This document shows positions 1-52,270 of a stretch of 52,270 bases of DNA, one piece after another. A model generated the notes under the pieces. The model was given only the letters and a program-made list of their open reading frames with translations. It did not search any database and was not told the origin of the DNA. How positions within the stretch are numbered: position 1 is the first letter of the stretch; each line of letters starts with the position of its first letter. Both the position numbers and the translations under genes were made by a program. The stretch is from Thermovorax subterraneus (GTDB lineage Bacteria; Bacillota; Thermosediminibacteria; Thermosediminibacterales; Thermosediminibacteraceae), in the NCBI GenBank assembly GCA_021608145.1, contig JAKIHM010000017.1, positions 1 through 52,270 of the forward strand. Reading direction: 5' to 3'.

Positions 1-136
1 TAAAAGCTTAGGTATTATTTATTTTCATGGTTTCTTCTAACTCCAACTTTTGCTCTTTTGATTTGCCAACTACTACCTGCTAATTCCATTTTTTAGGGAA
101 TCCTCATATTCTTATTTGACGCTACCACAAATTCAT

Positions 137-1066
137 TTATCGCCAAAAATCCGTCCTGTTGACTTTTTCTAGTCCTTCCATCCCTTGTTGAATGGTCTCG
201 AATCCATAGCCTTCGCCCTGTAAATACTCAATTATCCAGGGCAGTATTTCTAACGTAGTCTTCTTGGAGTCTAGATCGTGCAAAAGGAGCACTACCGGGT
301 TTTTACCTTTTGCCGTCCGCCGGACGGCTTCTTTCATCTGGTCTTTTGAAAAAGGTGGTTTCGACGCATCGCCGCAAGAAGCGTTCCAGTCCACGTATAT
401 ATACCCCTCTTCTTTGAGTTTATCGGCAATCTTTTTCATTATGTCCTTTCCGCCAAGCCTCATGCTGACAAGGTTGTCGGAGCCGCCGGGAAAGCGCACT
501 ATTTTAGGCCTTATGCCCGTCGCCTCGTAAATCATTTCCTCCTGCTTTTTAAGGTCCGCCATAAAGTTTTCCACCGAAGAATAGATTAACTCGTATCGAT
601 GGCTATAGGTGTGATTCCCCAGGGCATGGCCATCCTCATAAATCATCCTCAACATTTCCTTAAAATTTTTTTTATTCCAGCCGTTAACGAAAAAGGTGGC
701 CTTGATCCCGTATTTTTTCAGTATTTTCAGTATCTCCGGGGTATTGTAACTAGGCCCATCGTCGAAGGTGAGGTAGGCCACTTTGCTTTTTTTAGGCTCC
801 CAAGTGGGAGATACTTTCTTTCCAAGAATTCTCCTGGCTAGCAGCGTATTTAGTTCCCCTGCGCCTGCGCCATGCCAGTCTTCCTCGCTATTTTGAGGAT
901 CGTCTGCTATAAATTCTCCCCCGCCCGGTTTGGGATCATACACCTCATTTCCTACATGAGAAAAAAAACCATTGGTGTAAAAAGCCAAAGCCGTCCCGAA
1001 GACAAATCCGAAAATTGCAGTCAAAACAAACAAAGTCAAAAGACCCCTCTTACCTTCAACCCCCAT
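137..1066 (-). CDS. Polysaccharide deacetylase (CE4), membrane-anchored
   Basis: Probably removes N-acetyl groups from cell-wall peptidoglycan or another surface glycan outside the membrane. Residues about 8-30 form one N-terminal membrane segment or uncleaved signal, followed by a polar linker and the NodB domain (about 95-290). All five CE4 motifs are visible: TFDDGP, the metal-binding GNHTYSH, RFPGG, the DWN...D motif and LLLHD. The ATG at 1066 is preferred over the TTG one codon upstream; its Shine-Dalgarno site is weak. It is last in the co-directional galE-fol run, 74 bases after folK, so it may be read through from there or have its own promoter. The exact substrate cannot be told. Family call is firm. 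Confidence 0.9.
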   Translation of the reverse strand: MGVEGKRGLLTLFVLTAIFGFVFGTALAFYTNGFFSHVGNEVYDPKPGGGEFIADDPQNSEEDWHGAGAGELNTLLARRILGKKVSPTWEPKKSKVAYLTFDDGPSYNTPEILKILKKYGIKATFFVNGWNKKNFKEMLRMIYEDGHALGNHTYSHRYELIYSSVENFMADLKKQEEMIYEATGIRPKIVRFPGGSDNLVSMRLGGKDIMKKIADKLKEEGYIYVDWNASCGDASKPPFSKDQMKEAVRRTAKGKNPVVLLLHDLDSKKTTLEILPWIIEYLQGEGYGFETIQQGMEGLEKVNRTDFWR

Positions 1067-1140
1067 CAATTATCAGCTTCTTCCCCCAATTTCTATCTTA
1101 TTAAGAAGCATATCAATTTAGCGATATGTTGTAAACAGGT

Positions 1141-1599
1141 TTATTTTGCAAGTTCCCTGTATATTTCCACAACCCTTTTTTTTAGCACGGGATGGACGAA
1201 ATCGGGATCTATCTCGGCAATCGGCCCCATCACGAAAGTCCTATTGTGGGCATCGGGATGAGGGACCGTCAGGCGTTCTTCCCTTATTACCCAGTCCTCG
1301 TAAAAAATGAGGTCGAGGTCTATGTTGCGGGGACCCCAGCGAATTCTTCTCTCCCGCCCCATCTCTTTTTCTATATCAAGCAGCACATCCAGAAGTTCCA
1401 AGGGCGAAAGCTCAGTTTCCACAAGGCAGGCGGCGTTTAAAAATTTGTCCTGGTCTTTATATCCGTAAGGCTCCGTTTCAATGACTGAAGACATCTTGAT
1501 GATTTTTATGCCCCGCCGCCTCATCCTTTCCACCGCTTCGGCGATGTTCTTTTTCCTGTCCCCCAGGTTGCTCCCAAGGGCTATGAACGCCCTCGGCAT
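1141..1599 (-). CDS. folK: 6-hydroxymethyl-7,8-dihydropterin pyrophosphokinase
   Basis: Transfers pyrophosphate from ATP to 6-hydroxymethyl-7,8-dihydropterin, the step before dihydropteroate synthase in folate synthesis; cytosolic. The 152 residues begin with the family signature (ALGSNLGDR) and contain the HPPK block RWGPRNIDLDLIFY and the PHP/DAHNRTFVM segment. Length is normal for a stand-alone HPPK. The ATG at 1599 has GGAGG seven bases upstream and lies inside the end of folP (19-base overlap), which implies translational coupling. No aldolase (FolB) domain is fused to it, unlike some folBK proteins. Confidence 0.95.
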   Translation of the reverse strand: MPRAFIALGSNLGDRKKNIAEAVERMRRRGIKIIKMSSVIETEPYGYKDQDKFLNAACLVETELSPLELLDVLLDIEKEMGRERRIRWGPRNIDLDLIFYEDWVIREERLTVPHPDAHNRTFVMGPIAEIDPDFVHPVLKKRVVEIYRELAK

Positions 1600-2777
1600 T
1601 TTACCGCCTCCACGAGGTCTAAGACCCGCCGGTTTTCTCTTACATCGTGCACCCGCACAATATCTACGTCATTCAACGCACATAAAGCCGTCACCGCAAG
1701 GGTCCCTTCCAACCTTTCTTCTGGTGGCAAATCCCCCAAAGCCTTCCCGATGAAGGTCTTCCTAGATGCCCCAATTAGTAGTGGCCTTTTGAAGCTCTTG
1801 AATTCTTTCAGCCGGCTTAAGATTTCTAGGTTATGCTCGTAACTTTTCCCAAATCCTATTCCGGGGTCCAGAATGATGCTCTCAGGTCTTACTCCGGAAG
1901 AAACGGCAAATTCCATCCTCTCGCAAAAGTACTCAGCAATTTCCCTCACAACATCGTCGTAATAGGGATTTTTTTGCATATCCCTGGGTGTCCCTTTTAT
2001 ATGCATGAGCACCAGTGGAGCTTTATATTCAGCAACTACTTTTACCAGATTTTCATCAAACTGCAGGCCGCTTATGTCGTTTATTATGTCCGCCCCGGCG
2101 TCCAATGCCTCCTTAGCTACTCTTGCCCTGTAGGTATCTACCGAAATGAGAATCTGAGGAAATTCTTGCCGGACGGCTTTTATCGCAGGAACTACTCTCT
2201 TTAATTCCTCCTCTTCTTCTACAGGCTCCGAACCAGGGCGGGTCGAAAGGCCTCCTATATCTAAGATGTCAGCTCCGTTTTTAACCATATCGGAAGCCGC
2301 CTCAAGGACCTCTTTTAAGCCTTCTTTTCTCGAACCTGCAAAAAATGAGTCCGGAGTGACATTTATTATACCCATAAGCCGTGTGCTTTCGAAAGTTATC
2401 CTTCGCCCCCATGGACTTTCTATGTGATCGGGCTTTTTTGTTTTAAAGTATTCGTCCAGTTCCTCCCTTAACTCTTTTAAGCCAAAGTAATTCACCTTTT
2501 CTAGTTTATTAAGCAAAGCCTCATAATGCTTTTTTGTCCCCATCAAGATTATGTCCGACTTTTCCACTTTGCAGTTCACAGCATTTTTATGAACTACCGC
2601 ATCCCCGCCAAGGGAAAGCATTTCCTGCTTTATTACATTCGCTCCCGGCGATGGCACCTCGAAAACCTTAAGCAATATGATATCCGCTTTCCTCTCGAAA
2701 ATAGGAAAGGATGCAGGATGGGCATTTACCTTTTTCATTTCGGCTCTCAAATAATCACGCGAAATCTCCATTATCAT
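1581..2777 (-). CDS. folP: Dihydropteroate synthase
   Basis: Condenses the HPPK product with p-aminobenzoate to give dihydropteroate. The core (about 115-398) carries LMGIINVTPDSF, DIGGLSTRPG, ISVDTYRA, NDISG, DPGIGFGK and the GASRK loop. About 115 residues precede the core, so the protein is 398 residues against about 270-280 for the enzyme of E. coli; the extension begins EISRDYLRAEM and has no catalytic motif I recognise. The start is taken as ATG 2777 (GGGGTGG, 7-base spacing), not the upstream in-frame ATG, because it only overlaps the end of folE2 by 23 bases and has the better ribosome-binding site. Sits between folE2 and folK, both overlapping. Confidence 0.93.
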   Translation of the reverse strand: MIMEISRDYLRAEMKKVNAHPASFPIFERKADIILLKVFEVPSPGANVIKQEMLSLGGDAVVHKNAVNCKVEKSDIILMGTKKHYEALLNKLEKVNYFGLKELREELDEYFKTKKPDHIESPWGRRITFESTRLMGIINVTPDSFFAGSRKEGLKEVLEAASDMVKNGADILDIGGLSTRPGSEPVEEEEELKRVVPAIKAVRQEFPQILISVDTYRARVAKEALDAGADIINDISGLQFDENLVKVVAEYKAPLVLMHIKGTPRDMQKNPYYDDVVREIAEYFCERMEFAVSSGVRPESIILDPGIGFGKSYEHNLEILSRLKEFKSFKRPLLIGASRKTFIGKALGDLPPEERLEGTLAVTALCALNDVDIVRVHDVRENRRVLDLVEAVKCRGRS

Positions 2778-3546
2778 CTTGAATCCACCCCTTTTCCACG
2801 CACGCAAAAGCATCGTGATTGTGGATGCTCTCAAAACTCGTGACTTGTACCTTATACCATTCTATCCTCTCATCCCTTTCTAACTCTATAGCTGCATCCC
2901 GGGTCACATCTTCTACGAACTTAGCATTTCTATAAGCCATTTCAGTCACGAACTTTTCATCGGGCCTTTTTAGGAGGGTGTAGATAGGACTGCTGGCGCT
3001 CTTTTCGGCTATTTCTGAAAGGTCTTCAAACCATATCATTTTTTTTGACCTGACGTAAATCTCCACCACTGCCCGCTGGTTGTGCGCCCCGCTTTCGCTT
3101 ATTTCTTTAGAGCATGGACACAAAGTATGCACTGGGACCTTTACCCCCATGGTTATGGTGGACTTAATGTTGCTCTCGGCCTCTATCAAAGCTTGTATTT
3201 TCAATGGGGAGGAAAGCCCGGAAATCGGGGATTTTTTCCATATAAAATAAGGAAAGCACATCTTTAGATAACTTTTTTCAGCCTGCAGCTTTTCCTTTAT
3301 TTCGGAGAGAATTTCCAAAAGGGCAGCCGGGCTCAACATTTCGAGGTCATTTAACACCTCAACAAACCTGCTCATGTGGGTCCCTCGAACATCATGCCTC
3401 AAATCGACTGAAAGGCTTATCTTCGCAACGGTGTACTGGTGGCCCCTCGCTTTATCAAGCACTTTTAAAGGCCACTCTATGTTTTTAACTCCTACCTTTT
3501 TTAGAGGAACCCTCCTTTCATCCCTTTCACTTTGAACGTCCTTCAA
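2755..3546 (-). CDS. folE2: GTP cyclohydrolase I, type IB (FolE2/MptA family)
   Basis: Opens and rearranges GTP to 7,8-dihydroneopterin triphosphate, the first pterin step. It belongs to the FolE2 family, not the classical zinc enzyme FolE. Family marks are the N-terminal DVQSERDERRVPLKKVGVK, the HMSRFVEVL block, PCPCSK-like VHTLCPCSKEIS and the C-terminal ESIHNHDAFA. The 263-residue form starting at TTG 3546 has AGGGGTG six bases upstream; an in-frame GTG at 3573 lengthens it by nine residues but has a poor ribosome-binding site. The gene overlaps the PTPS gene by 20 bases and folP by 23, so the fol genes form one transcript. FolE2 enzymes of other bacteria are known to substitute for FolE under zinc limitation; no zinc-responsive site is visible here. 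Confidence 0.93.
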   Translation of the reverse strand: MKDVQSERDERRVPLKKVGVKNIEWPLKVLDKARGHQYTVAKISLSVDLRHDVRGTHMSRFVEVLNDLEMLSPAALLEILSEIKEKLQAEKSYLKMCFPYFIWKKSPISGLSSPLKIQALIEAESNIKSTITMGVKVPVHTLCPCSKEISESGAHNQRAVVEIYVRSKKMIWFEDLSEIAEKSASSPIYTLLKRPDEKFVTEMAYRNAKFVEDVTRDAAIELERDERIEWYKVQVTSFESIHNHDAFACVEKGWIQDDNGDFA

Positions 3547-3904
3547 GGTCTTCACCCCTGTAGATGACTCCACTTGTTTCGGTCTCCCAGACCTGCACCT
3601 CGTAAAGCCTGCAGTTTTCCCTTCTCACGCCTTCTTCAAGCTGCTGCCACACCCAAACAGCAATATTTTCGGCAGAAGGCTGCTTTAATATGTCGTTTAT
3701 GTATGAATGGTCGAGTTTTTTCAATACCTTTTCGCCCACAATCTCCTTCAGCTCCAAAAAATCCATTATCATTCCTTCCCGGTCCGGAACTCCATCCAGC
3801 ACCACCACCAGCCTGTAGGTGTGGCCGTGAAGCTTTTCGCACTTGCCCTTATAGCTCACCAGGTTGTGGGCCGCGTCAAATTTGAACTCCTTTACCAAAA
3901 ACAA
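3527..3904 (-). CDS. queD: 6-pyruvoyl tetrahydropterin synthase family (QueD/PTPS-I/III type)
   Basis: COG0720 enzyme acting on dihydroneopterin triphosphate. The 125 residues show the zinc-binding histidines (FDAAH, then HGHTY) and the late catalytic WETET segment. The active-site motif reads CEKLHGH, that is CExxHGH. In the COG0720 literature as I recall it, CxxxHGH marks queuosine-type PTPS-I, ExxHGH marks PTPS-III that makes 6-hydroxymethyldihydropterin and bypasses FolB, and CExxHGH marks proteins with both activities. The gene opens the fol block, 5' of folE2, and the block has no folB, which supports a folate role. The start is TTG 3904 with GGGGAG five bases upstream. queF and queT lie 46 kb away, so a queuosine role is also possible. 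Confidence 0.88.
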   Translation of the reverse strand: MFLVKEFKFDAAHNLVSYKGKCEKLHGHTYRLVVVLDGVPDREGMIMDFLELKEIVGEKVLKKLDHSYINDILKQPSAENIAVWVWQQLEEGVRRENCRLYEVQVWETETSGVIYRGEDLEGRSK

Positions 3905-3931
3905 CTTCTCTCCCCATCCTTTATCTTAATT

Positions 3932-4828
3932 TCACTTGTTTTTCTCACAGAAATACTGCCGGTTGTTCTCATAAAATTTTGTTATCGAACCATTATCCAG
4001 AAGATACCCAATGTAGGCCATCACCGTGAGGTTCATCAGGTAATACTGGGTCATCGTAGTCATCTCTATTTTAAACCTTTCACAAACCCCTTTTAGTATT
4101 TCCTCAGCCGTGCAGGGCTTTTTTAAAAGGAAAGTGATGCACTCGATAGTATCTTTTATCCTTTGCCTGTTTGCTTCCACTACCGGCTTTATTTCCTCAA
4201 CCGGGGCACCGTGAGCAGGGACAAACAAAGAAGCCGGAGTTTTTTCTAATAATTCGAAAGTTACAAAGGTCTTTTCGAGATGGGCATTCAAAGGGACGCC
4301 GTGTTTTTCTATGTATTCGGAAGCTATAATAGCATCGGCACAAAAAACAATGCCATCTGCTTTTACCCCAATCTGTCCCAGCGTGTGCCCGGAAAGGTCC
4401 AATACTTCTACTTCAATTCCCTCAATATTATGGTGCCCTAGCTCCAAAATTCCGTCCACCCTGACATGCGGCGCAAAAAGGAATTTGTTCCTCAGCGGAG
4501 CAGGGGGATAAGCTCCAGAAAAAAGGTAAAGCGGCTCCCATACCGGAAATTCCAGGGCGGTCTTTTCAAAAGCGCTCGAGTAAACCTTCGCACCCGTGGC
4601 CTTCACAAGGTAGGATGCTCCGCCGCTGTGGTCGGCATGGGCATGGGTTATTATTATCCCCTTTAGCTCAAATCCGCTTTCTTCTATAATCCTCCTGACC
4701 TTTCGGGAAACGCTGTCGTCTACGCCGGCATCCACAAGTACAGCACTGCCGTCTCCAGAAGTTAAAAGCCCCATATTTACAGCACCGTCGATATAGTAGA
4801 CATTATCTTTTACCTTGTTGAGCTTCAA
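3932..4828 (-). CDS. Metallo-beta-lactamase fold hydrolase
   Basis: Cytosolic two-metal hydrolase of the MBL superfamily with unknown substrate. The binding set is complete: THAHADH (about residues 59-65), a histidine in DLSGHTLGQ, an aspartate in FCADAI and a C-terminal histidine in VPAHGAP. The last about 80 residues form a helical region (CTAEEILKGVCERFKIEMTTMTQYYLMNLTVMAYIGYLLD), reminiscent of a small winged-helix-like tail seen in related hydrolases. TTG 4828 is chosen because AAGGTGGG lies just upstream; a TTG six codons earlier is possible. It lies between galE and the PTPS gene with gaps of 47 and 27 bases, so it is probably co-transcribed, but the context gives no substrate. Confidence 0.85.
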   Translation of the reverse strand: MKLNKVKDNVYYIDGAVNMGLLTSGDGSAVLVDAGVDDSVSRKVRRIIEESGFELKGIIITHAHADHSGGASYLVKATGAKVYSSAFEKTALEFPVWEPLYLFSGAYPPAPLRNKFLFAPHVRVDGILELGHHNIEGIEVEVLDLSGHTLGQIGVKADGIVFCADAIIASEYIEKHGVPLNAHLEKTFVTFELLEKTPASLFVPAHGAPVEEIKPVVEANRQRIKDTIECITFLLKKPCTAEEILKGVCERFKIEMTTMTQYYLMNLTVMAYIGYLLDNGSITKFYENNRQYFCEKNK

Positions 4829-4875
4829 GTTCCCACCTTCTTGCAAACTTTTTTAGCCCTTGAGCCCCAGTAATA

Positions 4876-6345
<1,470 letters not shown>

Positions 6346-6349
<4 letters not shown>

Positions 6350-6729
6350 AATTCTTTCCCTTCCCGAATAATTTTCTCTTTTAACGAAAATGGACAGCCT
6401 TCCAAATCTACTAAATCAATTTTAAATTCATCATTTAGAGAAATAACGTCGGCAACGGCTTTAAAAAATACTTCATCATCAAGGCCTGAAACGCCTATAT
6501 CAATATCCGACCATTTGGTAAAATTTGCTCTGTTGGTTAGCGAACCAAAAACCACGACCTTTCCGGCTTTGTATTTAGAGTATAATAACCCTGCAGCTTT
6601 TTCTGCAACCTCCCAAGCCCTTTTATACCTTTCCTCAAGGGCTTCTTTTTCTTTAAAAAGTTTTTCCCTTAAGCCTTTTTTGTACTTCTCGAGTTCCTCC
6701 GAAGACATTTCTTTGACCGTTCTATCCAT
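6346..6729 (-). CDS. MNT-type minimal nucleotidyltransferase (antitoxin of HEPN/MNT pair)
   Basis: 127-residue Pol-beta-fold nucleotidyltransferase. The core motif is FGSLTNRANFTKWSDIDIGV: G-S followed eleven residues later by D-I-D, which bind the nucleotide metals. The N-terminal about 45 residues are strongly charged and helical (coiled coil-like). Partner of the overlapping HEPN gene; in characterised pairs the MNT protein AMPylates and neutralises the toxin. It is first in the transcript: a near-consensus promoter lies 17-45 bases upstream of the ATG. The product is probably a self-contained stress or phage-response module inserted ahead of galE. Confidence 0.78.
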
Positions 6730-6746
6730 TCTTCCACCTCGAATCC

Positions 6747-6775
6747 ATCATACCAGGTTTAGTATTTCTTGTCAA
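6747..6775 (-). promoter_or_regulatory. Sigma-A promoter of the MNT/HEPN (and galE-fol) transcript
   Basis: Reading on the minus strand, TTGACA (6775-6770) and TATGAT (6752-6747) are separated by exactly 17 bases, and the MNT start codon follows 17 bases later. No terminator is visible before galE, so this promoter may also feed galE, the MBL gene and the fol genes. Confidence 0.75.
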
Positions 6776-6786
6776 AATTATCTTTC

Positions 6787-7665
6787 TTATTCTCGAGCAA
6801 TTAAAAAGTCAGAAAAAGGATCATGGGAGAGGTAGTTTTCTTTAGCCTTTATAATATTACTGTTGGCATAGCAGTACCGGCAGCCGTGAGGACAGGTGTT
6901 GTAAACACCTATATCCACGCTCTTGTAGCAGCCGCATCCCGGCCTCGTGGGATTTATAGGCACCTTTATATCGCAGGAGTAAAGCTCGTTTATTGCATCT
7001 ACATCCACACAGCTTCCTTTCCTCACAAACTCCCCTACAAGATAGTCACTGCAGCAGCTATATACCGTAATGCCATATTCACTTGCAATTCTGCCCAATT
7101 GATTTGCAAATTCCCTTCTTTCTTGCTCGTCCCAGAGAATAAGCCTAATGCCCTTTTCCTTAGAAAGCTGGTCAAAGCTCCTTTTTACCTTGCCGTAAAA
7201 AGTAGCAAAACTTATATAGCACCGCCTGGTGTGGCCTTGAAGCCTGCGGGCCAGGTATGTGAAATTCTCCAGATAAAACTCCGGCCTTGTGGCGCTGGTA
7301 ATTACAATGGGGTCAAATCTCCACTGCACGTGGCCGGGCGAGAATATGCGGGAGATTTCGATGAACTGTTTTATCGCTTTTTCAACCGAAATGACGTTGT
7401 CCTCTAATATGCCCGAAAGTCCGGTTATAGTGAATAAAAAGTAGAGCCGGTATTTGTCTTTCAGCTCGCGGAGATGTGGAATCAACGGGCCGAAATTCTT
7501 ACTCCAGAATACTATCGCATCCACATCTTCTGTTTTTAACGATATCTCCCTTTTTTGTCCGTTGAAAGGGTTATAAACCACAACCCTTCCTTTTTTGACC
7601 TTGTCCATAAACCACCGGGTATAAAAAGCCGGAATGTCCGTCCTTCTACTAGCCGATATTATCAT
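6787..7665 (-). CDS. DUF1848 family protein with cysteine cluster
   Basis: A protein of unknown function, about 292 residues, of the DUF1848 family, recognised from the N-terminus MIISASRRTDIPAFY and the central FWSKNF, HVQWRFDPI and ISFATFYGKV blocks. The C-terminus has GCGCYKSVDIGVYNTCPHGCRYCYAN; the CPHGCRYC part has CxxxCxxC spacing like a radical-SAM cluster site, although at the wrong end of the protein. It therefore probably binds an iron-sulfur cluster. The start is placed at ATG 7665, where family members begin; GTG 7677 and ATG 7671 are alternatives. It is separated from MNT by a promoter and from EIIA by a terminator. Confidence 0.8.
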   Translation of the reverse strand: MIISASRRTDIPAFYTRWFMDKVKKGRVVVYNPFNGQKREISLKTEDVDAIVFWSKNFGPLIPHLRELKDKYRLYFLFTITGLSGILEDNVISVEKAIKQFIEISRIFSPGHVQWRFDPIVITSATRPEFYLENFTYLARRLQGHTRRCYISFATFYGKVKRSFDQLSKEKGIRLILWDEQERREFANQLGRIASEYGITVYSCCSDYLVGEFVRKGSCVDVDAINELYSCDIKVPINPTRPGCGCYKSVDIGVYNTCPHGCRYCYANSNIIKAKENYLSHDPFSDFLIARE

Positions 7666-7713
7666 TTCCATCACCACTTTAATTTTAACAATTTCATCAT
7701 CCTTATTGCAAAA

Positions 7714-7740
7714 TAAAAAAACCGCCCTTTAACGGCCGGT
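7714..7740 (-). terminator. Rho-independent terminator after EIIA gene
   Basis: On the minus strand a stem ACCGgCC/GGgCGGT (one mismatch, 6-base loop) is followed by seven T residues. It lies 11 bases past the EIIA stop codon. Confidence 0.75.
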
Positions 7741-7750
7741 CTCTCATTAA

Positions 7751-8164
7751 TCACGGATTTGCCACCATCTCCGAATATACAATTGTACTGCCCGTAACCG
7801 CTTTTTTTACTTCGCATACCAGTTCGTTTAAATTCTTGTATACTCTTGCTTTGCAAGCTAAAAGCACCATGGGCAGGCTCAATCCCGTTATAAAATCAAC
7901 GTTTAAATGTTTTAACTCGGAACCGATAAGTTCTATGCAGGTATTGCACGGGATTTCTCCGAATTTGTCAACGAGTATAAGCACACCATCTTCCCGGTAC
8001 ACCTTCAAAACCGCATCTTTCACCCGCAGTTTGAAATTTTCTTTGTTTTCTCCCGGATGAAAGCCCACCGGTTCAACATATTGCTGGGCCCCAATGATGA
8101 ACTCCAGCGCCCTATAAAGTTCTGCAGCCACGTTGCAATGTGAGATCATCACTATGCCAACCAT
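7751..8164 (-). CDS. PTS EIIA, mannose/fructose type, orphan
   Basis: 137-residue EIIA-Man fold protein. The phosphorylatable histidine is expected at residue 9 in GIVMISHCNVA, where most relatives have THG; here the following residue is cysteine instead of glycine. DKFGEIPCNTC and ITGLSLPMVL match the remaining family blocks (usual D-LFGGSPFN). No EIIB, EIIC or EIID gene is near, so it probably does not transport sugar itself and may be regulatory, reading HPr phosphorylation. ATG 8164 has GGAG eight bases upstream. It is divergent from an XRE regulator gene that could control it. Confidence 0.78.
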   Translation of the reverse strand: MVGIVMISHCNVAAELYRALEFIIGAQQYVEPVGFHPGENKENFKLRVKDAVLKVYREDGVLILVDKFGEIPCNTCIELIGSELKHLNVDFITGLSLPMVLLACKARVYKNLNELVCEVKKAVTGSTIVYSEMVANP

Positions 8165-8191
8165 CGAATCAACTCCAGTAAAAGCGCAAAC

Positions 8192-8220
8192 TTGACATGT
8201 TCAGTATTAATTTGTAACAT
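8192..8220 (+). promoter_or_regulatory. Sigma-A promoter of the XRE regulator gene
   Basis: TTGACA (8192-8197), 17-base spacer, TAACAT (8215-8220). The transcript would have a leader of about 100 bases before the ATG at 8325, containing a small hairpin (GTAGC/GCTAC, 8228-8243) and the repeats at 8261-8291. Confidence 0.65.
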
Positions 8221-8260
8221 AATTAAGTAGCCCTTTTAAGCTACACAACGTTTTTATTAT

Positions 8261-8291
8261 AGACAATATGTCTCAAGTAGTCAACGTGTCT
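8261..8291 (+). promoter_or_regulatory. Tandem operator-like repeats in XRE leader
   Basis: Two 13-base boxes, AGACAATATGTCT (8261-8273, perfect 5-base arms) and AGTCAACGTGTCT (8279-8291), lie 18 bases apart, so on nearly the same helix face. They are between the promoter and the XRE start codon and are the natural sites for autoregulation. No binding evidence exists. Confidence 0.45.
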
Positions 8292-8324
8292 TTTTGCGCT
8301 AATTTTGTCGGATTGGAGGAATAT

Positions 8325-8693
8325 ATGATAAACAGCATCGGTAAAATTATAGAATCTATAAAAGGAGACCTTTCCTATACCGAACTCGCAAACCGGATTT
8401 ACGAAAAAACCGGTTATAAAATACACCACACAACTTTGCAAAAATACGCCACCGGGAAAAGGGAGCCTTCTAAAAAGGCCCTAAAAATCCTGGCCGCTTA
8501 CACCGAAAAGCCTTTGAGCTGGTTTCTGGAAGAAGTCACGGGAACAAAGCCGGATTACTCTGCAGGAGAAGGCAGCGAGTTTATTCACGAGTACGGTGAC
8601 GTCGTAAAAGAGGCCAAAGCGAAGAACATTCCTCCCTCCAGTCTGGAGCTCTTCATAAAAGCGGTAGAGGAAGCTCGTAAAAAGTCAAAGTAA
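8325..8693 (+). CDS. XRE-family transcriptional regulator
   Basis: 122-residue protein with an N-terminal helix-turn-helix (about residues 14-70: LSYTELANRIYEKTGYKIHHTTLQKYATGKREPSKKALKILAAYTEKPLSWFL) and a charged C-terminal tail ending in a helix. ATG 8325 is chosen because GGAGGA lies just upstream; the frame extends 19 codons further without a good ribosome-binding site. A perfect hairpin terminator follows. Divergent from EIIA. Probably regulates itself and perhaps EIIA; its signal is unknown. Confidence 0.8.
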   Translation: MINSIGKIIESIKGDLSYTELANRIYEKTGYKIHHTTLQKYATGKREPSKKALKILAAYTEKPLSWFLEEVTGTKPDYSAGEGSEFIHEYGDVVKEAKAKNIPPSSLELFIKAVEEARKKSK

Positions 8694-8694
8694 G

Positions 8695-8725
8695 GCCGCC
8701 ATTTAAATGGCGGCTCTATTATTTT
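8695..8725 (+). terminator. Terminator between XRE and FAH genes
   Basis: GCCGCCATTTAAATGGCGGC (8695-8714) is a perfect palindrome followed on the plus strand by TCTATTATTTTA. It ends the XRE transcript and lies just beyond the stop of the convergent FAH gene. Confidence 0.8.
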
Positions 8726-9471
8726 ACGCTATTTTCCAGAGTCCCTATCCCTTCGATTATAACCTCCAGGACATCCCCAGGCTCTACGGGGCCAACACCC
8801 GCGGGTGTCCCCGTAAGGATCACGTCACCGGGGAGCAATGTCATTACTGAGGATATAAAGGAGATGATCTGGGGTATCTTGAATATTAAATTTTCTGTAT
8901 TGGATTTTTGCTTTATAACGCCGTTCTGCCTAAGCTCGATATTGAGGCCTGAAGGGTCCAGCTCTGTCTCAAGCCAGGGGCCTAGCGGGCAAAAAGTATC
9001 GAAGGACTTGCTCCTCGTCCACTGCCCGTCCTTTTGCTGAAGGTCACGGGCCGTCACGTCGTTGGCGCACGTGTATCCGAAAACAAACTCCAAGGCCTTT
9101 TCCCTGGAAACTTTATACGCCTTTTTCCCCATTACCACCGCGAGTTCCGCTTCGTAATCCACCCTTCGGGATACATCCGGCATGACTATCGCCTCCCCCG
9201 GCCCTATAATGCTGGAAGGAGGCTTCATGAAAAGCACGGGCTCTTCGGGCAGGGGAACCCCCATTTCCTTAGCGTGGTCTGCGTAGTTTAACCCCAGGCA
9301 GATGATCTTGGAAGGCTCGACCGGTGCAACAAGCTTTACGTCCGCCAGCAAAAGCGGCTCCCCATCTTTGACAATTCCGTAATACGGCGGCCCGGCCAGG
9401 GGTTGGACTTTTTCTTCTTCCAGCATGCCCCAACTTGTCTTTCCCCGATACGAAAACCTACAAAAACGCAT
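8719..9471 (-). CDS. Fumarylacetoacetate hydrolase family protein
   Basis: 250-residue enzyme of the FAH superfamily (acylpyruvate hydrolases, 2-hydroxyhepta-diene-dioate isomerases, oxaloacetate decarboxylases). Seen: CLGLNYADHAKEMG, the metal-binding DYEAELAVV (D-x-E-x-E pattern), YTCANDVTARDLQ, GQWTRSKSFDTFCPLGPW and the C-terminal GDVILTGTPAGVG. The first about 60 residues are the small N-terminal domain. Exact substrate is not predictable and no pathway genes adjoin it. ATG 9471 with GGAGG; monocistronic. Confidence 0.88.
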   Translation of the reverse strand: MRFCRFSYRGKTSWGMLEEEKVQPLAGPPYYGIVKDGEPLLLADVKLVAPVEPSKIICLGLNYADHAKEMGVPLPEEPVLFMKPPSSIIGPGEAIVMPDVSRRVDYEAELAVVMGKKAYKVSREKALEFVFGYTCANDVTARDLQQKDGQWTRSKSFDTFCPLGPWLETELDPSGLNIELRQNGVIKQKSNTENLIFKIPQIISFISSVMTLLPGDVILTGTPAGVGPVEPGDVLEVIIEGIGTLENSVK

Positions 9472-9532
9472 TGCATCGCCTCCTTGAAATTTAAAAATCT
9501 GGCACTTATTTTTACTGTTTTTTTATAGAACT

Positions 9533-9560
9533 ATTATATATTACTTCCATCCAGCATCAA
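9533..9560 (-). promoter_or_regulatory. Sigma-A promoter of FAH gene
   Basis: Minus strand TTGATG (9560-9555), 16-base spacer, TATAAT (9538-9533), about 60 bases before the ATG at 9471. Confidence 0.6.
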
Positions 9561-9609
9561 GATATTTCCCAAGATATATTTTTATTCAAATACTTTGGGT
9601 AATTTTATG

Positions 9610-9659
9610 TTCACAATATGTAAATTAATCTTTACTTTTTGTCTATATCATGTTACAAT
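9610..9659 (+). promoter_or_regulatory. Promoter and possible operator of DUF2178-XRE operon
   Basis: TTTACT (9631-9636), 17-base spacer, TACAAT (9654-9659), followed by GGAGG and the ATG at 9688. Just upstream, TTCACAATATGTAAA (9610-9624) is a near-palindrome that could bind the small XRE protein of the operon. Confidence 0.5.
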
Positions 9660-9687
9660 ATAAAAAAAGAAAGATTGGAGGATCGTT

Positions 9688-10092
9688 ATGGACAGAAGGC
9701 GATTTTCTATATTGGTTGCCTTGATAAGTGCCGCTGTCGGTGCAGCCACAGGCTTCTTAGTAGCAAGCGATAAGGCCTCTTATGCAGCGGTATTCCCCCT
9801 GGCTGGCACATTGCTCGTATACCTGCTCAGGTCAAAAGTTAGGGATGTAATAGAAGATGAAATGATCGAGAAGTATGTCGGGAAGGCCTCCAAAAAGACC
9901 ATTGACGTCCTTGGAATCTCGATGGCGATCCTGGGCTTAATCTTCCTGGGATATAAAAGGGTCCATCCAGAACTGGAGATAGCAGGTTTCACCCTGCTCT
10001 ATTCCGTTTGCTTTATGCTGGTTCTCTATTATTTCTTATATTACTTTTATACCAAGAATCTGGCGGGAGAAGACGGCGATGATAAAAAATAA
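9688..10092 (+). CDS. DUF2178-type membrane protein
   Basis: 134 residues with about four membrane segments (roughly 6-25, 32-48, 72-91, 97-121) and a charged cytoplasmic tail. It resembles the DUF2178 family, which in many Firmicutes and archaea is encoded beside a tiny XRE regulator, as here. Function unknown. The end overlaps the start of the XRE gene by 14 bases, so the two are translationally coupled. Confidence 0.7.
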   Translation: MDRRRFSILVALISAAVGAATGFLVASDKASYAAVFPLAGTLLVYLLRSKVRDVIEDEMIEKYVGKASKKTIDVLGISMAILGLIFLGYKRVHPELEIAGFTLLYSVCFMLVLYYFLYYFYTKNLAGEDGDDKK

Positions 10093-10282
10093 AATAAAAG
10101 TTTTCAGGGCTATGCACGACATGACCCAGGAAGACCTGGCCAAAAAACTAGGTATAACCAGACAAACGGTTATAGCATTGGAAAAGGGAAAATACTACCC
10201 TTCTCTGGAACTGGCTTTTAAAATAGCGAGGGTATTCGGCGTTGGAATAGAAGATGTGTTCATTTATGAAGAAAACTTGTAG
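10079..10282 (+). CDS. Small XRE regulator (YozG-like)
   Basis: 67 residues, almost all helix-turn-helix: MTQEDLAKKLGITRQTVIALEKGKYYPSLELAFKIARVFGVGIEDVF. Stand-alone HTH of this size commonly pairs with a membrane partner gene. It overlaps the DUF2178 gene and probably regulates the promoter at 9631-9659. Confidence 0.85.
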   Translation: MIKNKIKVFRAMHDMTQEDLAKKLGITRQTVIALEKGKYYPSLELAFKIARVFGVGIEDVFIYEENL

Positions 10283-10298
10283 AACACAGAGTCCGTCC

Positions 10299-10327
10299 TT
10301 GTGCTCATCCGCATTTTTTGATAGAAT
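10299..10327 (+). promoter_or_regulatory. Possible promoter of the GH18-like gene
   Basis: TTGTGC (10299-10304), 17-base spacer, TAGAAT (10322-10327), 57 bases before the start codon. The -35 is poor. Confidence 0.4.
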
Positions 10328-10384
10328 TTTCTTAGCTTTTGAAGGCATGACATTATCTTGCAGAAAATGACTGGAGGGGCTGAC

Positions 10385-11665
10385 TTGAATAAAATATTGC
10401 GACTTATTTTCCTCATGCTTTTTACGATCGTACTCCTGACTGAAGGCACGAATACTCCTTCCTTTGCTCAGGAAAGGACCATTTCGATCATTGTCGACGG
10501 GCTTCCGGTCAACTTTGACGTTCCCCCAATTACAAAAGATGGACGAACTCTAGTCCCCTTTCGCGCCGTATCCGAAGCATTGAACGTTCCGGTATCCTGG
10601 GATGAAAAATCAAAAACAGTTACGGCAAGCGACGGCATCACCAGCATCCTGCTTCGAATAGGCGATAAAACGGCTTACCGTAATAGCGCACCGGTCACAT
10701 TGGATGTCCCGCCGATGGTAGTGAACGGAAGGACGCTAATACCCCTTCGTTTTTTCAGCGAAGCCTTCGGATGTACTGTAGAATGGGATGAAGCATCGTA
10801 CACAATAAGGATATTTTCGCCAAGGAGAAAAATGGCGGTAATAGGTTTTTACGCCCTCGGCGACAGCAGAACCAGCAGCTGGACCAACCTTTTTGGAAAG
10901 CCTTATCCCGAACATTCAGAGGGAAATACCGATGCGGTAAGCGAACTTGCCTTAGGATGGTACAGCCTTGACAAGGATGGGAGCCTTCTTACGCAAAGCG
11001 CTACGGGCTGGCAAAGGCCCTCAGGCTGGGAAGACGTCCTTAAAGCAGCATCCCTTTATAACCTGCGGACTGAAATGGTAATTCATGCTACCGACAGCAA
11101 AAGGGACATTAGTGAACTTATTTCTTCTAAAGAAGCCATGGAAAAGTTGGCCGAAGCTATTGCCGAAGAATCCAAGCTCTATTCTGGCGTTAACCTGGAC
11201 CTGGAAGGGCTTGGGTTAGACGAAAGCCAGGAGCAACTTTTGAAAACCCGCCAAAACTTTACCAGTTTTGTCCGGATCCTTTCCGAAAAACTAGACCCTT
11301 CAAAAACCCTGACACTTACCCTTCATGCCCCCAATAGCGCCTATAAGGGGTACGATTACAGAGCTCTGGGCGCTATAGCCGATCGCATTATAATAATGGC
11401 GTACGACTACGGCAGTTCGCCTGAGCCGGTGGACAAGGTACTGCAGGCAATAGAAATGGCGAAAGCCGAAGTACCTGCGGAAAAATTGATACTCGGCATA
11501 TCCATGCCGAGAGAGACCGCAGAAAGCCTGCTTACAAAAATCGGCATCGCAAAGCGCTATAAACTTTTGGGTATCGCCCTCTGGAGACTGGGGCTTGTTA
11601 CTAAAGACCAGTGGGAAGTTTTGAGGAACGCTGTAGAACCTGTTTCTTTTCATGAGATACCCTGA
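10385..11665 (+). CDS. Cell-wall protein: two copper-amine-oxidase-N stalk repeats plus GH18-like domain
   Basis: Secreted protein of 426 residues. A signal peptide (about 1-28, hydrophobic LRLIFLMLFTIVLLTEG, then FAQ) is followed by the paired Cu_amine_oxidN1 repeat (GRTLVPFRAVSEAL...VSWD and GRTLIPLRFFSEAFG...VEWD, about 30-145), a surface-binding module despite its name. The rest is a GH18-type barrel like spore-germination hydrolases. The DxxDxDxE catalytic motif reads SGVNLDLE: the catalytic glutamate and the aspartate two before it remain, but the first aspartate is serine. It may be a weak glycosidase or a binding protein. TTG 10385 is preferred (GGAGGGG upstream). Confidence 0.8.
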   Translation: MNKILRLIFLMLFTIVLLTEGTNTPSFAQERTISIIVDGLPVNFDVPPITKDGRTLVPFRAVSEALNVPVSWDEKSKTVTASDGITSILLRIGDKTAYRNSAPVTLDVPPMVVNGRTLIPLRFFSEAFGCTVEWDEASYTIRIFSPRRKMAVIGFYALGDSRTSSWTNLFGKPYPEHSEGNTDAVSELALGWYSLDKDGSLLTQSATGWQRPSGWEDVLKAASLYNLRTEMVIHATDSKRDISELISSKEAMEKLAEAIAEESKLYSGVNLDLEGLGLDESQEQLLKTRQNFTSFVRILSEKLDPSKTLTLTLHAPNSAYKGYDYRALGAIADRIIIMAYDYGSSPEPVDKVLQAIEMAKAEVPAEKLILGISMPRETAESLLTKIGIAKRYKLLGIALWRLGLVTKDQWEVLRNAVEPVSFHEIP

Positions 11666-11690
11666 CGCCGCCGGAGGTCCTAGCCATAAA

Positions 11691-11771
11691 ATGTACAACG
11701 ACGAAATCGCGTGGGAGTTTTTAAAAGAAACCGAGAGGGTATTGCAATGGTTAAGACAAAAAATGAAATAA
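11691..11771 (+). CDS. Possible 26-residue small ORF or leader peptide
   Basis: An ATG-started reading frame (MYNDEIAWEFLKETERVL...) ends inside the next gene, overlapping its first 25 bases in another frame. GGAGGT lies 13 bases upstream, a rather long spacing. It may couple translation to the nucleotidyltransferase, or be the relic of a partner gene. Its first 11 bases after A (TGTACAACGAC) are repeated at the start of the IscU-like gene at 12097. No family recognised. Confidence 0.3.
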   Translation: MYNDEIAWEFLKETERVLQWLRQKMK

Positions 11772-12094
11772 TAGATATTATAAAGGACTACATAGAAAAA
11801 CTTCAGGATTACATTAAAATAAACAGAGCTATCTTATTTGGTTCTTATGCGAAAGGCGAGGCCTTAAAAGAAAGTGACGTGGACCTGGCAATAGTTTCCC
11901 AAGACTTCGGGAAAATGAGCTTCTTTGAACGGCTGGAGTTGCTGTATAAATGCTGGAATTACGATGTAGGCGCCGATTTGCTAGGATACACCCCTGAAGA
12001 ATTCGAAGAAATGGCAAATAAAATAAGTTTTGTAGCGGAAATATTAAAGACGGGAATCGACGTCACTTCGAACAATGAAAAAGGAGGCGCGTAA
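11747..12094 (+). CDS. MNT-type nucleotidyltransferase, orphan
   Basis: 115-residue minimal nucleotidyltransferase. The motif AILFGSYAKGEALKESDVDLAIV has G-S, ten residues, then D-V-D, the canonical spacing. The C-terminus (DVGADLLGYTPEEFEEMANKISFVAEILKTG) is typical of antitoxin-like MNT proteins, but no HEPN gene follows; the next gene, two bases on, is an IscU-like scaffold. ATG 11747 is chosen (GAGAGGG seven bases upstream) instead of an earlier in-frame ATG. It is a different subtype from the MNT at 6346-6729. Confidence 0.78.
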   Translation: MVKTKNEIIDIIKDYIEKLQDYIKINRAILFGSYAKGEALKESDVDLAIVSQDFGKMSFFERLELLYKCWNYDVGADLLGYTPEEFEEMANKISFVAEILKTGIDVTSNNEKGGA

Positions 12095-12096
12095 TA

Positions 12097-12465
12097 TTGT
12101 ACAACGACAAGGTGCTCGACCACCTGTCCAATCCGAGAAACGCAGGGGAGATCCGCGATGCCGATGGAATTGGCCATGCGGGCAATCCGGTAGATGGAGA
12201 CTCTATAACGATTTACATAAAGGTGAAAGACGGCATCATAGACGACATAAAATTCAAAACCTTCGGCTGCGGTGCAGCCATCGCGGCGAGCAGCATGCTG
12301 ACCGTTCTTGCAAAAGGCAAAACCATCGAAGATGCCTTAAAAATAACCAACGAACAGGTAGCCGAGGCTTTAGAGGGCCTTCCGCCCCAGAAGCTCAATT
12401 GTTCCAACATAGCTGCCGATGCCCTTCACGACGCCATAAGGGATTACAAGAATAGAAAAAAATAA
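12097..12465 (+). CDS. IscU/NifU-like Fe-S scaffold lacking the first cluster cysteine
   Basis: 122 residues across the whole IscU fold: DHLSNPRNAGEI, IYIKVKDGIIDDIKFKTFGCGAAIAASS, and KLNCSNIAADAL. IscU binds the nascent cluster with three cysteines. The second (FGCGAAIA) and third (LNCSN) are here, but the first, normally in GNPVCGD, is aspartate (GNPVDGD), and the histidine before the third cysteine is asparagine. So cluster assembly on it, if any, must differ. It starts with TTG two bases after the nucleotidyltransferase stop, with AAGGAGG upstream inside that gene. No cysteine desulfurase is near. Bidirectional terminator follows. Confidence 0.82.
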   Translation: MYNDKVLDHLSNPRNAGEIRDADGIGHAGNPVDGDSITIYIKVKDGIIDDIKFKTFGCGAAIAASSMLTVLAKGKTIEDALKITNEQVAEALEGLPPQKLNCSNIAADALHDAIRDYKNRKK

Positions 12466-12492
12466 GCCGGCAATTAAGGCCGGCTATTTTTA
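12465..12492 (+). terminator. Bidirectional terminator between IscU-like and KaiC-like genes
   Basis: AGCCGGC/GCCGGCT stem (12465-12485, 7-base loop), followed by TATTTTT on plus and TTATTTTTTT on minus, so it serves both convergent genes. Confidence 0.85.
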
Positions 12493-12498
12493 CAAACT

Positions 12499-13356
12499 CT
12501 AGCGAAGCACTTCATAAAGCGGTTTTCCCACCTGCAAAATTCCCCACTCATTTATCTCCAAAAGGTGAACGTTCGAGTCATGGCCACACATCCGGCATCC
12601 GTCTATTCTTATCGTCCTCAAAACCTCCCCAGGCTTTCTATTGTACATGGTAGCTGTTGCCTTGGAGTTCAGCACAATTTTTGACAAAACTATAGTACAG
12701 TCCACTATATGGGGAACCGCGTAGCCTCCCGCTGCTTCAGACGATAATTCCTCATGGCTACTGCGTTTTTGCGAAATAAATATGGCATTTTGGTAGTGTT
12801 TTTTCATAGTTTCGTACAGCTTCCTTACAATACTCCTCGCTAACATTTCCCTGCCTTCGTACAGTCCAGTGATAGAATCTATTACAGTGGAATTTATTTT
12901 TTCCTTCTCGATAGTTCTTGAAAGAAAGGCGCATAAATCTCCCACATTTTCCCTCAGTTCCGGATGTGCCGTCAGATCTACGATAAATATTTTCTCCTTA
13001 ATCGCGTCCCAATCCACCTTCAGAACCTGAGAACGCTGCTTGAAGCTCAATGCCAAATATGGAGCTGGTACTTCTGCAGTTACAAAAAGGACATTGTATC
13101 CGTAAGAAGCCTGAGTTATAGAAAACTGTTCGCATAATAGCGACTTCCCCGTATCAGGCACTCCCGTGAGATGAATCACTGATGCACAAGGAAGGCCGTT
13201 TAAGGGCAACCGCTTCACTTCCTCACCTTCCACCCGAAAAGTGAAAAACAATTCATCGAGTCCCGGCACACCCGACGGAATTCCAAAGAGCTTTGGAACT
13301 TTCTCCGAAAATCCGGAAAGAGGAATTGCGCAAGGCAATTTGCCGCTTTCCTTCAT
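12499..13356 (-). CDS. KaiC/RadA-like RecA-fold ATPase
   Basis: 285-residue single-domain ATPase of the KaiC family. PSGVPGLDELF opens the domain, the Walker A loop is GVPDTGKS and Walker B is STVIDSI; the YNVLFVTAE and NAIFISQKR segments match the core strands. Near the end CRMCGH and EINEWGI could hold a metal. Stand-alone KaiC-like ATPases occur in many archaea and bacteria with unclear roles; no circadian or DNA-repair partner adjoins it. ATG 13356 is taken; a GTG three codons upstream is possible. A likely promoter is TTGTAA-16-TATTAT around 13390-13418. Confidence 0.75.
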   Translation of the reverse strand: MKESGKLPCAIPLSGFSEKVPKLFGIPSGVPGLDELFFTFRVEGEEVKRLPLNGLPCASVIHLTGVPDTGKSLLCEQFSITQASYGYNVLFVTAEVPAPYLALSFKQRSQVLKVDWDAIKEKIFIVDLTAHPELRENVGDLCAFLSRTIEKEKINSTVIDSITGLYEGREMLARSIVRKLYETMKKHYQNAIFISQKRSSHEELSSEAAGGYAVPHIVDCTIVLSKIVLNSKATATMYNRKPGEVLRTIRIDGCRMCGHDSNVHLLEINEWGILQVGKPLYEVLR

Positions 13357-13515
13357 CCTCACCACGCTCCAGAAGGCATGATCTCATAATATATTCTAAT
13401 AATAATTTTACAAAAATCCCGCCAGAATGCCTCCGATTTTTATCAGGGGATGAATGACGGCTTGCCATCTTTCTCTGGCTATGCTAAAATTTGAGCGAAC
13501 CGGAGGAGATACTAT

Positions 13516-14519
13516 ATGCAGACAGTAACACTAAAGGTAAAACTCCTATCCCCAAACAAAGGCAAACTGGAGAAAATGGCCCGAATGCTGGAAACATACC
13601 GCAAAGCCTGCTCATGGTTTATAAAGCAGGCCGAAACTTTGAACACTGCCAGCAGGGCAAAGTTAAACCATGAAACCTACCACAAGGCCTGTGGACTTTT
13701 TGACCTCAACCGAGCTACATTCCAGTGCGCCATGCGCAAAGCGCTCTCAGCTTATCGCTCATATCTTTCCCGCACAAAAAATGGCAAGAAATCCAGCCTG
13801 CCCAAATTTGACCGGATAGTTCCGGTAATGGTGCGGCAAGACTGCTATTCAATCCATCAGTTGCCGTCAGGCACATGGGTCATCAAGTTCCCTGTCTCCT
13901 CCGGCAGGAGCCAGATAGCAGTGCCCATTGCCACTTCTAGATACCATGCAAAAAGGCTCCAGGACCTGGCAGGAGGTTCCTGCCGACAAGGGTCCATGGA
14001 GATATGTCCAACAACATCTTTTTTGACGGCCGCCAAGTCAGATGGCGCAAGGAAAAGTGGGCAGCAAGGAGAGCTGCACTTCAGCAGGCGGGCAGGCTTT
14101 CCCGAGTCAAGAAAGAAGCCGGCCGCGAAACAAGGTGGATGCGGTATATCAACCACTGCATCTCGAAGCGCATAGTTGAAATAGCGAAGAAAGAAGGCAA
14201 GGCGATTGCGCTGGAAAACCTCCTTGGTATCCGCGAGCGGACTAAAGGATCAAAAAAGTTCAACCGGATGATGTCCGGGTGGAACTTCAAAGAGCTGGCC
14301 TCGTTTATCGAATACAAAGCAGCCCTTGCCGGAGTTCCCGTAATCTACGTCGACCCCAAGGAGACCTACAAGACCTGTCCGAAGTGCGGGAATGCTTCCC
14401 GGTATAACCGTAAGGCCCAAGGCTGGTTTAGATGCATAAAATGTGGCTACCAATCTGATGCGGACAGGGTGGGGGCAATAAACATAGCCGCAAAAGCGCT
14501 CGATGCTCTTGGGGCATGA
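13516..14519 (+). pseudogene. tnpB: tnpB (IS200/IS605-type RNA-guided nuclease), internally deleted
   Basis: Two frames together make a TnpB. The first (13516 to about 13975) has the N-terminal region; the second (about 14004-14519) has FFDGRQVRWRKEKW, the RuvC-II glutamate in AIALENLLG, the zinc ribbon CPKCGN...CIKCG and the RuvC-III aspartate in QSDADRVGAINIA. Between them about 50-60 residues are missing, including the RuvC-I aspartate (normally in GVDxG just before this FFDG block), and the frame shifts. It is therefore catalytically dead. GGAGGAG precedes the ATG. No tnpA accompanies it. Confidence 0.88.
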
Positions 14520-14660
14520 CCCTGGGAGAAAGGGGAGGGTGACACCCCTTAAGGCCAAGGCGATGAACCGGGTAGACCGGGGAGTGCTGGCTAACCTGCG
14601 GTGTGTGCCGCCATCCCACGTTGGGATGCCCCCTAATTTATTAGGGGGAGGATGTCACTC
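14520..14660 (+). mobile_element. Right end of tnpB element with probable omega-RNA region
   Basis: Between the tnpB stop and the symporter remnant lie consecutive hairpins: CATCCC/GGGATG (14612-14628) and CCCCCTAAT/ATTAGGGGG (14629-14648), then AGGATGTCACTCA. This is the expected right-end architecture and the region that yields the guide RNA in IS605-family elements. The boundary near 14660 is inferred from where symporter codons resume; the left end within 13366-13515 is not defined. Confidence 0.6.
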
Positions 14661-14664
14661 AATA

Positions 14665-15366
14665 AAAGATGATGCCTCGGTAAGGCCGGCCACCGCAATT
14701 TCTACCACATTCTCGTTTATAATAAGCTTCACAGCTTATTTTATAGGCGCAATGACCAGACTCTTTTTCGACTCCATACCTTTAGAAGGCGGGCGGCCCA
14801 ATCCTGACATCATGGTGCCGAAAATAATTGAATCGGCGATGCCAGAAGCAGTTGCCGCCGTAATCCTAGCACTTGTAGTCTCTGCTTCCATGTCCACCTT
14901 ATCTTCTTTGGTCCTGATATCGAGCTCGGCGATCAGCGTGGACCTTACAGAAGGGCTTGGAATTAAACTCGGCGGCAAGGCGAAAATGGCGCTCATGAGG
15001 CTTTTCTGCCTGATTTTCATTATCCTGTCCCTGATAATCGCCATACTAAAGCCATCCATCATCATTACGCTGATGGCCATATCCTGGGGCACTGTGGCCG
15101 GAACATTTTTAGCACCCTATCTTTTTGGCCTGTTTTATAAGCAAACCACAAAATCAGGCGCATGGGCTGGTTCCATAACGGGCCTTGCTATATCTATAGT
15201 TCTCTCGATAATTTATAGATTTGATTCATCAAAAATCCCTATGTTCGGAAGCCTTGCCATGATAATCCCGCTTTTAGTAGTACCGTTTGTATCTAAATTG
15301 ACTTCGAAAGAACGAACACAGCAAGAAATTTTTAAAAATGCTCCTTCATCGCAAATAAATTATTGA
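14665..15366 (+). pseudogene. C-terminal half of SSS-family sodium/solute symporter
   Basis: About 233 residues forming several membrane segments, including the family block AAVILALVVSASMSTLSSLVLISSSAISVDL. An SSS protein is normally 450-550 residues; the N-terminal half is absent and codons begin exactly at the end of the tnpB element, without start or ribosome-binding site. No N-terminal half lies on the other side of the element, so the insertion came with a deletion or rearrangement. The substrate cannot be inferred. Confidence 0.82.
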
Positions 15367-15391
15367 CATGAAAAAATACATCTGTTATTAT
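15363..15391 (+). promoter_or_regulatory. Sigma-A promoter of methionine operon
   Basis: TTGACA (15363-15368), 17-base spacer, TATTAT (15386-15391). It starts on the stop codon of the symporter remnant; transcription would begin near 15398, 30 bases ahead of the SAM-I aptamer. Confidence 0.75.
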
Positions 15392-15426
15392 CTATTTAAA
15401 ACTTTGAAAACCAAATATCTTTGAAA

Positions 15427-15542
15427 CTCTTCTTATCAAGAGCGGTGGAGGGACTGGCCCGATGAAACCCGGCAACCCGCATCTTTCAAGATGCGAAGGT
15501 GCCAATTCCTGCAGGACGAAATGTCCTGAGAGATAAGAAGAG
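15427..15542 (+). promoter_or_regulatory. SAM-I (S-box) riboswitch aptamer
   Basis: The hallmark segments are all readable: P1 strands CTCTTCTTATC (15427-15437) and GATAAGAAGAG (15532-15542), GGTGGAGGGACTGGCCC, GATGAAACCCGGCAACC, AAGGTGCCAATTCCTGCAG and the final CTGAGAGATAAG. When SAM is bound, P1 closes and frees the downstream terminator arm; without SAM, GATAAGAAGAGGC pairs with 15555-15567 as antiterminator. The riboswitch therefore turns the HcyBio-ferredoxin-UPF0280-metH operon off when SAM is plentiful. Confidence 0.97.
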
Positions 15543-15554
15543 GCGGGAAAGCTT

Positions 15555-15582
15555 GCCTCTTCTTATCGGAAGAGGCTTTTTT
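15555..15582 (+). terminator. SAM-controlled terminator
   Basis: GCCTCTTC (15555-15562) and GAAGAGGC (15569-15576) form an 8-bp stem with a 6-base loop and six T residues. The first arm is shared with the antiterminator helix. Confidence 0.93.
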
Positions 15583-15624
15583 GTTGCCTCTTACTGAACT
15601 TTGCACCGAGAGGGAGTGATTATA

Positions 15625-16785
15625 TTGAAAACCTTTGAGGAAATCAACGAGAAGATTAAATCCGGTTGTGCCGTGGTGCTCACAGCCCAGGAAGTAAAGG
15701 AGCTTGCCCGCAAAGAGGGCATAAAAGAGGTCGCCAAAAGGGTAGACGTGGTCACCACCGCAACTTTCGGGGCCATGTGCTCTTCTGGAGCTTTCCTTAA
15801 TTTCGGCCACACAGATCCACCTATAAAGATGAGCAAAGTCTGGCTGAACGACGTCCCGGCCTACGGAGGTATAGCGGCGGTAGACGCCTATATCGGCGCA
15901 ACAGAGCAATCGGAATCCGAAGGGATGAATTACGGCGGAGCCCACGTAATCGAGGACCTGGTGGCTGGAAAGAAAATAAAGCTGAGGGCTATCTCTTACG
16001 GAACCGACTGTTACCCTCGAAAGGAATTCACCGGTTTTATCGATAAATATTCCATAAACCAGGCAATACTTTTCAATCCCCGAAATGCTTATCAGAATTA
16101 CAATGCTGCAACGAATACTTCCGACAAAATCCTCTATACCTATATGGGCGTTCTTCTACCAAACTGCGGAAACGTAAACTATTCGACAACAGGAGAATTA
16201 AGCCCCTTGATGAACGACCCGTACCTGAGGACTATAGGCGTTGGGACACGAATTTTCCTGGGTGGTGCAATAGGTTACGTAGCCTGGGAAGGCACCCAAC
16301 ACAATCCCACTCAAGAGCGCGCTGAAAGCGGCGTCCCCATAGGGGGCGGCGCTACGCTAGCCCTCATAGGAGATTTAAAAAAGATGAGTCCAGAATTTCT
16401 CAGAGCAGCAGTAATCAAGGGATACGGCGTGACGCTTTATGTAGGCGTAGGTGTGCCGATCCCCATCATTGATGAGGAGATGGCCCGGTTTGTATCTGTA
16501 ATGGACGAAGAAATTTTCACAAATATACTCGATTACGCAGTGCCCTCCCGCTCAAGACCAGTCCTTCGCAGGGTAAACTACGCAGAGTTAAAGAGCGGCA
16601 GCATAATGCTTATGGGCAAGAAAGTTCCTACAGCTCCACTCTCAAGTATATCTATGTCCTTAAAGATAGCTGAAATCCTAAAAAATTGGATAAAAGAAGG
16701 CAAATTCCTATTACAGCAACCCATACAAGCACTGCCAATGGATACGCGACTTATGCCGCTAAATGAAGAAAAGGAGGACCTGTGA
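15625..16785 (+). CDS. Homocysteine biosynthesis protein (COG1900/DUF39, HcyBio)
   Basis: 386 residues. In methanogens (MA1821) and sulfate reducers, genetics showed that this family, with a ferredoxin partner, makes homocysteine by sulfur incorporation into aspartate semialdehyde instead of through O-acylhomoserine. Family blocks TTATFGAMCSSGAFLNFGH and SYGTDCYPRKEF contain the two conserved cysteines (here about residues 52 and 129); GVPIGGGATLALIGDLK lies further on. No CBS domains follow. Start TTG 15625 with GGGAG eight bases upstream. First gene under the SAM-I riboswitch; its stop overlaps the ferredoxin ATG. Confidence 0.92.
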   Translation: MKTFEEINEKIKSGCAVVLTAQEVKELARKEGIKEVAKRVDVVTTATFGAMCSSGAFLNFGHTDPPIKMSKVWLNDVPAYGGIAAVDAYIGATEQSESEGMNYGGAHVIEDLVAGKKIKLRAISYGTDCYPRKEFTGFIDKYSINQAILFNPRNAYQNYNAATNTSDKILYTYMGVLLPNCGNVNYSTTGELSPLMNDPYLRTIGVGTRIFLGGAIGYVAWEGTQHNPTQERAESGVPIGGGATLALIGDLKKMSPEFLRAAVIKGYGVTLYVGVGVPIPIIDEEMARFVSVMDEEIFTNILDYAVPSRSRPVLRRVNYAELKSGSIMLMGKKVPTAPLSSISMSLKIAEILKNWIKEGKFLLQQPIQALPMDTRLMPLNEEKEDL

Positions 16786-17000
16786 TGAGCAAAGTAAACG
16801 CACAGCTAAAAGCCAAGAAACCAGGAATAGAAATAATTGAAGAAAAATGCATAAGCTGCGGCGCCTGTACCGTGCTTTGCCCCACTGGCGCGCTTTGCCT
16901 TGACAAAAACATTTGGGAATTGCGTTTTTTTGCTGAAAAATGTTCTTCTTGCCTTATCTGCAAAAATACCTGCCCGCTAGGTGCAATCGAGAAGCTCTAG
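16785..17000 (+). CDS. Two-[4Fe-4S] ferredoxin of the homocysteine pathway
   Basis: 71 residues with two full CxxCxxCxxxC sites, CISCGACTVLCP and CSSCLICKNTCP, enough for two 4Fe-4S clusters. It is the counterpart of MA1822/Dde_3008, but it lacks the N-terminal NIL domain those proteins have; only about 22 residues precede the first cluster. It presumably supplies electrons or sulfur handling to HcyBio. Stop and start overlap (TGATG), with AGGAGG seven bases upstream of ATG 16785. Confidence 0.9.
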   Translation: MSKVNAQLKAKKPGIEIIEEKCISCGACTVLCPTGALCLDKNIWELRFFAEKCSSCLICKNTCPLGAIEKL

Positions 17001-17013
17001 GTGGGATGAATAA

Positions 17014-17742
17014 ATGTTAGAATGCAGAAGCAACAATTATAGAAGCCTTGTATTTTCCGATGACCTCATTAGCTTTACAGTCAAAATTAAGGAAACAGAC
17101 CTTTTTATAAGAGCTGAAAAAAACCTCCTACCAGAAGCCACTGCTTGTGTACTCAATTGTAGAAGAGATTTGGAAAAATATATTTCAATAGACCCGGAAT
17201 TCGCCGTCTCTCTATCCCCTCACCTGGTCCCTAACTGGGCACCGGAAATCGCAAAAAGAATGGCAAAAGCTGCTTCAAAAGCCGGAGTAGGTCCCATGGC
17301 CGCAGTAGCTGGTGCTATATCGGAATTCGTCGGAAGGCATCTCCTGAAATATTCCACCGAAGTAATTGTAGAAAACGGAGGCGATATATTCGCCTTTACT
17401 CTAAGGTCGATTAAAATTGGAATATTCGCCGGCGATTCTCCTTTCAGCAATAAAATCGCCTTAAAACTCAATGCAATCGGGCGCCCCCTGGGGATATGCA
17501 CCTCAGCAGGCACCATCGGCCATTCATTAAGCTTCGGCAAAGCCGATGCAGCCGTAATAGTAGCGGAAAATTCAACCCTTGCAGATGCAGTAGCCACCGC
17601 CACGGGCAATCGGGTTAAGTCCCCGAGTGATATAAAGGACGCCCTAGAATTTGCCCTGGGCATAGAAGGAGTCATAGGAGCCTTGATAATCATTGGCGAA
17701 CACTTAGGCGCAAAAGGTGACATCGAAATCGAAAAAATTTAA
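17014..17742 (+). CDS. UPF0280 protein (COG2122), sulfide assimilation factor
   Basis: 242 residues of the UPF0280 family, with HLVPNWAPEIAKRMAKAASKAGVGPMAAVAGAISEFVG, ENGGDIF, GICTSAGTIGHSLSFGKADA and ATATGNRV as clear blocks. In Methanosarcina the COG2122 protein MA1715 is needed for efficient growth on low sulfide, so a role in sulfide use fits this operon. The fold resembles ApbE-type flavin transferases by the GGDI and TSGT-like motifs. ATG with AGGTGGG; 14 bases after the ferredoxin, 14 before metH. Confidence 0.88.
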   Translation: MLECRSNNYRSLVFSDDLISFTVKIKETDLFIRAEKNLLPEATACVLNCRRDLEKYISIDPEFAVSLSPHLVPNWAPEIAKRMAKAASKAGVGPMAAVAGAISEFVGRHLLKYSTEVIVENGGDIFAFTLRSIKIGIFAGDSPFSNKIALKLNAIGRPLGICTSAGTIGHSLSFGKADAAVIVAENSTLADAVATATGNRVKSPSDIKDALEFALGIEGVIGALIIIGEHLGAKGDIEIEKI

Positions 17743-17755
17743 AGGAGGCAAAATC

Positions 17756-20122
17756 TTGAAGTCCAGCGAATTGATAGAGTTGCTCAAGAAGAAAATTTTG
17801 ATATTTGACGGTGCTATGGGAACAATGCTCTTTAAAAATGGTCTTTCCCCTGGCTCATGTCCCGAATTACTGAATCTTGAATTCCCTAATGCCGTAGAAA
17901 ACGTCCACAGGCTTTACATCAATGCGGGAGCTGAGGTTATCGAAACTAACACGTTCGGAGCGAATCGAATTAAGCTTTCCGCCTTTGGTATTGCCGATAA
18001 GGTAAAAGAATTAAATTACAGGGCAGTCGAAATCGCCCGAAAAGCCGCAGGGACAAAGGTTTTAGTTGCAGGCTCTATAGGTCCTACCGGAAAGCTCATC
18101 TCACCCCTTGGCGACATTTCTTTTGACGAAGCTTACGCCGCTTTTAAAGAGCAGGCTGGTTACCTCCTGGAAGCGGGTGCAGACCTGATAATAATAGAAA
18201 CCATGTCTGACCTTCAGGAAATGAGGGCTGCCCTCCTCGCAGTTAAGGAATTCGGCGATGTCCCGGTAATATGCCAGATGACTTTTGAAAAAAACGGGAG
18301 GACCCTCACAGGCACCGATCCCGAAACCGCAGCGAGGGTCCTTTCTGCAATGGGCGCCACGGTCGTCGGCTTAAACTGCAGTTTGGGCCCAGAAGAAGCA
18401 ATAGACATCATAAAAAAGATGACCAGGGTAGGAGGCGTATACCTTTCCGCCCAGCCCAATGCCGGTCTTCCCGATACAAAAGGCGGCGCTGAATCCTATG
18501 CGGTCACACCCGAAGATATGGCAAAATATGCAAGGGAAATGGTCCGCCTGGGTGTTGCGGTAGTAGGTGGATGCTGCGGCACCACCCCGGAACACATAAA
18601 GGCTATTTCCGAAGCCATATCGGATCTTCGCCCGCCCTTGCGCTTTCCTGACGGAAGGTGCTTTTTGGCATGCCGCACCCGCACCCTTTACATAGAAGGA
18701 AGAGGTCCCACGCCTTTCGTCGGAGAACGAATAAATCCCACAGCAAGAAAAAAGCTGCAGGAATCGATTAAAAATGGCGACTTCGGGCCTGTAATAAAGG
18801 AAGCCGAAGAACAGGTGCGGGCCGGCGCTTCGATCCTCGACGTAAATGTAGGGGTACCGGGAATCGATGAAGCATCCGCAATGGCCAGGGCGGTAGAATC
18901 CATCCAGCGAACGGTTGATGTTCCCCTTTCCATAGATAGCTCCAACCCCGAAGCTATCGAAGCAGGCCTTAAATACTTTTGCGGCAGGGCTATAATAAAT
19001 TCGGTAGACGGTTCTAAGGACAAGCTCGAGAAAATACTCCCCATTGCCCGGCGCTACGGCGCTGCCTTAATAGGGCTAACTCTGGACAAAAGCGGAATTC
19101 CGGAAAGTGCCGAAAAGCGCCTGAAGGTCGCCCAAAAAATCGTCGAATATGCGGAAAAATACGGCATCGACCGCAACTTTATCTTCATCGATTGCCTGTG
19201 CCTTGCAGCCGGTGTCCATCAAAACCAGGCACTTGAAACTTTAAAGGCCATCAGCTTGATAAAAAATGAGCTGGGCGTGAAAACGGTACTCGGAATCAGC
19301 AATATATCCCACGGCCTCCCCTTCCGGAAGACTTTAAACGCGGCATTCCTCGCCATGGCGATGAAAGAAGGTCTGGACCTTCCGATAATAGACCCTCTGA
19401 GCCCTGAAATAATAGGTGCCTTAAGGGCTTCCGATCTCTTGACCGGCCGCGATGAGAGGGGCGAATATTACGTTTTCTCCGGGCGAGTAGAAAAAACTTC
19501 CGAGAAAACCTTGAAGGACGCGGTTATTAACGGCAATGCGGAAAACATAAAAGATCTGGTGGATTTGGCCTTAAAAGCCGGGCATAGTCCGCTCGATGTC
19601 ATAAACGAGATGGTCATACCCGCCCTGGAAGAGGTGGGCAAAAAGTACGAAACGGGCGAATTCTTCCTTCCCCAACTCATAGCAGCCGCCGAGGCGGCCG
19701 AGATGGCCTTCTCCCATCTTCGCCCCCTTATCGGCGCAGAAAAACAAAAATCCCACGGCACGGTAGTTTTAGCCACCGTCCGCGGGGACATTCACGACAT
19801 AGGTAAGAACATCGTGAAACTAATGCTCTCAAACAACGGTTTTAACGTAATAGACCTCGGGGTGGATGTACCGGAAGAAAAAATCATAGAAGCCGCTGTA
19901 AGTAGCAATGCCGACATAATAGGATTGAGCGCCTTGATGACGACGACGATGGTCAGGATGAAGGATGTGGTGGACCTTGCTAAATCCCGGGGAATATCTT
20001 CCAAAATAATGGTGGGCGGTGCAGTTGTCACCGAGGAATTTGCAAAGATGATAGGTGCCGACGGATATGCCCCAGATGCGGTTTCCGCAGTAAATCTGGC
20101 CAAAAAACTAATTGGCACATGA
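17756..20122 (+). CDS. metH: Cobalamin-dependent methionine synthase, short form
   Basis: 788 residues. Domain order: homocysteine-binding barrel (1-290; zinc cysteines C208 in GLNCS and C273-C274 in GGCCGTTPEH), pterin/methyltetrahydrofolate-binding barrel (about 310-560; FVGERINPTARKK, DVNVGVPGIDE), cobalamin cap (about 585-660) and B12 domain (DIHDIGKNIV, axial His680). The C-terminal AdoMet-binding reactivation domain of E. coli MetH (about 1227 residues) is missing, so oxidised cob(II)alamin must be repaired by a separate protein. TTG 17756 with AAAGGAGG is preferred; the stop lies 26 bases before the convergent activase gene. Last gene of the SAM-I operon, completing sulfide to methionine. 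Confidence 0.94.
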   Translation: MKSSELIELLKKKILIFDGAMGTMLFKNGLSPGSCPELLNLEFPNAVENVHRLYINAGAEVIETNTFGANRIKLSAFGIADKVKELNYRAVEIARKAAGTKVLVAGSIGPTGKLISPLGDISFDEAYAAFKEQAGYLLEAGADLIIIETMSDLQEMRAALLAVKEFGDVPVICQMTFEKNGRTLTGTDPETAARVLSAMGATVVGLNCSLGPEEAIDIIKKMTRVGGVYLSAQPNAGLPDTKGGAESYAVTPEDMAKYAREMVRLGVAVVGGCCGTTPEHIKAISEAISDLRPPLRFPDGRCFLACRTRTLYIEGRGPTPFVGERINPTARKKLQESIKNGDFGPVIKEAEEQVRAGASILDVNVGVPGIDEASAMARAVESIQRTVDVPLSIDSSNPEAIEAGLKYFCGRAIINSVDGSKDKLEKILPIARRYGAALIGLTLDKSGIPESAEKRLKVAQKIVEYAEKYGIDRNFIFIDCLCLAAGVHQNQALETLKAISLIKNELGVKTVLGISNISHGLPFRKTLNAAFLAMAMKEGLDLPIIDPLSPEIIGALRASDLLTGRDERGEYYVFSGRVEKTSEKTLKDAVINGNAENIKDLVDLALKAGHSPLDVINEMVIPALEEVGKKYETGEFFLPQLIAAAEAAEMAFSHLRPLIGAEKQKSHGTVVLATVRGDIHDIGKNIVKLMLSNNGFNVIDLGVDVPEEKIIEAAVSSNADIIGLSALMTTTMVRMKDVVDLAKSRGISSKIMVGGAVVTEEFAKMIGADGYAPDAVSAVNLAKKLIGT

Positions 20123-20148
20123 TAACTTCCAGCTTTTTATCACACTTG

Positions 20149-21066
20149 TTACTTGTTATCATATACATTAAACCCTATTCTCTCAAAAGCTTCTTTTATG
20201 CGCTTCATGGTAGCCAGAGGTGGTGCGCTAAAGTACACCATCTTGTATTCCCTTGAAAGCCTTGCGTACTTTTCGCTCACATCGTGGAAGGGCAAAAGTT
20301 CTATTTGCCTTATGTCTTTTAACGAAGATGCGAATTCCACAAGGCCTTCTATATTTTCATTTGTATCGGTAATCCCGGGGATGACGGGAAGGCGAAGGAG
20401 CACGTCCTTGCCCCTTCCCGCATCATCCAGAAGCCTCAGGTTTTTCCTTATAGGCTCGTTGGAAACCCCGGTGTATTTTTTGTGATGCTCCTCTTTAGCG
20501 AGTTTCAGGTCGAACAGGAAAAAATCCACATAATCCATAACCTCTTCGAAGGTATCCTGGGGCGCGAAGCCCGAAGTGTCAAGGGCGGTGTGGAAGCCGT
20601 GCTCCTTGCACCTTTTTAGAGCTTCCTTCAGAAAATGCGGCTGCGCGAGGGGCTCTCCCCCCGAAAAAGTAACGCCGCCGCCGGATTTGTCGTAAAAGAG
20701 CACGTCTCTTTCCAATTCCTTTATAAGTTCCTCCACATTTATCACCCTCCCGACGAGCCTCATCGCATTCGTCGGGCAAGCATCGGCACATATACCGCAC
20801 CCTATGCAAAGGCTTCTTTCAATTTTGGGAAAGCCGCCTTCGTTTTCAAAAAAAATCGCCCCGGCCGGGCATACCCCGGCGCAGGTACGACACCTCATAC
20901 ATTTGTATTCGAAAAACATTAGCTCATTCTTGGGCGATATGCCTTCCGGATTGTGGCACCACCAGCACCGCAAGGGACAGCCTTTCATAAAGACGGTGGT
21001 CCTTATTCCCGGCCCGTCGTGCACCGCAAAGCGCTTAATATCGAATATCAACCCGTTGTACGTCAT
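20149..21066 (-). CDS. Glycyl-radical enzyme activase (radical SAM)
   Basis: 305 residues. Uses SAM and a 4Fe-4S cluster to abstract hydrogen from the glycine of its partner enzyme encoded just upstream. Radical SAM cysteines are C30, C34 and C37 (CPLRCWWC); the inserted ferredoxin domain with two more clusters follows (CMRCRTCAGVCP and CIGCGICADACP), then SGGGVTFSGGEP. The N-terminal FAVHDGPGIRTTVF is the activase signature. The start ATG has AGGAGG upstream. Gap to the dehydratase is 29 bases; same transcript, by analogy to hypE of the hydroxyproline pathway. Confidence 0.93.
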   Translation of the reverse strand: MTYNGLIFDIKRFAVHDGPGIRTTVFMKGCPLRCWWCHNPEGISPKNELMFFEYKCMRCRTCAGVCPAGAIFFENEGGFPKIERSLCIGCGICADACPTNAMRLVGRVINVEELIKELERDVLFYDKSGGGVTFSGGEPLAQPHFLKEALKRCKEHGFHTALDTSGFAPQDTFEEVMDYVDFFLFDLKLAKEEHHKKYTGVSNEPIRKNLRLLDDAGRGKDVLLRLPVIPGITDTNENIEGLVEFASSLKDIRQIELLPFHDVSEKYARLSREYKMVYFSAPPLATMKRIKEAFERIGFNVYDNK

Positions 21067-21095
21067 TTAAAAGCCTCCTTGTGGCATCAAATAAG

Positions 21096-23531
21096 CTAAA
21101 TCTCCTTGTGTTCGGTCCTCGCTATTATCTCCTCCTGCAGTCCCTTCGGCAAATTCACGAAGTAGTCGCTGTATCCCGCCACCCTCACCATCAGGTCCTG
21201 GAAATCCGCAGGACGTTTTTGGGCCTCTCTCAAAAGCTCCGCACTCACCACGTTGAACTGCACGTGGTGCCCGCCCATGTTGAAGAACGTTCTTATCAGG
21301 CTTGCGAGATTCTTCAGGTTTTCTTCGCCCTCCAAAAGGTCCGGCGTGAGCTTTTGGTTTAAAAGCGCCCCGCCGGTCTTATCCCAGTCGCACTTCGCTA
21401 CGGACCTGAATACTGCCGCTATTCCTCTTCTGTCGCTTCCCTGCACTGGAGATATGCCCTCGGACACCGGAAAACCGGCTTTTCTGCCGTCCGGCGTGGC
21501 ACCGGTTACCTTGCCGAAATATACGTGGGCCGTCGTGGGCAGGAAATACGCCCTTCTCGAAGCCCTCCTCACCGGCGTCGGCGGGTAGCTTTCTATTATC
21601 CCGACTACCTCATCCACCAGTCTCTTCGCTACCTCGTCGGCGTAATCGTCGTCCTCTCCGTATCGCGGAGTCTTATTCAATATCCTCTGCCTCAAAATCT
21701 CGTATTTCCCTTCGAAATTTTGCCTCAAGGCTTCCAAGAATTCTTCCATGCTCGTCGTCTTTTCGTCGAAGACGTGGTATTTCAATGAGCTCAGACTGAA
21801 AGCCACGGTGCCGAGCCCCACGAGCTGCACGTACTGCGTGTTGTACCTCGTTCCACCCGAATTGTAGTCCTTTGCTTTTTTCACGCAGTCATCTATCCAA
21901 AGCGACAGGAACGGCACGGGAAGCTGCCTTGCGTAGATTTCCTCTATGATGTCGTTCCCCTTCATCTTTATGTCCATGAAATGCTTTACTTGTTTGATGA
22001 ATGCCTGCCACAGCTCTTCGTAGGATTTGAAGTTAGCCGGATCACCGGTTTCGATCCCCAGTTTTTTGCCGGTCTGCGGGTCTATTCCGTTGTTCAGGGT
22101 AATTTCCAGAATCTTGGGTAGGTTGAAGTAACCCGTGAGTATATAGGCTTCCTTGCCGAAGGAACCCGTCTCCACGCAGCCGCTCACCCCGGCGGTCCTC
22201 GCATCCTCCAGAGTCTTGCCCTGCCTCAACATCTTCACTATCACGCCGTCGAAGTTGAAAAACGGTGGCTCGCCGAATCCCGGAGCTACAACCTGCAAGG
22301 CCTTTATCAATATCCTATCAGGGTTTTTGTTGCTGACGAGCAAGGCAGTGTTCGGCTGAAGCGTCCTCATTTCATCCAGCACTTCCAAGAGCAGGTAGGA
22401 CACTTCGTTTACGCCGTCGGAGCCGTCTTTTTTGAGGCCACCTATATTTATCTTGGTAAAATCGTTGTATGTGAAGCTTTCCTCCGCAGTAACTCCTACT
22501 TTGGGCACCGCTGGCTGGTTGTTTATCTTTATCCAGAAGGCCTCTAAAAGTTCCTTGGCCTTCTCCCTCGTTAGCCTTCCTTCTTTTACATCCTTTTCGT
22601 AGAAGGGAAAAAGGTGCTGGTCGAATCTGCCCGGGTTGAATGAATCCCAGGGATTGGTCTCATAGACCACCCCGACGTGGACGAACCAATAGTGCTGCAG
22701 GGCTTCCCAGAAGGTCTCCGGTGCATGAGCAGGGACCTTGCGGCAAATTCTTGCCATCTCCTCAAGTTCTCTCTTGCGCTCGGGGTTTTCTTCCTCCTTA
22801 GCCATTTTTTCCAGTTTTTCGGCATAACGCTTAGCATATATCAAAATTGCGTCAGCGGCAATGTCCATAGCCTTCAATTCTTCCAACTTTTCTTTATAAT
22901 CGGGATCATCGGGTTTGAGTTCTTGCATGCTCTTTTTTATTTCCTCTTTTATGTCGAGAACCCCTTTTTCAAAAATTCTCTCCCCGCCGGCGGTATGTCC
23001 TGGCGCCCTCTGTTCCATGAATTCGGTCCATATCCCCGCTTCATAGGCATCTAGCCATTCTTGAGGAAGGCGTGCAAAAAGTTCTTCCCTAACCGTCTTG
23101 CCCTTCCAGAACGGAATTATCTCCTCTTCGTAAAGCTTTTTCGTCTCTTTATCGACCTTGTATGGCATGTTTTCCCTGGAATCCAGAATTTCTAGGTCCT
23201 GCATGCTGTGGGTGCATATCTCGGGATAGGTAGGCACCTCCTGCGGACCAGTTCCCCTGAGCCCTACGATAAGCTGGCCTTCCTCCACCGGCAGGCTCAC
23301 CCGCTCCATCAAGTACTTGAAAGCCATAGCGCGCTGCACCGGAATGGACTCGTCTTTTGCTATGCCGCTCTTGTAAAATTCCGTTATGATCTTTGCCCTC
23401 TCGGCGGAGATTTTGACCTGAGCCTTAACGCTTTCTTCGCGAAGCTTAGCTATTCGCTCATTTATGGGACGGACAGCCGACCTCCTTTTTTGGATTTCTT
23501 TTTCAACTGTACACCCGGAAGAGATATGCAT
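21096..23531 (-). CDS. hypD: Glycyl radical enzyme, probable trans-4-hydroxy-L-proline dehydratase
   Basis: 811 residues. The thiyl cysteine is C452 in GVSGCVETG and the radical glycine is G786 in VRVAGYSDYF. The stretch CVETGSFGKEAYILTGYFNLPKILEITLNNG and YNSGGTRYNTQYVQLVGLGT match, from memory, Clostridioides difficile HypD closely, more so than pyruvate formate-lyase or glycerol dehydratase. HypD dehydrates hydroxyproline to pyrroline-5-carboxylate, later reduced to proline. Context agrees: activase downstream, SSS symporter and proline racemase nearby. A -24/-12 promoter lies at 23603-23618. Other amino-acid-like substrates remain possible. Confidence 0.85.
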   Translation of the reverse strand: MHISSGCTVEKEIQKRRSAVRPINERIAKLREESVKAQVKISAERAKIITEFYKSGIAKDESIPVQRAMAFKYLMERVSLPVEEGQLIVGLRGTGPQEVPTYPEICTHSMQDLEILDSRENMPYKVDKETKKLYEEEIIPFWKGKTVREELFARLPQEWLDAYEAGIWTEFMEQRAPGHTAGGERIFEKGVLDIKEEIKKSMQELKPDDPDYKEKLEELKAMDIAADAILIYAKRYAEKLEKMAKEEENPERKRELEEMARICRKVPAHAPETFWEALQHYWFVHVGVVYETNPWDSFNPGRFDQHLFPFYEKDVKEGRLTREKAKELLEAFWIKINNQPAVPKVGVTAEESFTYNDFTKINIGGLKKDGSDGVNEVSYLLLEVLDEMRTLQPNTALLVSNKNPDRILIKALQVVAPGFGEPPFFNFDGVIVKMLRQGKTLEDARTAGVSGCVETGSFGKEAYILTGYFNLPKILEITLNNGIDPQTGKKLGIETGDPANFKSYEELWQAFIKQVKHFMDIKMKGNDIIEEIYARQLPVPFLSLWIDDCVKKAKDYNSGGTRYNTQYVQLVGLGTVAFSLSSLKYHVFDEKTTSMEEFLEALRQNFEGKYEILRQRILNKTPRYGEDDDYADEVAKRLVDEVVGIIESYPPTPVRRASRRAYFLPTTAHVYFGKVTGATPDGRKAGFPVSEGISPVQGSDRRGIAAVFRSVAKCDWDKTGGALLNQKLTPDLLEGEENLKNLASLIRTFFNMGGHHVQFNVVSAELLREAQKRPADFQDLMVRVAGYSDYFVNLPKGLQEEIIARTEHKEI

Positions 23532-23602
23532 AAAATTCGCCTCCCGTAGTAGTATTATTATACAGGGATTAAAAAGCTAATTTTCCATATCTATTAAATC
23601 TA

Positions 23603-23618
23603 TGCAAATTTTATGCCA
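23603..23618 (-). promoter_or_regulatory. Sigma-54 promoter of hypD-activase
   Basis: Minus strand TGGCATAAAATTTGCA: TGGCA and TTGCA with the fixed spacing (GG to GC). It lies 72 bases before the hypD ATG. Confidence 0.82.
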
Positions 23619-23629
23619 TTTAGTTTTTA

Positions 23630-23729
23630 ACAAGAGTCCAACTCTTGTCTATTTCATTCACCCTCTAAAACATTTAATTCTTGATTATAGCGTAGCCGTC
23701 ATTAATAACCATTTTAGAGACAATGTCTC
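23630..23729 (-). promoter_or_regulatory. Candidate activator-binding palindromes upstream of hypD
   Basis: ACAAGAGT-CCA-ACTCTTGT (23630-23648) lies 11 bases from the -24 element; GAGACA-A-TGTCTC (23717-23729) lies about 100 bases from it, the usual distance for a sigma-54 enhancer. Either may bind the regulator at 28664-30112. Confidence 0.45.
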
Positions 23730-23744
23730 ATTTTAGATACGCCA

Positions 23745-23791
23745 GTAGGAATATCAGCGGAATAGAGAGGTCTTTCCGCTGATATTCCTAC
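23745..23791. repeat. 18-bp perfect inverted repeat between symporter and hypD
   Basis: Arms GTAGGAATATCAGCGGAA (23745-23762) and its exact complement (23774-23791) surround an 11-base loop. There is no T tract on either strand, so it is not a textbook terminator; it could protect an mRNA end or be a mobile-element remnant. The whole 353-base gap 23532-23884 holds this, the two palindromes and the sigma-54 promoter, and no gene. Confidence 0.8.
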
Positions 23792-23884
23792 CCAAAATGT
23801 TATTAAAAGGAACTATAGCCGATGAAACGCTATTTCAATGTATCCGATATTGTTGCAAGCTTTACAATGTAAAATATTAAGCTG

Positions 23885-25336
23885 TCAACTGCTATGGTCC
23901 AAATTGGGTACTGTTGATGCTGTTGATTTGGTAAACAGATTGACGAGCAACAGGACAAGTGTTGTTACCACAATTGCCGGGATAATTCCGCCTCCAAATA
24001 ATTTATTGAGTGACGGTACCCCCTCGAAAAATACTGCTACTATCGCTCCTGCGACAAGGCCTGCACGACTTGCAGTTGCAGACAAGCCCGACTTAAACTT
24101 CTTAGAATTCTTATCCTTATAAATATAGGCAATAATGAAGTAAGGAATTAATACACCGCCACATATCGCATATCCAAACATGCCCAGATCAAGAATTGAT
24201 GGGAAAGTAAGAGCAGCACCTATTGAAAAAAGGCCAGCTATCGCAGTAACTATTCTAGAATATTTTACCTGCTTCTTTGTGTCCATTCTCCCATAGGGAT
24301 CAATGATATCACACATTATATTAGCTCCTCCATTATTGAGGTGCGTATCTGCTGTAGACATACAGGCAGCCATGACACAAACCATTGCTAAAGCCTGGAC
24401 AAACATCGGTGTATGGTTAAATAAAAACCAGAAGGTAGCCTTATCTCCGACTTGAGGATTTACTGCTCGCACGTATAATCCCATAAATAACGTGAAGAAT
24501 ACAGCTATAGCGGTTATAACCATAGCGATTTTATATGCTTTTACAGTCTGAATATCTTTTGCTGCAAAAGCCCTATTCCACATAGGAGGATTTGAAAGCC
24601 CTCCAAAAAATCCAACTAGAAAACCGGATAAATGTGGCAAAATTCCTCCCGGGGTCCATTGCCACAAATTTGGATCCTGGGCTATAAGTTGTCTGCTAAT
24701 CCATGAAACGTTCAGGCCGGTTACCTTCACAATATAAGTGATCATAAAGACGGCAAGTGCAAGTTGCATAATTCCCTGGAAAAAGTCCGTCTGCACAACT
24801 GCTTTAAATCCACCGCTAATAGTATAATAAATAACAACAGCGCCAACTATCACCATAATTATTTTTGGATTAACATTAAACACCATGCTATAGAGGTACG
24901 ATAATGCCATTATTTGGCCACCCACCCAGCACACATTTGGCAAAAGGGTAGCAGCTCCTGCAATCCTTCTTACAAATAAGTCCCCGCCCGCGAGATAGTC
25001 CGAAAGATAGTGTGCCATAGTTACATAATTAAATTTGGCAAGATGAGGTGCAAGAAGGAATGCGACCGTGTTATAACCTAATACCACCTCACCAAGATAC
25101 ACCCAATAGGCAGAAATTCCATGCATCGCAGCTCTACCAGCATAACCGACAAAATTGCCGGCACCACTAAAGGAGGCCCAAGTCGTAAAAAACAGGAACC
25201 AAAAAGTTACTGTTTTACCTGCTAAGAAATAATCATAAGCATCTTTAATTTCAGTGCGAGTTTTATACCCTACCCATACGCAGAGTCCGAGGTAAATCGT
25301 AGTCATAACAATTACCAGTGTTTGAAGTGATGTCAT
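23885..25336 (-). CDS. SSS-family sodium/solute symporter
   Basis: 483 residues with about 13 membrane segments. It belongs to the sodium/proline-pantothenate-type SSS family: AYDYFLAGKTVTFWFLFFTTWASFSGAGNFVGYAG at the N-terminus (sodium and substrate region), YYTISGGFKAVVQTDFFQG and VCVMAACMSTADTHLNNGG. Its place between hypD and proline racemase suggests uptake of hydroxyproline or proline. Not a close relative of the truncated symporter at 14665 beyond the family level. ATG 25336 with AGGGAGGG 11 bases upstream; the leader contains an unusual stem-loop. Confidence 0.87.
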   Translation of the reverse strand: MTSLQTLVIVMTTIYLGLCVWVGYKTRTEIKDAYDYFLAGKTVTFWFLFFTTWASFSGAGNFVGYAGRAAMHGISAYWVYLGEVVLGYNTVAFLLAPHLAKFNYVTMAHYLSDYLAGGDLFVRRIAGAATLLPNVCWVGGQIMALSYLYSMVFNVNPKIIMVIVGAVVIYYTISGGFKAVVQTDFFQGIMQLALAVFMITYIVKVTGLNVSWISRQLIAQDPNLWQWTPGGILPHLSGFLVGFFGGLSNPPMWNRAFAAKDIQTVKAYKIAMVITAIAVFFTLFMGLYVRAVNPQVGDKATFWFLFNHTPMFVQALAMVCVMAACMSTADTHLNNGGANIMCDIIDPYGRMDTKKQVKYSRIVTAIAGLFSIGAALTFPSILDLGMFGYAICGGVLIPYFIIAYIYKDKNSKKFKSGLSATASRAGLVAGAIVAVFFEGVPSLNKLFGGGIIPAIVVTTLVLLLVNLFTKSTASTVPNLDHSS

Positions 25337-25362
25337 CTTTTATTTAACCCTCCCTTGTTGTT

Positions 25363-25418
25363 AAATTGTACCTTTGTTTGCAATTGTTTTAACCCAAATA
25401 ACATCAAAAGTACAATTT
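25363..25418 (-). repeat. Long imperfect stem-loop in symporter leader
   Basis: AAATTGTACCTTTG (25363-25376) pairs with CAAAAGTACAATTT (25405-25418) in 13 of 14 positions around a 28-base loop, ending 27 bases before the ATG. In the same 352-base gap (25337-25688) lie GGAAACTCAGTTTCC (25451-25465), a hairpin AGCCCT/AGGGCT (25476-25493) with a T-rich tail on the plus strand, and the left end of the insertion sequence. Confidence 0.6.
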
Positions 25419-25620
25419 TTACACCTCCTCATCTTTCCATGTAGATTTTCGGAAACTCAGTTTCCTTTATTCTCAAGCCCTCTCACAAGGGCTATTATTT
25501 TTTTACCTCCACTTATTCTCCGTTGCAAAAATAGCTGATAATTATAGATATCACGAGATATTATGAGTATTCTTGTGATTGATGCGAATATCTGCTTATA
25601 TTCATACTTGACTTTTTCGG

Positions 25621-25682
25621 ATCACCCCCATAATTGAAGTGGATGGTATTTTTTACCATTACTTCTAATAAATGAGGGTGAT
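25621..25682 (+). promoter_or_regulatory. Nested hairpin sequestering the transposase ribosome-binding site
   Basis: ATCACCCCCAT (25621-25631) pairs with ATGAGGGTGAT (25672-25682), 10 of 11 positions; inside it GAAGT/ACTTC and ATGGTA/TACCAT (25643-25659) form a second helix. The Shine-Dalgarno GAGGGTG lies in the outer stem, eight bases from the start codon, so read-through transcripts should be poorly translated. Confidence 0.6.
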
Positions 25683-25688
25683 TATTTT

Positions 25689-27216
25689 ATGCTTATTAAA
25701 TGTTCTTCTCATGTTGAGTTTCAACAGTTTTTACGGCAGAGGATTCCTTTGTTGTGGGCTCTGGAGGAAGACAGGCTTATGTCTTTCTCCAGGTCTTTGA
25801 CTAAGGTCTGGTTTTTGAATCTGGACCCTGCTGCTTGTTTGTTGTACAAATGTTTTTCTTCTTCTATGGGCCGGCCTGTTTTGTATGATCCTGTGTGTAT
25901 TTTAAGGTCTTTGGTGTTGATGTTGGATCTTGGGTATCATAGTGTTACTAAATGGGTTCAAGCTCTTCGTTCTGATGATATTCTGGCTGTTTTGTCCGGC
26001 TTTGAGCCTCATAAAACGCCCGGTGTGGGGACGTTTTATGATTTTTTTGATAGGCTCTGGCTTGAGGATAGGAAGACCAGGATTGAAAGAAGGTTTAAGT
26101 TAAGGTCTCCTATTAAAAAGCCTAAAAAGAAGCTCAAAGCAGGTTCTAAGCAGCCTGTTAAACATCCGGGGGTTGTAGGTAAGTTGTGTAAAAGGTTTAT
26201 GAATGGTAGAGTGCCTTTCCCCCTGCGGGCTGAAAGGTTAATTCAGGAGATTTTCGCCCGCTGTTTTGTGGATGTTTCTGTTCATATGGGCCTGATCCCG
26301 GATCCTTTGAAGCTTGTTTTGTCGGGTGATGGTTCTTCTTTGAGGACGGGATCCAGCCCATATGGTGTTAAGGTTTGTGATTGTAGGAATAAGGGTATTT
26401 TTAGTTGTGATTGTAAGCGTCGTTTTTCGGATCCTGAGGCTTCTTGGGGCTGGGACAGTTACCGTAACGAGTACTATTATGGGTATTCTCTTTATGTTTT
26501 AACTGCAGCATCAAGTGTTGGTGAGTTGCCGATGTATATTAGGCTTGGTCAGGCTTGCCGACAGATTTTCAACTGGTGTTATTTCTTTAGCTGAGTTTAA
26601 GGAGCTTTATCGGTATTTGAAGGTAAATAAGTTTTTGGCTGATTCTGCTCATGATGCTTATCCTTTTTATGAGCTTTGTGAGTTTTGGGGTATTGAACCT
26701 TTTATCGATTTAAATTCTAAGGGCAAGGGTAATTTTAAGGATTTACCTTCCGTCAGTGTTAATGAGTTCGGTATTCCTATTTGCCCTAAGGGTTATGCTA
26801 TGTGTTTTTGTGGTTTTAATAAAAGCCGCAGTCGCTTGAAGTGGCGATGTCCTTTAAAAGCCGGTAGTAGACGCTTGAGAAAGAATATTTCCTGCGATTG
26901 CCCTTGTTCTGATTCTCCTTATGGGTGCACGGTTTATACTAAGCCTCAGGATGATTTAAGGATTTTTACTAAAACCCCCAGGGATTCTAAGGCTTGGCGT
27001 AAGGTTTATGCTATGAGGTCTTCTTCGGAACGCTCTTTTAAGCGTATTAAAAATGATTATGAAATTGAGCGCTGCAGGGTTAGAAGCCGCAAGAATTGGT
27101 ATTTTTTTATTCATTTTGCTGCTATGAATTGTCATCTTGATTCCTGGGTTGCTAAGGCTGAAAAAGAACATTTTGATATCTGGGCTGAGGTTTTGGGTAA
27201 GGCTTTGGCAGCTTAG
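25689..27216 (+). pseudogene. DDE transposase, frameshifted
   Basis: Frame one (25689 to about 26560) and frame two (about 26560-27216) make one transposase of about 505 residues. The first has SGDGSSLRTGSSPYG (likely first catalytic aspartate) and ELPMYIRLGQACR; the second continues with VISLAEFKELYRYL, FLADSAHDAYPFYELCE (second aspartate) and AMRSSSERSFKRIKNDYEIERCRVRS (catalytic glutamate region). The break near 26555-26580 lacks a convincing slippery heptamer, so it looks like mutation. IS4-like by feel; exact family not determined. GAGGGTG precedes the ATG. Confidence 0.8.
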
Positions 27217-27493
27217 AATTTAAAATCCCCAAGTTAATTATTTTCCATGTTTTACCTTTTAAAATTGATTTTTAAAGGGTTAGTTTGTTATTGTCTTTTT
27301 TTGGGGTCTTATTTTAGTAAGTATTGCTGTTTACTTGTTTTTTTGTTCTTCACTTCCTTATTTTGGTAAAAGGTTGTGTTTTATTGGTTTTTTTGTTGGG
27401 TTTGTTAGTTTTTTACAGGGAATTATTGACTGTTTCCGAAATTACTCTTCCATATGATTTACCAGCAAAAAGGTCTCGAATTAGCGCTCCCAA

Positions 27494-28507
27494 TTAGTCT
27501 GGAATTAGGAATCCCATCTTCAATGGATCGTCAGGGTCAATTACAAACTGGTGGATACCTGTTATATATGCACTTCCAGTAATTTCCGGTATAATCGCTT
27601 TATAACCAGCAACTTCGCATTCTTCAACGATTTTTGCCTTAAACAGACTCCCTATAATGCTTTCATGGACAAATTCCTGATTTAGGGAAATCTTTCCCTT
27701 TGCATATAAAGCAGCGAGTTTCGCAGAGGTACCAGTCCCACAAGGTGAACGATCCAAAGCATCATGTGTAATTAATACCGTATTTTTTGCGTGCGCTTCC
27801 TTATGAGTAGGAGGTCCGGAAAACTCAACATGCGTTAAACCCTGTATATAGGGCCTCTCTGGATGCTGAATAGTGTACTGACTATTTACCGCATCCTTAA
27901 TTGATCTACCCAGTCGTATGATCTCCCTTGCATTTTCAGGCGCAATACTTACTCCGATTTTCTCAGCATCAACAATTGCGTAAAAATTACCCCCATATGC
28001 AATGTCTAAGGTAATATTGCCCAACTCTGGCACTTTCACTTCCACATCAGCCATATACAGGAACGAAGGAATATTCCTAAACGTGACTGACCTCACAATC
28101 CCGTTTTCAACAGTTGCTTTTGCTGTAACAAGGCCTGCTGGCGTTTCCAGGGTGACTGTAGTTATCGGTTCTGATGCTGGAATCACTCCCATCTCAATAA
28201 GGGCAGTACAACAGCCTATAGTGTCATGCCCGCACATGGGCAGGTATCCTCCAGTCTCAATGTAAATAACACCTATATCCGCCCTGGGATCGCTCGGCTC
28301 TGTTATTATAGCCCCTGACATGACACTATGACCCCGCGGTTCATACATGAGCATGGTACGGATCCAATCCATATGATCGCGCATGTAAACCATTTTCTCG
28401 CTAACCGTCTTCCCTGGTATGCGTGGTAAGCCGCCTATTACAGTCCTTGTTGGTTCCCCTCCTGTATGAGTATCTACAGCAGTAATCATTCTTTCAAACT
28501 TAAACAC
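27494..28507 (-). CDS. Proline racemase / 4-hydroxyproline epimerase family
   Basis: 337 residues. Both catalytic cysteines are present: MCGHDTIG (first half) and DRSPCGTGTSAKLA (second half), so it is a racemase or epimerase and not a trans-3-hydroxyproline dehydratase, which has threonine at the second site. The remaining blocks (EPRGHSVMSG, GNFYAIVDA, PEITGSAYITG) resemble clostridial proline racemase. It may convert L-proline, made through HypD and a reductase, to D-proline for D-proline reductase, or epimerise hydroxyproline. GTG start with GGAGGTGG; sigma-54 promoter upstream. Confidence 0.86.
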   Translation of the reverse strand: MFKFERMITAVDTHTGGEPTRTVIGGLPRIPGKTVSEKMVYMRDHMDWIRTMLMYEPRGHSVMSGAIITEPSDPRADIGVIYIETGGYLPMCGHDTIGCCTALIEMGVIPASEPITTVTLETPAGLVTAKATVENGIVRSVTFRNIPSFLYMADVEVKVPELGNITLDIAYGGNFYAIVDAEKIGVSIAPENAREIIRLGRSIKDAVNSQYTIQHPERPYIQGLTHVEFSGPPTHKEAHAKNTVLITHDALDRSPCGTGTSAKLAALYAKGKISLNQEFVHESIIGSLFKAKIVEECEVAGYKAIIPEITGSAYITGIHQFVIDPDDPLKMGFLIPD

Positions 28508-28550
28508 TTAGTAAACCACCTCCAAAGTTGAAAACTTTGTTTTTTTATAA

Positions 28551-28566
28551 TGCAAATATTATACCA
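28551..28566 (-). promoter_or_regulatory. Sigma-54 promoter of proline racemase gene
   Basis: Minus strand TGGTATAATATTTGCA has TGG and TTGCA at the fixed -24/-12 spacing, 44 bases before the GTG start. A palindrome CTATTA-T-TAATAG (28589-28601) lies upstream. Confidence 0.72.
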
Positions 28567-28615
28567 TTATCTAAAATCCTGAATTTCTCTATTATTAATA
28601 GTTTTATTAAACATA

Positions 28616-28641
28616 AAAAAGTCCCATTTTTGGGACTTTTT
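28616..28641 (-). terminator. Terminator after the sigma-54 regulator gene
   Basis: AAAAAGTCCCA/TGGGACTTTTT stem of 11 bp with a four-base loop; reads well in both directions. It isolates the regulator from the racemase gene. Confidence 0.85.
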
Positions 28642-28663
28642 AAGCTTAGTTTTGGGACTTTTT

Positions 28664-30112
28664 TCAGGGATTATCCCTTAATAATTTTTTATTGAGTCCA
28701 TATTTTTTTACTTTATTATGTAGGGTTTGCTTCGGTACTTTTAATAGTCTCGCTGCTTCAGCGTAATTGCCATTTGCCGCCATTATCGCTTTCTGAATCA
28801 GGTTCTTTTCAAAATTGCCCACTGCTTCATTTAACGGCGGGAATTCAGCTTGATGATCGACTCCGGCATAACATCCATCATCACCTGTTACAAAATCCCC
28901 AAAATTCCGCGGCAGATCCTTTAGCTGGATTATTTCCCCTTCGATGAAATTCATGGCATTTTCTATTATTGATTTTAACTCCCTTACATTGCCGGGCCAC
29001 CGGTAATTCATGAAAAGCTCCATGACCTCACGGGAAACACCCTTTACGCTCTTGCCCAACAATTTATTATATTGTTTTATAAAGTGCTCTACGAGCAGAG
29101 GAATATCTTCCTTCCTTTCCCTGAGCGGCGGAACCGTGAGAGAAATTACATTAAGCCTGTAATACAAATCCTCTCTCAACAGTTTTTTCTCCACCGCCTT
29201 TTGTGGTGGTTCATTGGTAGATGCGATTACCCTCACATCCACAACGGTGGTCTTTATACCTCCTATCCTTCTTATGACCCCATCCTGCAGAACGCGTAGA
29301 AGTTTTGCCTGCAATTCTATATCCATGGAATTTATCTCATCTAAAAACAGCGTTCCACCGTTCGCAAGTTCGAAAAGCCCCGGACGGTCCTTTGCGCCGG
29401 TAAAACTTCCGGTAGTCGTCCCAAACAGGATTCCTTCCAGCAACGTCTTCGGCAAAGCAGCGCAGTTTTGGGCGATAAACGGCTTATTCCTTCTCGTCAG
29501 GCTGGCATTGTGTATAGCCTGAACGAGAAGCTCCTTTCCCGTTCCAGTTTCGCCGTAAACAAGAATGGGCGATGGACTATCAGCAACTTTCCTGGCCTTT
29601 TCTATCAATTCCCTGATTGCCGGGCTTTTACCTATTATATCATCAAAGGTGTAAACAGCCTTGCAATCGCTGTAATTTTTTTCACAAGAAGCCTTCTTGT
29701 AAAGCTCCTTTTGAAGGGAGATAATCCTTTCAGAAAGATCCCTTAATGTAGAGAACTCCCTGTAAAGTTCAAACGCTCCCACTACTTTCCCGTTTTGTAT
29801 TAGCGGCATCGTCGATGTCACGGTAGTTACTTTTTCTCTCTTGTAATTCATATAGGTTTGGACATAATCTATAAGTGGCTTCCCCGTCCTCAAGACGTAG
29901 TAAAAAGTACTTGTCTCCGGGGTCAAATCCGGAAATATCTCTAATATATTTTTACCCACCGCATCCTTCGGATCTATCCCCGCTATCTGTGTAACCGGTT
30001 CATTGTAAAACACAACATTGGCATTGGTATCTACAACGAGAATACCTTGTTTTAAATGAATCAGCATGGATTCAAAAAGAAACTTATAATCAAATCGGGT
30101 CACGCAGATCAC
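28664..30112 (-). CDS. Sigma-54-dependent activator, PAS-AAA-Fis HTH
   Basis: 482 residues. PAS sensory domain (about 15-120: LIHLKQGILVVDTNANVVFYNEPV), AAA+ domain (about 155-390: Walker A GETGTGKE, sigma-54 contact loop GSFTGA with S for the usual A, Walker B GGTLFLDEI, arginine-finger REDLYYRLNV) and a C-terminal Fis-type helix-turn-helix (NYAEAARLLKVPKQTLHNKVKKYG). It is flanked by the only two -24/-12 promoters found in the window, so it very likely activates hypD and the racemase gene. GTG 30112 or GTG 30103 could be the start. Own sigma-A promoter upstream. Confidence 0.93.
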   Translation of the reverse strand: MICVTRFDYKFLFESMLIHLKQGILVVDTNANVVFYNEPVTQIAGIDPKDAVGKNILEIFPDLTPETSTFYYVLRTGKPLIDYVQTYMNYKREKVTTVTSTMPLIQNGKVVGAFELYREFSTLRDLSERIISLQKELYKKASCEKNYSDCKAVYTFDDIIGKSPAIRELIEKARKVADSPSPILVYGETGTGKELLVQAIHNASLTRRNKPFIAQNCAALPKTLLEGILFGTTTGSFTGAKDRPGLFELANGGTLFLDEINSMDIELQAKLLRVLQDGVIRRIGGIKTTVVDVRVIASTNEPPQKAVEKKLLREDLYYRLNVISLTVPPLRERKEDIPLLVEHFIKQYNKLLGKSVKGVSREVMELFMNYRWPGNVRELKSIIENAMNFIEGEIIQLKDLPRNFGDFVTGDDGCYAGVDHQAEFPPLNEAVGNFEKNLIQKAIMAANGNYAEAARLLKVPKQTLHNKVKKYGLNKKLLRDNP

Positions 30113-30177
30113 CTCTCTCCTAACCCGCTAAAAATATTCTTTACTATCGATATTTCTTGCTTTTATACAATTTTACT

Positions 30178-30205
30178 ATTATAAAGACTTATTGTAAATT
30201 GCCAA
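30178..30205 (-). promoter_or_regulatory. Sigma-A promoter of the sigma-54 activator gene
   Basis: Minus strand TTGGCA (30205-30200), 16-base spacer, TATAAT (30183-30178), about 65 bases before the start codon. Confidence 0.65.
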
Positions 30206-30213
30206 AAAATAAA

Positions 30214-30232
30214 GCGGCCTAAAAAAGGCCGC
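30214..30232 (-). terminator. Terminator of the hydrogenase operon
   Basis: GCGGCCT/AGGCCGC stem, five-base loop, followed on the minus strand by TTTATTTTTT. It sits just past the SpoIIE-type phosphatase stop. Confidence 0.85.
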
Positions 30233-30233
30233 A

Positions 30234-31412
30234 TCAATAATACTCCACATTTACCCTTTTGCCCCATTTTTTAAGAATCCGGGCTATTTCTTCAACCACC
30301 TTAACCTTATCGCCGGATATCTCAATAAAAAAATCTTTTTCGTGCGCCGGATTCACAGCTTTCCCTACCATAAAATTTACGTGGGTCGCCTGGTTTATCA
30401 AAATATCAACCAAAAGCGACGCTCCATCCTTTTTTCTCTTTATATCCCTTAGCAGAGGGATAGTAAAATTATCCGCATTTGCGAGGCTCCTCAGCTTTTC
30501 CAGACACCTCGTAAGGGTTATCAGCCCTTCCGTCACCAGATCTATCCCCTCTATTTGTGCCGTAGGGGGGATCGAAGGATCGGCATATTCCAACTTTGTC
30601 ACTATCTCCCTTCTGGTCTCCCTTGATACTATGTTGGCGGTAGTACCTCCGCACACTACCTTCTTCCCGCTGCTTTCTAAAAGCTTTTGCACCACCTCTT
30701 TGTCTTTTGATTTATCCTCCGGCGGGCCTACCAACAATGTCACCAATTCCGCATTCCTTACTCCGACGCCCACTACAGTCGCATCATCGCCTGGAGCACC
30801 AAAATAAAGGTGTTCCGAGGTTTCTATAAGCCTTTCCACCATTTCCGCTACCGAATACCTTTTCCTCACCATCCGCTCCAGATATTCAGCCACATTTTCC
30901 CACAGCCATCCCAGATTCAAAAGACCTCCGACACCAGCGTGAATTATTCCATCGCTCACGAGGAAAATCCTGTCTCCCGGCAGGGCCATAAAATCGCACT
31001 CGTAAATCCTCTTTTCTTCTACGTAAAACTCCCTTCGCGGCATTTCGATGACCTTTCCGTTCCTTATATATATGGCCGGAGGGTTATCGAATTCAAAAAG
31101 CTTTCCCTTCCCATCATCGCTGATTTCCAGGATAGAAAAGGTGCTGTACGCCAGCTTTCTCACCCTGCATACTGGGAGCGTATTAGCTATGGTTCTCACT
31201 ACCTCCTCTATCGATGCCTTCTCCTTTAACATGGTAGAAGCGATTCTCACCGTAAGCGTTGAAAGTATATTGGCCTTTACTCCGCTCCCCAACCCATCAG
31301 TCATAACAGCGATTATGCTGTCTTCTGACTGAACCACCTCTACGCTATCGCCACAAAGCTCCTCGCCCTTTTTATTTAGACTTTTGGCAAAAACTTCTGT
31401 AAACACTTTCAC
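30234..31412 (-). CDS. SpoIIE/PP2C-type serine phosphatase (HydS operon)
   Basis: 392 residues. N-terminal half is a PP2C/SpoIIE phosphatase: GDSVEVVQ, VMTDGLGSGVKANILS, LPGDRIFLVSDGIIHAGVGG and GAPGDDATVVGV give the metal-binding aspartates. The C-terminal half (about 230-392) is a second domain without a motif I recognise, starting LVTLLVGPPEDKSKDKEVV. This gene regularly accompanies sensory [FeFe]-hydrogenases and is thought to relay their signal by dephosphorylating a partner. GTG start overlaps the HydS stop by four bases. Confidence 0.88.
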   Translation of the reverse strand: MKVFTEVFAKSLNKKGEELCGDSVEVVQSEDSIIAVMTDGLGSGVKANILSTLTVRIASTMLKEKASIEEVVRTIANTLPVCRVRKLAYSTFSILEISDDGKGKLFEFDNPPAIYIRNGKVIEMPRREFYVEEKRIYECDFMALPGDRIFLVSDGIIHAGVGGLLNLGWLWENVAEYLERMVRKRYSVAEMVERLIETSEHLYFGAPGDDATVVGVGVRNAELVTLLVGPPEDKSKDKEVVQKLLESSGKKVVCGGTTANIVSRETRREIVTKLEYADPSIPPTAQIEGIDLVTEGLITLTRCLEKLRSLANADNFTIPLLRDIKRKKDGASLLVDILINQATHVNFMVGKAVNPAHEKDFFIEISGDKVKVVEEIARILKKWGKRVNVEYY

Positions 31413-33133
31413 AGCTCTTTTCCCCCGCTCTTTACGAGCTCTATAAGTCTTAGAAGCAGCACTTTGCTTTCCGCAGTAGTCTCACCCAAAAGGCCGGCGA
31501 TTTCCTGAGCCACCCTCATTTGTTTATTTATCACTTCCTGGGCCTTTTTCACTGTTTCCTCCCTCACCCTCTCAAGTTCTTTTCTTTGTCTTTCCTGCTC
31601 GGTGATATCCTGCATAATGACGAGAGCCAGCTGCGCATCTTCTATATACAAAATGCTCTCGAGCACCGTCATAAAATCGCGGGGGTAATTTTCCTTCTTG
31701 CTGGAAAGGGAAGACTTGTTGGCAAGGACCCACGCCACATCCCTGTCGTCCATAAAGTCCGAAAGAGTCCTTCCCAAAACTTCTTCCTTTTCTACACCCA
31801 GCATTCTTTCACCGGCCTTGTTTATTTCCCTCACCTTCAAATCCTTGTCCACCAAAATTACGGCATTGGGAGTATTGTCTATTATGAGATTGGCAAGGGA
31901 TTCTGCCCTGGATCTCATATAGGGAATGCACATGTCGACTTCTGCCATTCCTCTAAAAACCGCCGCCGCTTTTTCCCTGCAAGAAGAATATCCGCACGCA
32001 CCGCAATTTAGCTCTTTTTCGGGCGAAGTCTTACCTATTTTATATAAGATCTTCTTAATTTCCTCTTCAGTGGGCTCTGCAACACTTGGAACCTTGCGCT
32101 CGAAGGTCCTGCCAAGGTCATTCTCGAAAAGATAATCGCCTACTTTTGCGTTCTCCACTCTCCGGTTTTCTCTGATGAAATAAAGTAGCTTCGCCCTTCT
32201 TTCGTAAAGCGAATTTTCCCGCGGCATCATAGGACCTCCAAGGCACCCTCCGCTGCAGGCCATCATTTCGAGAATCTTAGCATTTACCTTGCCTTTTTCA
32301 ACGGCATCTAACAGCTCCTTGCACTCTTCTATACCATCCGCCACTAAAACTTCTTCCGAAAGGAAATCCCCTTTTATAAGCGAAGTCTTCAAAAGGCCTC
32401 CCGGTAGCGGGTAGTTCCTAGCTTCAAAAGGTTCAAGGGTGCCTTCCTCCACGTATACGTTTTCCAATTTGGAAGCCTTATTCTCTTCGCTTAACCATTC
32501 CTTCAGCTCCTGGAAGGTTAACACCGCATCCACCTCTCCAGAAACGCTACAGTCCCTTGCTTCGGCTTTTTTTGCGACGCACGGCCCTATAAAGACAACT
32601 TTTACATCCTTTCCGAACCTTTTCTTTAAAGACCGGGCATGGGCCACCATCGGCGAAACCAGGGAAGCAAGATTTTTTATGAGCGCTGGATGGTACTTCT
32701 CGACTAGGTTCTTTACCACGGGACACGCTGTAGTGATAATGGGGTAAACATCGCTGTTTTCAGCTAATTTTCTGAACTCGCGGGAAACGAGCTCGGCTCC
32801 CACCGCCGTTTCTTCCGCGCCGCAAAAACCCAGGTTCTTTAGCATCGCATACATTTCGCAAGGGCTTTTTACATCAAAGGCCGCCGGATAGGACGGAGCA
32901 ATGGAAGCGATAACCCTTTTTTTCGATTTAATAAATTCCTTCACGATTTCAAGCTCGCTTTTTACCTTCTTCGCGTTTTGCGGGCACTCTATTATGCATC
33001 TTCCGCAAAACACGCAAAGGTCCTCCACTACCTCCGCCTGGCCGCCGGAAATCTTCACGGCCTTTACCGGGCAGTGCCTCACGCACCTGTAACAGTTTTT
33101 ACAGTTGGCCCTCGATACGCTTATTACTTGCAA
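31409..33133 (-). CDS. Sensory [FeFe]-hydrogenase-like protein (HydS type) with PAS domain
   Basis: 574 residues. Order: two 4Fe-4S sites (CKNCYRCVRHCP, CVFCGRCIIECP; 11-60), H-cluster domain (about 70-350), a further Fe-S domain (NCGACGYSSC...DMC, about 380-410), PAS (about 420-525) and a helical tail. The H-cluster cysteines remain: C137 in TTACPVV, IGPCVAKK, EMMACSGGC. The proton-relay cysteine before C137 is alanine (A136), the change described for the sensory HydS of Thermotoga. It likely senses H2 or redox state. TTG start, overlapping the ferredoxin gene. Confidence 0.9.
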   Translation of the reverse strand: MQVISVSRANCKNCYRCVRHCPVKAVKISGGQAEVVEDLCVFCGRCIIECPQNAKKVKSELEIVKEFIKSKKRVIASIAPSYPAAFDVKSPCEMYAMLKNLGFCGAEETAVGAELVSREFRKLAENSDVYPIITTACPVVKNLVEKYHPALIKNLASLVSPMVAHARSLKKRFGKDVKVVFIGPCVAKKAEARDCSVSGEVDAVLTFQELKEWLSEENKASKLENVYVEEGTLEPFEARNYPLPGGLLKTSLIKGDFLSEEVLVADGIEECKELLDAVEKGKVNAKILEMMACSGGCLGGPMMPRENSLYERRAKLLYFIRENRRVENAKVGDYLFENDLGRTFERKVPSVAEPTEEEIKKILYKIGKTSPEKELNCGACGYSSCREKAAAVFRGMAEVDMCIPYMRSRAESLANLIIDNTPNAVILVDKDLKVREINKAGERMLGVEKEEVLGRTLSDFMDDRDVAWVLANKSSLSSKKENYPRDFMTVLESILYIEDAQLALVIMQDITEQERQRKELERVREETVKKAQEVINKQMRVAQEIAGLLGETTAESKVLLLRLIELVKSGGKEL

Positions 33134-33390
33134 ATCACATCATCCTTCAAAATATTATTTTTTATTCCCTCCACCAAATTCGCCACATCCTTAGGAGAGA
33201 TCGATGAATAATAATTTTCCCCCACCTTTACCGTGACGCCTTCTCCGCATCTTCCCAGGCAAAAACCGGCCTTCAGCTTCACTCTATCTTCCAGCCCGTA
33301 AACTGAAAGGACCCTTTCGAACTCCTTTATTACCTCGTATGCACCTTTTAAATGGCATGAACTTCCTACGCAAACCGTTATCTCAAACAT
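33124..33390 (-). CDS. Thioredoxin-like [2Fe-2S] ferredoxin (NuoE/HndA type)
   Basis: 88 residues of the thioredoxin-fold 2Fe-2S family: CVGSSCHLKGA gives two cysteines and KAGFCLGRCGEGVTVKVG the other two. It matches the C-terminal half of NuoE or the small subunit of bifurcating hydrogenases. It is first in the operon with HydS and the phosphatase and probably passes electrons to HydS. ATG 33390 with GAAGGTG; the frame extends 20 codons further, but the extension overlaps the regulatory region. Confidence 0.9.
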   Translation of the reverse strand: MFEITVCVGSSCHLKGAYEVIKEFERVLSVYGLEDRVKLKAGFCLGRCGEGVTVKVGENYYSSISPKDVANLVEGIKNNILKDDVICK

Positions 33391-33422
33391 AATATTACAC
33401 CTTCTTTTTGACGACTTAAGTA

Positions 33423-33440
33423 TTGTTATATTTTTAACAA
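33423..33440 (-). promoter_or_regulatory. Rex-like operator before the hydrogenase operon
   Basis: TTGTTATATTTTTAACAA has perfect TTGTTA/TAACAA arms over 18 bp and differs from the clostridial Rex consensus TTGTTAA-N4-TTAACAA at one position. It lies 33 bases before the ferredoxin start, where it would block transcription. A promoter TTGAAA-16-TAACAA overlaps it. Rex represses at high NAD+/NADH. Confidence 0.62.
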
Positions 33441-33491
33441 ATATTTTCAAAAAAAATTGACGTTCATTTTAATTATACAACAAAACCACGA

Positions 33492-33519
33492 TATAATGAA
33501 AGGAATTTCGTGAAATTCC
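33492..33519 (+). promoter_or_regulatory. Promoter -10 and palindrome before the aldo/keto reductase gene
   Basis: TATAAT (33492-33497) is followed by GGAATTTC-GT-GAAATTCC (33502-33519), a perfect 8-bp palindrome on the expected transcription start. The second arm can also pair with ACGGAATTT at 33581-33589, directly before the AAGGAGG ribosome-binding site. Confidence 0.5.
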
Positions 33520-33606
33520 GTAGAACTGATAATTAAAACTGCTTTGGGGAAAAAGGATATGACTAGCAAAAAAAATCCTGACGGAATTTAGAAGGAGGCT
33601 TACGAG

Positions 33607-34563
33607 ATGAAGAAAAATATTCTGGGGAAAACCGGAATCGAAGTGACGGAACTTTGCTTTGGAGCCCTTCCCATGGGACCACTACAAAAAAATATGGACC
33701 TCGAATCCTGCACGGAAGTGGTGGCATACGCTCTTAAAAAAGGCATAAACTTCGTTGATACTGCCCAGATGTACAGGACCTACGATCCAATCCAGGAAGC
33801 GGTAAAGCTCACCGGAATAAACCCCGTAATCTCAACCAAATCAACTGCATCATCCTACGAAGAAATGGAAAAGGCCATCGATGAAGCTTTAAAATCCCTT
33901 GACAGAAACTACATAGATATCTTTTTCATGCACGCAGCAAGGGTAGACGTGGATGTCTTCGAAGTGAGAAAAGGAGCCTTAAAATGCTTGCTGGATTACA
34001 AAGCCAGGGGATACATAAAAGCCGTGGGAATTTCTACCCACAACGTCAAGGTAGTGGAACTCGCATTATCCCGGGACGATATGGACGTAATATTCCCGCT
34101 AATAAACTTTAAAGGCATAGGGATATTAGGCGGCAGCATCGATGAGATGAAAGGCGCCATCGAAAAAGCCGCCAAAGCCGGCAAGGGCATTCTGATAATG
34201 AAAGCTTTAGGCGGCGGATTGCTTTTGAACGAGTACAAAGCAGCTATGGATTTTGTGAAAAACCTTGAAGGGTATCATTCCATAGCCGTTGGAATGGTGA
34301 GTAAGGAAGAAGTTGACTTTAACGTAAATTATTTTAACGGAATTTACGAAGAAGAAAAAATACGTGGTATCGGAATGGATAAAAAGAGGTTCATAGTTGT
34401 GGAATCTCTTTGTAAGGGCTGCAAATCCTGCCAAGATGCCTGTCCCAATTTAGCCATGGAATACGACGAAGAAAAGAAAAAAGCCCGAATAAACCAGGAA
34501 AGGTGCCTCACGTGCGGTTACTGCACCGCCTCCTGTCCGGAATTTGCAATAAGGGCGGTATGA
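33607..34563 (+). CDS. Aldo/keto reductase with C-terminal ferredoxin domain
   Basis: 318 residues. Residues 1-about 255 are an AKR barrel: LGKTGIEVTELCFGALPMG, the active tyrosine in FVDTAQMYRTYD, lysine in STKS and histidine in FFMHAAR. The last about 60 residues hold two CxxCxxCxxxCP sites (CKGCKSCQDACP and CLTCGYCTASCP). Such fusions are common in anaerobes and may draw electrons from ferredoxin; the substrate is unknown. The ATG has GAAGGAGG. No gene nearby suggests a pathway. Confidence 0.87.
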   Translation: MKKNILGKTGIEVTELCFGALPMGPLQKNMDLESCTEVVAYALKKGINFVDTAQMYRTYDPIQEAVKLTGINPVISTKSTASSYEEMEKAIDEALKSLDRNYIDIFFMHAARVDVDVFEVRKGALKCLLDYKARGYIKAVGISTHNVKVVELALSRDDMDVIFPLINFKGIGILGGSIDEMKGAIEKAAKAGKGILIMKALGGGLLLNEYKAAMDFVKNLEGYHSIAVGMVSKEEVDFNVNYFNGIYEEEKIRGIGMDKKRFIVVESLCKGCKSCQDACPNLAMEYDEEKKKARINQERCLTCGYCTASCPEFAIRAV

Positions 34564-34580
34564 AAAGGAAATAATAATTA

Positions 34581-34613
34581 TTGAACGGATAATTTATGTG
34601 TATTATAATACAC
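34581..34613 (+). promoter_or_regulatory. vapBC promoter with palindromic operator over the -10
   Basis: TTGAAC (34581-34586), 17-base spacer, TATAAT (34604-34609). A perfect 16-base palindrome GTGTATTATAATACAC (34598-34613) covers the -10, the expected position for autorepression by a VapBC complex. Confidence 0.75.
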
Positions 34614-34630
34614 CTTAGGAGGTGTATTGG

Positions 34631-34831
34631 ATGCGGACAAACATCGTTATTGATGAAAACCTCATTAAAGAGGCCTTAAAACTTAGCGGGTTAAAAACTA
34701 AAAAAGAAGTAGTCAATTTGGCTTTAAAGGAATTCGTGGAAAGCAGAAAAAGGAAAAATTTATTGGAGTTAAAAGGCAAAATAGAGTTTGACGTGGATTA
34801 TGACTACAAAAAGATGAGGGAAAGTAAATGA
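34631..34831 (+). CDS. vapB: VapB-type antitoxin
   Basis: 66 residues: an N-terminal ribbon-helix-helix (RTNIVIDENLIKEALKLSGLKTKKEVVNLALKEFV) of the DUF2191 type and a charged C-terminal tail expected to wrap around the toxin. The ATG at 34631 with AGGAGGTG is preferred to one three codons earlier. Four-base overlap with vapC. Confidence 0.9.
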   Translation: MRTNIVIDENLIKEALKLSGLKTKKEVVNLALKEFVESRKRKNLLELKGKIEFDVDYDYKKMRESK

Positions 34832-35226
34832 TTTTAGTAGATACCTCTGTTTTAATAGCTTTTTTTAAAGGCATAGAAAACGAAAAAGTAAATAAGTTTG
34901 TTGAAGTAATAAAGAACAATATTCCTTTTGGAATTAACAACTTCATCTACCAGGAAATACTGCAAGGTGTCAAAACGGAAAAGGAATTTAATCTGCTTAA
35001 AGAATACCTGGGAACTCAAAAATTCTACGATCTAAAGCACGGGATAAAATCTTATGAGAATGCCGCAAAACTATATTTAAAGTGCAGAAAGAAGGGAATC
35101 ACTATTCGAAGTACTATCGATTTGCTCATAGCACAGACAGCTATTGAAAACAATCTCTACTTGCTGCATGACGACAGAGATTTTTCACTACTCGCACAAA
35201 TTGATAATAGATTAAAAGAATATTAA
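34828..35226 (+). CDS. vapC: VapC-type PIN-domain ribonuclease toxin
   Basis: 132 residues, PIN fold. Acidic residues for metal binding are visible: D5 (MILVDTSVLI), E in YQEIL, D in STIDLLIAQTA and D in HDDRDFSLLA. In characterised systems VapC cuts tRNA or rRNA. The ATGA overlap with vapB and the operator upstream make a complete module. Both genes are A+T rich compared with neighbours, as usual for mobile toxin modules. Confidence 0.92.
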   Translation: MILVDTSVLIAFFKGIENEKVNKFVEVIKNNIPFGINNFIYQEILQGVKTEKEFNLLKEYLGTQKFYDLKHGIKSYENAAKLYLKCRKKGITIRSTIDLLIAQTAIENNLYLLHDDRDFSLLAQIDNRLKEY

Positions 35227-35241
35227 GGCTACTAAGCCAAA

Positions 35242-35266
35242 AGGGCAAAGCTTCAAGCTTTGCCCT
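35242..35266 (-). terminator. Convergent terminator between vapC and DUF917 genes
   Basis: AGGGCAAAGC/GCTTTGCCCT (10 bp, five-base loop); followed by TTTT on the minus strand. Ends the hydantoin island transcript. Confidence 0.75.
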
Positions 35267-35272
35267 GTCGAA

Positions 35273-36406
35273 TTATCCCACAAGTTTTTCCACTGGAACG
35301 TAATCTTCGTCATAGCCAAAATATTTCGGCCCGAAAGTTTTAATTCCCATTTCAGTCCTCATCTTCTCATCCGCAGGCACCACAACTATGGTCCCCCGGT
35401 AACCGTATTTCACGATATCTGTCCTTATAGGCTCTCCGGTTTCCGAATCGAGGATGAGTATCAAATCCGGCGGCAGGCATACAGTCTTTCCGCTTATTTC
35501 GAGCCTCAGCCATTCGTTTTGAAAATCCACGAAAGCCTTTTCACCCTTGTAGTCATCAAGCCCTTCTAAGGTTAACCTCCCCATGGAAAAGCCCTTTGTC
35601 TTTTCCGCACCGAATTCCCTCGAAATATCCACTATCTTCCCCTTGAAGACCTTGTATCCCCCTACTATTTTGGTTATCTCCTCTATTGGATCCTCATGAA
35701 GTTTTCTGCACCTGAAGACAGCCTTGCCCAGTTCCCAGCTTTTAGAAATGGAATTGAAAATGGCTGCTTCTTTGAGCTGCTTACCTGTCATTGGATACCC
35801 CGCAATCCAGGATATCCCTCCGTATGCCATAGCGGCATTCCTTATGATCCTCTCCGCCATTATGGCGCTCGTAGTGTCAGCTACCGTTACAGCCCCTTTC
35901 TCATTCGCCGCCGCTGTCGGGGATGGCATGATGCCGTGGGTGTAGAAGGAAGTCATCTGGAGCTCCGGAAACGCTCTGCCCATGCCGTCGGCATCCACAA
36001 CAGGTATTCCAACTGCACCTGCCACCGCCATCGGGACAGGAGTATTCACTCCACCGGCTTCTGGAGGTATAATTGCCTGGACTTCCTTTCCCAGGTACCT
36101 CTTCAAACTCTCCAGGCACCACATGACCTCCATGCCGTTTGGCGGTTTTTCCGTGAGAACGACGGGTGCGCCGAGGCACCCGGCGATTACCGCCAGTGCA
36201 TCATCGGGAAAGTCCCTTGGGTCTATCAAAACTATATCCTTTCCCTCTTTCAGCACATTTAAAGCCCAAAGAAACCCAATTTCGGGGTCTCCCCCACCGC
36301 CCGTCGCGAGGATGGAAGCACCAAGGGTTATCTCTTTTAGGTCCTCCTCGCCAATAACCTTGTAATTTTCTATCCCCCAGCTCTTTAAAATATCGTATAC
36401 TCCCAT
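35273..36406 (-). CDS. DUF917 (S-methyl-thiohydantoin desulfurase family), copy 1
   Basis: 377 residues. The family shows LGASILATGGGGDPEIG, an acidic DPRDFPDD, PPEAGGVNTPVPMAVA and PVVDADGMGRAFPELQM. The Pfam name refers to desulfuration of a thiohydantoin, as in the ergothioneine degradation route; the enzymology of most members is unknown. It is strikingly similar to the copy at 37745-38926 (same length, same motifs throughout), so the operon holds two specialised paralogues. Last gene of the island; ATG with AAGGTAGGTG. Confidence 0.88.
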   Translation of the reverse strand: MGVYDILKSWGIENYKVIGEEDLKEITLGASILATGGGGDPEIGFLWALNVLKEGKDIVLIDPRDFPDDALAVIAGCLGAPVVLTEKPPNGMEVMWCLESLKRYLGKEVQAIIPPEAGGVNTPVPMAVAGAVGIPVVDADGMGRAFPELQMTSFYTHGIMPSPTAAANEKGAVTVADTTSAIMAERIIRNAAMAYGGISWIAGYPMTGKQLKEAAIFNSISKSWELGKAVFRCRKLHEDPIEEITKIVGGYKVFKGKIVDISREFGAEKTKGFSMGRLTLEGLDDYKGEKAFVDFQNEWLRLEISGKTVCLPPDLILILDSETGEPIRTDIVKYGYRGTIVVVPADEKMRTEMGIKTFGPKYFGYDEDYVPVEKLVG

Positions 36407-36414
36407 AAAATCAC

Positions 36415-37503
36415 CTACCTTACTAACTCTCGGGGCGCATTCGTAAGGACTTCGCAGCCGCCTTCCGTAACCAGAACCATATCTTCCACCCGGGCCGCCC
36501 CGATGCCCTCCACATATACGCCGGGTTCTACGGTAATCACCATCCCCGGCTGCAAAACGGTCTTCCTTCCCGCATCAATTATCGGCATTTCGTGAATGCT
36601 AAGCCCCAGGCCGTGACCTGTAAGGTGTGGGAAGTATTTGCCATATCCTTTTTCGGCAATGTAATCCCTTGCCGCCTTGTCCACATCCTCAGCCAAAACT
36701 CCTGGCCTTACGGTTTTTATGGCCCGTTTTTGCGCCTCGTACGCCACTTCGAAAAGGTTTTTTTGCTCGTCGGAAATTCCTCCGAGAGAAAACGTCCTCG
36801 TTATATCCGAGCAATAGCCAGCGAATATGCACCCCATGTCAAAAAGAGCAAGCTCTCCCCTTTTCAGCTCTTTTGCCGAGGAAAACCTCTGGGGAAGCCA
36901 CGCGTTTTCTCCCGACATAACGAAGGGTTCGAAGGAAAGCCCTTCCGCCCCTTCCCTCATCATCACATCCTGGGCAATTGCGGATATCTCGTACTCCTTT
37001 ATCCCTTCCTTTACGCTTTCCATAGCCTTTATCATGGCCTTTTCCGCTATCTTCGCCGCTGCTTTTATTAGCTCTATTTCTTCCTCATCCTTTATCATTC
37101 TCATGTTTAAAAGGTCATTTTCTATGTTCAAAAGCTCCGCCTTTGCAACTTCCTTTATCAGATTCTCCCGTTCAACGGTCACCGACGAAAACTCCACTCC
37201 TATTGTCTTTACGTCCCTGCCGGACAGCAATTCTTTTAAAGGCGCAAGGTAGTTCGGATCATCTTCAGGGAATTTCCTTATATCCTTTATAAAACAGGTT
37301 TTCTTTACCCTATTGTAGTCGAGGATCGCCGTCAGGAGGACTACGTCGCCTTTTTTCGAGACAAAAAGGATAGAAAAGGATGCGGCATTGAATCGCACTC
37401 CTGTAAAGTACCTGACATTGGCCCTATCTCCCAAAATAGCCGCATCCAGATTTTTTTCATTTAAAAGTTCAACCAATCTTTCTAATCTCTTTGCAAAATT
37501 CAT
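36415..37503 (-). CDS. M24 family metallohydrolase (Xaa-Pro peptidase/creatinase type)
   Basis: 362 residues. N-terminal creatinase domain (1-130) and pita-bread catalytic domain with all five metal ligands: D in LFDMGC, D in SDITRTF, H in LTGHGLGLSIHE, E in VEPGVY and E in ARVEDM. Length fits prolidase-type PepQ. In this operon, between a winged-helix-like gene and a DUF917 gene, a role on a carbamoyl or amidino product (as creatinase acts on creatine) is as likely as peptide cleavage; this is inference. ATG directly abuts the 83-residue gene. Confidence 0.87.
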   Translation of the reverse strand: MNFAKRLERLVELLNEKNLDAAILGDRANVRYFTGVRFNAASFSILFVSKKGDVVLLTAILDYNRVKKTCFIKDIRKFPEDDPNYLAPLKELLSGRDVKTIGVEFSSVTVERENLIKEVAKAELLNIENDLLNMRMIKDEEEIELIKAAAKIAEKAMIKAMESVKEGIKEYEISAIAQDVMMREGAEGLSFEPFVMSGENAWLPQRFSSAKELKRGELALFDMGCIFAGYCSDITRTFSLGGISDEQKNLFEVAYEAQKRAIKTVRPGVLAEDVDKAARDYIAEKGYGKYFPHLTGHGLGLSIHEMPIIDAGRKTVLQPGMVITVEPGVYVEGIGAARVEDMVLVTEGGCEVLTNAPRELVR

Positions 37504-37755
37504 TTAAATCCCCTCTAGTTCGCTTTCTTTTTCTGGATTTACCATGTATATCTTTTTCGGAACCCTCGATTCCAAGCTAGAATCCGTAGGCCCGGTTAGT
37601 TCTATCAATATCATATCCTGCGAAAGCTTCTCCAGTGCTTCCTCCAACCCCGGCAAATCTCCCAGCGCTTCGATTATTGCTTTCTTCTCGCTGTAGGGGT
37701 TTTCCTTTAAGAATTTTATCACAGCCTTTTCCGTATCGGTAAAATTACACGCCAT
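37504..37755 (-). CDS. Small winged-helix-like protein in hydantoin operon
   Basis: 83 residues; not recognised as a named family. FTDTEKAVIKFLKENPYSEKKAIIEALGDLPGLEEALEKLSQDMIL reads as helix-turn-helix, followed by a strand pair (ILIELTGP, KKIYMVNP), a winged-helix pattern. It overlaps the upstream DUF917 stop by 11 bases and abuts the M24 ATG, so it is made with them. It could be a local regulator or a partner subunit of the DUF917 enzymes. AAGGAGGTG precedes the ATG. Confidence 0.6.
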   Translation of the reverse strand: MACNFTDTEKAVIKFLKENPYSEKKAIIEALGDLPGLEEALEKLSQDMILIELTGPTDSSLESRVPKKIYMVNPEKESELEGI

Positions 37756-38926
37756 CTTGCCACACCTCCTTGTTCAGTTCTTCCACCGGCACGTAATCGA
37801 TGTCGTATCCGAAATACCTCGGTCCGAAGAGCTCGATGCCTTTTGGTGTCCTCATCCTCTCATGAGCCGGAATCAATATTATCGAACCCCTGTATCCGTA
37901 CTTCATTATATCCGTGCGGATAGGCTCTCCCGTTTCGGAATCCACAATGGCGATCAAATCCGGCGGAAGACACCTTATCCTGCCATCGATCCTCAACACT
38001 AGCCACTCGTTTTGAAAGTCGATTTCTGCCACGCTTCCCTTGTAGTCGTCAAGGCCTTCCATCTTGATCCTGCCAAGGCTGAACCCTTTAGTCGCCTCAC
38101 CGCCGAATTCCCTCGAAATGTCCACTATCTTCCCCTTGAAGACCCTAACGCCCGTCACGTTTCGGGTGGCCTTTAAGCTTTTCAACATCTCCTCTACCGG
38201 ATCAAGGTGTTTTTCCCTCGCCCTGTATACGGCTTTGCCCAGCTCCCATGCTATACTCTGGGAATTCAATATAGAAGCTTCCTTCACCTGCTTGCCTGTC
38301 ATCGGGTAAGTTGCAATCCAGGAAATTCCGCCATAGGCCATGGCAACCCGGCGTGCGATATTTTCCGCCATCTTGTTGTCGTCGCCGGTGTCGATTACCG
38401 TGACGTTGCCGCGGTCATCGCAGGAAACTGTAGGGGATGCATTTACACCGCAGGTCACCCAAGAGGTCATCTGAAGTTCCGGAAAAGCCCGGTTCATCCC
38501 GTCCACGTCTATTACCGGCACTTCGAATTCTCCCGCCGCAGCGTACGCCACGGTGGAATTTACACCGCCGCACTCTATGGGAATGGTCGCCTGTAACTTT
38601 TTGCCCCAGTACTGCTCCAGCTTTCTTATGGCGTTGTTGAGCACATCGGCTGATGGCGGTTTTTCGGTGAGCACCACCGGCGCTCCGAGACAGGCAGGGC
38701 TCGCCACCAGGATATCGTCGGGTATATCCATAGGATCTACCATAACTATGGTTTTACCTTCATCTAATACCTTATACGCCCAGAGCAGTCCTATCTCCGG
38801 ATCACCGCCACCACCCGTGGCCAGGATGGAGGCCCCCAGCGTTATCTCCTTTATAGCTTGTTTGTCTATTACTTTGTAGTTTTTCACGCCCCATTTTTCC
38901 AGTGTCTCGAAGACCCTGCTAGACAT
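37745..38926 (-). CDS. DUF917 (S-methyl-thiohydantoin desulfurase family), copy 2
   Basis: 393 residues with the same motif order as copy 1 (LGASILATGGGGDPEIG, DPMDIPDD, PIECGGVNSTVAYAAA, PVIDVDGMNRAFPELQM, FSLGRIKMEGLDDYKG). Differences lie in the active-region loops: PPEAGG in copy 1 is PIECGG here, adding a cysteine. ATG 38926 is chosen (AAGGGGGC seven bases upstream) over the ATG two codons before. Directly follows the short HyuA gene; this HyuA-DUF917 pairing is frequent in bacteria. Confidence 0.88.
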   Translation of the reverse strand: MSSRVFETLEKWGVKNYKVIDKQAIKEITLGASILATGGGGDPEIGLLWAYKVLDEGKTIVMVDPMDIPDDILVASPACLGAPVVLTEKPPSADVLNNAIRKLEQYWGKKLQATIPIECGGVNSTVAYAAAGEFEVPVIDVDGMNRAFPELQMTSWVTCGVNASPTVSCDDRGNVTVIDTGDDNKMAENIARRVAMAYGGISWIATYPMTGKQVKEASILNSQSIAWELGKAVYRAREKHLDPVEEMLKSLKATRNVTGVRVFKGKIVDISREFGGEATKGFSLGRIKMEGLDDYKGSVAEIDFQNEWLVLRIDGRIRCLPPDLIAIVDSETGEPIRTDIMKYGYRGSIILIPAHERMRTPKGIELFGPRYFGYDIDYVPVEELNKEVWQDGV

Positions 38927-38939
38927 TTTCATGCCCCCT

Positions 38940-40535
38940 TTACTCGAAAATTTTTCCTTTGACCCTTACGCGTATCTTTTCGCGTTTGCCCGGCATGTAA
39001 GCGAAGGGGATCTCTTCGATATCGAGTATTTCTACGGTGCTGCGAATGGCTCCCGCCTTTTCAGCTTCATCCTTCGCTTTTTCAACAACCTTGCTTATAG
39101 CTTCGTCCCTGTCTTCGATTTCAAGGTCTGCCACGCCTTCCGCATAGGCTCCTATTTCGGCAATAGTCGTACCTATAGCGCCGCACACTTCAAAGTGGGG
39201 CGGCAATATTACCTCGGATACTCCCTCCAGATTCTCCTTCGGCACAACCGTAGCGCCACCGCCGACGAATATGGCCTTCACATTTCCCGCCACCGTCTTC
39301 ATCTGGTCTATGGCAACTTCTAACCGATTCTTTATTATGTTGTAAGCAGCCTCCACTAGACCTTTGTCCAAAGCTTTAACCTTATCTATGCACGGTGCGA
39401 AATCCGTCTCGAAAATGTCTAGCTTCCTATCCAATATCCCCTTTGCCACGGCGATATCATGGGTGGTGATCATGGGACCGCCGAAGGATTTGCCGAGCCT
39501 AACCAGGTTGTAACCTACGCTTTCTGGGCCATAGCCTATAACTTCATTGCCCTTAGTCTTTACTATCGTTCCGCCGCCTAAAGCTATGGACATTAGGTCC
39601 GGGCACCTTATATTCGTCTTCACCCCACCTATCGTCACAGTTATGGAAGATTCCCTCGGGAACCCGTTTACTATAAATGCCACATCGGTGGAAGTTCCGC
39701 CTATATCCACCACCACGCCGCTATCTATGCCCGAAAGGTAAACCGCACCCCTTACGCTGGCCGCTGGTCCCGAAGCTACCGTAAAGATGGGGTAGTTAAC
39801 GGCGTAATCCGCCGACATTACGGTGCCGTCGTTCTGAACTATGAAAAGCGGTGCATCTATGCCGCGCTCCTTCACGGCTTTTTTCAGGGCATCCACAGCC
39901 TTCCTCATGACGGTAATAACCGAGGCGTTCAGAATCGTGGAATTTTCCCTTTCTAAAAGGGATATGGAAGCGATGTGGTTCGAAAGGGTTATAGGTATAT
40001 CCCCTAATTCCTCCCGGATTATTTCAGCAGCCCTTTCCTCCTGATCGGGGATCATCGGCGAAAAGACTCCGGTAATAGCAATAGAATCCACTTTGCCGCC
40101 AATCTTGCCGCAGGCCTGCCTTATAGCCTCTTCGTCCAGTGGAACGATGTCCCTGCCATCGTATTCCTTACCGCCGCGCACTATAAAGATATTGTCCGTC
40201 CCACCGATAGCCTCTTTCAAATCTTCGGGCCAACCGGTAAGCGGAGGAATTGCGGTGGTGGCAGGTGCGCCGAGTCTAAAAATTCCTACTTTGTTCAGGT
40301 TTCTCCTCTCTATTATCGCGTTGGTGGTATGGGTGGTTCCAAGCGACACCAGGGCGATTTCCGATACATCGGCTTTTTTAGTCTTCAAAAGAGCATCAAG
40401 GGCATTTATAATGCCTGTCGTAACGTCCTCAGTGGTAAGGGCTTTTGCCTTTGCCAAAACTTCCTTACCCCTCAGCATAACGCCATCGGTAAAAGTGCCT
40501 CCGACATCGAATCCTATTCTCACATCTTTTGCCAT
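38940..40535 (-). CDS. Hydantoinase/oxoprolinase subunit A, short form
   Basis: 531 residues. ATP-dependent amidohydrolase of the HyuA/ASKHA family: phosphate loop GFDVGGTFTDG near the start, TTHTTNAI, VVDIGGTSTDVAF and GGGATVVPKENL. About 150 residues shorter than the HyuA at 43186, lacking its C-terminal domain, and without its own HyuB next door; it probably acts with the adjoining DUF917 protein. ATG 40535 has AGGAGGAAGG; it follows the racemase by 11 bases. Confidence 0.88.
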   Translation of the reverse strand: MAKDVRIGFDVGGTFTDGVMLRGKEVLAKAKALTTEDVTTGIINALDALLKTKKADVSEIALVSLGTTHTTNAIIERRNLNKVGIFRLGAPATTAIPPLTGWPEDLKEAIGGTDNIFIVRGGKEYDGRDIVPLDEEAIRQACGKIGGKVDSIAITGVFSPMIPDQEERAAEIIREELGDIPITLSNHIASISLLERENSTILNASVITVMRKAVDALKKAVKERGIDAPLFIVQNDGTVMSADYAVNYPIFTVASGPAASVRGAVYLSGIDSGVVVDIGGTSTDVAFIVNGFPRESSITVTIGGVKTNIRCPDLMSIALGGGTIVKTKGNEVIGYGPESVGYNLVRLGKSFGGPMITTHDIAVAKGILDRKLDIFETDFAPCIDKVKALDKGLVEAAYNIIKNRLEVAIDQMKTVAGNVKAIFVGGGATVVPKENLEGVSEVILPPHFEVCGAIGTTIAEIGAYAEGVADLEIEDRDEAISKVVEKAKDEAEKAGAIRSTVEILDIEEIPFAYMPGKREKIRVRVKGKIFE

Positions 40536-40546
40536 AATCCTTCCTC

Positions 40547-41320
40547 CTACCTTTCCCATAATCCTTTAATATTGTATTGTTCTTCCAATCCCCATTCCTT
40601 TATTTCAAAAAGCGGTGGAATCTCAAAGCCGAATCTCTTGCTGTGGCCCCAGCCGAACCTTTCCTTTAGTTCTACAAGAAATTCTGCGTATTTAAAGGGA
40701 GCCACTATTGCATCTATCACCGGAACCTTCACATACTCTTGAAGCTCTTTGTAAAACCCAAATTGAATAGTGCAGCCAAGGATGATAGCCTCTGCCCCAT
40801 CTTTTTCCACCGCTTCCTTGGCGGCATTTTTGAGCCTTTCCACCGTTACCTTTTCATCAGCGTGAAAATCGTAAACCCCGAGGCCGAGGGATTTGAAAGA
40901 TGCAAGTTTTTCCTTTAAGCCGTTTAGAATCACGTTGTCCATCATTTGAGGTATCCACTTTTCCCTGCCTACTATAATGGAAAACTTGTGCCCTAACGTT
41001 GCGGCTATGTGCATGCATGCTTCCGCAGGAGCGGTAACCACCATCTTTTCGGTTATCTCCCTCGCGTCATGTAGTCCTGGATCGTAAAAGCACCCTATTA
41101 TTGCCGCATCATATCCTTCGTTTTCTGCTTTCTTAATGAGATGGAGCGTATCCGGGATCACTAATGCTTCGTAGTACCTGTACTCCAGGTGCTTTGGGCC
41201 TCTTTGCAGCGACACCACTTTTACTTCGGTGTCGGGTCTTTTTATCTCGTTCAGCATTTCCTCTATGGGCTTGTCGAAAACATCGGTGCCCACAGGGTTT
41301 ATCCACAAAATTTTGGGCAT
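40547..41320 (-). CDS. Asp/Glu-hydantoin racemase family protein
   Basis: 257 residues. The paired catalytic cysteines are visible: IIGCFYDPG (first half) and ILGCTIQFG (second half), with NPVGTD at the start. Family members racemise hydantoins, aspartate or glutamate or act as maleate/arylmalonate enzymes; the operon favours a 5-substituted hydantoin. The C-terminus is about 25 residues longer than usual (HSKRFGFEIPPLFEIKEWGLEEQY). ATG 41320 with AAAGGAGTG; the longer frame upstream lacks family sequence. Confidence 0.85.
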   Translation of the reverse strand: MPKILWINPVGTDVFDKPIEEMLNEIKRPDTEVKVVSLQRGPKHLEYRYYEALVIPDTLHLIKKAENEGYDAAIIGCFYDPGLHDAREITEKMVVTAPAEACMHIAATLGHKFSIIVGREKWIPQMMDNVILNGLKEKLASFKSLGLGVYDFHADEKVTVERLKNAAKEAVEKDGAEAIILGCTIQFGFYKELQEYVKVPVIDAIVAPFKYAEFLVELKERFGWGHSKRFGFEIPPLFEIKEWGLEEQYNIKGLWER

Positions 41321-41354
41321 AGCGTCACTCCTTTCTCTTTTTCGCTTTAAAGTG

Positions 41355-41383
41355 AAAATACAAAAAAGTTGAGCTTTATTCAA
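41355..41383 (-). promoter_or_regulatory. Internal promoter before the racemase
   Basis: Minus strand TTGAAT (41383-41378), 17-base spacer, TATTTT (41360-41355), then TTTCACTTTAAAGCGAAA, a near-palindrome. It would restart transcription below the terminator at 41398-41441. Confidence 0.5.
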
Positions 41384-41397
41384 TGTTTTGTAGGGAC

Positions 41398-41441
41398 AAA
41401 AAAATGGGCTTCCTTTAGCCTGAAAAGACAAACCGGAAGCC
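41398..41441 (-). terminator. Internal terminator after hyuB
   Basis: GGCTTCC/GGAAGCC stem, 21-base loop, then C, A and seven T residues on the minus strand, eight bases past the hyuB stop. It splits the island into an upstream (permease-hyuA-hyuB) and a downstream part. Confidence 0.7.
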
Positions 41442-41448
41442 TATTTGC

Positions 41449-43182
41449 TCAGCTCTTACTTTGCCTCAATTTTTGTGTTTTCTCCATATTCACAAATAGC
41501 GTGCCTTCCTTTTCTTCTATGACGACGCCGTATACCTTTAAGGCCTTTTCCAACGTTATGTATTCGTTTTTCACATCTTCGAGAACCATCATTGGATCTC
41601 TATCTAGAGGATTTCCGTAACCGCCTCCTCCCCCGGATATAAACCTCACCAAATCGTTTTTCTTGAGCGGGAAGTTAGAGAATGTGGCCCTCTCTATTAT
41701 ATTGCCGTTGCTGAATACCTGAACCTTGTTGTTAGAACCCGGGCTTCCGCCGTTTACCCCCCACGGCAGATACCTGTATCTGCTGGCAATCGTGGTTAGC
41801 TCCGCATTAGAATTCAAAATCCTGTAATCCCTGATTAACCCAAATCCTCCCCTATATTTTCCATCCCCGCTTGCCAAATTAAAACTATATTGTTCCACCA
41901 ATATCGGGTAGCGGGTTTCCGCAACTTCCACCGGCATGTTGTAAGTCTCCCCGTCATCGATCGCCACAAGTCCGCTTTCTCCATCCTTGTTTATCCCCGC
42001 TCCCCATCCGCCGGCCTGAGGTTCGCACAGCACGAAGGGCTCTTTCGTCCTATCGTCTATTCCTCCGACAATAGTGCCTATTATGCTCAGGAAATGGCCT
42101 GCCGTTATTCTATCCGGCGCATGGGGTGCCAGTGCTTTTGCCACAAGATCCGTAAGATGCGAAAAAGCCTCCCAGTTACAGGATACCGGTGCCGGCCTTA
42201 CTGCCGAAAAGACTGTTCCGTCGGGAACTATGACCTTCAGAGGTTTGTAAAACCCTTCGTTTGCTTCGGCATGTGGACAGACAATCGCCCTGTACACGAC
42301 TCTTGCGGCGGAATATGCCCCATACTTCGTGCAGTTTATCGGAGCGGGTACCTGGCTGCCCGAACCAGTCAAATCTATTATAAAACTGTCGTCGGTTATC
42401 GTAACTTTCGCCTTTACATATACGTCTTCTATCCCGTTTGATTCCGTATCAATGTACCCGTCAGCTTCAAAGGTGCCATGGGGGAGCTTTTTCAGCTCCT
42501 GTTTTGCAAGTTTTTCACCGTTTTCCATCATCAGCCGGATGCTCTCCAAAACTGCATCCTTGCCGTACCTTTCTACCAGCTCCAAAACTCTTCTCTCAGC
42601 AACTCTCAATGATGCAGTCTGAGCATAAAGGTCTCCCAGAGTCATTTCCGGAGTCCTGACATTCGCCTCAATCATATCCCTTATAGCTTCATTCAATTTC
42701 CCTTCTTCATACACTTTTATGATAGGAAATTGCAGGCCTTCCTGATATATTTCCGTTGAATTGGTGGACCAGCTCCCCAAAGATTTTCCCCCTATTTCAT
42801 TCCAATGGCCCTTGTTTGCCGCAAAAGCTATTATTTCCCCCTTGTAGAAAATGGGCATTACAGCGGATACATCGCAAAGATGGGTACCGCTCCCGTTGTA
42901 GGGATCATTAGTAAGTATAATATCGCCGGGTTTCAAGCCGTCGTATCCGAACTTTTCAATGACTGACTTTACGGAATAGGTGATCGTTCCGAGAAAGCCG
43001 GTCACACCGTTTGCCTGAGCGATTAGGTCTCCATTTGCATCCGTAAGTCCCGCCGCATAGTCTAACACTTCGTAAATGATGGGGCTCTGACTCGTCCTGC
43101 CCCAGCTGATGAACATCTCTTCTGCAGCAGCTATGAGTCCATCCCCTATATTTTCCAAAGTGAATCTATCGACCTTGCCCAT
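41449..43182 (-). CDS. hyuB: Hydantoinase/oxoprolinase subunit B
   Basis: 577 residues of the HyuB family: ADRFTLE-like opening VDRFTLENIGDGLIAAAEEMF, metal-region NDPYNGSGTHLCDV, GHWNEIGG, and the C-terminal FSNFPLKKNDLVRFISGGGGGYGNPLDRDP. Together with HyuA it hydrolyses hydantoin-type rings with ATP. It follows HyuA by three bases, so the two form one complex. ATG with AGGGGG. Confidence 0.92.
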   Translation of the reverse strand: MGKVDRFTLENIGDGLIAAAEEMFISWGRTSQSPIIYEVLDYAAGLTDANGDLIAQANGVTGFLGTITYSVKSVIEKFGYDGLKPGDIILTNDPYNGSGTHLCDVSAVMPIFYKGEIIAFAANKGHWNEIGGKSLGSWSTNSTEIYQEGLQFPIIKVYEEGKLNEAIRDMIEANVRTPEMTLGDLYAQTASLRVAERRVLELVERYGKDAVLESIRLMMENGEKLAKQELKKLPHGTFEADGYIDTESNGIEDVYVKAKVTITDDSFIIDLTGSGSQVPAPINCTKYGAYSAARVVYRAIVCPHAEANEGFYKPLKVIVPDGTVFSAVRPAPVSCNWEAFSHLTDLVAKALAPHAPDRITAGHFLSIIGTIVGGIDDRTKEPFVLCEPQAGGWGAGINKDGESGLVAIDDGETYNMPVEVAETRYPILVEQYSFNLASGDGKYRGGFGLIRDYRILNSNAELTTIASRYRYLPWGVNGGSPGSNNKVQVFSNGNIIERATFSNFPLKKNDLVRFISGGGGGYGNPLDRDPMMVLEDVKNEYITLEKALKVYGVVIEEKEGTLFVNMEKTQKLRQSKS

Positions 43183-43185
43183 TTC

Positions 43186-45237
43186 CTATACCCCCTCTAT
43201 AACAAGGTTGCCGTAGTCGTCCACAAATAACCTCTGCTCCGGGTAAAGGACCGTTACGGTGGTCTCTTCCTCTATGATAGCCGGACCTTCTATTTTGCTG
43301 CCAGCCCCCAACCTTTCCCTCACATATACGGCAACCTCTATCTTTCCGTATTCGTCGTAGTCCACCACTTTCTTGCACCTCAATGCATCTTCCGGCCTTC
43401 CCTTTACTTCGTAGGGCTTAATTTCAGCCTTTTTTACTCTTCCGAATGCGGTGACGTGAAAGTTTACAAATTCAATTGGCGCGTTCGGCAGCCTGAACGC
43501 GTAGTACTGCTCGTGGAGGTTTTCGAAATTCTCCCTTATTATCTCTAGATCCTTGCTACCAGAAATGAACGGCACCACCGGAGTTCTCACAGTATGCTCC
43601 TGCCCTACATATCTTATATCCGCCGATTTTACGATGTATACATCCTCTTCTTTTACGCCGTGTGTCGTGTAGAGTTCATAAGCTTTATTTACCATATCAG
43701 TGTATATTTCGTTCATCAAACCGATATTATCTTCATTTGCCCTGATGATCTTCGTCTGGATGAAGTCCTGCCTTAGATCCGTCATCAACATTCCCCAGGC
43801 AGAAAACACCGCCGGATACCTAGGTATCACTATCTTTTTTACTTTAAGCTCCTTGCCTAAAGCGGGACCGTGAATCGCACCGTTGCCGCCAATAGCCACC
43901 ATAACGAACTCTCTTGGATCATAACCCCTTCTGACAGACACCAGCTTTAATGCGTTCATCATGTTGTTGTTTGCAATCCTTATGATCCCCCTAGCAGCTT
44001 CTTCCACTGATATTTTGTAATAATCGGCGATCTTCTTCACCGCTTCATAGGATTTCCTTATATCTATCCTGAATTTTCCTCCAAGAAATCTCTCGGGATC
44101 TATTCTTCCCGCTATCATGTTTGCATCGGTCAGGGTAGGTTCCATATTGCCCTTGCCGTAGCAAGCCGGCCCCGGATCAGCTCCCGCACTCTGCGGGCCA
44201 ACTTTAAGGTTCCCCACAGAATCGATCCAGGCAATACTTCCTCCGCCTGCTCCTATTTCGATAATGTCAACTATCGGCGCCTTTATAGGATAGCCGGGGT
44301 AAATCGGAGTTTGTTCCAACCTGTAATCGGTGGTAATTCTAACTTCATTGTTGTATATTAGCGATGTCTTTGCAGTTGTTCCACCGATGTCAAAAGTGAT
44401 TATGTTTTTTTCTCCGATTATCTTACCAAGTTCGTTTGCACCTATAACTCCGCCTACAGGCCCAGATTCTATAATATTTATGGGATTTACCTTTACCATC
44501 TCAAATGTCGCAGAACCGCCATTAGACTGCATCGCGTATGGTTCAATCTTTAATCCCTTTTTCTTCATTCTCTCCTTCAAACTATCTAAATATTTGGAAG
44601 TTACCGGTTTCACATAGGCATTGAATACGGTGGTATTGGTTCTTTCGTATTCCCTCCACTCTTTTGTCACTTCAGAAGAAATGCTAATTTCAACTCCGGG
44701 AAGTTCCTCTTCCAAAATCTCCTTTATCTTCTCCTCATGTGAAGAATTTGCATAAGAGTGCAAAAGACATACTGCTATAGCTTCGATGCCTTCCTTCCTG
44801 CATTTTTCCGCGATCTTTTTTACATCATCTTCATTCAAGGGCACTAGAACATTCCCATCTTTGTCAATTCTTTCTGTTACCTCAAATCTATACATCCTAG
44901 GCACGAAAGGTTTCGGTTTGGTGTAATAGTAGTTGTAAAGGTCAGTCCGGTTTGCCCTCCCGATTTCTAACACATCTCTAAATCCCTTCGTCGTAATTAG
45001 AGCAGTTTTTGCACCTTTCCTTTCCGTTAAGGCATTTATCACTATAGTGCTCCCGTGCACTATGTAGCTTGCTTTTTCTAACGGGATACCGCCTTTCTCA
45101 ATTGCCTCCATTACTCCATCGGCAAAATTCTTCGGCGTACTAGAGGCCTTCGTTACGGTAATCCCCCCTGTCTCCTCATCCATCGCCACATAATCGGTAA
45201 AAGTGCCACCGATATCAATAGCTATCCTGTAGCCCAA
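43186..45237 (-). CDS. hyuA: Hydantoinase/oxoprolinase subunit A, full length
   Basis: 683 residues. N-terminal hydantoinase A domain (AIDIGGTFTDYVAMD) and central ATPase domain (ITFDIGGTTAKTSL, IEIGAGGGSIAW, GPACYG), with the C-terminal domain (about 510-683) that the short paralogue lacks. It couples ATP hydrolysis to ring opening, with HyuB next door. TTG start with AAGGGGG; only two bases from the permease stop. N-methylhydantoinase, 5-oxoprolinase and acetophenone carboxylase are relatives; the ring itself cannot be deduced. Confidence 0.92.
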   Translation of the reverse strand: MGYRIAIDIGGTFTDYVAMDEETGGITVTKASSTPKNFADGVMEAIEKGGIPLEKASYIVHGSTIVINALTERKGAKTALITTKGFRDVLEIGRANRTDLYNYYYTKPKPFVPRMYRFEVTERIDKDGNVLVPLNEDDVKKIAEKCRKEGIEAIAVCLLHSYANSSHEEKIKEILEEELPGVEISISSEVTKEWREYERTNTTVFNAYVKPVTSKYLDSLKERMKKKGLKIEPYAMQSNGGSATFEMVKVNPINIIESGPVGGVIGANELGKIIGEKNIITFDIGGTTAKTSLIYNNEVRITTDYRLEQTPIYPGYPIKAPIVDIIEIGAGGGSIAWIDSVGNLKVGPQSAGADPGPACYGKGNMEPTLTDANMIAGRIDPERFLGGKFRIDIRKSYEAVKKIADYYKISVEEAARGIIRIANNNMMNALKLVSVRRGYDPREFVMVAIGGNGAIHGPALGKELKVKKIVIPRYPAVFSAWGMLMTDLRQDFIQTKIIRANEDNIGLMNEIYTDMVNKAYELYTTHGVKEEDVYIVKSADIRYVGQEHTVRTPVVPFISGSKDLEIIRENFENLHEQYYAFRLPNAPIEFVNFHVTAFGRVKKAEIKPYEVKGRPEDALRCKKVVDYDEYGKIEVAVYVRERLGAGSKIEGPAIIEEETTVTVLYPEQRLFVDDYGNLVIEGV

Positions 45238-45239
45238 TC

Positions 45240-46580
45240 TTAAAACCCCCTTATCTCTTCCATTTTTCCTTTACTTCTCCATCTTAAAGGTGTAAATTGA
45301 TCCGGCATTATACGCGCTTTGATGTACATCAAAACATAGTATAAAATCCCGCTTACCAAATAGCTTTGCACCGCGGGTATACCCCACGGCCTGACATACT
45401 GAGTATAATAGCCTATAGCTATTCCAGCTATCATCGCAATAGTAGCAACCCAATTCCATCCCTTTTTGTCTTCCCAATTTTTGTTGTGAATTAAAATAAA
45501 ATCAGTTACCATTATAGAGCCGATTGCCGGATAAGAAAGGGCAGTAAGATACAGAAAATCCTGAAATTTATTCAGTATTCCCATTAGAGCTACCACCAAT
45601 GCTACGGCTGTCCCAATTGCAGTCAAGTATTTCCTATGCTTGTTTGTCTTCATATTCAGCATGTTGCAGAGTGCAAGACCCATAGAATAATCGTTGACCA
45701 ATTGAGAGGTCCACTGAGCCAACCACAGGATCAAGAAACCCCACCAGCCAAACCCAAGTTGCTGCATCAATGCCACTATGTCATAAGTTCCCTTGCCAAC
45801 GCCCATAACTGCACCCATAATGAACAACATAAACCCAACTACTATAACTCCGGCAGGCACTAAAAAAGCATCTCTTGTCCTAGCCTTGCAAAATCGCGAA
45901 TAATCTGCAAAAATCACAAACTGCGCCACGTTTGCCCCAACAAGAGCACTAACCGCCTGAGTGAAAAGCATATTCTGAGGAGGATCATACGCTAAGATAC
46001 CTGCCAAACCTGTCCCTTTCATTGAAAGATAAAAGCCGGAAATAACAAGTAGCATACCTGCAGGAACTGCAAGATAGTCAGTCCAGGCCATAGAGCTGTA
46101 ACCGATTATTGGTGGAATAGCAAAAATGATTCCCGCAATTGTCGTGATGATAGCCCACATCGTAAAATTACTAGTATAATCAATCCCAAACATTGCACAC
46201 AAGGCATTACCGGTTACTGCTGTCTGAAGTGCCCACCAGCCGCCTGTCATTATTAAAACAGCAAGGGAAATAATTATCCGAGCTTGAACATCTCCAAAAG
46301 CTGACCTTGCAATAACAGAAGAAGATCTACCTGTCATTGCGCCAAGGTAACAGTTTAGACCATCCCCCAGCCAGGTTATGATGACTAGCCCTAATATTAC
46401 AGCCAAAACAAATTCTTTAAGGCTAAAATTCGCTATAAGTCCACTTCCAATCATCATTACAGGTATGCAAAACTCGCACCCCGCATAAACAACAGCTGGC
46501 GAAATCCAGCTCACCCTTTTTTCAGGTGGAATCGACTCAAGCCCCGCTTCTTCATTAAAAAGATTCTGTTCATCTGACAT
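45240..46580 (-). CDS. NCS1 family permease (cytosine/allantoin/hydantoin type), copy 1
   Basis: 446 residues with about 12 membrane segments. The family features are the IPPEKRVSWISPAVVYAGCEFCIPVMMIGSGLIA opening, SFGDVQARIIISLAVLIMTGGWWALQTAVTGNA and the FADYSRFCKARTRDAFLVPAG loop. NCS1 members import hydantoins (Mhp1), cytosine and allantoin, so this one likely feeds the hyuAB system, from which it is separated by two bases. ATG 46580 with AGGAGG. Promoter at 46618-46646. Confidence 0.88.
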   Translation of the reverse strand: MSDEQNLFNEEAGLESIPPEKRVSWISPAVVYAGCEFCIPVMMIGSGLIANFSLKEFVLAVILGLVIITWLGDGLNCYLGAMTGRSSSVIARSAFGDVQARIIISLAVLIMTGGWWALQTAVTGNALCAMFGIDYTSNFTMWAIITTIAGIIFAIPPIIGYSSMAWTDYLAVPAGMLLVISGFYLSMKGTGLAGILAYDPPQNMLFTQAVSALVGANVAQFVIFADYSRFCKARTRDAFLVPAGVIVVGFMLFIMGAVMGVGKGTYDIVALMQQLGFGWWGFLILWLAQWTSQLVNDYSMGLALCNMLNMKTNKHRKYLTAIGTAVALVVALMGILNKFQDFLYLTALSYPAIGSIMVTDFILIHNKNWEDKKGWNWVATIAMIAGIAIGYYTQYVRPWGIPAVQSYLVSGILYYVLMYIKARIMPDQFTPLRWRSKGKMEEIRGF

Positions 46581-46617
46581 AATTTTGCCTCCTATTTCGA
46601 TAAATTTTTTGTTTAGG

Positions 46618-46646
46618 AATATATAAGAGAGTCGAATAAAATTCAA
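46618..46646 (-). promoter_or_regulatory. Promoter of permease-hyuA-hyuB
   Basis: Minus strand TTGAAT (46646-46641), 17-base spacer, TATATT (46623-46618). It starts just below the pucR terminator, 38 bases before the ATG. Confidence 0.6.
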
Positions 46647-46657
46647 TATTTCTGTAT

Positions 46658-46688
46658 AACAAAAAAAAGGAGACATATTGTCTCCTTT
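46658..46688 (-). terminator. Terminator of pucR
   Basis: AAAGGAGACA/TGTCTCCTTT, 10 bp, three-base loop, followed by eight or more T residues on the minus strand. Confidence 0.85.
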
Positions 46689-46706
46689 AGACAAAACTTA
46701 CTTTTT

Positions 46707-48395
46707 TTATGGAAGCATTTTCATGACTTTGAGCAATAGGTGATAATAAAGCCTCATCTGGGGGTCTTCTAATACGTTTTCTCCCATTATCTCCTTAATT
46801 TTCTTTAGCCGGTACTTTACCGTATTCGGATGAGCAAATAGTCTTTTTGCTGTCTCTTTTACACTGCAATTGCTATCTAAAAAAGCCTCTAACGTGGAAA
46901 TTAAGCTTGCATTTTTGCTTTCATCATAATCATAAAGTTTTTGTAAACATTTGTCTTTCAACACATCCTCTTTCCTTTCGGGAATCGAAATAAATTTGTA
47001 AATCCCAAGGTCATCGTAGTAGTGAATCTTTCCTTCCCCGAAGAGCTTTGCCCCTAAATCTTTTGCAAAAAGCGCTTCCATATATGCCCTTTTCAGCTCG
47101 GTCAAATTTTCCATGTGGGAGCTTATCCCTATCGTGAGCGAGATGGCCGGATATTTAGAAGAAAAACCTTCGATTATTCTTCGGAAAAAATCGCCGAGTT
47201 CTCTCTTATGCCTCTCCGTCAAATATTCTCTCTGGGTGAAACCCACAACCAAGACGCAGGCATCGCTTTGTTGCACGAAAAGGACTATCTTATTTTTTAT
47301 TTTTGAATTTCTGTAAGCTTCCTGGACTGCCTTTTTCAAGTCCATTTTCACCTTTTGGATGTGCTCTTCGCCTTTTTCATAGTTCTCACGGTAATATCTT
47401 TCGAAATCGTCTATATCGACTATAATTACAAAATTTTTGTCGAACAGGTTCAAACCTAAGGTTTTTGCCCTCTTATTCATCAGCTCTCCCGAAGTGTATC
47501 TTCCATTTATTATGTCATCGAAAAAATCGGACTTCAATCTCTGCTCGGTCTCCAAAATTGCCTTATTTTTCAATATGTCCATTTTTAAGGCCGTAACCGT
47601 ACCCGGCAGAGCGACTTCAAAAAGCTTTCTCTCGTATTCGTTCAATTTTCCCCTCTTTAATATCAAAAGATAGTGGTTTTCTCCTCCGGACTCCACAGGA
47701 ACCACCACCACATCATGATCTTCGTCGAATGAAGCAACCTTGAATTTTAAATTCCCGCTTTCCGGCACATTTTCGACAAAATTTCTCGCCCAATCCAATA
47801 TTTTATCAATTCTCTTTTCTACCGAGCTTTTATCGCCGTTTCGAAAAACCGCTTCAATGAGGCCGAAATTTTCGTCCAGAAAAAATACGGTTTTATTGGT
47901 TATGGACGAGAGCTTTTCTATTATCTCGCAAGCCCCTCCGTTGCTGAGCAGGATGTTGTTCATAGTGTCGTTGATTTCCTGAGCTTTTCTGAGCTCCTGC
48001 TCTTTTTTGCTGAGCAACAGTTCGTACACTTTTTTTATAATTATCGAATAAGGAACTTTTCTGTCTATTAAGAACAACGGAAAACCTATTTCATCTGCAT
48101 ACCTCATCAAATGGTCTATATTAATGGGAATTTTTCCGCTCCCTGGATGAATCATTATGCACGAAGCCCCACCTCTGTCCAATCCCTCTAAAAGCTTGAG
48201 CCTTTCCCCATCAGTCCTGCAAGAGTACAGCGTAGTAAGTATCATTTCTCCGCCGCAAAGCCACTCGTAGCAGTCCGGTATTTCAAGGACGCTTACCGAC
48301 TTTACCAGCCTGCTTTCCCCCTTTTTCCCTGCCATCCAATATATACCCTCATCCTTTAGCACATCATAAGCTTCCTTTACCGTTACACCCTCCAT
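46707..48395 (-). CDS. PucR-family transcriptional regulator
   Basis: 562 residues. N-terminal PucR ligand domain (MEGVTVKEAYDVLKDEG, LEIPDCYEWLCGGEMILTTLY; 1-125), a middle GGDEF-related CdaR-like region and a C-terminal PucR helix-turn-helix (SVKETAKRLFAHPNTVKYRLKKIKEIMG). The family controls purine or hydantoin/ureide use in response to metabolites. It sits between the hyu island and a divergent second NCS1 permease and is the likely regulator of both. ATG with AGGGTAGGG. Confidence 0.9.
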   Translation of the reverse strand: MEGVTVKEAYDVLKDEGIYWMAGKKGESRLVKSVSVLEIPDCYEWLCGGEMILTTLYSCRTDGERLKLLEGLDRGGASCIMIHPGSGKIPINIDHLMRYADEIGFPLFLIDRKVPYSIIIKKVYELLLSKKEQELRKAQEINDTMNNILLSNGGACEIIEKLSSITNKTVFFLDENFGLIEAVFRNGDKSSVEKRIDKILDWARNFVENVPESGNLKFKVASFDEDHDVVVVPVESGGENHYLLILKRGKLNEYERKLFEVALPGTVTALKMDILKNKAILETEQRLKSDFFDDIINGRYTSGELMNKRAKTLGLNLFDKNFVIIVDIDDFERYYRENYEKGEEHIQKVKMDLKKAVQEAYRNSKIKNKIVLFVQQSDACVLVVGFTQREYLTERHKRELGDFFRRIIEGFSSKYPAISLTIGISSHMENLTELKRAYMEALFAKDLGAKLFGEGKIHYYDDLGIYKFISIPERKEDVLKDKCLQKLYDYDESKNASLISTLEAFLDSNCSVKETAKRLFAHPNTVKYRLKKIKEIMGENVLEDPQMRLYYHLLLKVMKMLP

Positions 48396-48643
48396 ACTAC
48401 CGCCCTACCCTTCTTGTCTATTTGAGATAATAGTTTAACACATTTTTATCTTGTTTTGTCAATACTTTTTTTTGTTTAATAAGGAGGGAATCGTTGAATT
48501 TTGTTTAAATTTATCCCTCATATTTTTATATCCACTATTTTAATCAATTACAATCTTAACATCGTAAAGGAGGTGGGTTAAAAAGGGTTCCATAACAATT
48601 TTTCACAAAAAAATAAATTAAAACCAGAAGGAGGGTCATTACA
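48396..48643. promoter_or_regulatory. pucR / NCS1 permease divergent region
   Basis: No gene. On the minus strand TTGACA near 48462 precedes a weak -10 (TAAACT) for pucR. On the plus strand a second Shine-Dalgarno-like AAGGAGGTGG at 48565-48574 has no start codon behind it; the real one, AAGGAGGG, is at 48628-48635. No clear palindromic operator was seen. Confidence 0.45.
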
Positions 48644-49945
48644 GTGGAAAAACAAAAATCCCAGGTCAACATTGAAGAAGAATACACTCAAAAACCCATA
48701 CCCGAATCAATCAGAAAACACTGGTTCTACGCTGGTAGCGTATACATCGGAATGTGCGCCGTTTTAGCGTGCAGCATGGCGGGCGGCGGACTGATTTACG
48801 GGCTCAACCTTTCACAAGCCATCTGGGCGATGCTGCTCGGACTTCTCGCTCTGCTGCTTTTCTTCTACATCCCCCTCGGCAAAATAGGTGCAGAGCAAGG
48901 TCTCAATACTTACCTCATAGGTGAGTGCGCCTTTGGCAAAAGGGGGAGCGATATCGCGACTTCCTTCATAGTGACCGCAATTCCATCCATTGCTTGGTAC
49001 GGAATAGAAGTGGAAATAGCAACTCAGGCCCTCGCCGCGGTAATTCCAATGAGCAAGGCAGCTTTCAACATCCTTACTGTGATATTCGGCATCGTCTTTG
49101 CTATCCCGGCAATGTACGGGATTCTTTCCATGGCATGGCTCAACTGGATTAGCCTTCCAATCATGATTTACATCATCGTGTTTGGCGTTGGAAAGGCCAT
49201 CCTTCAATCCGGAATAAGCGGCCTTTTTGCCTATAGTCCTGCGCAAAACATGGGACTGTTTTGGGGCATCAATATGCAAATAGGAATGATAGCCGTTGGC
49301 TGCTCCTTCGTCGCCGACTACACCAGGTGGATAAAAAACAGGTGGAGCGATGTGGCTTATTCTGGAATAACCGGCCTTTTCCCGGCGACGACGATCCTCA
49401 CCACTGCCGGGATGATAATGGCCCTTTCCGCCACACGCCTGGGGGTAAAAGAGCCATGGAACATCGTAGAGGTTATGATAAAACTCGGAATGCCCGCAAT
49501 GGCTCTAGTTCTAGTCTTTCTGCTTCAATGGACGACCTGCATTACCGCCGCGTACAGCTCGGGACTCGCACTAAATAAAGTTTTCGGAAAAAGCAGGTTT
49601 TTCCTTACTCTAATCTCTGCTATATTAGGCACTGTCTTTGCTGTGTCGGGCATAGTGAGCTATTTCTTGAATTTCGTGTCCATCCTCGCTTCATGGGTGG
49701 CTCCCATAAGCAGCGTAATCATAACCGAATACTTCTTGGTCTCCAAGAGAAACTTTGTGCGCAAGGAAGGAATCTACTGGCCCGGTGTAATTTCCGCCCT
49801 GATAGGAGGACTTATAGCGTGGAAGAGCAAATTCTTCGTGCCGGCTATAAACGGAATGATCGTAAGCGGCATCATTTACTACGGCTATCACAGGATTTTA
49901 GGCCTTACCGCCGCTAAAGAAAAAAATCTCACAATAGAAACTTAA
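48644..49945 (+). CDS. NCS1 family permease, CodB-like, copy 2
   Basis: 433 residues, about 12 membrane segments. Purine/cytosine-permease type: SIRKHWFYAGSVYIGMCAVLACSMAGGGLIYGL, IPSIAWYGIEVEIATQAL, CSFVADYTRWIKNRWSD. It is more like cytosine permease CodB than copy 1 is. Divergent from pucR and hence probably co-regulated; substrate perhaps a purine, pyrimidine or hydantoin. GTG start with AAGGAGGG eight bases upstream. A terminator follows. Confidence 0.88.
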   Translation: MEKQKSQVNIEEEYTQKPIPESIRKHWFYAGSVYIGMCAVLACSMAGGGLIYGLNLSQAIWAMLLGLLALLLFFYIPLGKIGAEQGLNTYLIGECAFGKRGSDIATSFIVTAIPSIAWYGIEVEIATQALAAVIPMSKAAFNILTVIFGIVFAIPAMYGILSMAWLNWISLPIMIYIIVFGVGKAILQSGISGLFAYSPAQNMGLFWGINMQIGMIAVGCSFVADYTRWIKNRWSDVAYSGITGLFPATTILTTAGMIMALSATRLGVKEPWNIVEVMIKLGMPAMALVLVFLLQWTTCITAAYSSGLALNKVFGKSRFFLTLISAILGTVFAVSGIVSYFLNFVSILASWVAPISSVIITEYFLVSKRNFVRKEGIYWPGVISALIGGLIAWKSKFFVPAINGMIVSGIIYYGYHRILGLTAAKEKNLTIET

Positions 49946-49947
49946 AC

Positions 49948-49976
49948 AGGGTGCAACAAAGCGTTGCACCCTTTGA
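49948..49976 (+). terminator. Terminator after NCS1 copy 2
   Basis: AGGGTGCAAC/GTTGCACCCT, 10-bp stem with a five-base loop; the tail is weak (TTGATATT). Convergent with queF, so it may serve both. Confidence 0.7.
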
Positions 49977-49996
49977 TATTGAGATTATTATTGCAA

Positions 49997-50398
49997 TTAT
50001 TTCGGTATAGTGCCGTATTTTGCCACAACCCTGGTTGATATGCCGCCCCTTGCCAGAAACTCTCCCACAACTTCCATGTACTTCGGCTCGAGGAGCTTTA
50101 CGAGATCGTCCAATATCCTGTTTACCGCGTGCTCCTGGAGTATACCTATATTCCGGTAGGAGGTGAGGTAATACTTCAGGGACTTCAACTCCACCAGCTT
50201 CTCGCCTGGAATATATCTTATGGTGAGCCTGGCATTGTCCGGAAGGCCCGTCCACGGGCAGACGGAAGAAAATTCCTCCGTAATGTATTCGATAACCGTG
50301 TCCCTACCGGGATACTCGTACTCTATTGCTTCCAAAACCTCGGTATCGATCTTTTCATATCCGTAAATATCAAACCTCTTGGTTTCATATTTATCCAT
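49997..50398 (-). CDS. queF: NADPH-dependent 7-cyano-7-deazaguanine reductase
   Basis: Reduces preQ0 to preQ1 in queuosine synthesis. 133 residues, the single-domain QueF type: the catalytic cysteine in [38 protein letters not shown] and GGIST. ATG 50398 with AGGGGGA is chosen; it overlaps the queT stop by eight bases. Together with queT it is under a preQ1 riboswitch. The other early genes (queC, queE) are not in the window. Confidence 0.95.
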
Positions 50399-50867
50399 TC
50401 CCAAATCCCCCTCTCTTCGATACCTGCTCAATAACCACATAGCCCGAAACCAACAGCACAATTTCGGCTGCCGAGACGCTCAAAAAGGTACTAAAAAGCG
50501 GGAATCCCGCTGAAACCTTTAACGTTACGGCCACCGAAGCAGAGATCCATAGAGCAATGAAGACTGCACCTAAGATCCTCCGGGTATACCTTCCCACATA
50601 ATATCCCAACGTGCAGCCAACTAAATTGCTAATGGGCATGAACAAAAGCTCCATGGGACCTGCATAAGGGCTGAACAAATTCGCCAGGAAATTCCCCACC
50701 ATCATGGACACGGCGAACTTTCTGTCAAAAATTGAAATGGGTTTTATTAGTTCGCCCAACCTGAACTGGGAGGGAAGGTAGGAAAAGGATGAAGAAACGA
50801 GGGTCAAAACTGCGTAAAGGCAGGCTACCAGAGAAATTTGGACAACATCACTCATTCTTTTGTACAT
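50391..50867 (-). CDS. queT: QueT-type queuosine precursor transporter (ECF S component)
   Basis: 158 residues with about five membrane segments. QueT family: [31 protein letters not shown] and [23 protein letters not shown]. QueT is the substrate-binding S component of an ECF transporter believed to import preQ1 or preQ0. ATG 50867 with AAGGAGG; that ribosome-binding site belongs to the riboswitch. Import (QueT) plus reduction (QueF) suggests that preQ0 salvage is a goal. Confidence 0.93.
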
Positions 50868-50873
50868 AAAAAA

Positions 50874-50911
50874 CCTCCTTGTTTTTTTAACCGGGGTAGC
50901 CGCGACCCGGG
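50874..50911 (-). promoter_or_regulatory. PreQ1-I riboswitch
   Basis: On the minus strand: P1 CCGGG/CCCGG with loop TCGCGGCTAC, then the A-rich tail TTAAAAAAACAAGGAGG. As I remember it, this is nearly the Thermoanaerobacter tengcongensis preQ1-I aptamer. The tail includes the start of the queT Shine-Dalgarno, so binding of preQ1 should block translation initiation. A GCAAGC/GCTTGC hairpin (50912-50927) precedes it. Confidence 0.93.
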
Positions 50912-50933
50912 CAAGCCATCGCTTGCTGATTTT

Positions 50934-50962
50934 ATTTTATCAGGGATTTTAAAACATCGCAA
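50934..50962 (-). promoter_or_regulatory. Promoter of queT-queF
   Basis: Minus strand TTGCGA (50962-50957), 17-base spacer, TAAAAT (50939-50934). Transcription would start near 50927, at the hairpin before the riboswitch. Confidence 0.65.
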
Positions 50963-50988
50963 TAGAAGCTTTCAGCCACCTGCTTCCA

Positions 50989-51942
50989 TTACACTGTCCG
51001 GGCGGGTTCTCCGTGCACAGTCGCCCTGCAGTGGATTCTCTCCTCAATCAGCCTTTCGATCTTTTCCGAAAGCTCATGGGCTTCATAAAAGTTAAGCGTG
51101 CTGTCCATTACTACGTGAAGGGAAATTTCCTTGTATGCCCCGTAATCATGGATGAACACCTTGTGCACATCTATTACTCCTGGAAATGAAAGAGCAGCCT
51201 CTTTGACCTTCTTTACCAACTCTTCTTCCCCTATCTCTCCGATTAGTTTAGAACAAGAATCAAAAGCCATAGTGCCTCCCGTATATACAATCAGTGCCGA
51301 AACCAAAAAGCCAAATACTGCATCTACCCTGTAGTACCCGTATTTTGAAAAAATTATTGCCACCGCTACTAATAAAGAAGCTATGGCATCGGTCCTGTGG
51401 TGCCATGCATCTGCAATCAAAGCCCCTGCCGATATCTTATTACCTAATTCTATGGAAAACCTGCTCATCCATTCCTTTATAACTGCTGAGGCCAGCATAA
51501 AAATTGCAACCAAGATGTTTCCTGTAACTTTTTCATTGGTCAAGAATCTTTCGTAAGACGATTTGCCGAACTCAAAACCCACAAAAATCAGCATTACTGC
51601 TATGAGAAGCGATGCCAAAAACTCAACCCTGCCATGCCCATAGGGATGTTTTTCATCCGGCGGCGCAGCGGAAAATTTAAAACCCAAAAGCACCACTGCA
51701 GAAGTAAACACGTCAGACGCAGTATGGACGGCGTCAGCAATTAGAGAAATGCTGTTCATAATAAAACCTAAAATAAGCTTTATCGCCGCAAGGACAACAT
51801 TGCCTATTATACTGACCCAGCTTTCCAAATAGGCTATTTTCTTCCTTTCTTCAGGGTCAAATATTTTCTCACCAGAAGAGTTTATCTTTAATATCTTTAA
51901 TATCAAATAATCTGTTGTTTTTTTGATAAAATTGCAGGCCAA
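50989..51942 (-). CDS. Cation diffusion facilitator family transporter
   Basis: 317 residues, six membrane segments. Metal sites of the family are visible: LIADAVHTASD (TM2, H-x3-D) and LIADAWHHRTD (TM5, H-x3-D), with the C-terminal cytoplasmic domain (about 225-317). It exports divalent metals such as Zn, Fe or Mn in exchange for protons. TTG 51942 with GGAGG nine bases upstream. It lies beyond a promoter and terminator/antiterminator-like leader (52005-52126), so expression is likely sensed at the RNA level. Confidence 0.9.
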   Translation of the reverse strand: MACNFIKKTTDYLILKILKINSSGEKIFDPEERKKIAYLESWVSIIGNVVLAAIKLILGFIMNSISLIADAVHTASDVFTSAVVLLGFKFSAAPPDEKHPYGHGRVEFLASLLIAVMLIFVGFEFGKSSYERFLTNEKVTGNILVAIFMLASAVIKEWMSRFSIELGNKISAGALIADAWHHRTDAIASLLVAVAIIFSKYGYYRVDAVFGFLVSALIVYTGGTMAFDSCSKLIGEIGEEELVKKVKEAALSFPGVIDVHKVFIHDYGAYKEISLHVVMDSTLNFYEAHELSEKIERLIEERIHCRATVHGEPARTV

Positions 51943-52004
51943 ACCGAAAGACCTCCCCTAGGTTTCTTATTCTTTATTTTATGCACCTATACAATATACA
52001 ATAT

Positions 52005-52092
52005 TAAAAAAGACTTGCGGGAGTGAGTCCCGCAAGTCTTTTAGACTTGCTGCGCCGATAAAGGCGCCCGGCTTTTCGCCTGATCTCGTTGA
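52005..52092 (-). ncRNA. Candidate riboswitch or attenuator in CDF leader
   Basis: RNA order on the minus strand: GGC-gaaaa-GCC hairpin (52080-52070), GCGCC-loop-GGCGC hairpin (52067-52052), GCAAGTCT-AAA-AGACTTGC hairpin (52050-52032), then terminator AAGACTTGCGGGA / TCCCGCAAGTCTT (52040-52010) with T tract. The third hairpin and the terminator share bases 52032-52040 and exclude each other. No known riboswitch family was recognised. The rest of 51943-52270 has no gene. Confidence 0.55.
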
Positions 52093-52096
52093 AGTT

Positions 52097-52126
52097 ATTT
52101 TAACATGGGACAAAAAGATATGTCAA
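52097..52126 (-). promoter_or_regulatory. Promoter of the CDF leader
   Basis: Minus strand TTGACA (52126-52121) and TAAAAT (52102-52097), 18-base spacer. It places the start near 52090, just before the leader hairpins. Confidence 0.65.
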
Positions 52127-52270
52127 GGGAAATTGGATTTTTAGTCTGTGTCAAGAGGTTGTAGGTAAAAAATTTTTTAAGCTGACCTTCACCACTATTT
52201 AAGTTCAGGTGACATAAATTTGATGTATTATATTGCCATTTATGTAAAATAATTACTGCATAAGTTGACA

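Follow-up and report, generated by a model that had tools for sequence, protein, structure and literature searches.

The window, i.e., the whole stretch of DNA that was analysed, comprises 52,270 nucleotides of the thermophilic anaerobe Thermovorax subterraneus and contains an island of catabolic genes, all encoded in the minus strand. A sequence-only reading had already advanced the gene order permease, HyuA, HyuB, racemase, short HyuA, DUF917, winged-helix protein, M24 hydrolase and DUF917, and both this order and the families named were borne out by long open reading frames and by family matches far above cut-off. The same reading counted eight enzymes, a figure that has to be corrected to seven enzymes, one permease and a small winged-helix protein. 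From upstream to downstream, the island and its flanks show the following features:

48644..49945, plus strand: second NCS1 permease, divergent from the PucR gene and conserved beside the cassette in other loci
46707..48395, minus strand: PucR-type transcriptional regulator (Pfam PucR, HTH_30 and GGDEF_2), upstream of the island
46666..46688, minus strand: intrinsic terminator after the PucR gene (10-bp stem and U-run; fold z -3.7)
45240..46577, minus strand: NCS1-family permease of the accessory module (PF02133, 66 bits)
43186..45237, minus strand: full-length HyuA of the accessory module, 683 aa (Hydant_A_N, Hydantoinase_A, Hydant_A_C)
41449..43182, minus strand: HyuB of the accessory module (PF02538, 554 bits)
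41407..41441, minus strand: terminator-like hairpin between HyuB and racemase (GGCTTCC...GGAAGCC and U-run; fold z -2.3)
40547..41320, minus strand: Asp/Glu/hydantoin racemase-family isomerase, core (PF01177, 120 bits)
38940..40535, minus strand: short HyuA, core, 531 aa, an ASKHA-type ATPase lacking Hydant_A_C by Pfam, with ATP motifs present
37745..38932, minus strand: DUF917/S-Me-THD-like protein a, core (PF06032, 169 bits; PF20906, 220 bits)
37504..37755, minus strand: winged-helix protein of 83 aa overlapping DUF917a (no Pfam match; assigned from a structural model)
36415..37503, minus strand: M24 metallohydrolase, prolidase-like, core (PF00557, 242 bits)
35273..36406, minus strand: DUF917/S-Me-THD-like protein b, core (PF06032, 182 bits; PF20906, 212 bits)
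35242..35266, minus strand: intrinsic terminator closing the cassette (11-bp stem; fold z -4.4)

A TTG at 46694 lies further upstream of the accessory permease, but it overlaps the terminator that follows the PucR gene, which makes the ATG at 46577 the most likely start. Between HyuB and the racemase, where both a terminator and a promoter had been anticipated, only the first was found: the hairpin has a 7-bp GC-rich stem and a long loop, being weaker than the terminators at 46688-46666 and 35266-35242, and a promoter scan of this gap gave no convincing candidate. A search for known RNA elements in positions 26000-52270 retrieved none inside the island at gathering score; a NiCo riboswitch, located outside the island, was the sole match.

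Comparison with other genomes indicates that the island is made of two units, an accessory module (NCS1-HyuA-HyuB) and a core cassette (racemase-short HyuA-DUF917-winged helix-M24-DUF917). In a sister genome (locus L003 of the survey) the accessory module is cleanly gone, leaving the last ~14 codons of HyuB as a deletion scar, and in L038 it is present in a damaged form, with a permease that lacks aa 1-226. The core, on the other hand, is kept across Bacillota and in one Synergistota genome, with carriers that include the cultured species Siminovitchia thermophila, Cytobacillus oceanisediminis and Desulfosporosinus metallidurans. Because the same order recurs in ~15 non-redundant loci and dN/dS between congeners is 0.00-0.09, the cassette is not a chance arrangement, and it is under purifying selection. 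The racemase gene starts the core in many loci and lies directly upstream of the short HyuA in L003, L005, L011, L012, L041 and L042. A PucR gene also precedes the cassette in L003, L005, L007, L038 and L042, whereas the second NCS1 permease adjoins it in L003, L004, L005, L007, L009, L010 and L042; this second permease (48644..49945) is more likely than the accessory one to serve the core cassette as transporter.

The presence of two HyuAs had been read as a duplication serving two substrates or two successive steps. This explanation has to be abandoned, since the full-length HyuA and HyuB form a losable module, deleted in L003, and the short HyuA belongs to a different subfamily partnered with DUF917; the only duplication inside the cassette lineage is that of the DUF917 proteins. 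By Pfam, Hydant_A_C remains unmatched in the 531-aa protein. In a survey of ~400 genomes, DUF917 was encoded within 5 kb of all 39 short HyuAs and of none of the 34 other HyuAs, and among the loci collected 55 of 61 short HyuAs had a DUF917 within two genes, all linkage statistics of the analysis, here and below, being drawn from one GTDB phylum. HyuB adjoined a single short HyuA out of 61, which turned out to be a truncated long HyuA, and 18 of the 19 long HyuAs; in the window, too, HyuB pairs with the full HyuA. Gene linkage thus suggests that DUF917, and not HyuB, is the partner of the short HyuA, which forms a subfamily of its own. It shares Hydant_A_N, Hydantoinase_A and the ATP motifs with the HyuA/HyuB lactamases (5-oxoprolinase, N-methylhydantoinase, CapAB), but differs from them in having neither the C-terminal domain nor a HyuB, and in its constant association with DUF917. 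A literature search found no biochemistry for the short HyuA or for the cassette's DUF917 clade.

The accessory pair shows the complete architecture of those lactamases (PF05378, PF01968, PF19278 and PF02538, all above cut-off), although its scores stay under all the NCBIfam cut-offs for these enzymes. The nearest model for the HyuA is caprolactamase alpha (NF050156, 559 bits for a cut-off of 1000) and the HyuB reaches 276 bits with its caprolactamase counterpart (NF050157, cut-off 1000), so that both miss the CapA/CapB thresholds. As caprolactamase is itself a HyuAB-type enzyme that depends on ATP (PMC6061476), this affinity argues for a lactam route, in which the short HyuA and DUF917 would open a simple lactam (5-oxoproline or a caprolactam-like ring) and the M24 would be an unrelated aminopeptidase. 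Both scores fall well short of 1000 bits, however, and the window shows no aminotransferase next to the cassette. Moreover, a PF01177 isomerase and two DUF917 proteins are not known to take part in lactam routes. We consider this alternative improbable.

The two DUF917 proteins form one clade and carry PF06032 and PF20906, the Pfam families of S-Me-THD. The model of DUF917b (pLDDT 91) matches PDB 2o3i at Z 38.6, which places it in this fold. Kinship with HyuB or with another known catalytic fold was considered and gained no support, although it may exist: 2o3i was the only convincing match of the model, and neither Foldseek nor VIA gave a second family above background. NCBIfam places named thiohydantoin desulfurases within the DUF917 family. 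The earlier reading proposed (thio)hydantoin desulfuration, that is, a route in which DUF917 would desulfurate a thiohydantoin or S-methylthiohydantoin, HyuA would open the ring and M24 would release the N-carbamoyl or amidino product. The cassette proteins share the Pfam domains and the fold of those desulfurases, but they constitute a separate clade associated with the short HyuA and score 73-90 bits where the equivalog models of the desulfurases require 440/450 (NF058529, NF058532), or roughly a fifth of the required score. Urocanase, whose linkage could have spoken for this route, was found within 20 kb of DUF917 at none of 38 sites (52 genomes). Neither does any sulfur-handling gene recur with the NCS1-DUF917-short HyuA pair in Bacillota loci, the one sulfur-linked case observed being a Streptomyces plasmid. 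Altogether, desulfuration appears very improbable here.

A cyclic ureide (hydantoin, N-methylhydantoin or dihydropyrimidine) deserves more attention as a substrate. The short HyuA and DUF917 would convert it with ATP into an N-carbamoyl amino acid. The racemase would act on the 5-substituted hydantoin, and the carbamoyl group would be taken off by M24 or by a different amidase. NCS1 permeases, a PucR regulator and a member of the hydantoin-racemase family are all present, the closest PDB relatives of HyuA are N-methylhydantoinase and 5-oxoprolinase, and a minimal plasmid module made of PucR, NCS1, DUF917 and short HyuA would suit a small heterocycle. Carbamoyl release, which was also part of the earlier scheme, finds no counterpart in the M20 N-carbamoylases, as no match to TIGR01879 exists in the T. 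subterraneus genome, which may nevertheless encode a nitrilase-type carbamoylase. Only one of 25 carbamoylase sites lay within 10 kb of DUF917, and it was of a low-scoring type without short HyuA, so that carbamoylase linkage lends no more support to a (thio)hydantoin than that of urocanase. The genes that recur at DUF917 loci are instead those of cyclodipeptide oxidase, peptidases and peptide transporters, and we regard a ureide substrate as unlikely.

The M24 enzyme had been likened to creatinase, a role in amidino release that is ruled out by a sequence closer to prolidases (E 5e-71, compared with 4e-28 for creatinase 1chm) and by the presence of all five peptidase metal ligands, D222, D233, H297, E326 and E340, which are invariant. 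Its nearest relatives are Xaa-Pro dipeptidases: it shows Peptidase_M24, Creatinase_N and the DDHEE ligands of the M24B group, whose PepQ provides the best structural relatives. It differs from PepQ, however, in reaching 274 bits with a model whose cut-off is 630, and in that the His of the prolidase PHG/PHH motif is replaced by Q or R in cassette M24s. Because Q takes the place of a His conserved in prolidases and aminopeptidase P, the sequence suggests that this enzyme may be unable to cut Xaa-Pro bonds. The neighbouring 83-aa protein occurs in 20 loci, all of them cassette-bearing, being confined to the cassette within the survey, and conserves an ESRVPKKIYxxNPE wing. A modest model (pLDDT 75) matches MarR/PadR regulators, which supports the winged-helix assignment, disfavours a zinc-finger-like small subunit, and suggests that the protein probably regulates the cassette.

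Evidence pointing to peptides came from the surroundings of DUF917. Cyclodipeptide oxidase B (PF19585) was found at 11 sites in 398 genomes, seven of them within 10 kb of DUF917 (binomial ~1e-16), and DUF917 was carried by 8 of 10 cyclodipeptide oxidase genomes versus 64 of 398 overall (Fisher 1e-5). M29-like peptidases, an assignment confirmed by Pfam for 17 of 21 sampled members, were present in 21 of 60 DUF917 loci versus ~0.4 expected. Since the M24-DUF917 pair occurs outside the cassette in only a few loci (L045, L047, L097), the general linkage with peptidases rests on M29 and not on M24. DUF917 loci also hold M19, OPT and AroM recurrently and are linked to peptide transporters. The same cast of genes has been reported around cyclodipeptide oxidases (PMC11055893), and some HyuAB-like genes have been proposed to encode cyclic dipeptide hydrolases (PMC6061476). 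The non-CDPS oxidase clusters described in the first of these works share with our cassette the PF01177 racemase and DUF917, and contain peptidases and peptide transporters as well, but the window cassette has no oxidase, relies on NCS1 transport and adds M24 and the winged-helix protein. Most DUF917s linked to the oxidase have no short HyuA, and a single surveyed operon (L053: M29-M29-SBP5-permease-two ATPases-CDOA-CDOB-DUF917-short HyuA) joins all three, together with a dipeptide ABC transporter. No cyclodipeptide oxidase was observed in the T. subterraneus genome or beside any M24 cassette.

From these neighbourhoods, we consider it as likely as not that the core cassette serves to degrade cyclic dipeptides (2,5-diketopiperazines). 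The ring would be imported by an NCS1 carrier and, where needed, epimerised at the alpha-carbon by the PF01177 isomerase. The short HyuA would then use ATP to place a phosphate on the lactim oxygen of one of the ring amides, and DUF917, in the role that HyuB plays in ordinary HyuAB lactamases, would add water at the activated carbon to give a linear dipeptide, to be cut by the prolidase-like M24; the substrate, this division of labour and every catalytic step are what we infer. The amino acids released would enter the fermentation of proline, hydroxyproline and glycine, whose genes are found elsewhere in the genome. The full-length HyuA/HyuB with its own permease would be an additional ATP-dependent lactamase acting on a related ring. 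A point against a dipeptide substrate is that both NCS1 carriers and PucR regulators are more familiar in connection with nucleobases, allantoin and hydantoins. Of the catabolic scheme initially put forward, a small cyclic amide, NCS1 import, isomerisation and ATP-dependent ring opening persist as predictions, and desulfuration and release of a carbamoyl or amidino group do not. The suspicion that the gene set was not a described pathway held, as none of the papers searched that mention DUF917 describes the same genes; the cassette combines known families in an undescribed way.

More tentatively, the short HyuA and DUF917 might make up a cyclic-amide hydrolase of a new kind, with two components and dependent on ATP, in which DUF917 replaces HyuB and which would be common among bacteria and haloarchaea. 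The cassette bearing M24, the winged helix and the DUF917 duplication would then be a specialised pathway by which anaerobes degrade cyclic dipeptides that contain proline. If the pair does open cyclic dipeptides, many proteins annotated as hydantoinase/oxoprolinase and DUF917 would gain a substrate class, the role of DUF917 would extend beyond thiohydantoin desulfuration, and genes would be assigned to diketopiperazine breakdown, for which most are still unassigned.

The cyclic dipeptides of the cassette possibly contain proline or hydroxyproline. In this regard, the genome carries a prd operon and the window itself includes two related genes:

27494..28507, minus strand: proline racemase/hydroxyproline epimerase family (proline racemase, 469 bits for a cut-off of 556; hydroxyproline epimerase, 387 bits for a cut-off of 376)
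21096..23531, minus strand: trans-4-hydroxy-L-proline dehydratase HypD (NF043068, 1154 bits for a cut-off of 1100)

Both genes are separated from the cassette by 7 to 14 kb and perhaps have nothing to do with it. In other genomes the proximity is closer: a member of the proline racemase family adjoins the cassette in L006, L011 and L017, and short HyuA-DUF917 pairs adjoin prd genes in Enterococcus raffinosus.

The island described by the sequence-only reading holds as an observation. On contig C8 of the 2.45 Mb source genome (G000), every gene that it named is present in the order that it gave, although the "eight enzymes" were in fact seven, the other two genes encoding a permease and a winged-helix protein of 83 aa. 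Both DUF917 copies of this genome lie here, and the break proposed between hyuB and the racemase gene is supported by a hairpin and U-run, weaker than the terminators of the PucR gene and the cassette:

46688-46666, terminator closing the PucR gene
HyuB/racemase gap, weaker hairpin with a U-run
35266-35242, terminator closing the cassette

The gene set is not, however, a single island, but splits into a core cassette and an NCS1 permease-HyuA-HyuB module that varies between genomes. A scan of named genomes, in which the Tepidanaerobacteraceae, Fervidicola ferrireducens among them, are the close relatives, found 26 short HyuA loci. The order short HyuA-DUF917a-winged helix-M24-DUF917b, usually preceded by the racemase, is conserved in Tepidanaerobacteraceae, Desulfosporosinus, Bacillus, Cytobacillus, Siminovitchia and one Acetomicrobium genome (Synergistota), while a Candidatus Aerophobetes contig keeps the front part of the cassette and ends inside it. 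This order is not absolutely fixed, since locus L008 (1-6115) reads DUF917-winged helix-racemase-short HyuA-DUF917-M24. In Bacillus and Cytobacillus (L013-L017), the cassette is one part of a bigger array that also holds additional HyuAB pairs, DUF3830, M19 dipeptidases and an MFS transporter. Regarding the accessory module, identity with the sister genome G001 (L003) is 92-94% until window position 46681 and resumes at 41494, with about 14 last HyuB codons kept at the junction, which indicates that the module was lost there. In the relative G004 (L038), the module shows a truncated permease and an internal HyuA deletion, and the cassette proteins are 96-100% identical. The cassette itself was lost in F. 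ferrireducens, where the second NCS1 permease and the short HyuA (aa 105-256) persist only as fragments (L024 9774-10456; G003:C16:1407-1877). Between congeners, dN/dS was 0.00-0.09 for every cassette gene. Moreover, the source genome and Acetomicrobium share 86% identity in short HyuA versus 51% in PucR, suggesting that the cassette moved by horizontal transfer.

Among 398 genomes of the phylum, all 39 full-length short HyuAs (at least 41% identity over the whole length) have a DUF917 within 5 kb, in comparison with 0 of 34 other HyuAs, whose alignment covers only roughly the N-terminal 340 residues. Within the loci in hand, DUF917 lies at most two genes from short HyuA in 55 of 61 cases, some exceptions being DUF917s missed by the simple ORF caller (e.g., L035, where the plasmid annotation has adjacent DUF917s), and HyuB adjoins long HyuA in 18 of 19. 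Plasmid records of Parageobacillus, Lactiplantibacillus, Enterococcus, Aminobacter, Mesorhizobium and Haloferax carry the pair without HyuB, beside NCS1 or ABC transport. Nearly all short HyuAs retain the ATP-site motifs. The 5-oxoprolinase A subunit carries out the phosphorylation, and hydrolysis needs the B subunit (PMC6061476), so that in the simplest reading DUF917 would take the place of the B subunit, filling the HyuB role beside short HyuA. Cassette copies a and b form one DUF917 clade (support 100), neighboured by other DUF917s linked to short HyuA, which points to a duplication inside the cassette lineage. The individual protein families are already known; neither the obligate pairing nor the M24-winged helix-DUF917 cassette was described in the literature searched, outside of which most subscription journals fall.

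As for the substrate, the (thio)hydantoin pathway formerly advanced is not the best-supported reading. Both DUF917s reach 73-90 bits against cut-offs of 440-450 in the two desulfurase models, urocanase was found within 20 kb of DUF917 at 0 of 38 sites (52 DUF917 genomes), and thiohydantoins seem highly improbable. The sole sulfur-linked DUF917 context seen is a Streptomycetaceae plasmid (L036 6433-11754), with HyuA-DUF917, then OsmC, a cysteine-synthase-family protein and another DUF917. The suggested carbamoyl release also lost ground: N-carbamoyl amino-acid amidohydrolase (TIGR01879) has no match in the source genome, and 1 of 25 proteins over its cut-off has a DUF917 within 10 kb, this DUF917 being of a low-scoring type without short HyuA. 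Nitrilase-family proteins in the source genome leave room for a nitrilase-type carbamoylase. Cyclic ureides seem rather unlikely substrates, and lactams distinctly more so.

That short HyuA and DUF917 may instead open cyclic dipeptides with ATP is given an even chance. In 60 DUF917 neighbourhoods, fetched and clustered, M29-like peptidases occur in 21 versus ~0.4 expected from an estimated density of roughly one M29 per genome; Pfam confirmed 17 of 21 sampled members. Dipeptide ABC transporters, OPT transporters, AroM and PF01177 racemases also recur, as does M19 dipeptidase in Bacillus. The same neighbours are reported in a published survey for cyclodipeptide oxidases lacking a cyclodipeptide synthase (PMC11055893), and the oxidase B subunit, PF19585, was therefore searched for. 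Of the 398 genomes, 10 contain it, at 11 sites in all, and 7 of these sites are within 10 kb of DUF917 (chance ~1e-16), and 8 of these 10 genomes carry DUF917 versus 64 of 398 overall (p 1e-5). Locus L053 holds a single run, M29-M29-SBP5-permease-two ATPases-CDOA-CDOB-DUF917-short HyuA, with both oxidase subunits (CDOA, CDOB) confirmed by Pfam, and L072 reads racemase-CDOA-CDOB-M29-DUF917-DUF917. Since those cyclodipeptide oxidases that have been characterised take cyclic dipeptides as substrates (PMC11055893), this linkage is the strongest substrate pointer.

The M24 enzyme is nearer to Xaa-Pro dipeptidases (E 5e-71) than to creatinase (4e-28), which the sequence-only reading had named as a member of the M24 family. 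It retains D222, D233, H297, E326 and E340, but carries Q where the PHG/PHH motif of prolidases has His; the second M24 of the L013-L017 arrays retains the PHH His. In the window, 5-14 kb past the cassette, lie genes for HypD, for a member of the proline racemase/Hyp epimerase family and for a regulator resembling PrdR, and the source genome encodes D-proline reductase (PrdA 951 against 700, PrdC 693 against 490):

20149-23531, minus strand, trans-4-hydroxyproline dehydratase HypD (glycyl-radical; 1154 against cut-off 1100) and adjacent radical-SAM activating enzyme
23885-25336, Na+/solute symporter-like gene upstream of HypD
L103 5120-11650 (G000 contig C3), D-proline reductase operon (PrdC, PrdA, PrdB, PrdD/E) and proline racemase

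The PrdB frame seems to be interrupted by what is probably a selenocysteine stop, and PF09338 matches on contig C40 suggest a glycine reductase; the organism is a Stickland fermenter. L006, L011 and L017 have proline racemase genes next to the cassette or not far from it, and Enterococcus raffinosus has two PucR-NCS1-DUF917-HyuA units beside prd genes. This setting would suit a cyclic dipeptide that contains proline or hydroxyproline and whose opening yields a dipeptide for M24 to cleave, this being the least certain part, above all because of the altered M24 motif.

A probably decayed insertion element (25689-27216, plus strand; transposase-like frame as two overlapping ORFs) separates the symporter and proline racemase genes. 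A TnpB-like (IS605-type) protein spans two overlapping frames (13516-14519, plus strand) adjoining a truncated symporter (14503-15366), and a NiCo riboswitch (52023-52097, minus strand) lies upstream of a cation-efflux-like gene (50989-51942).
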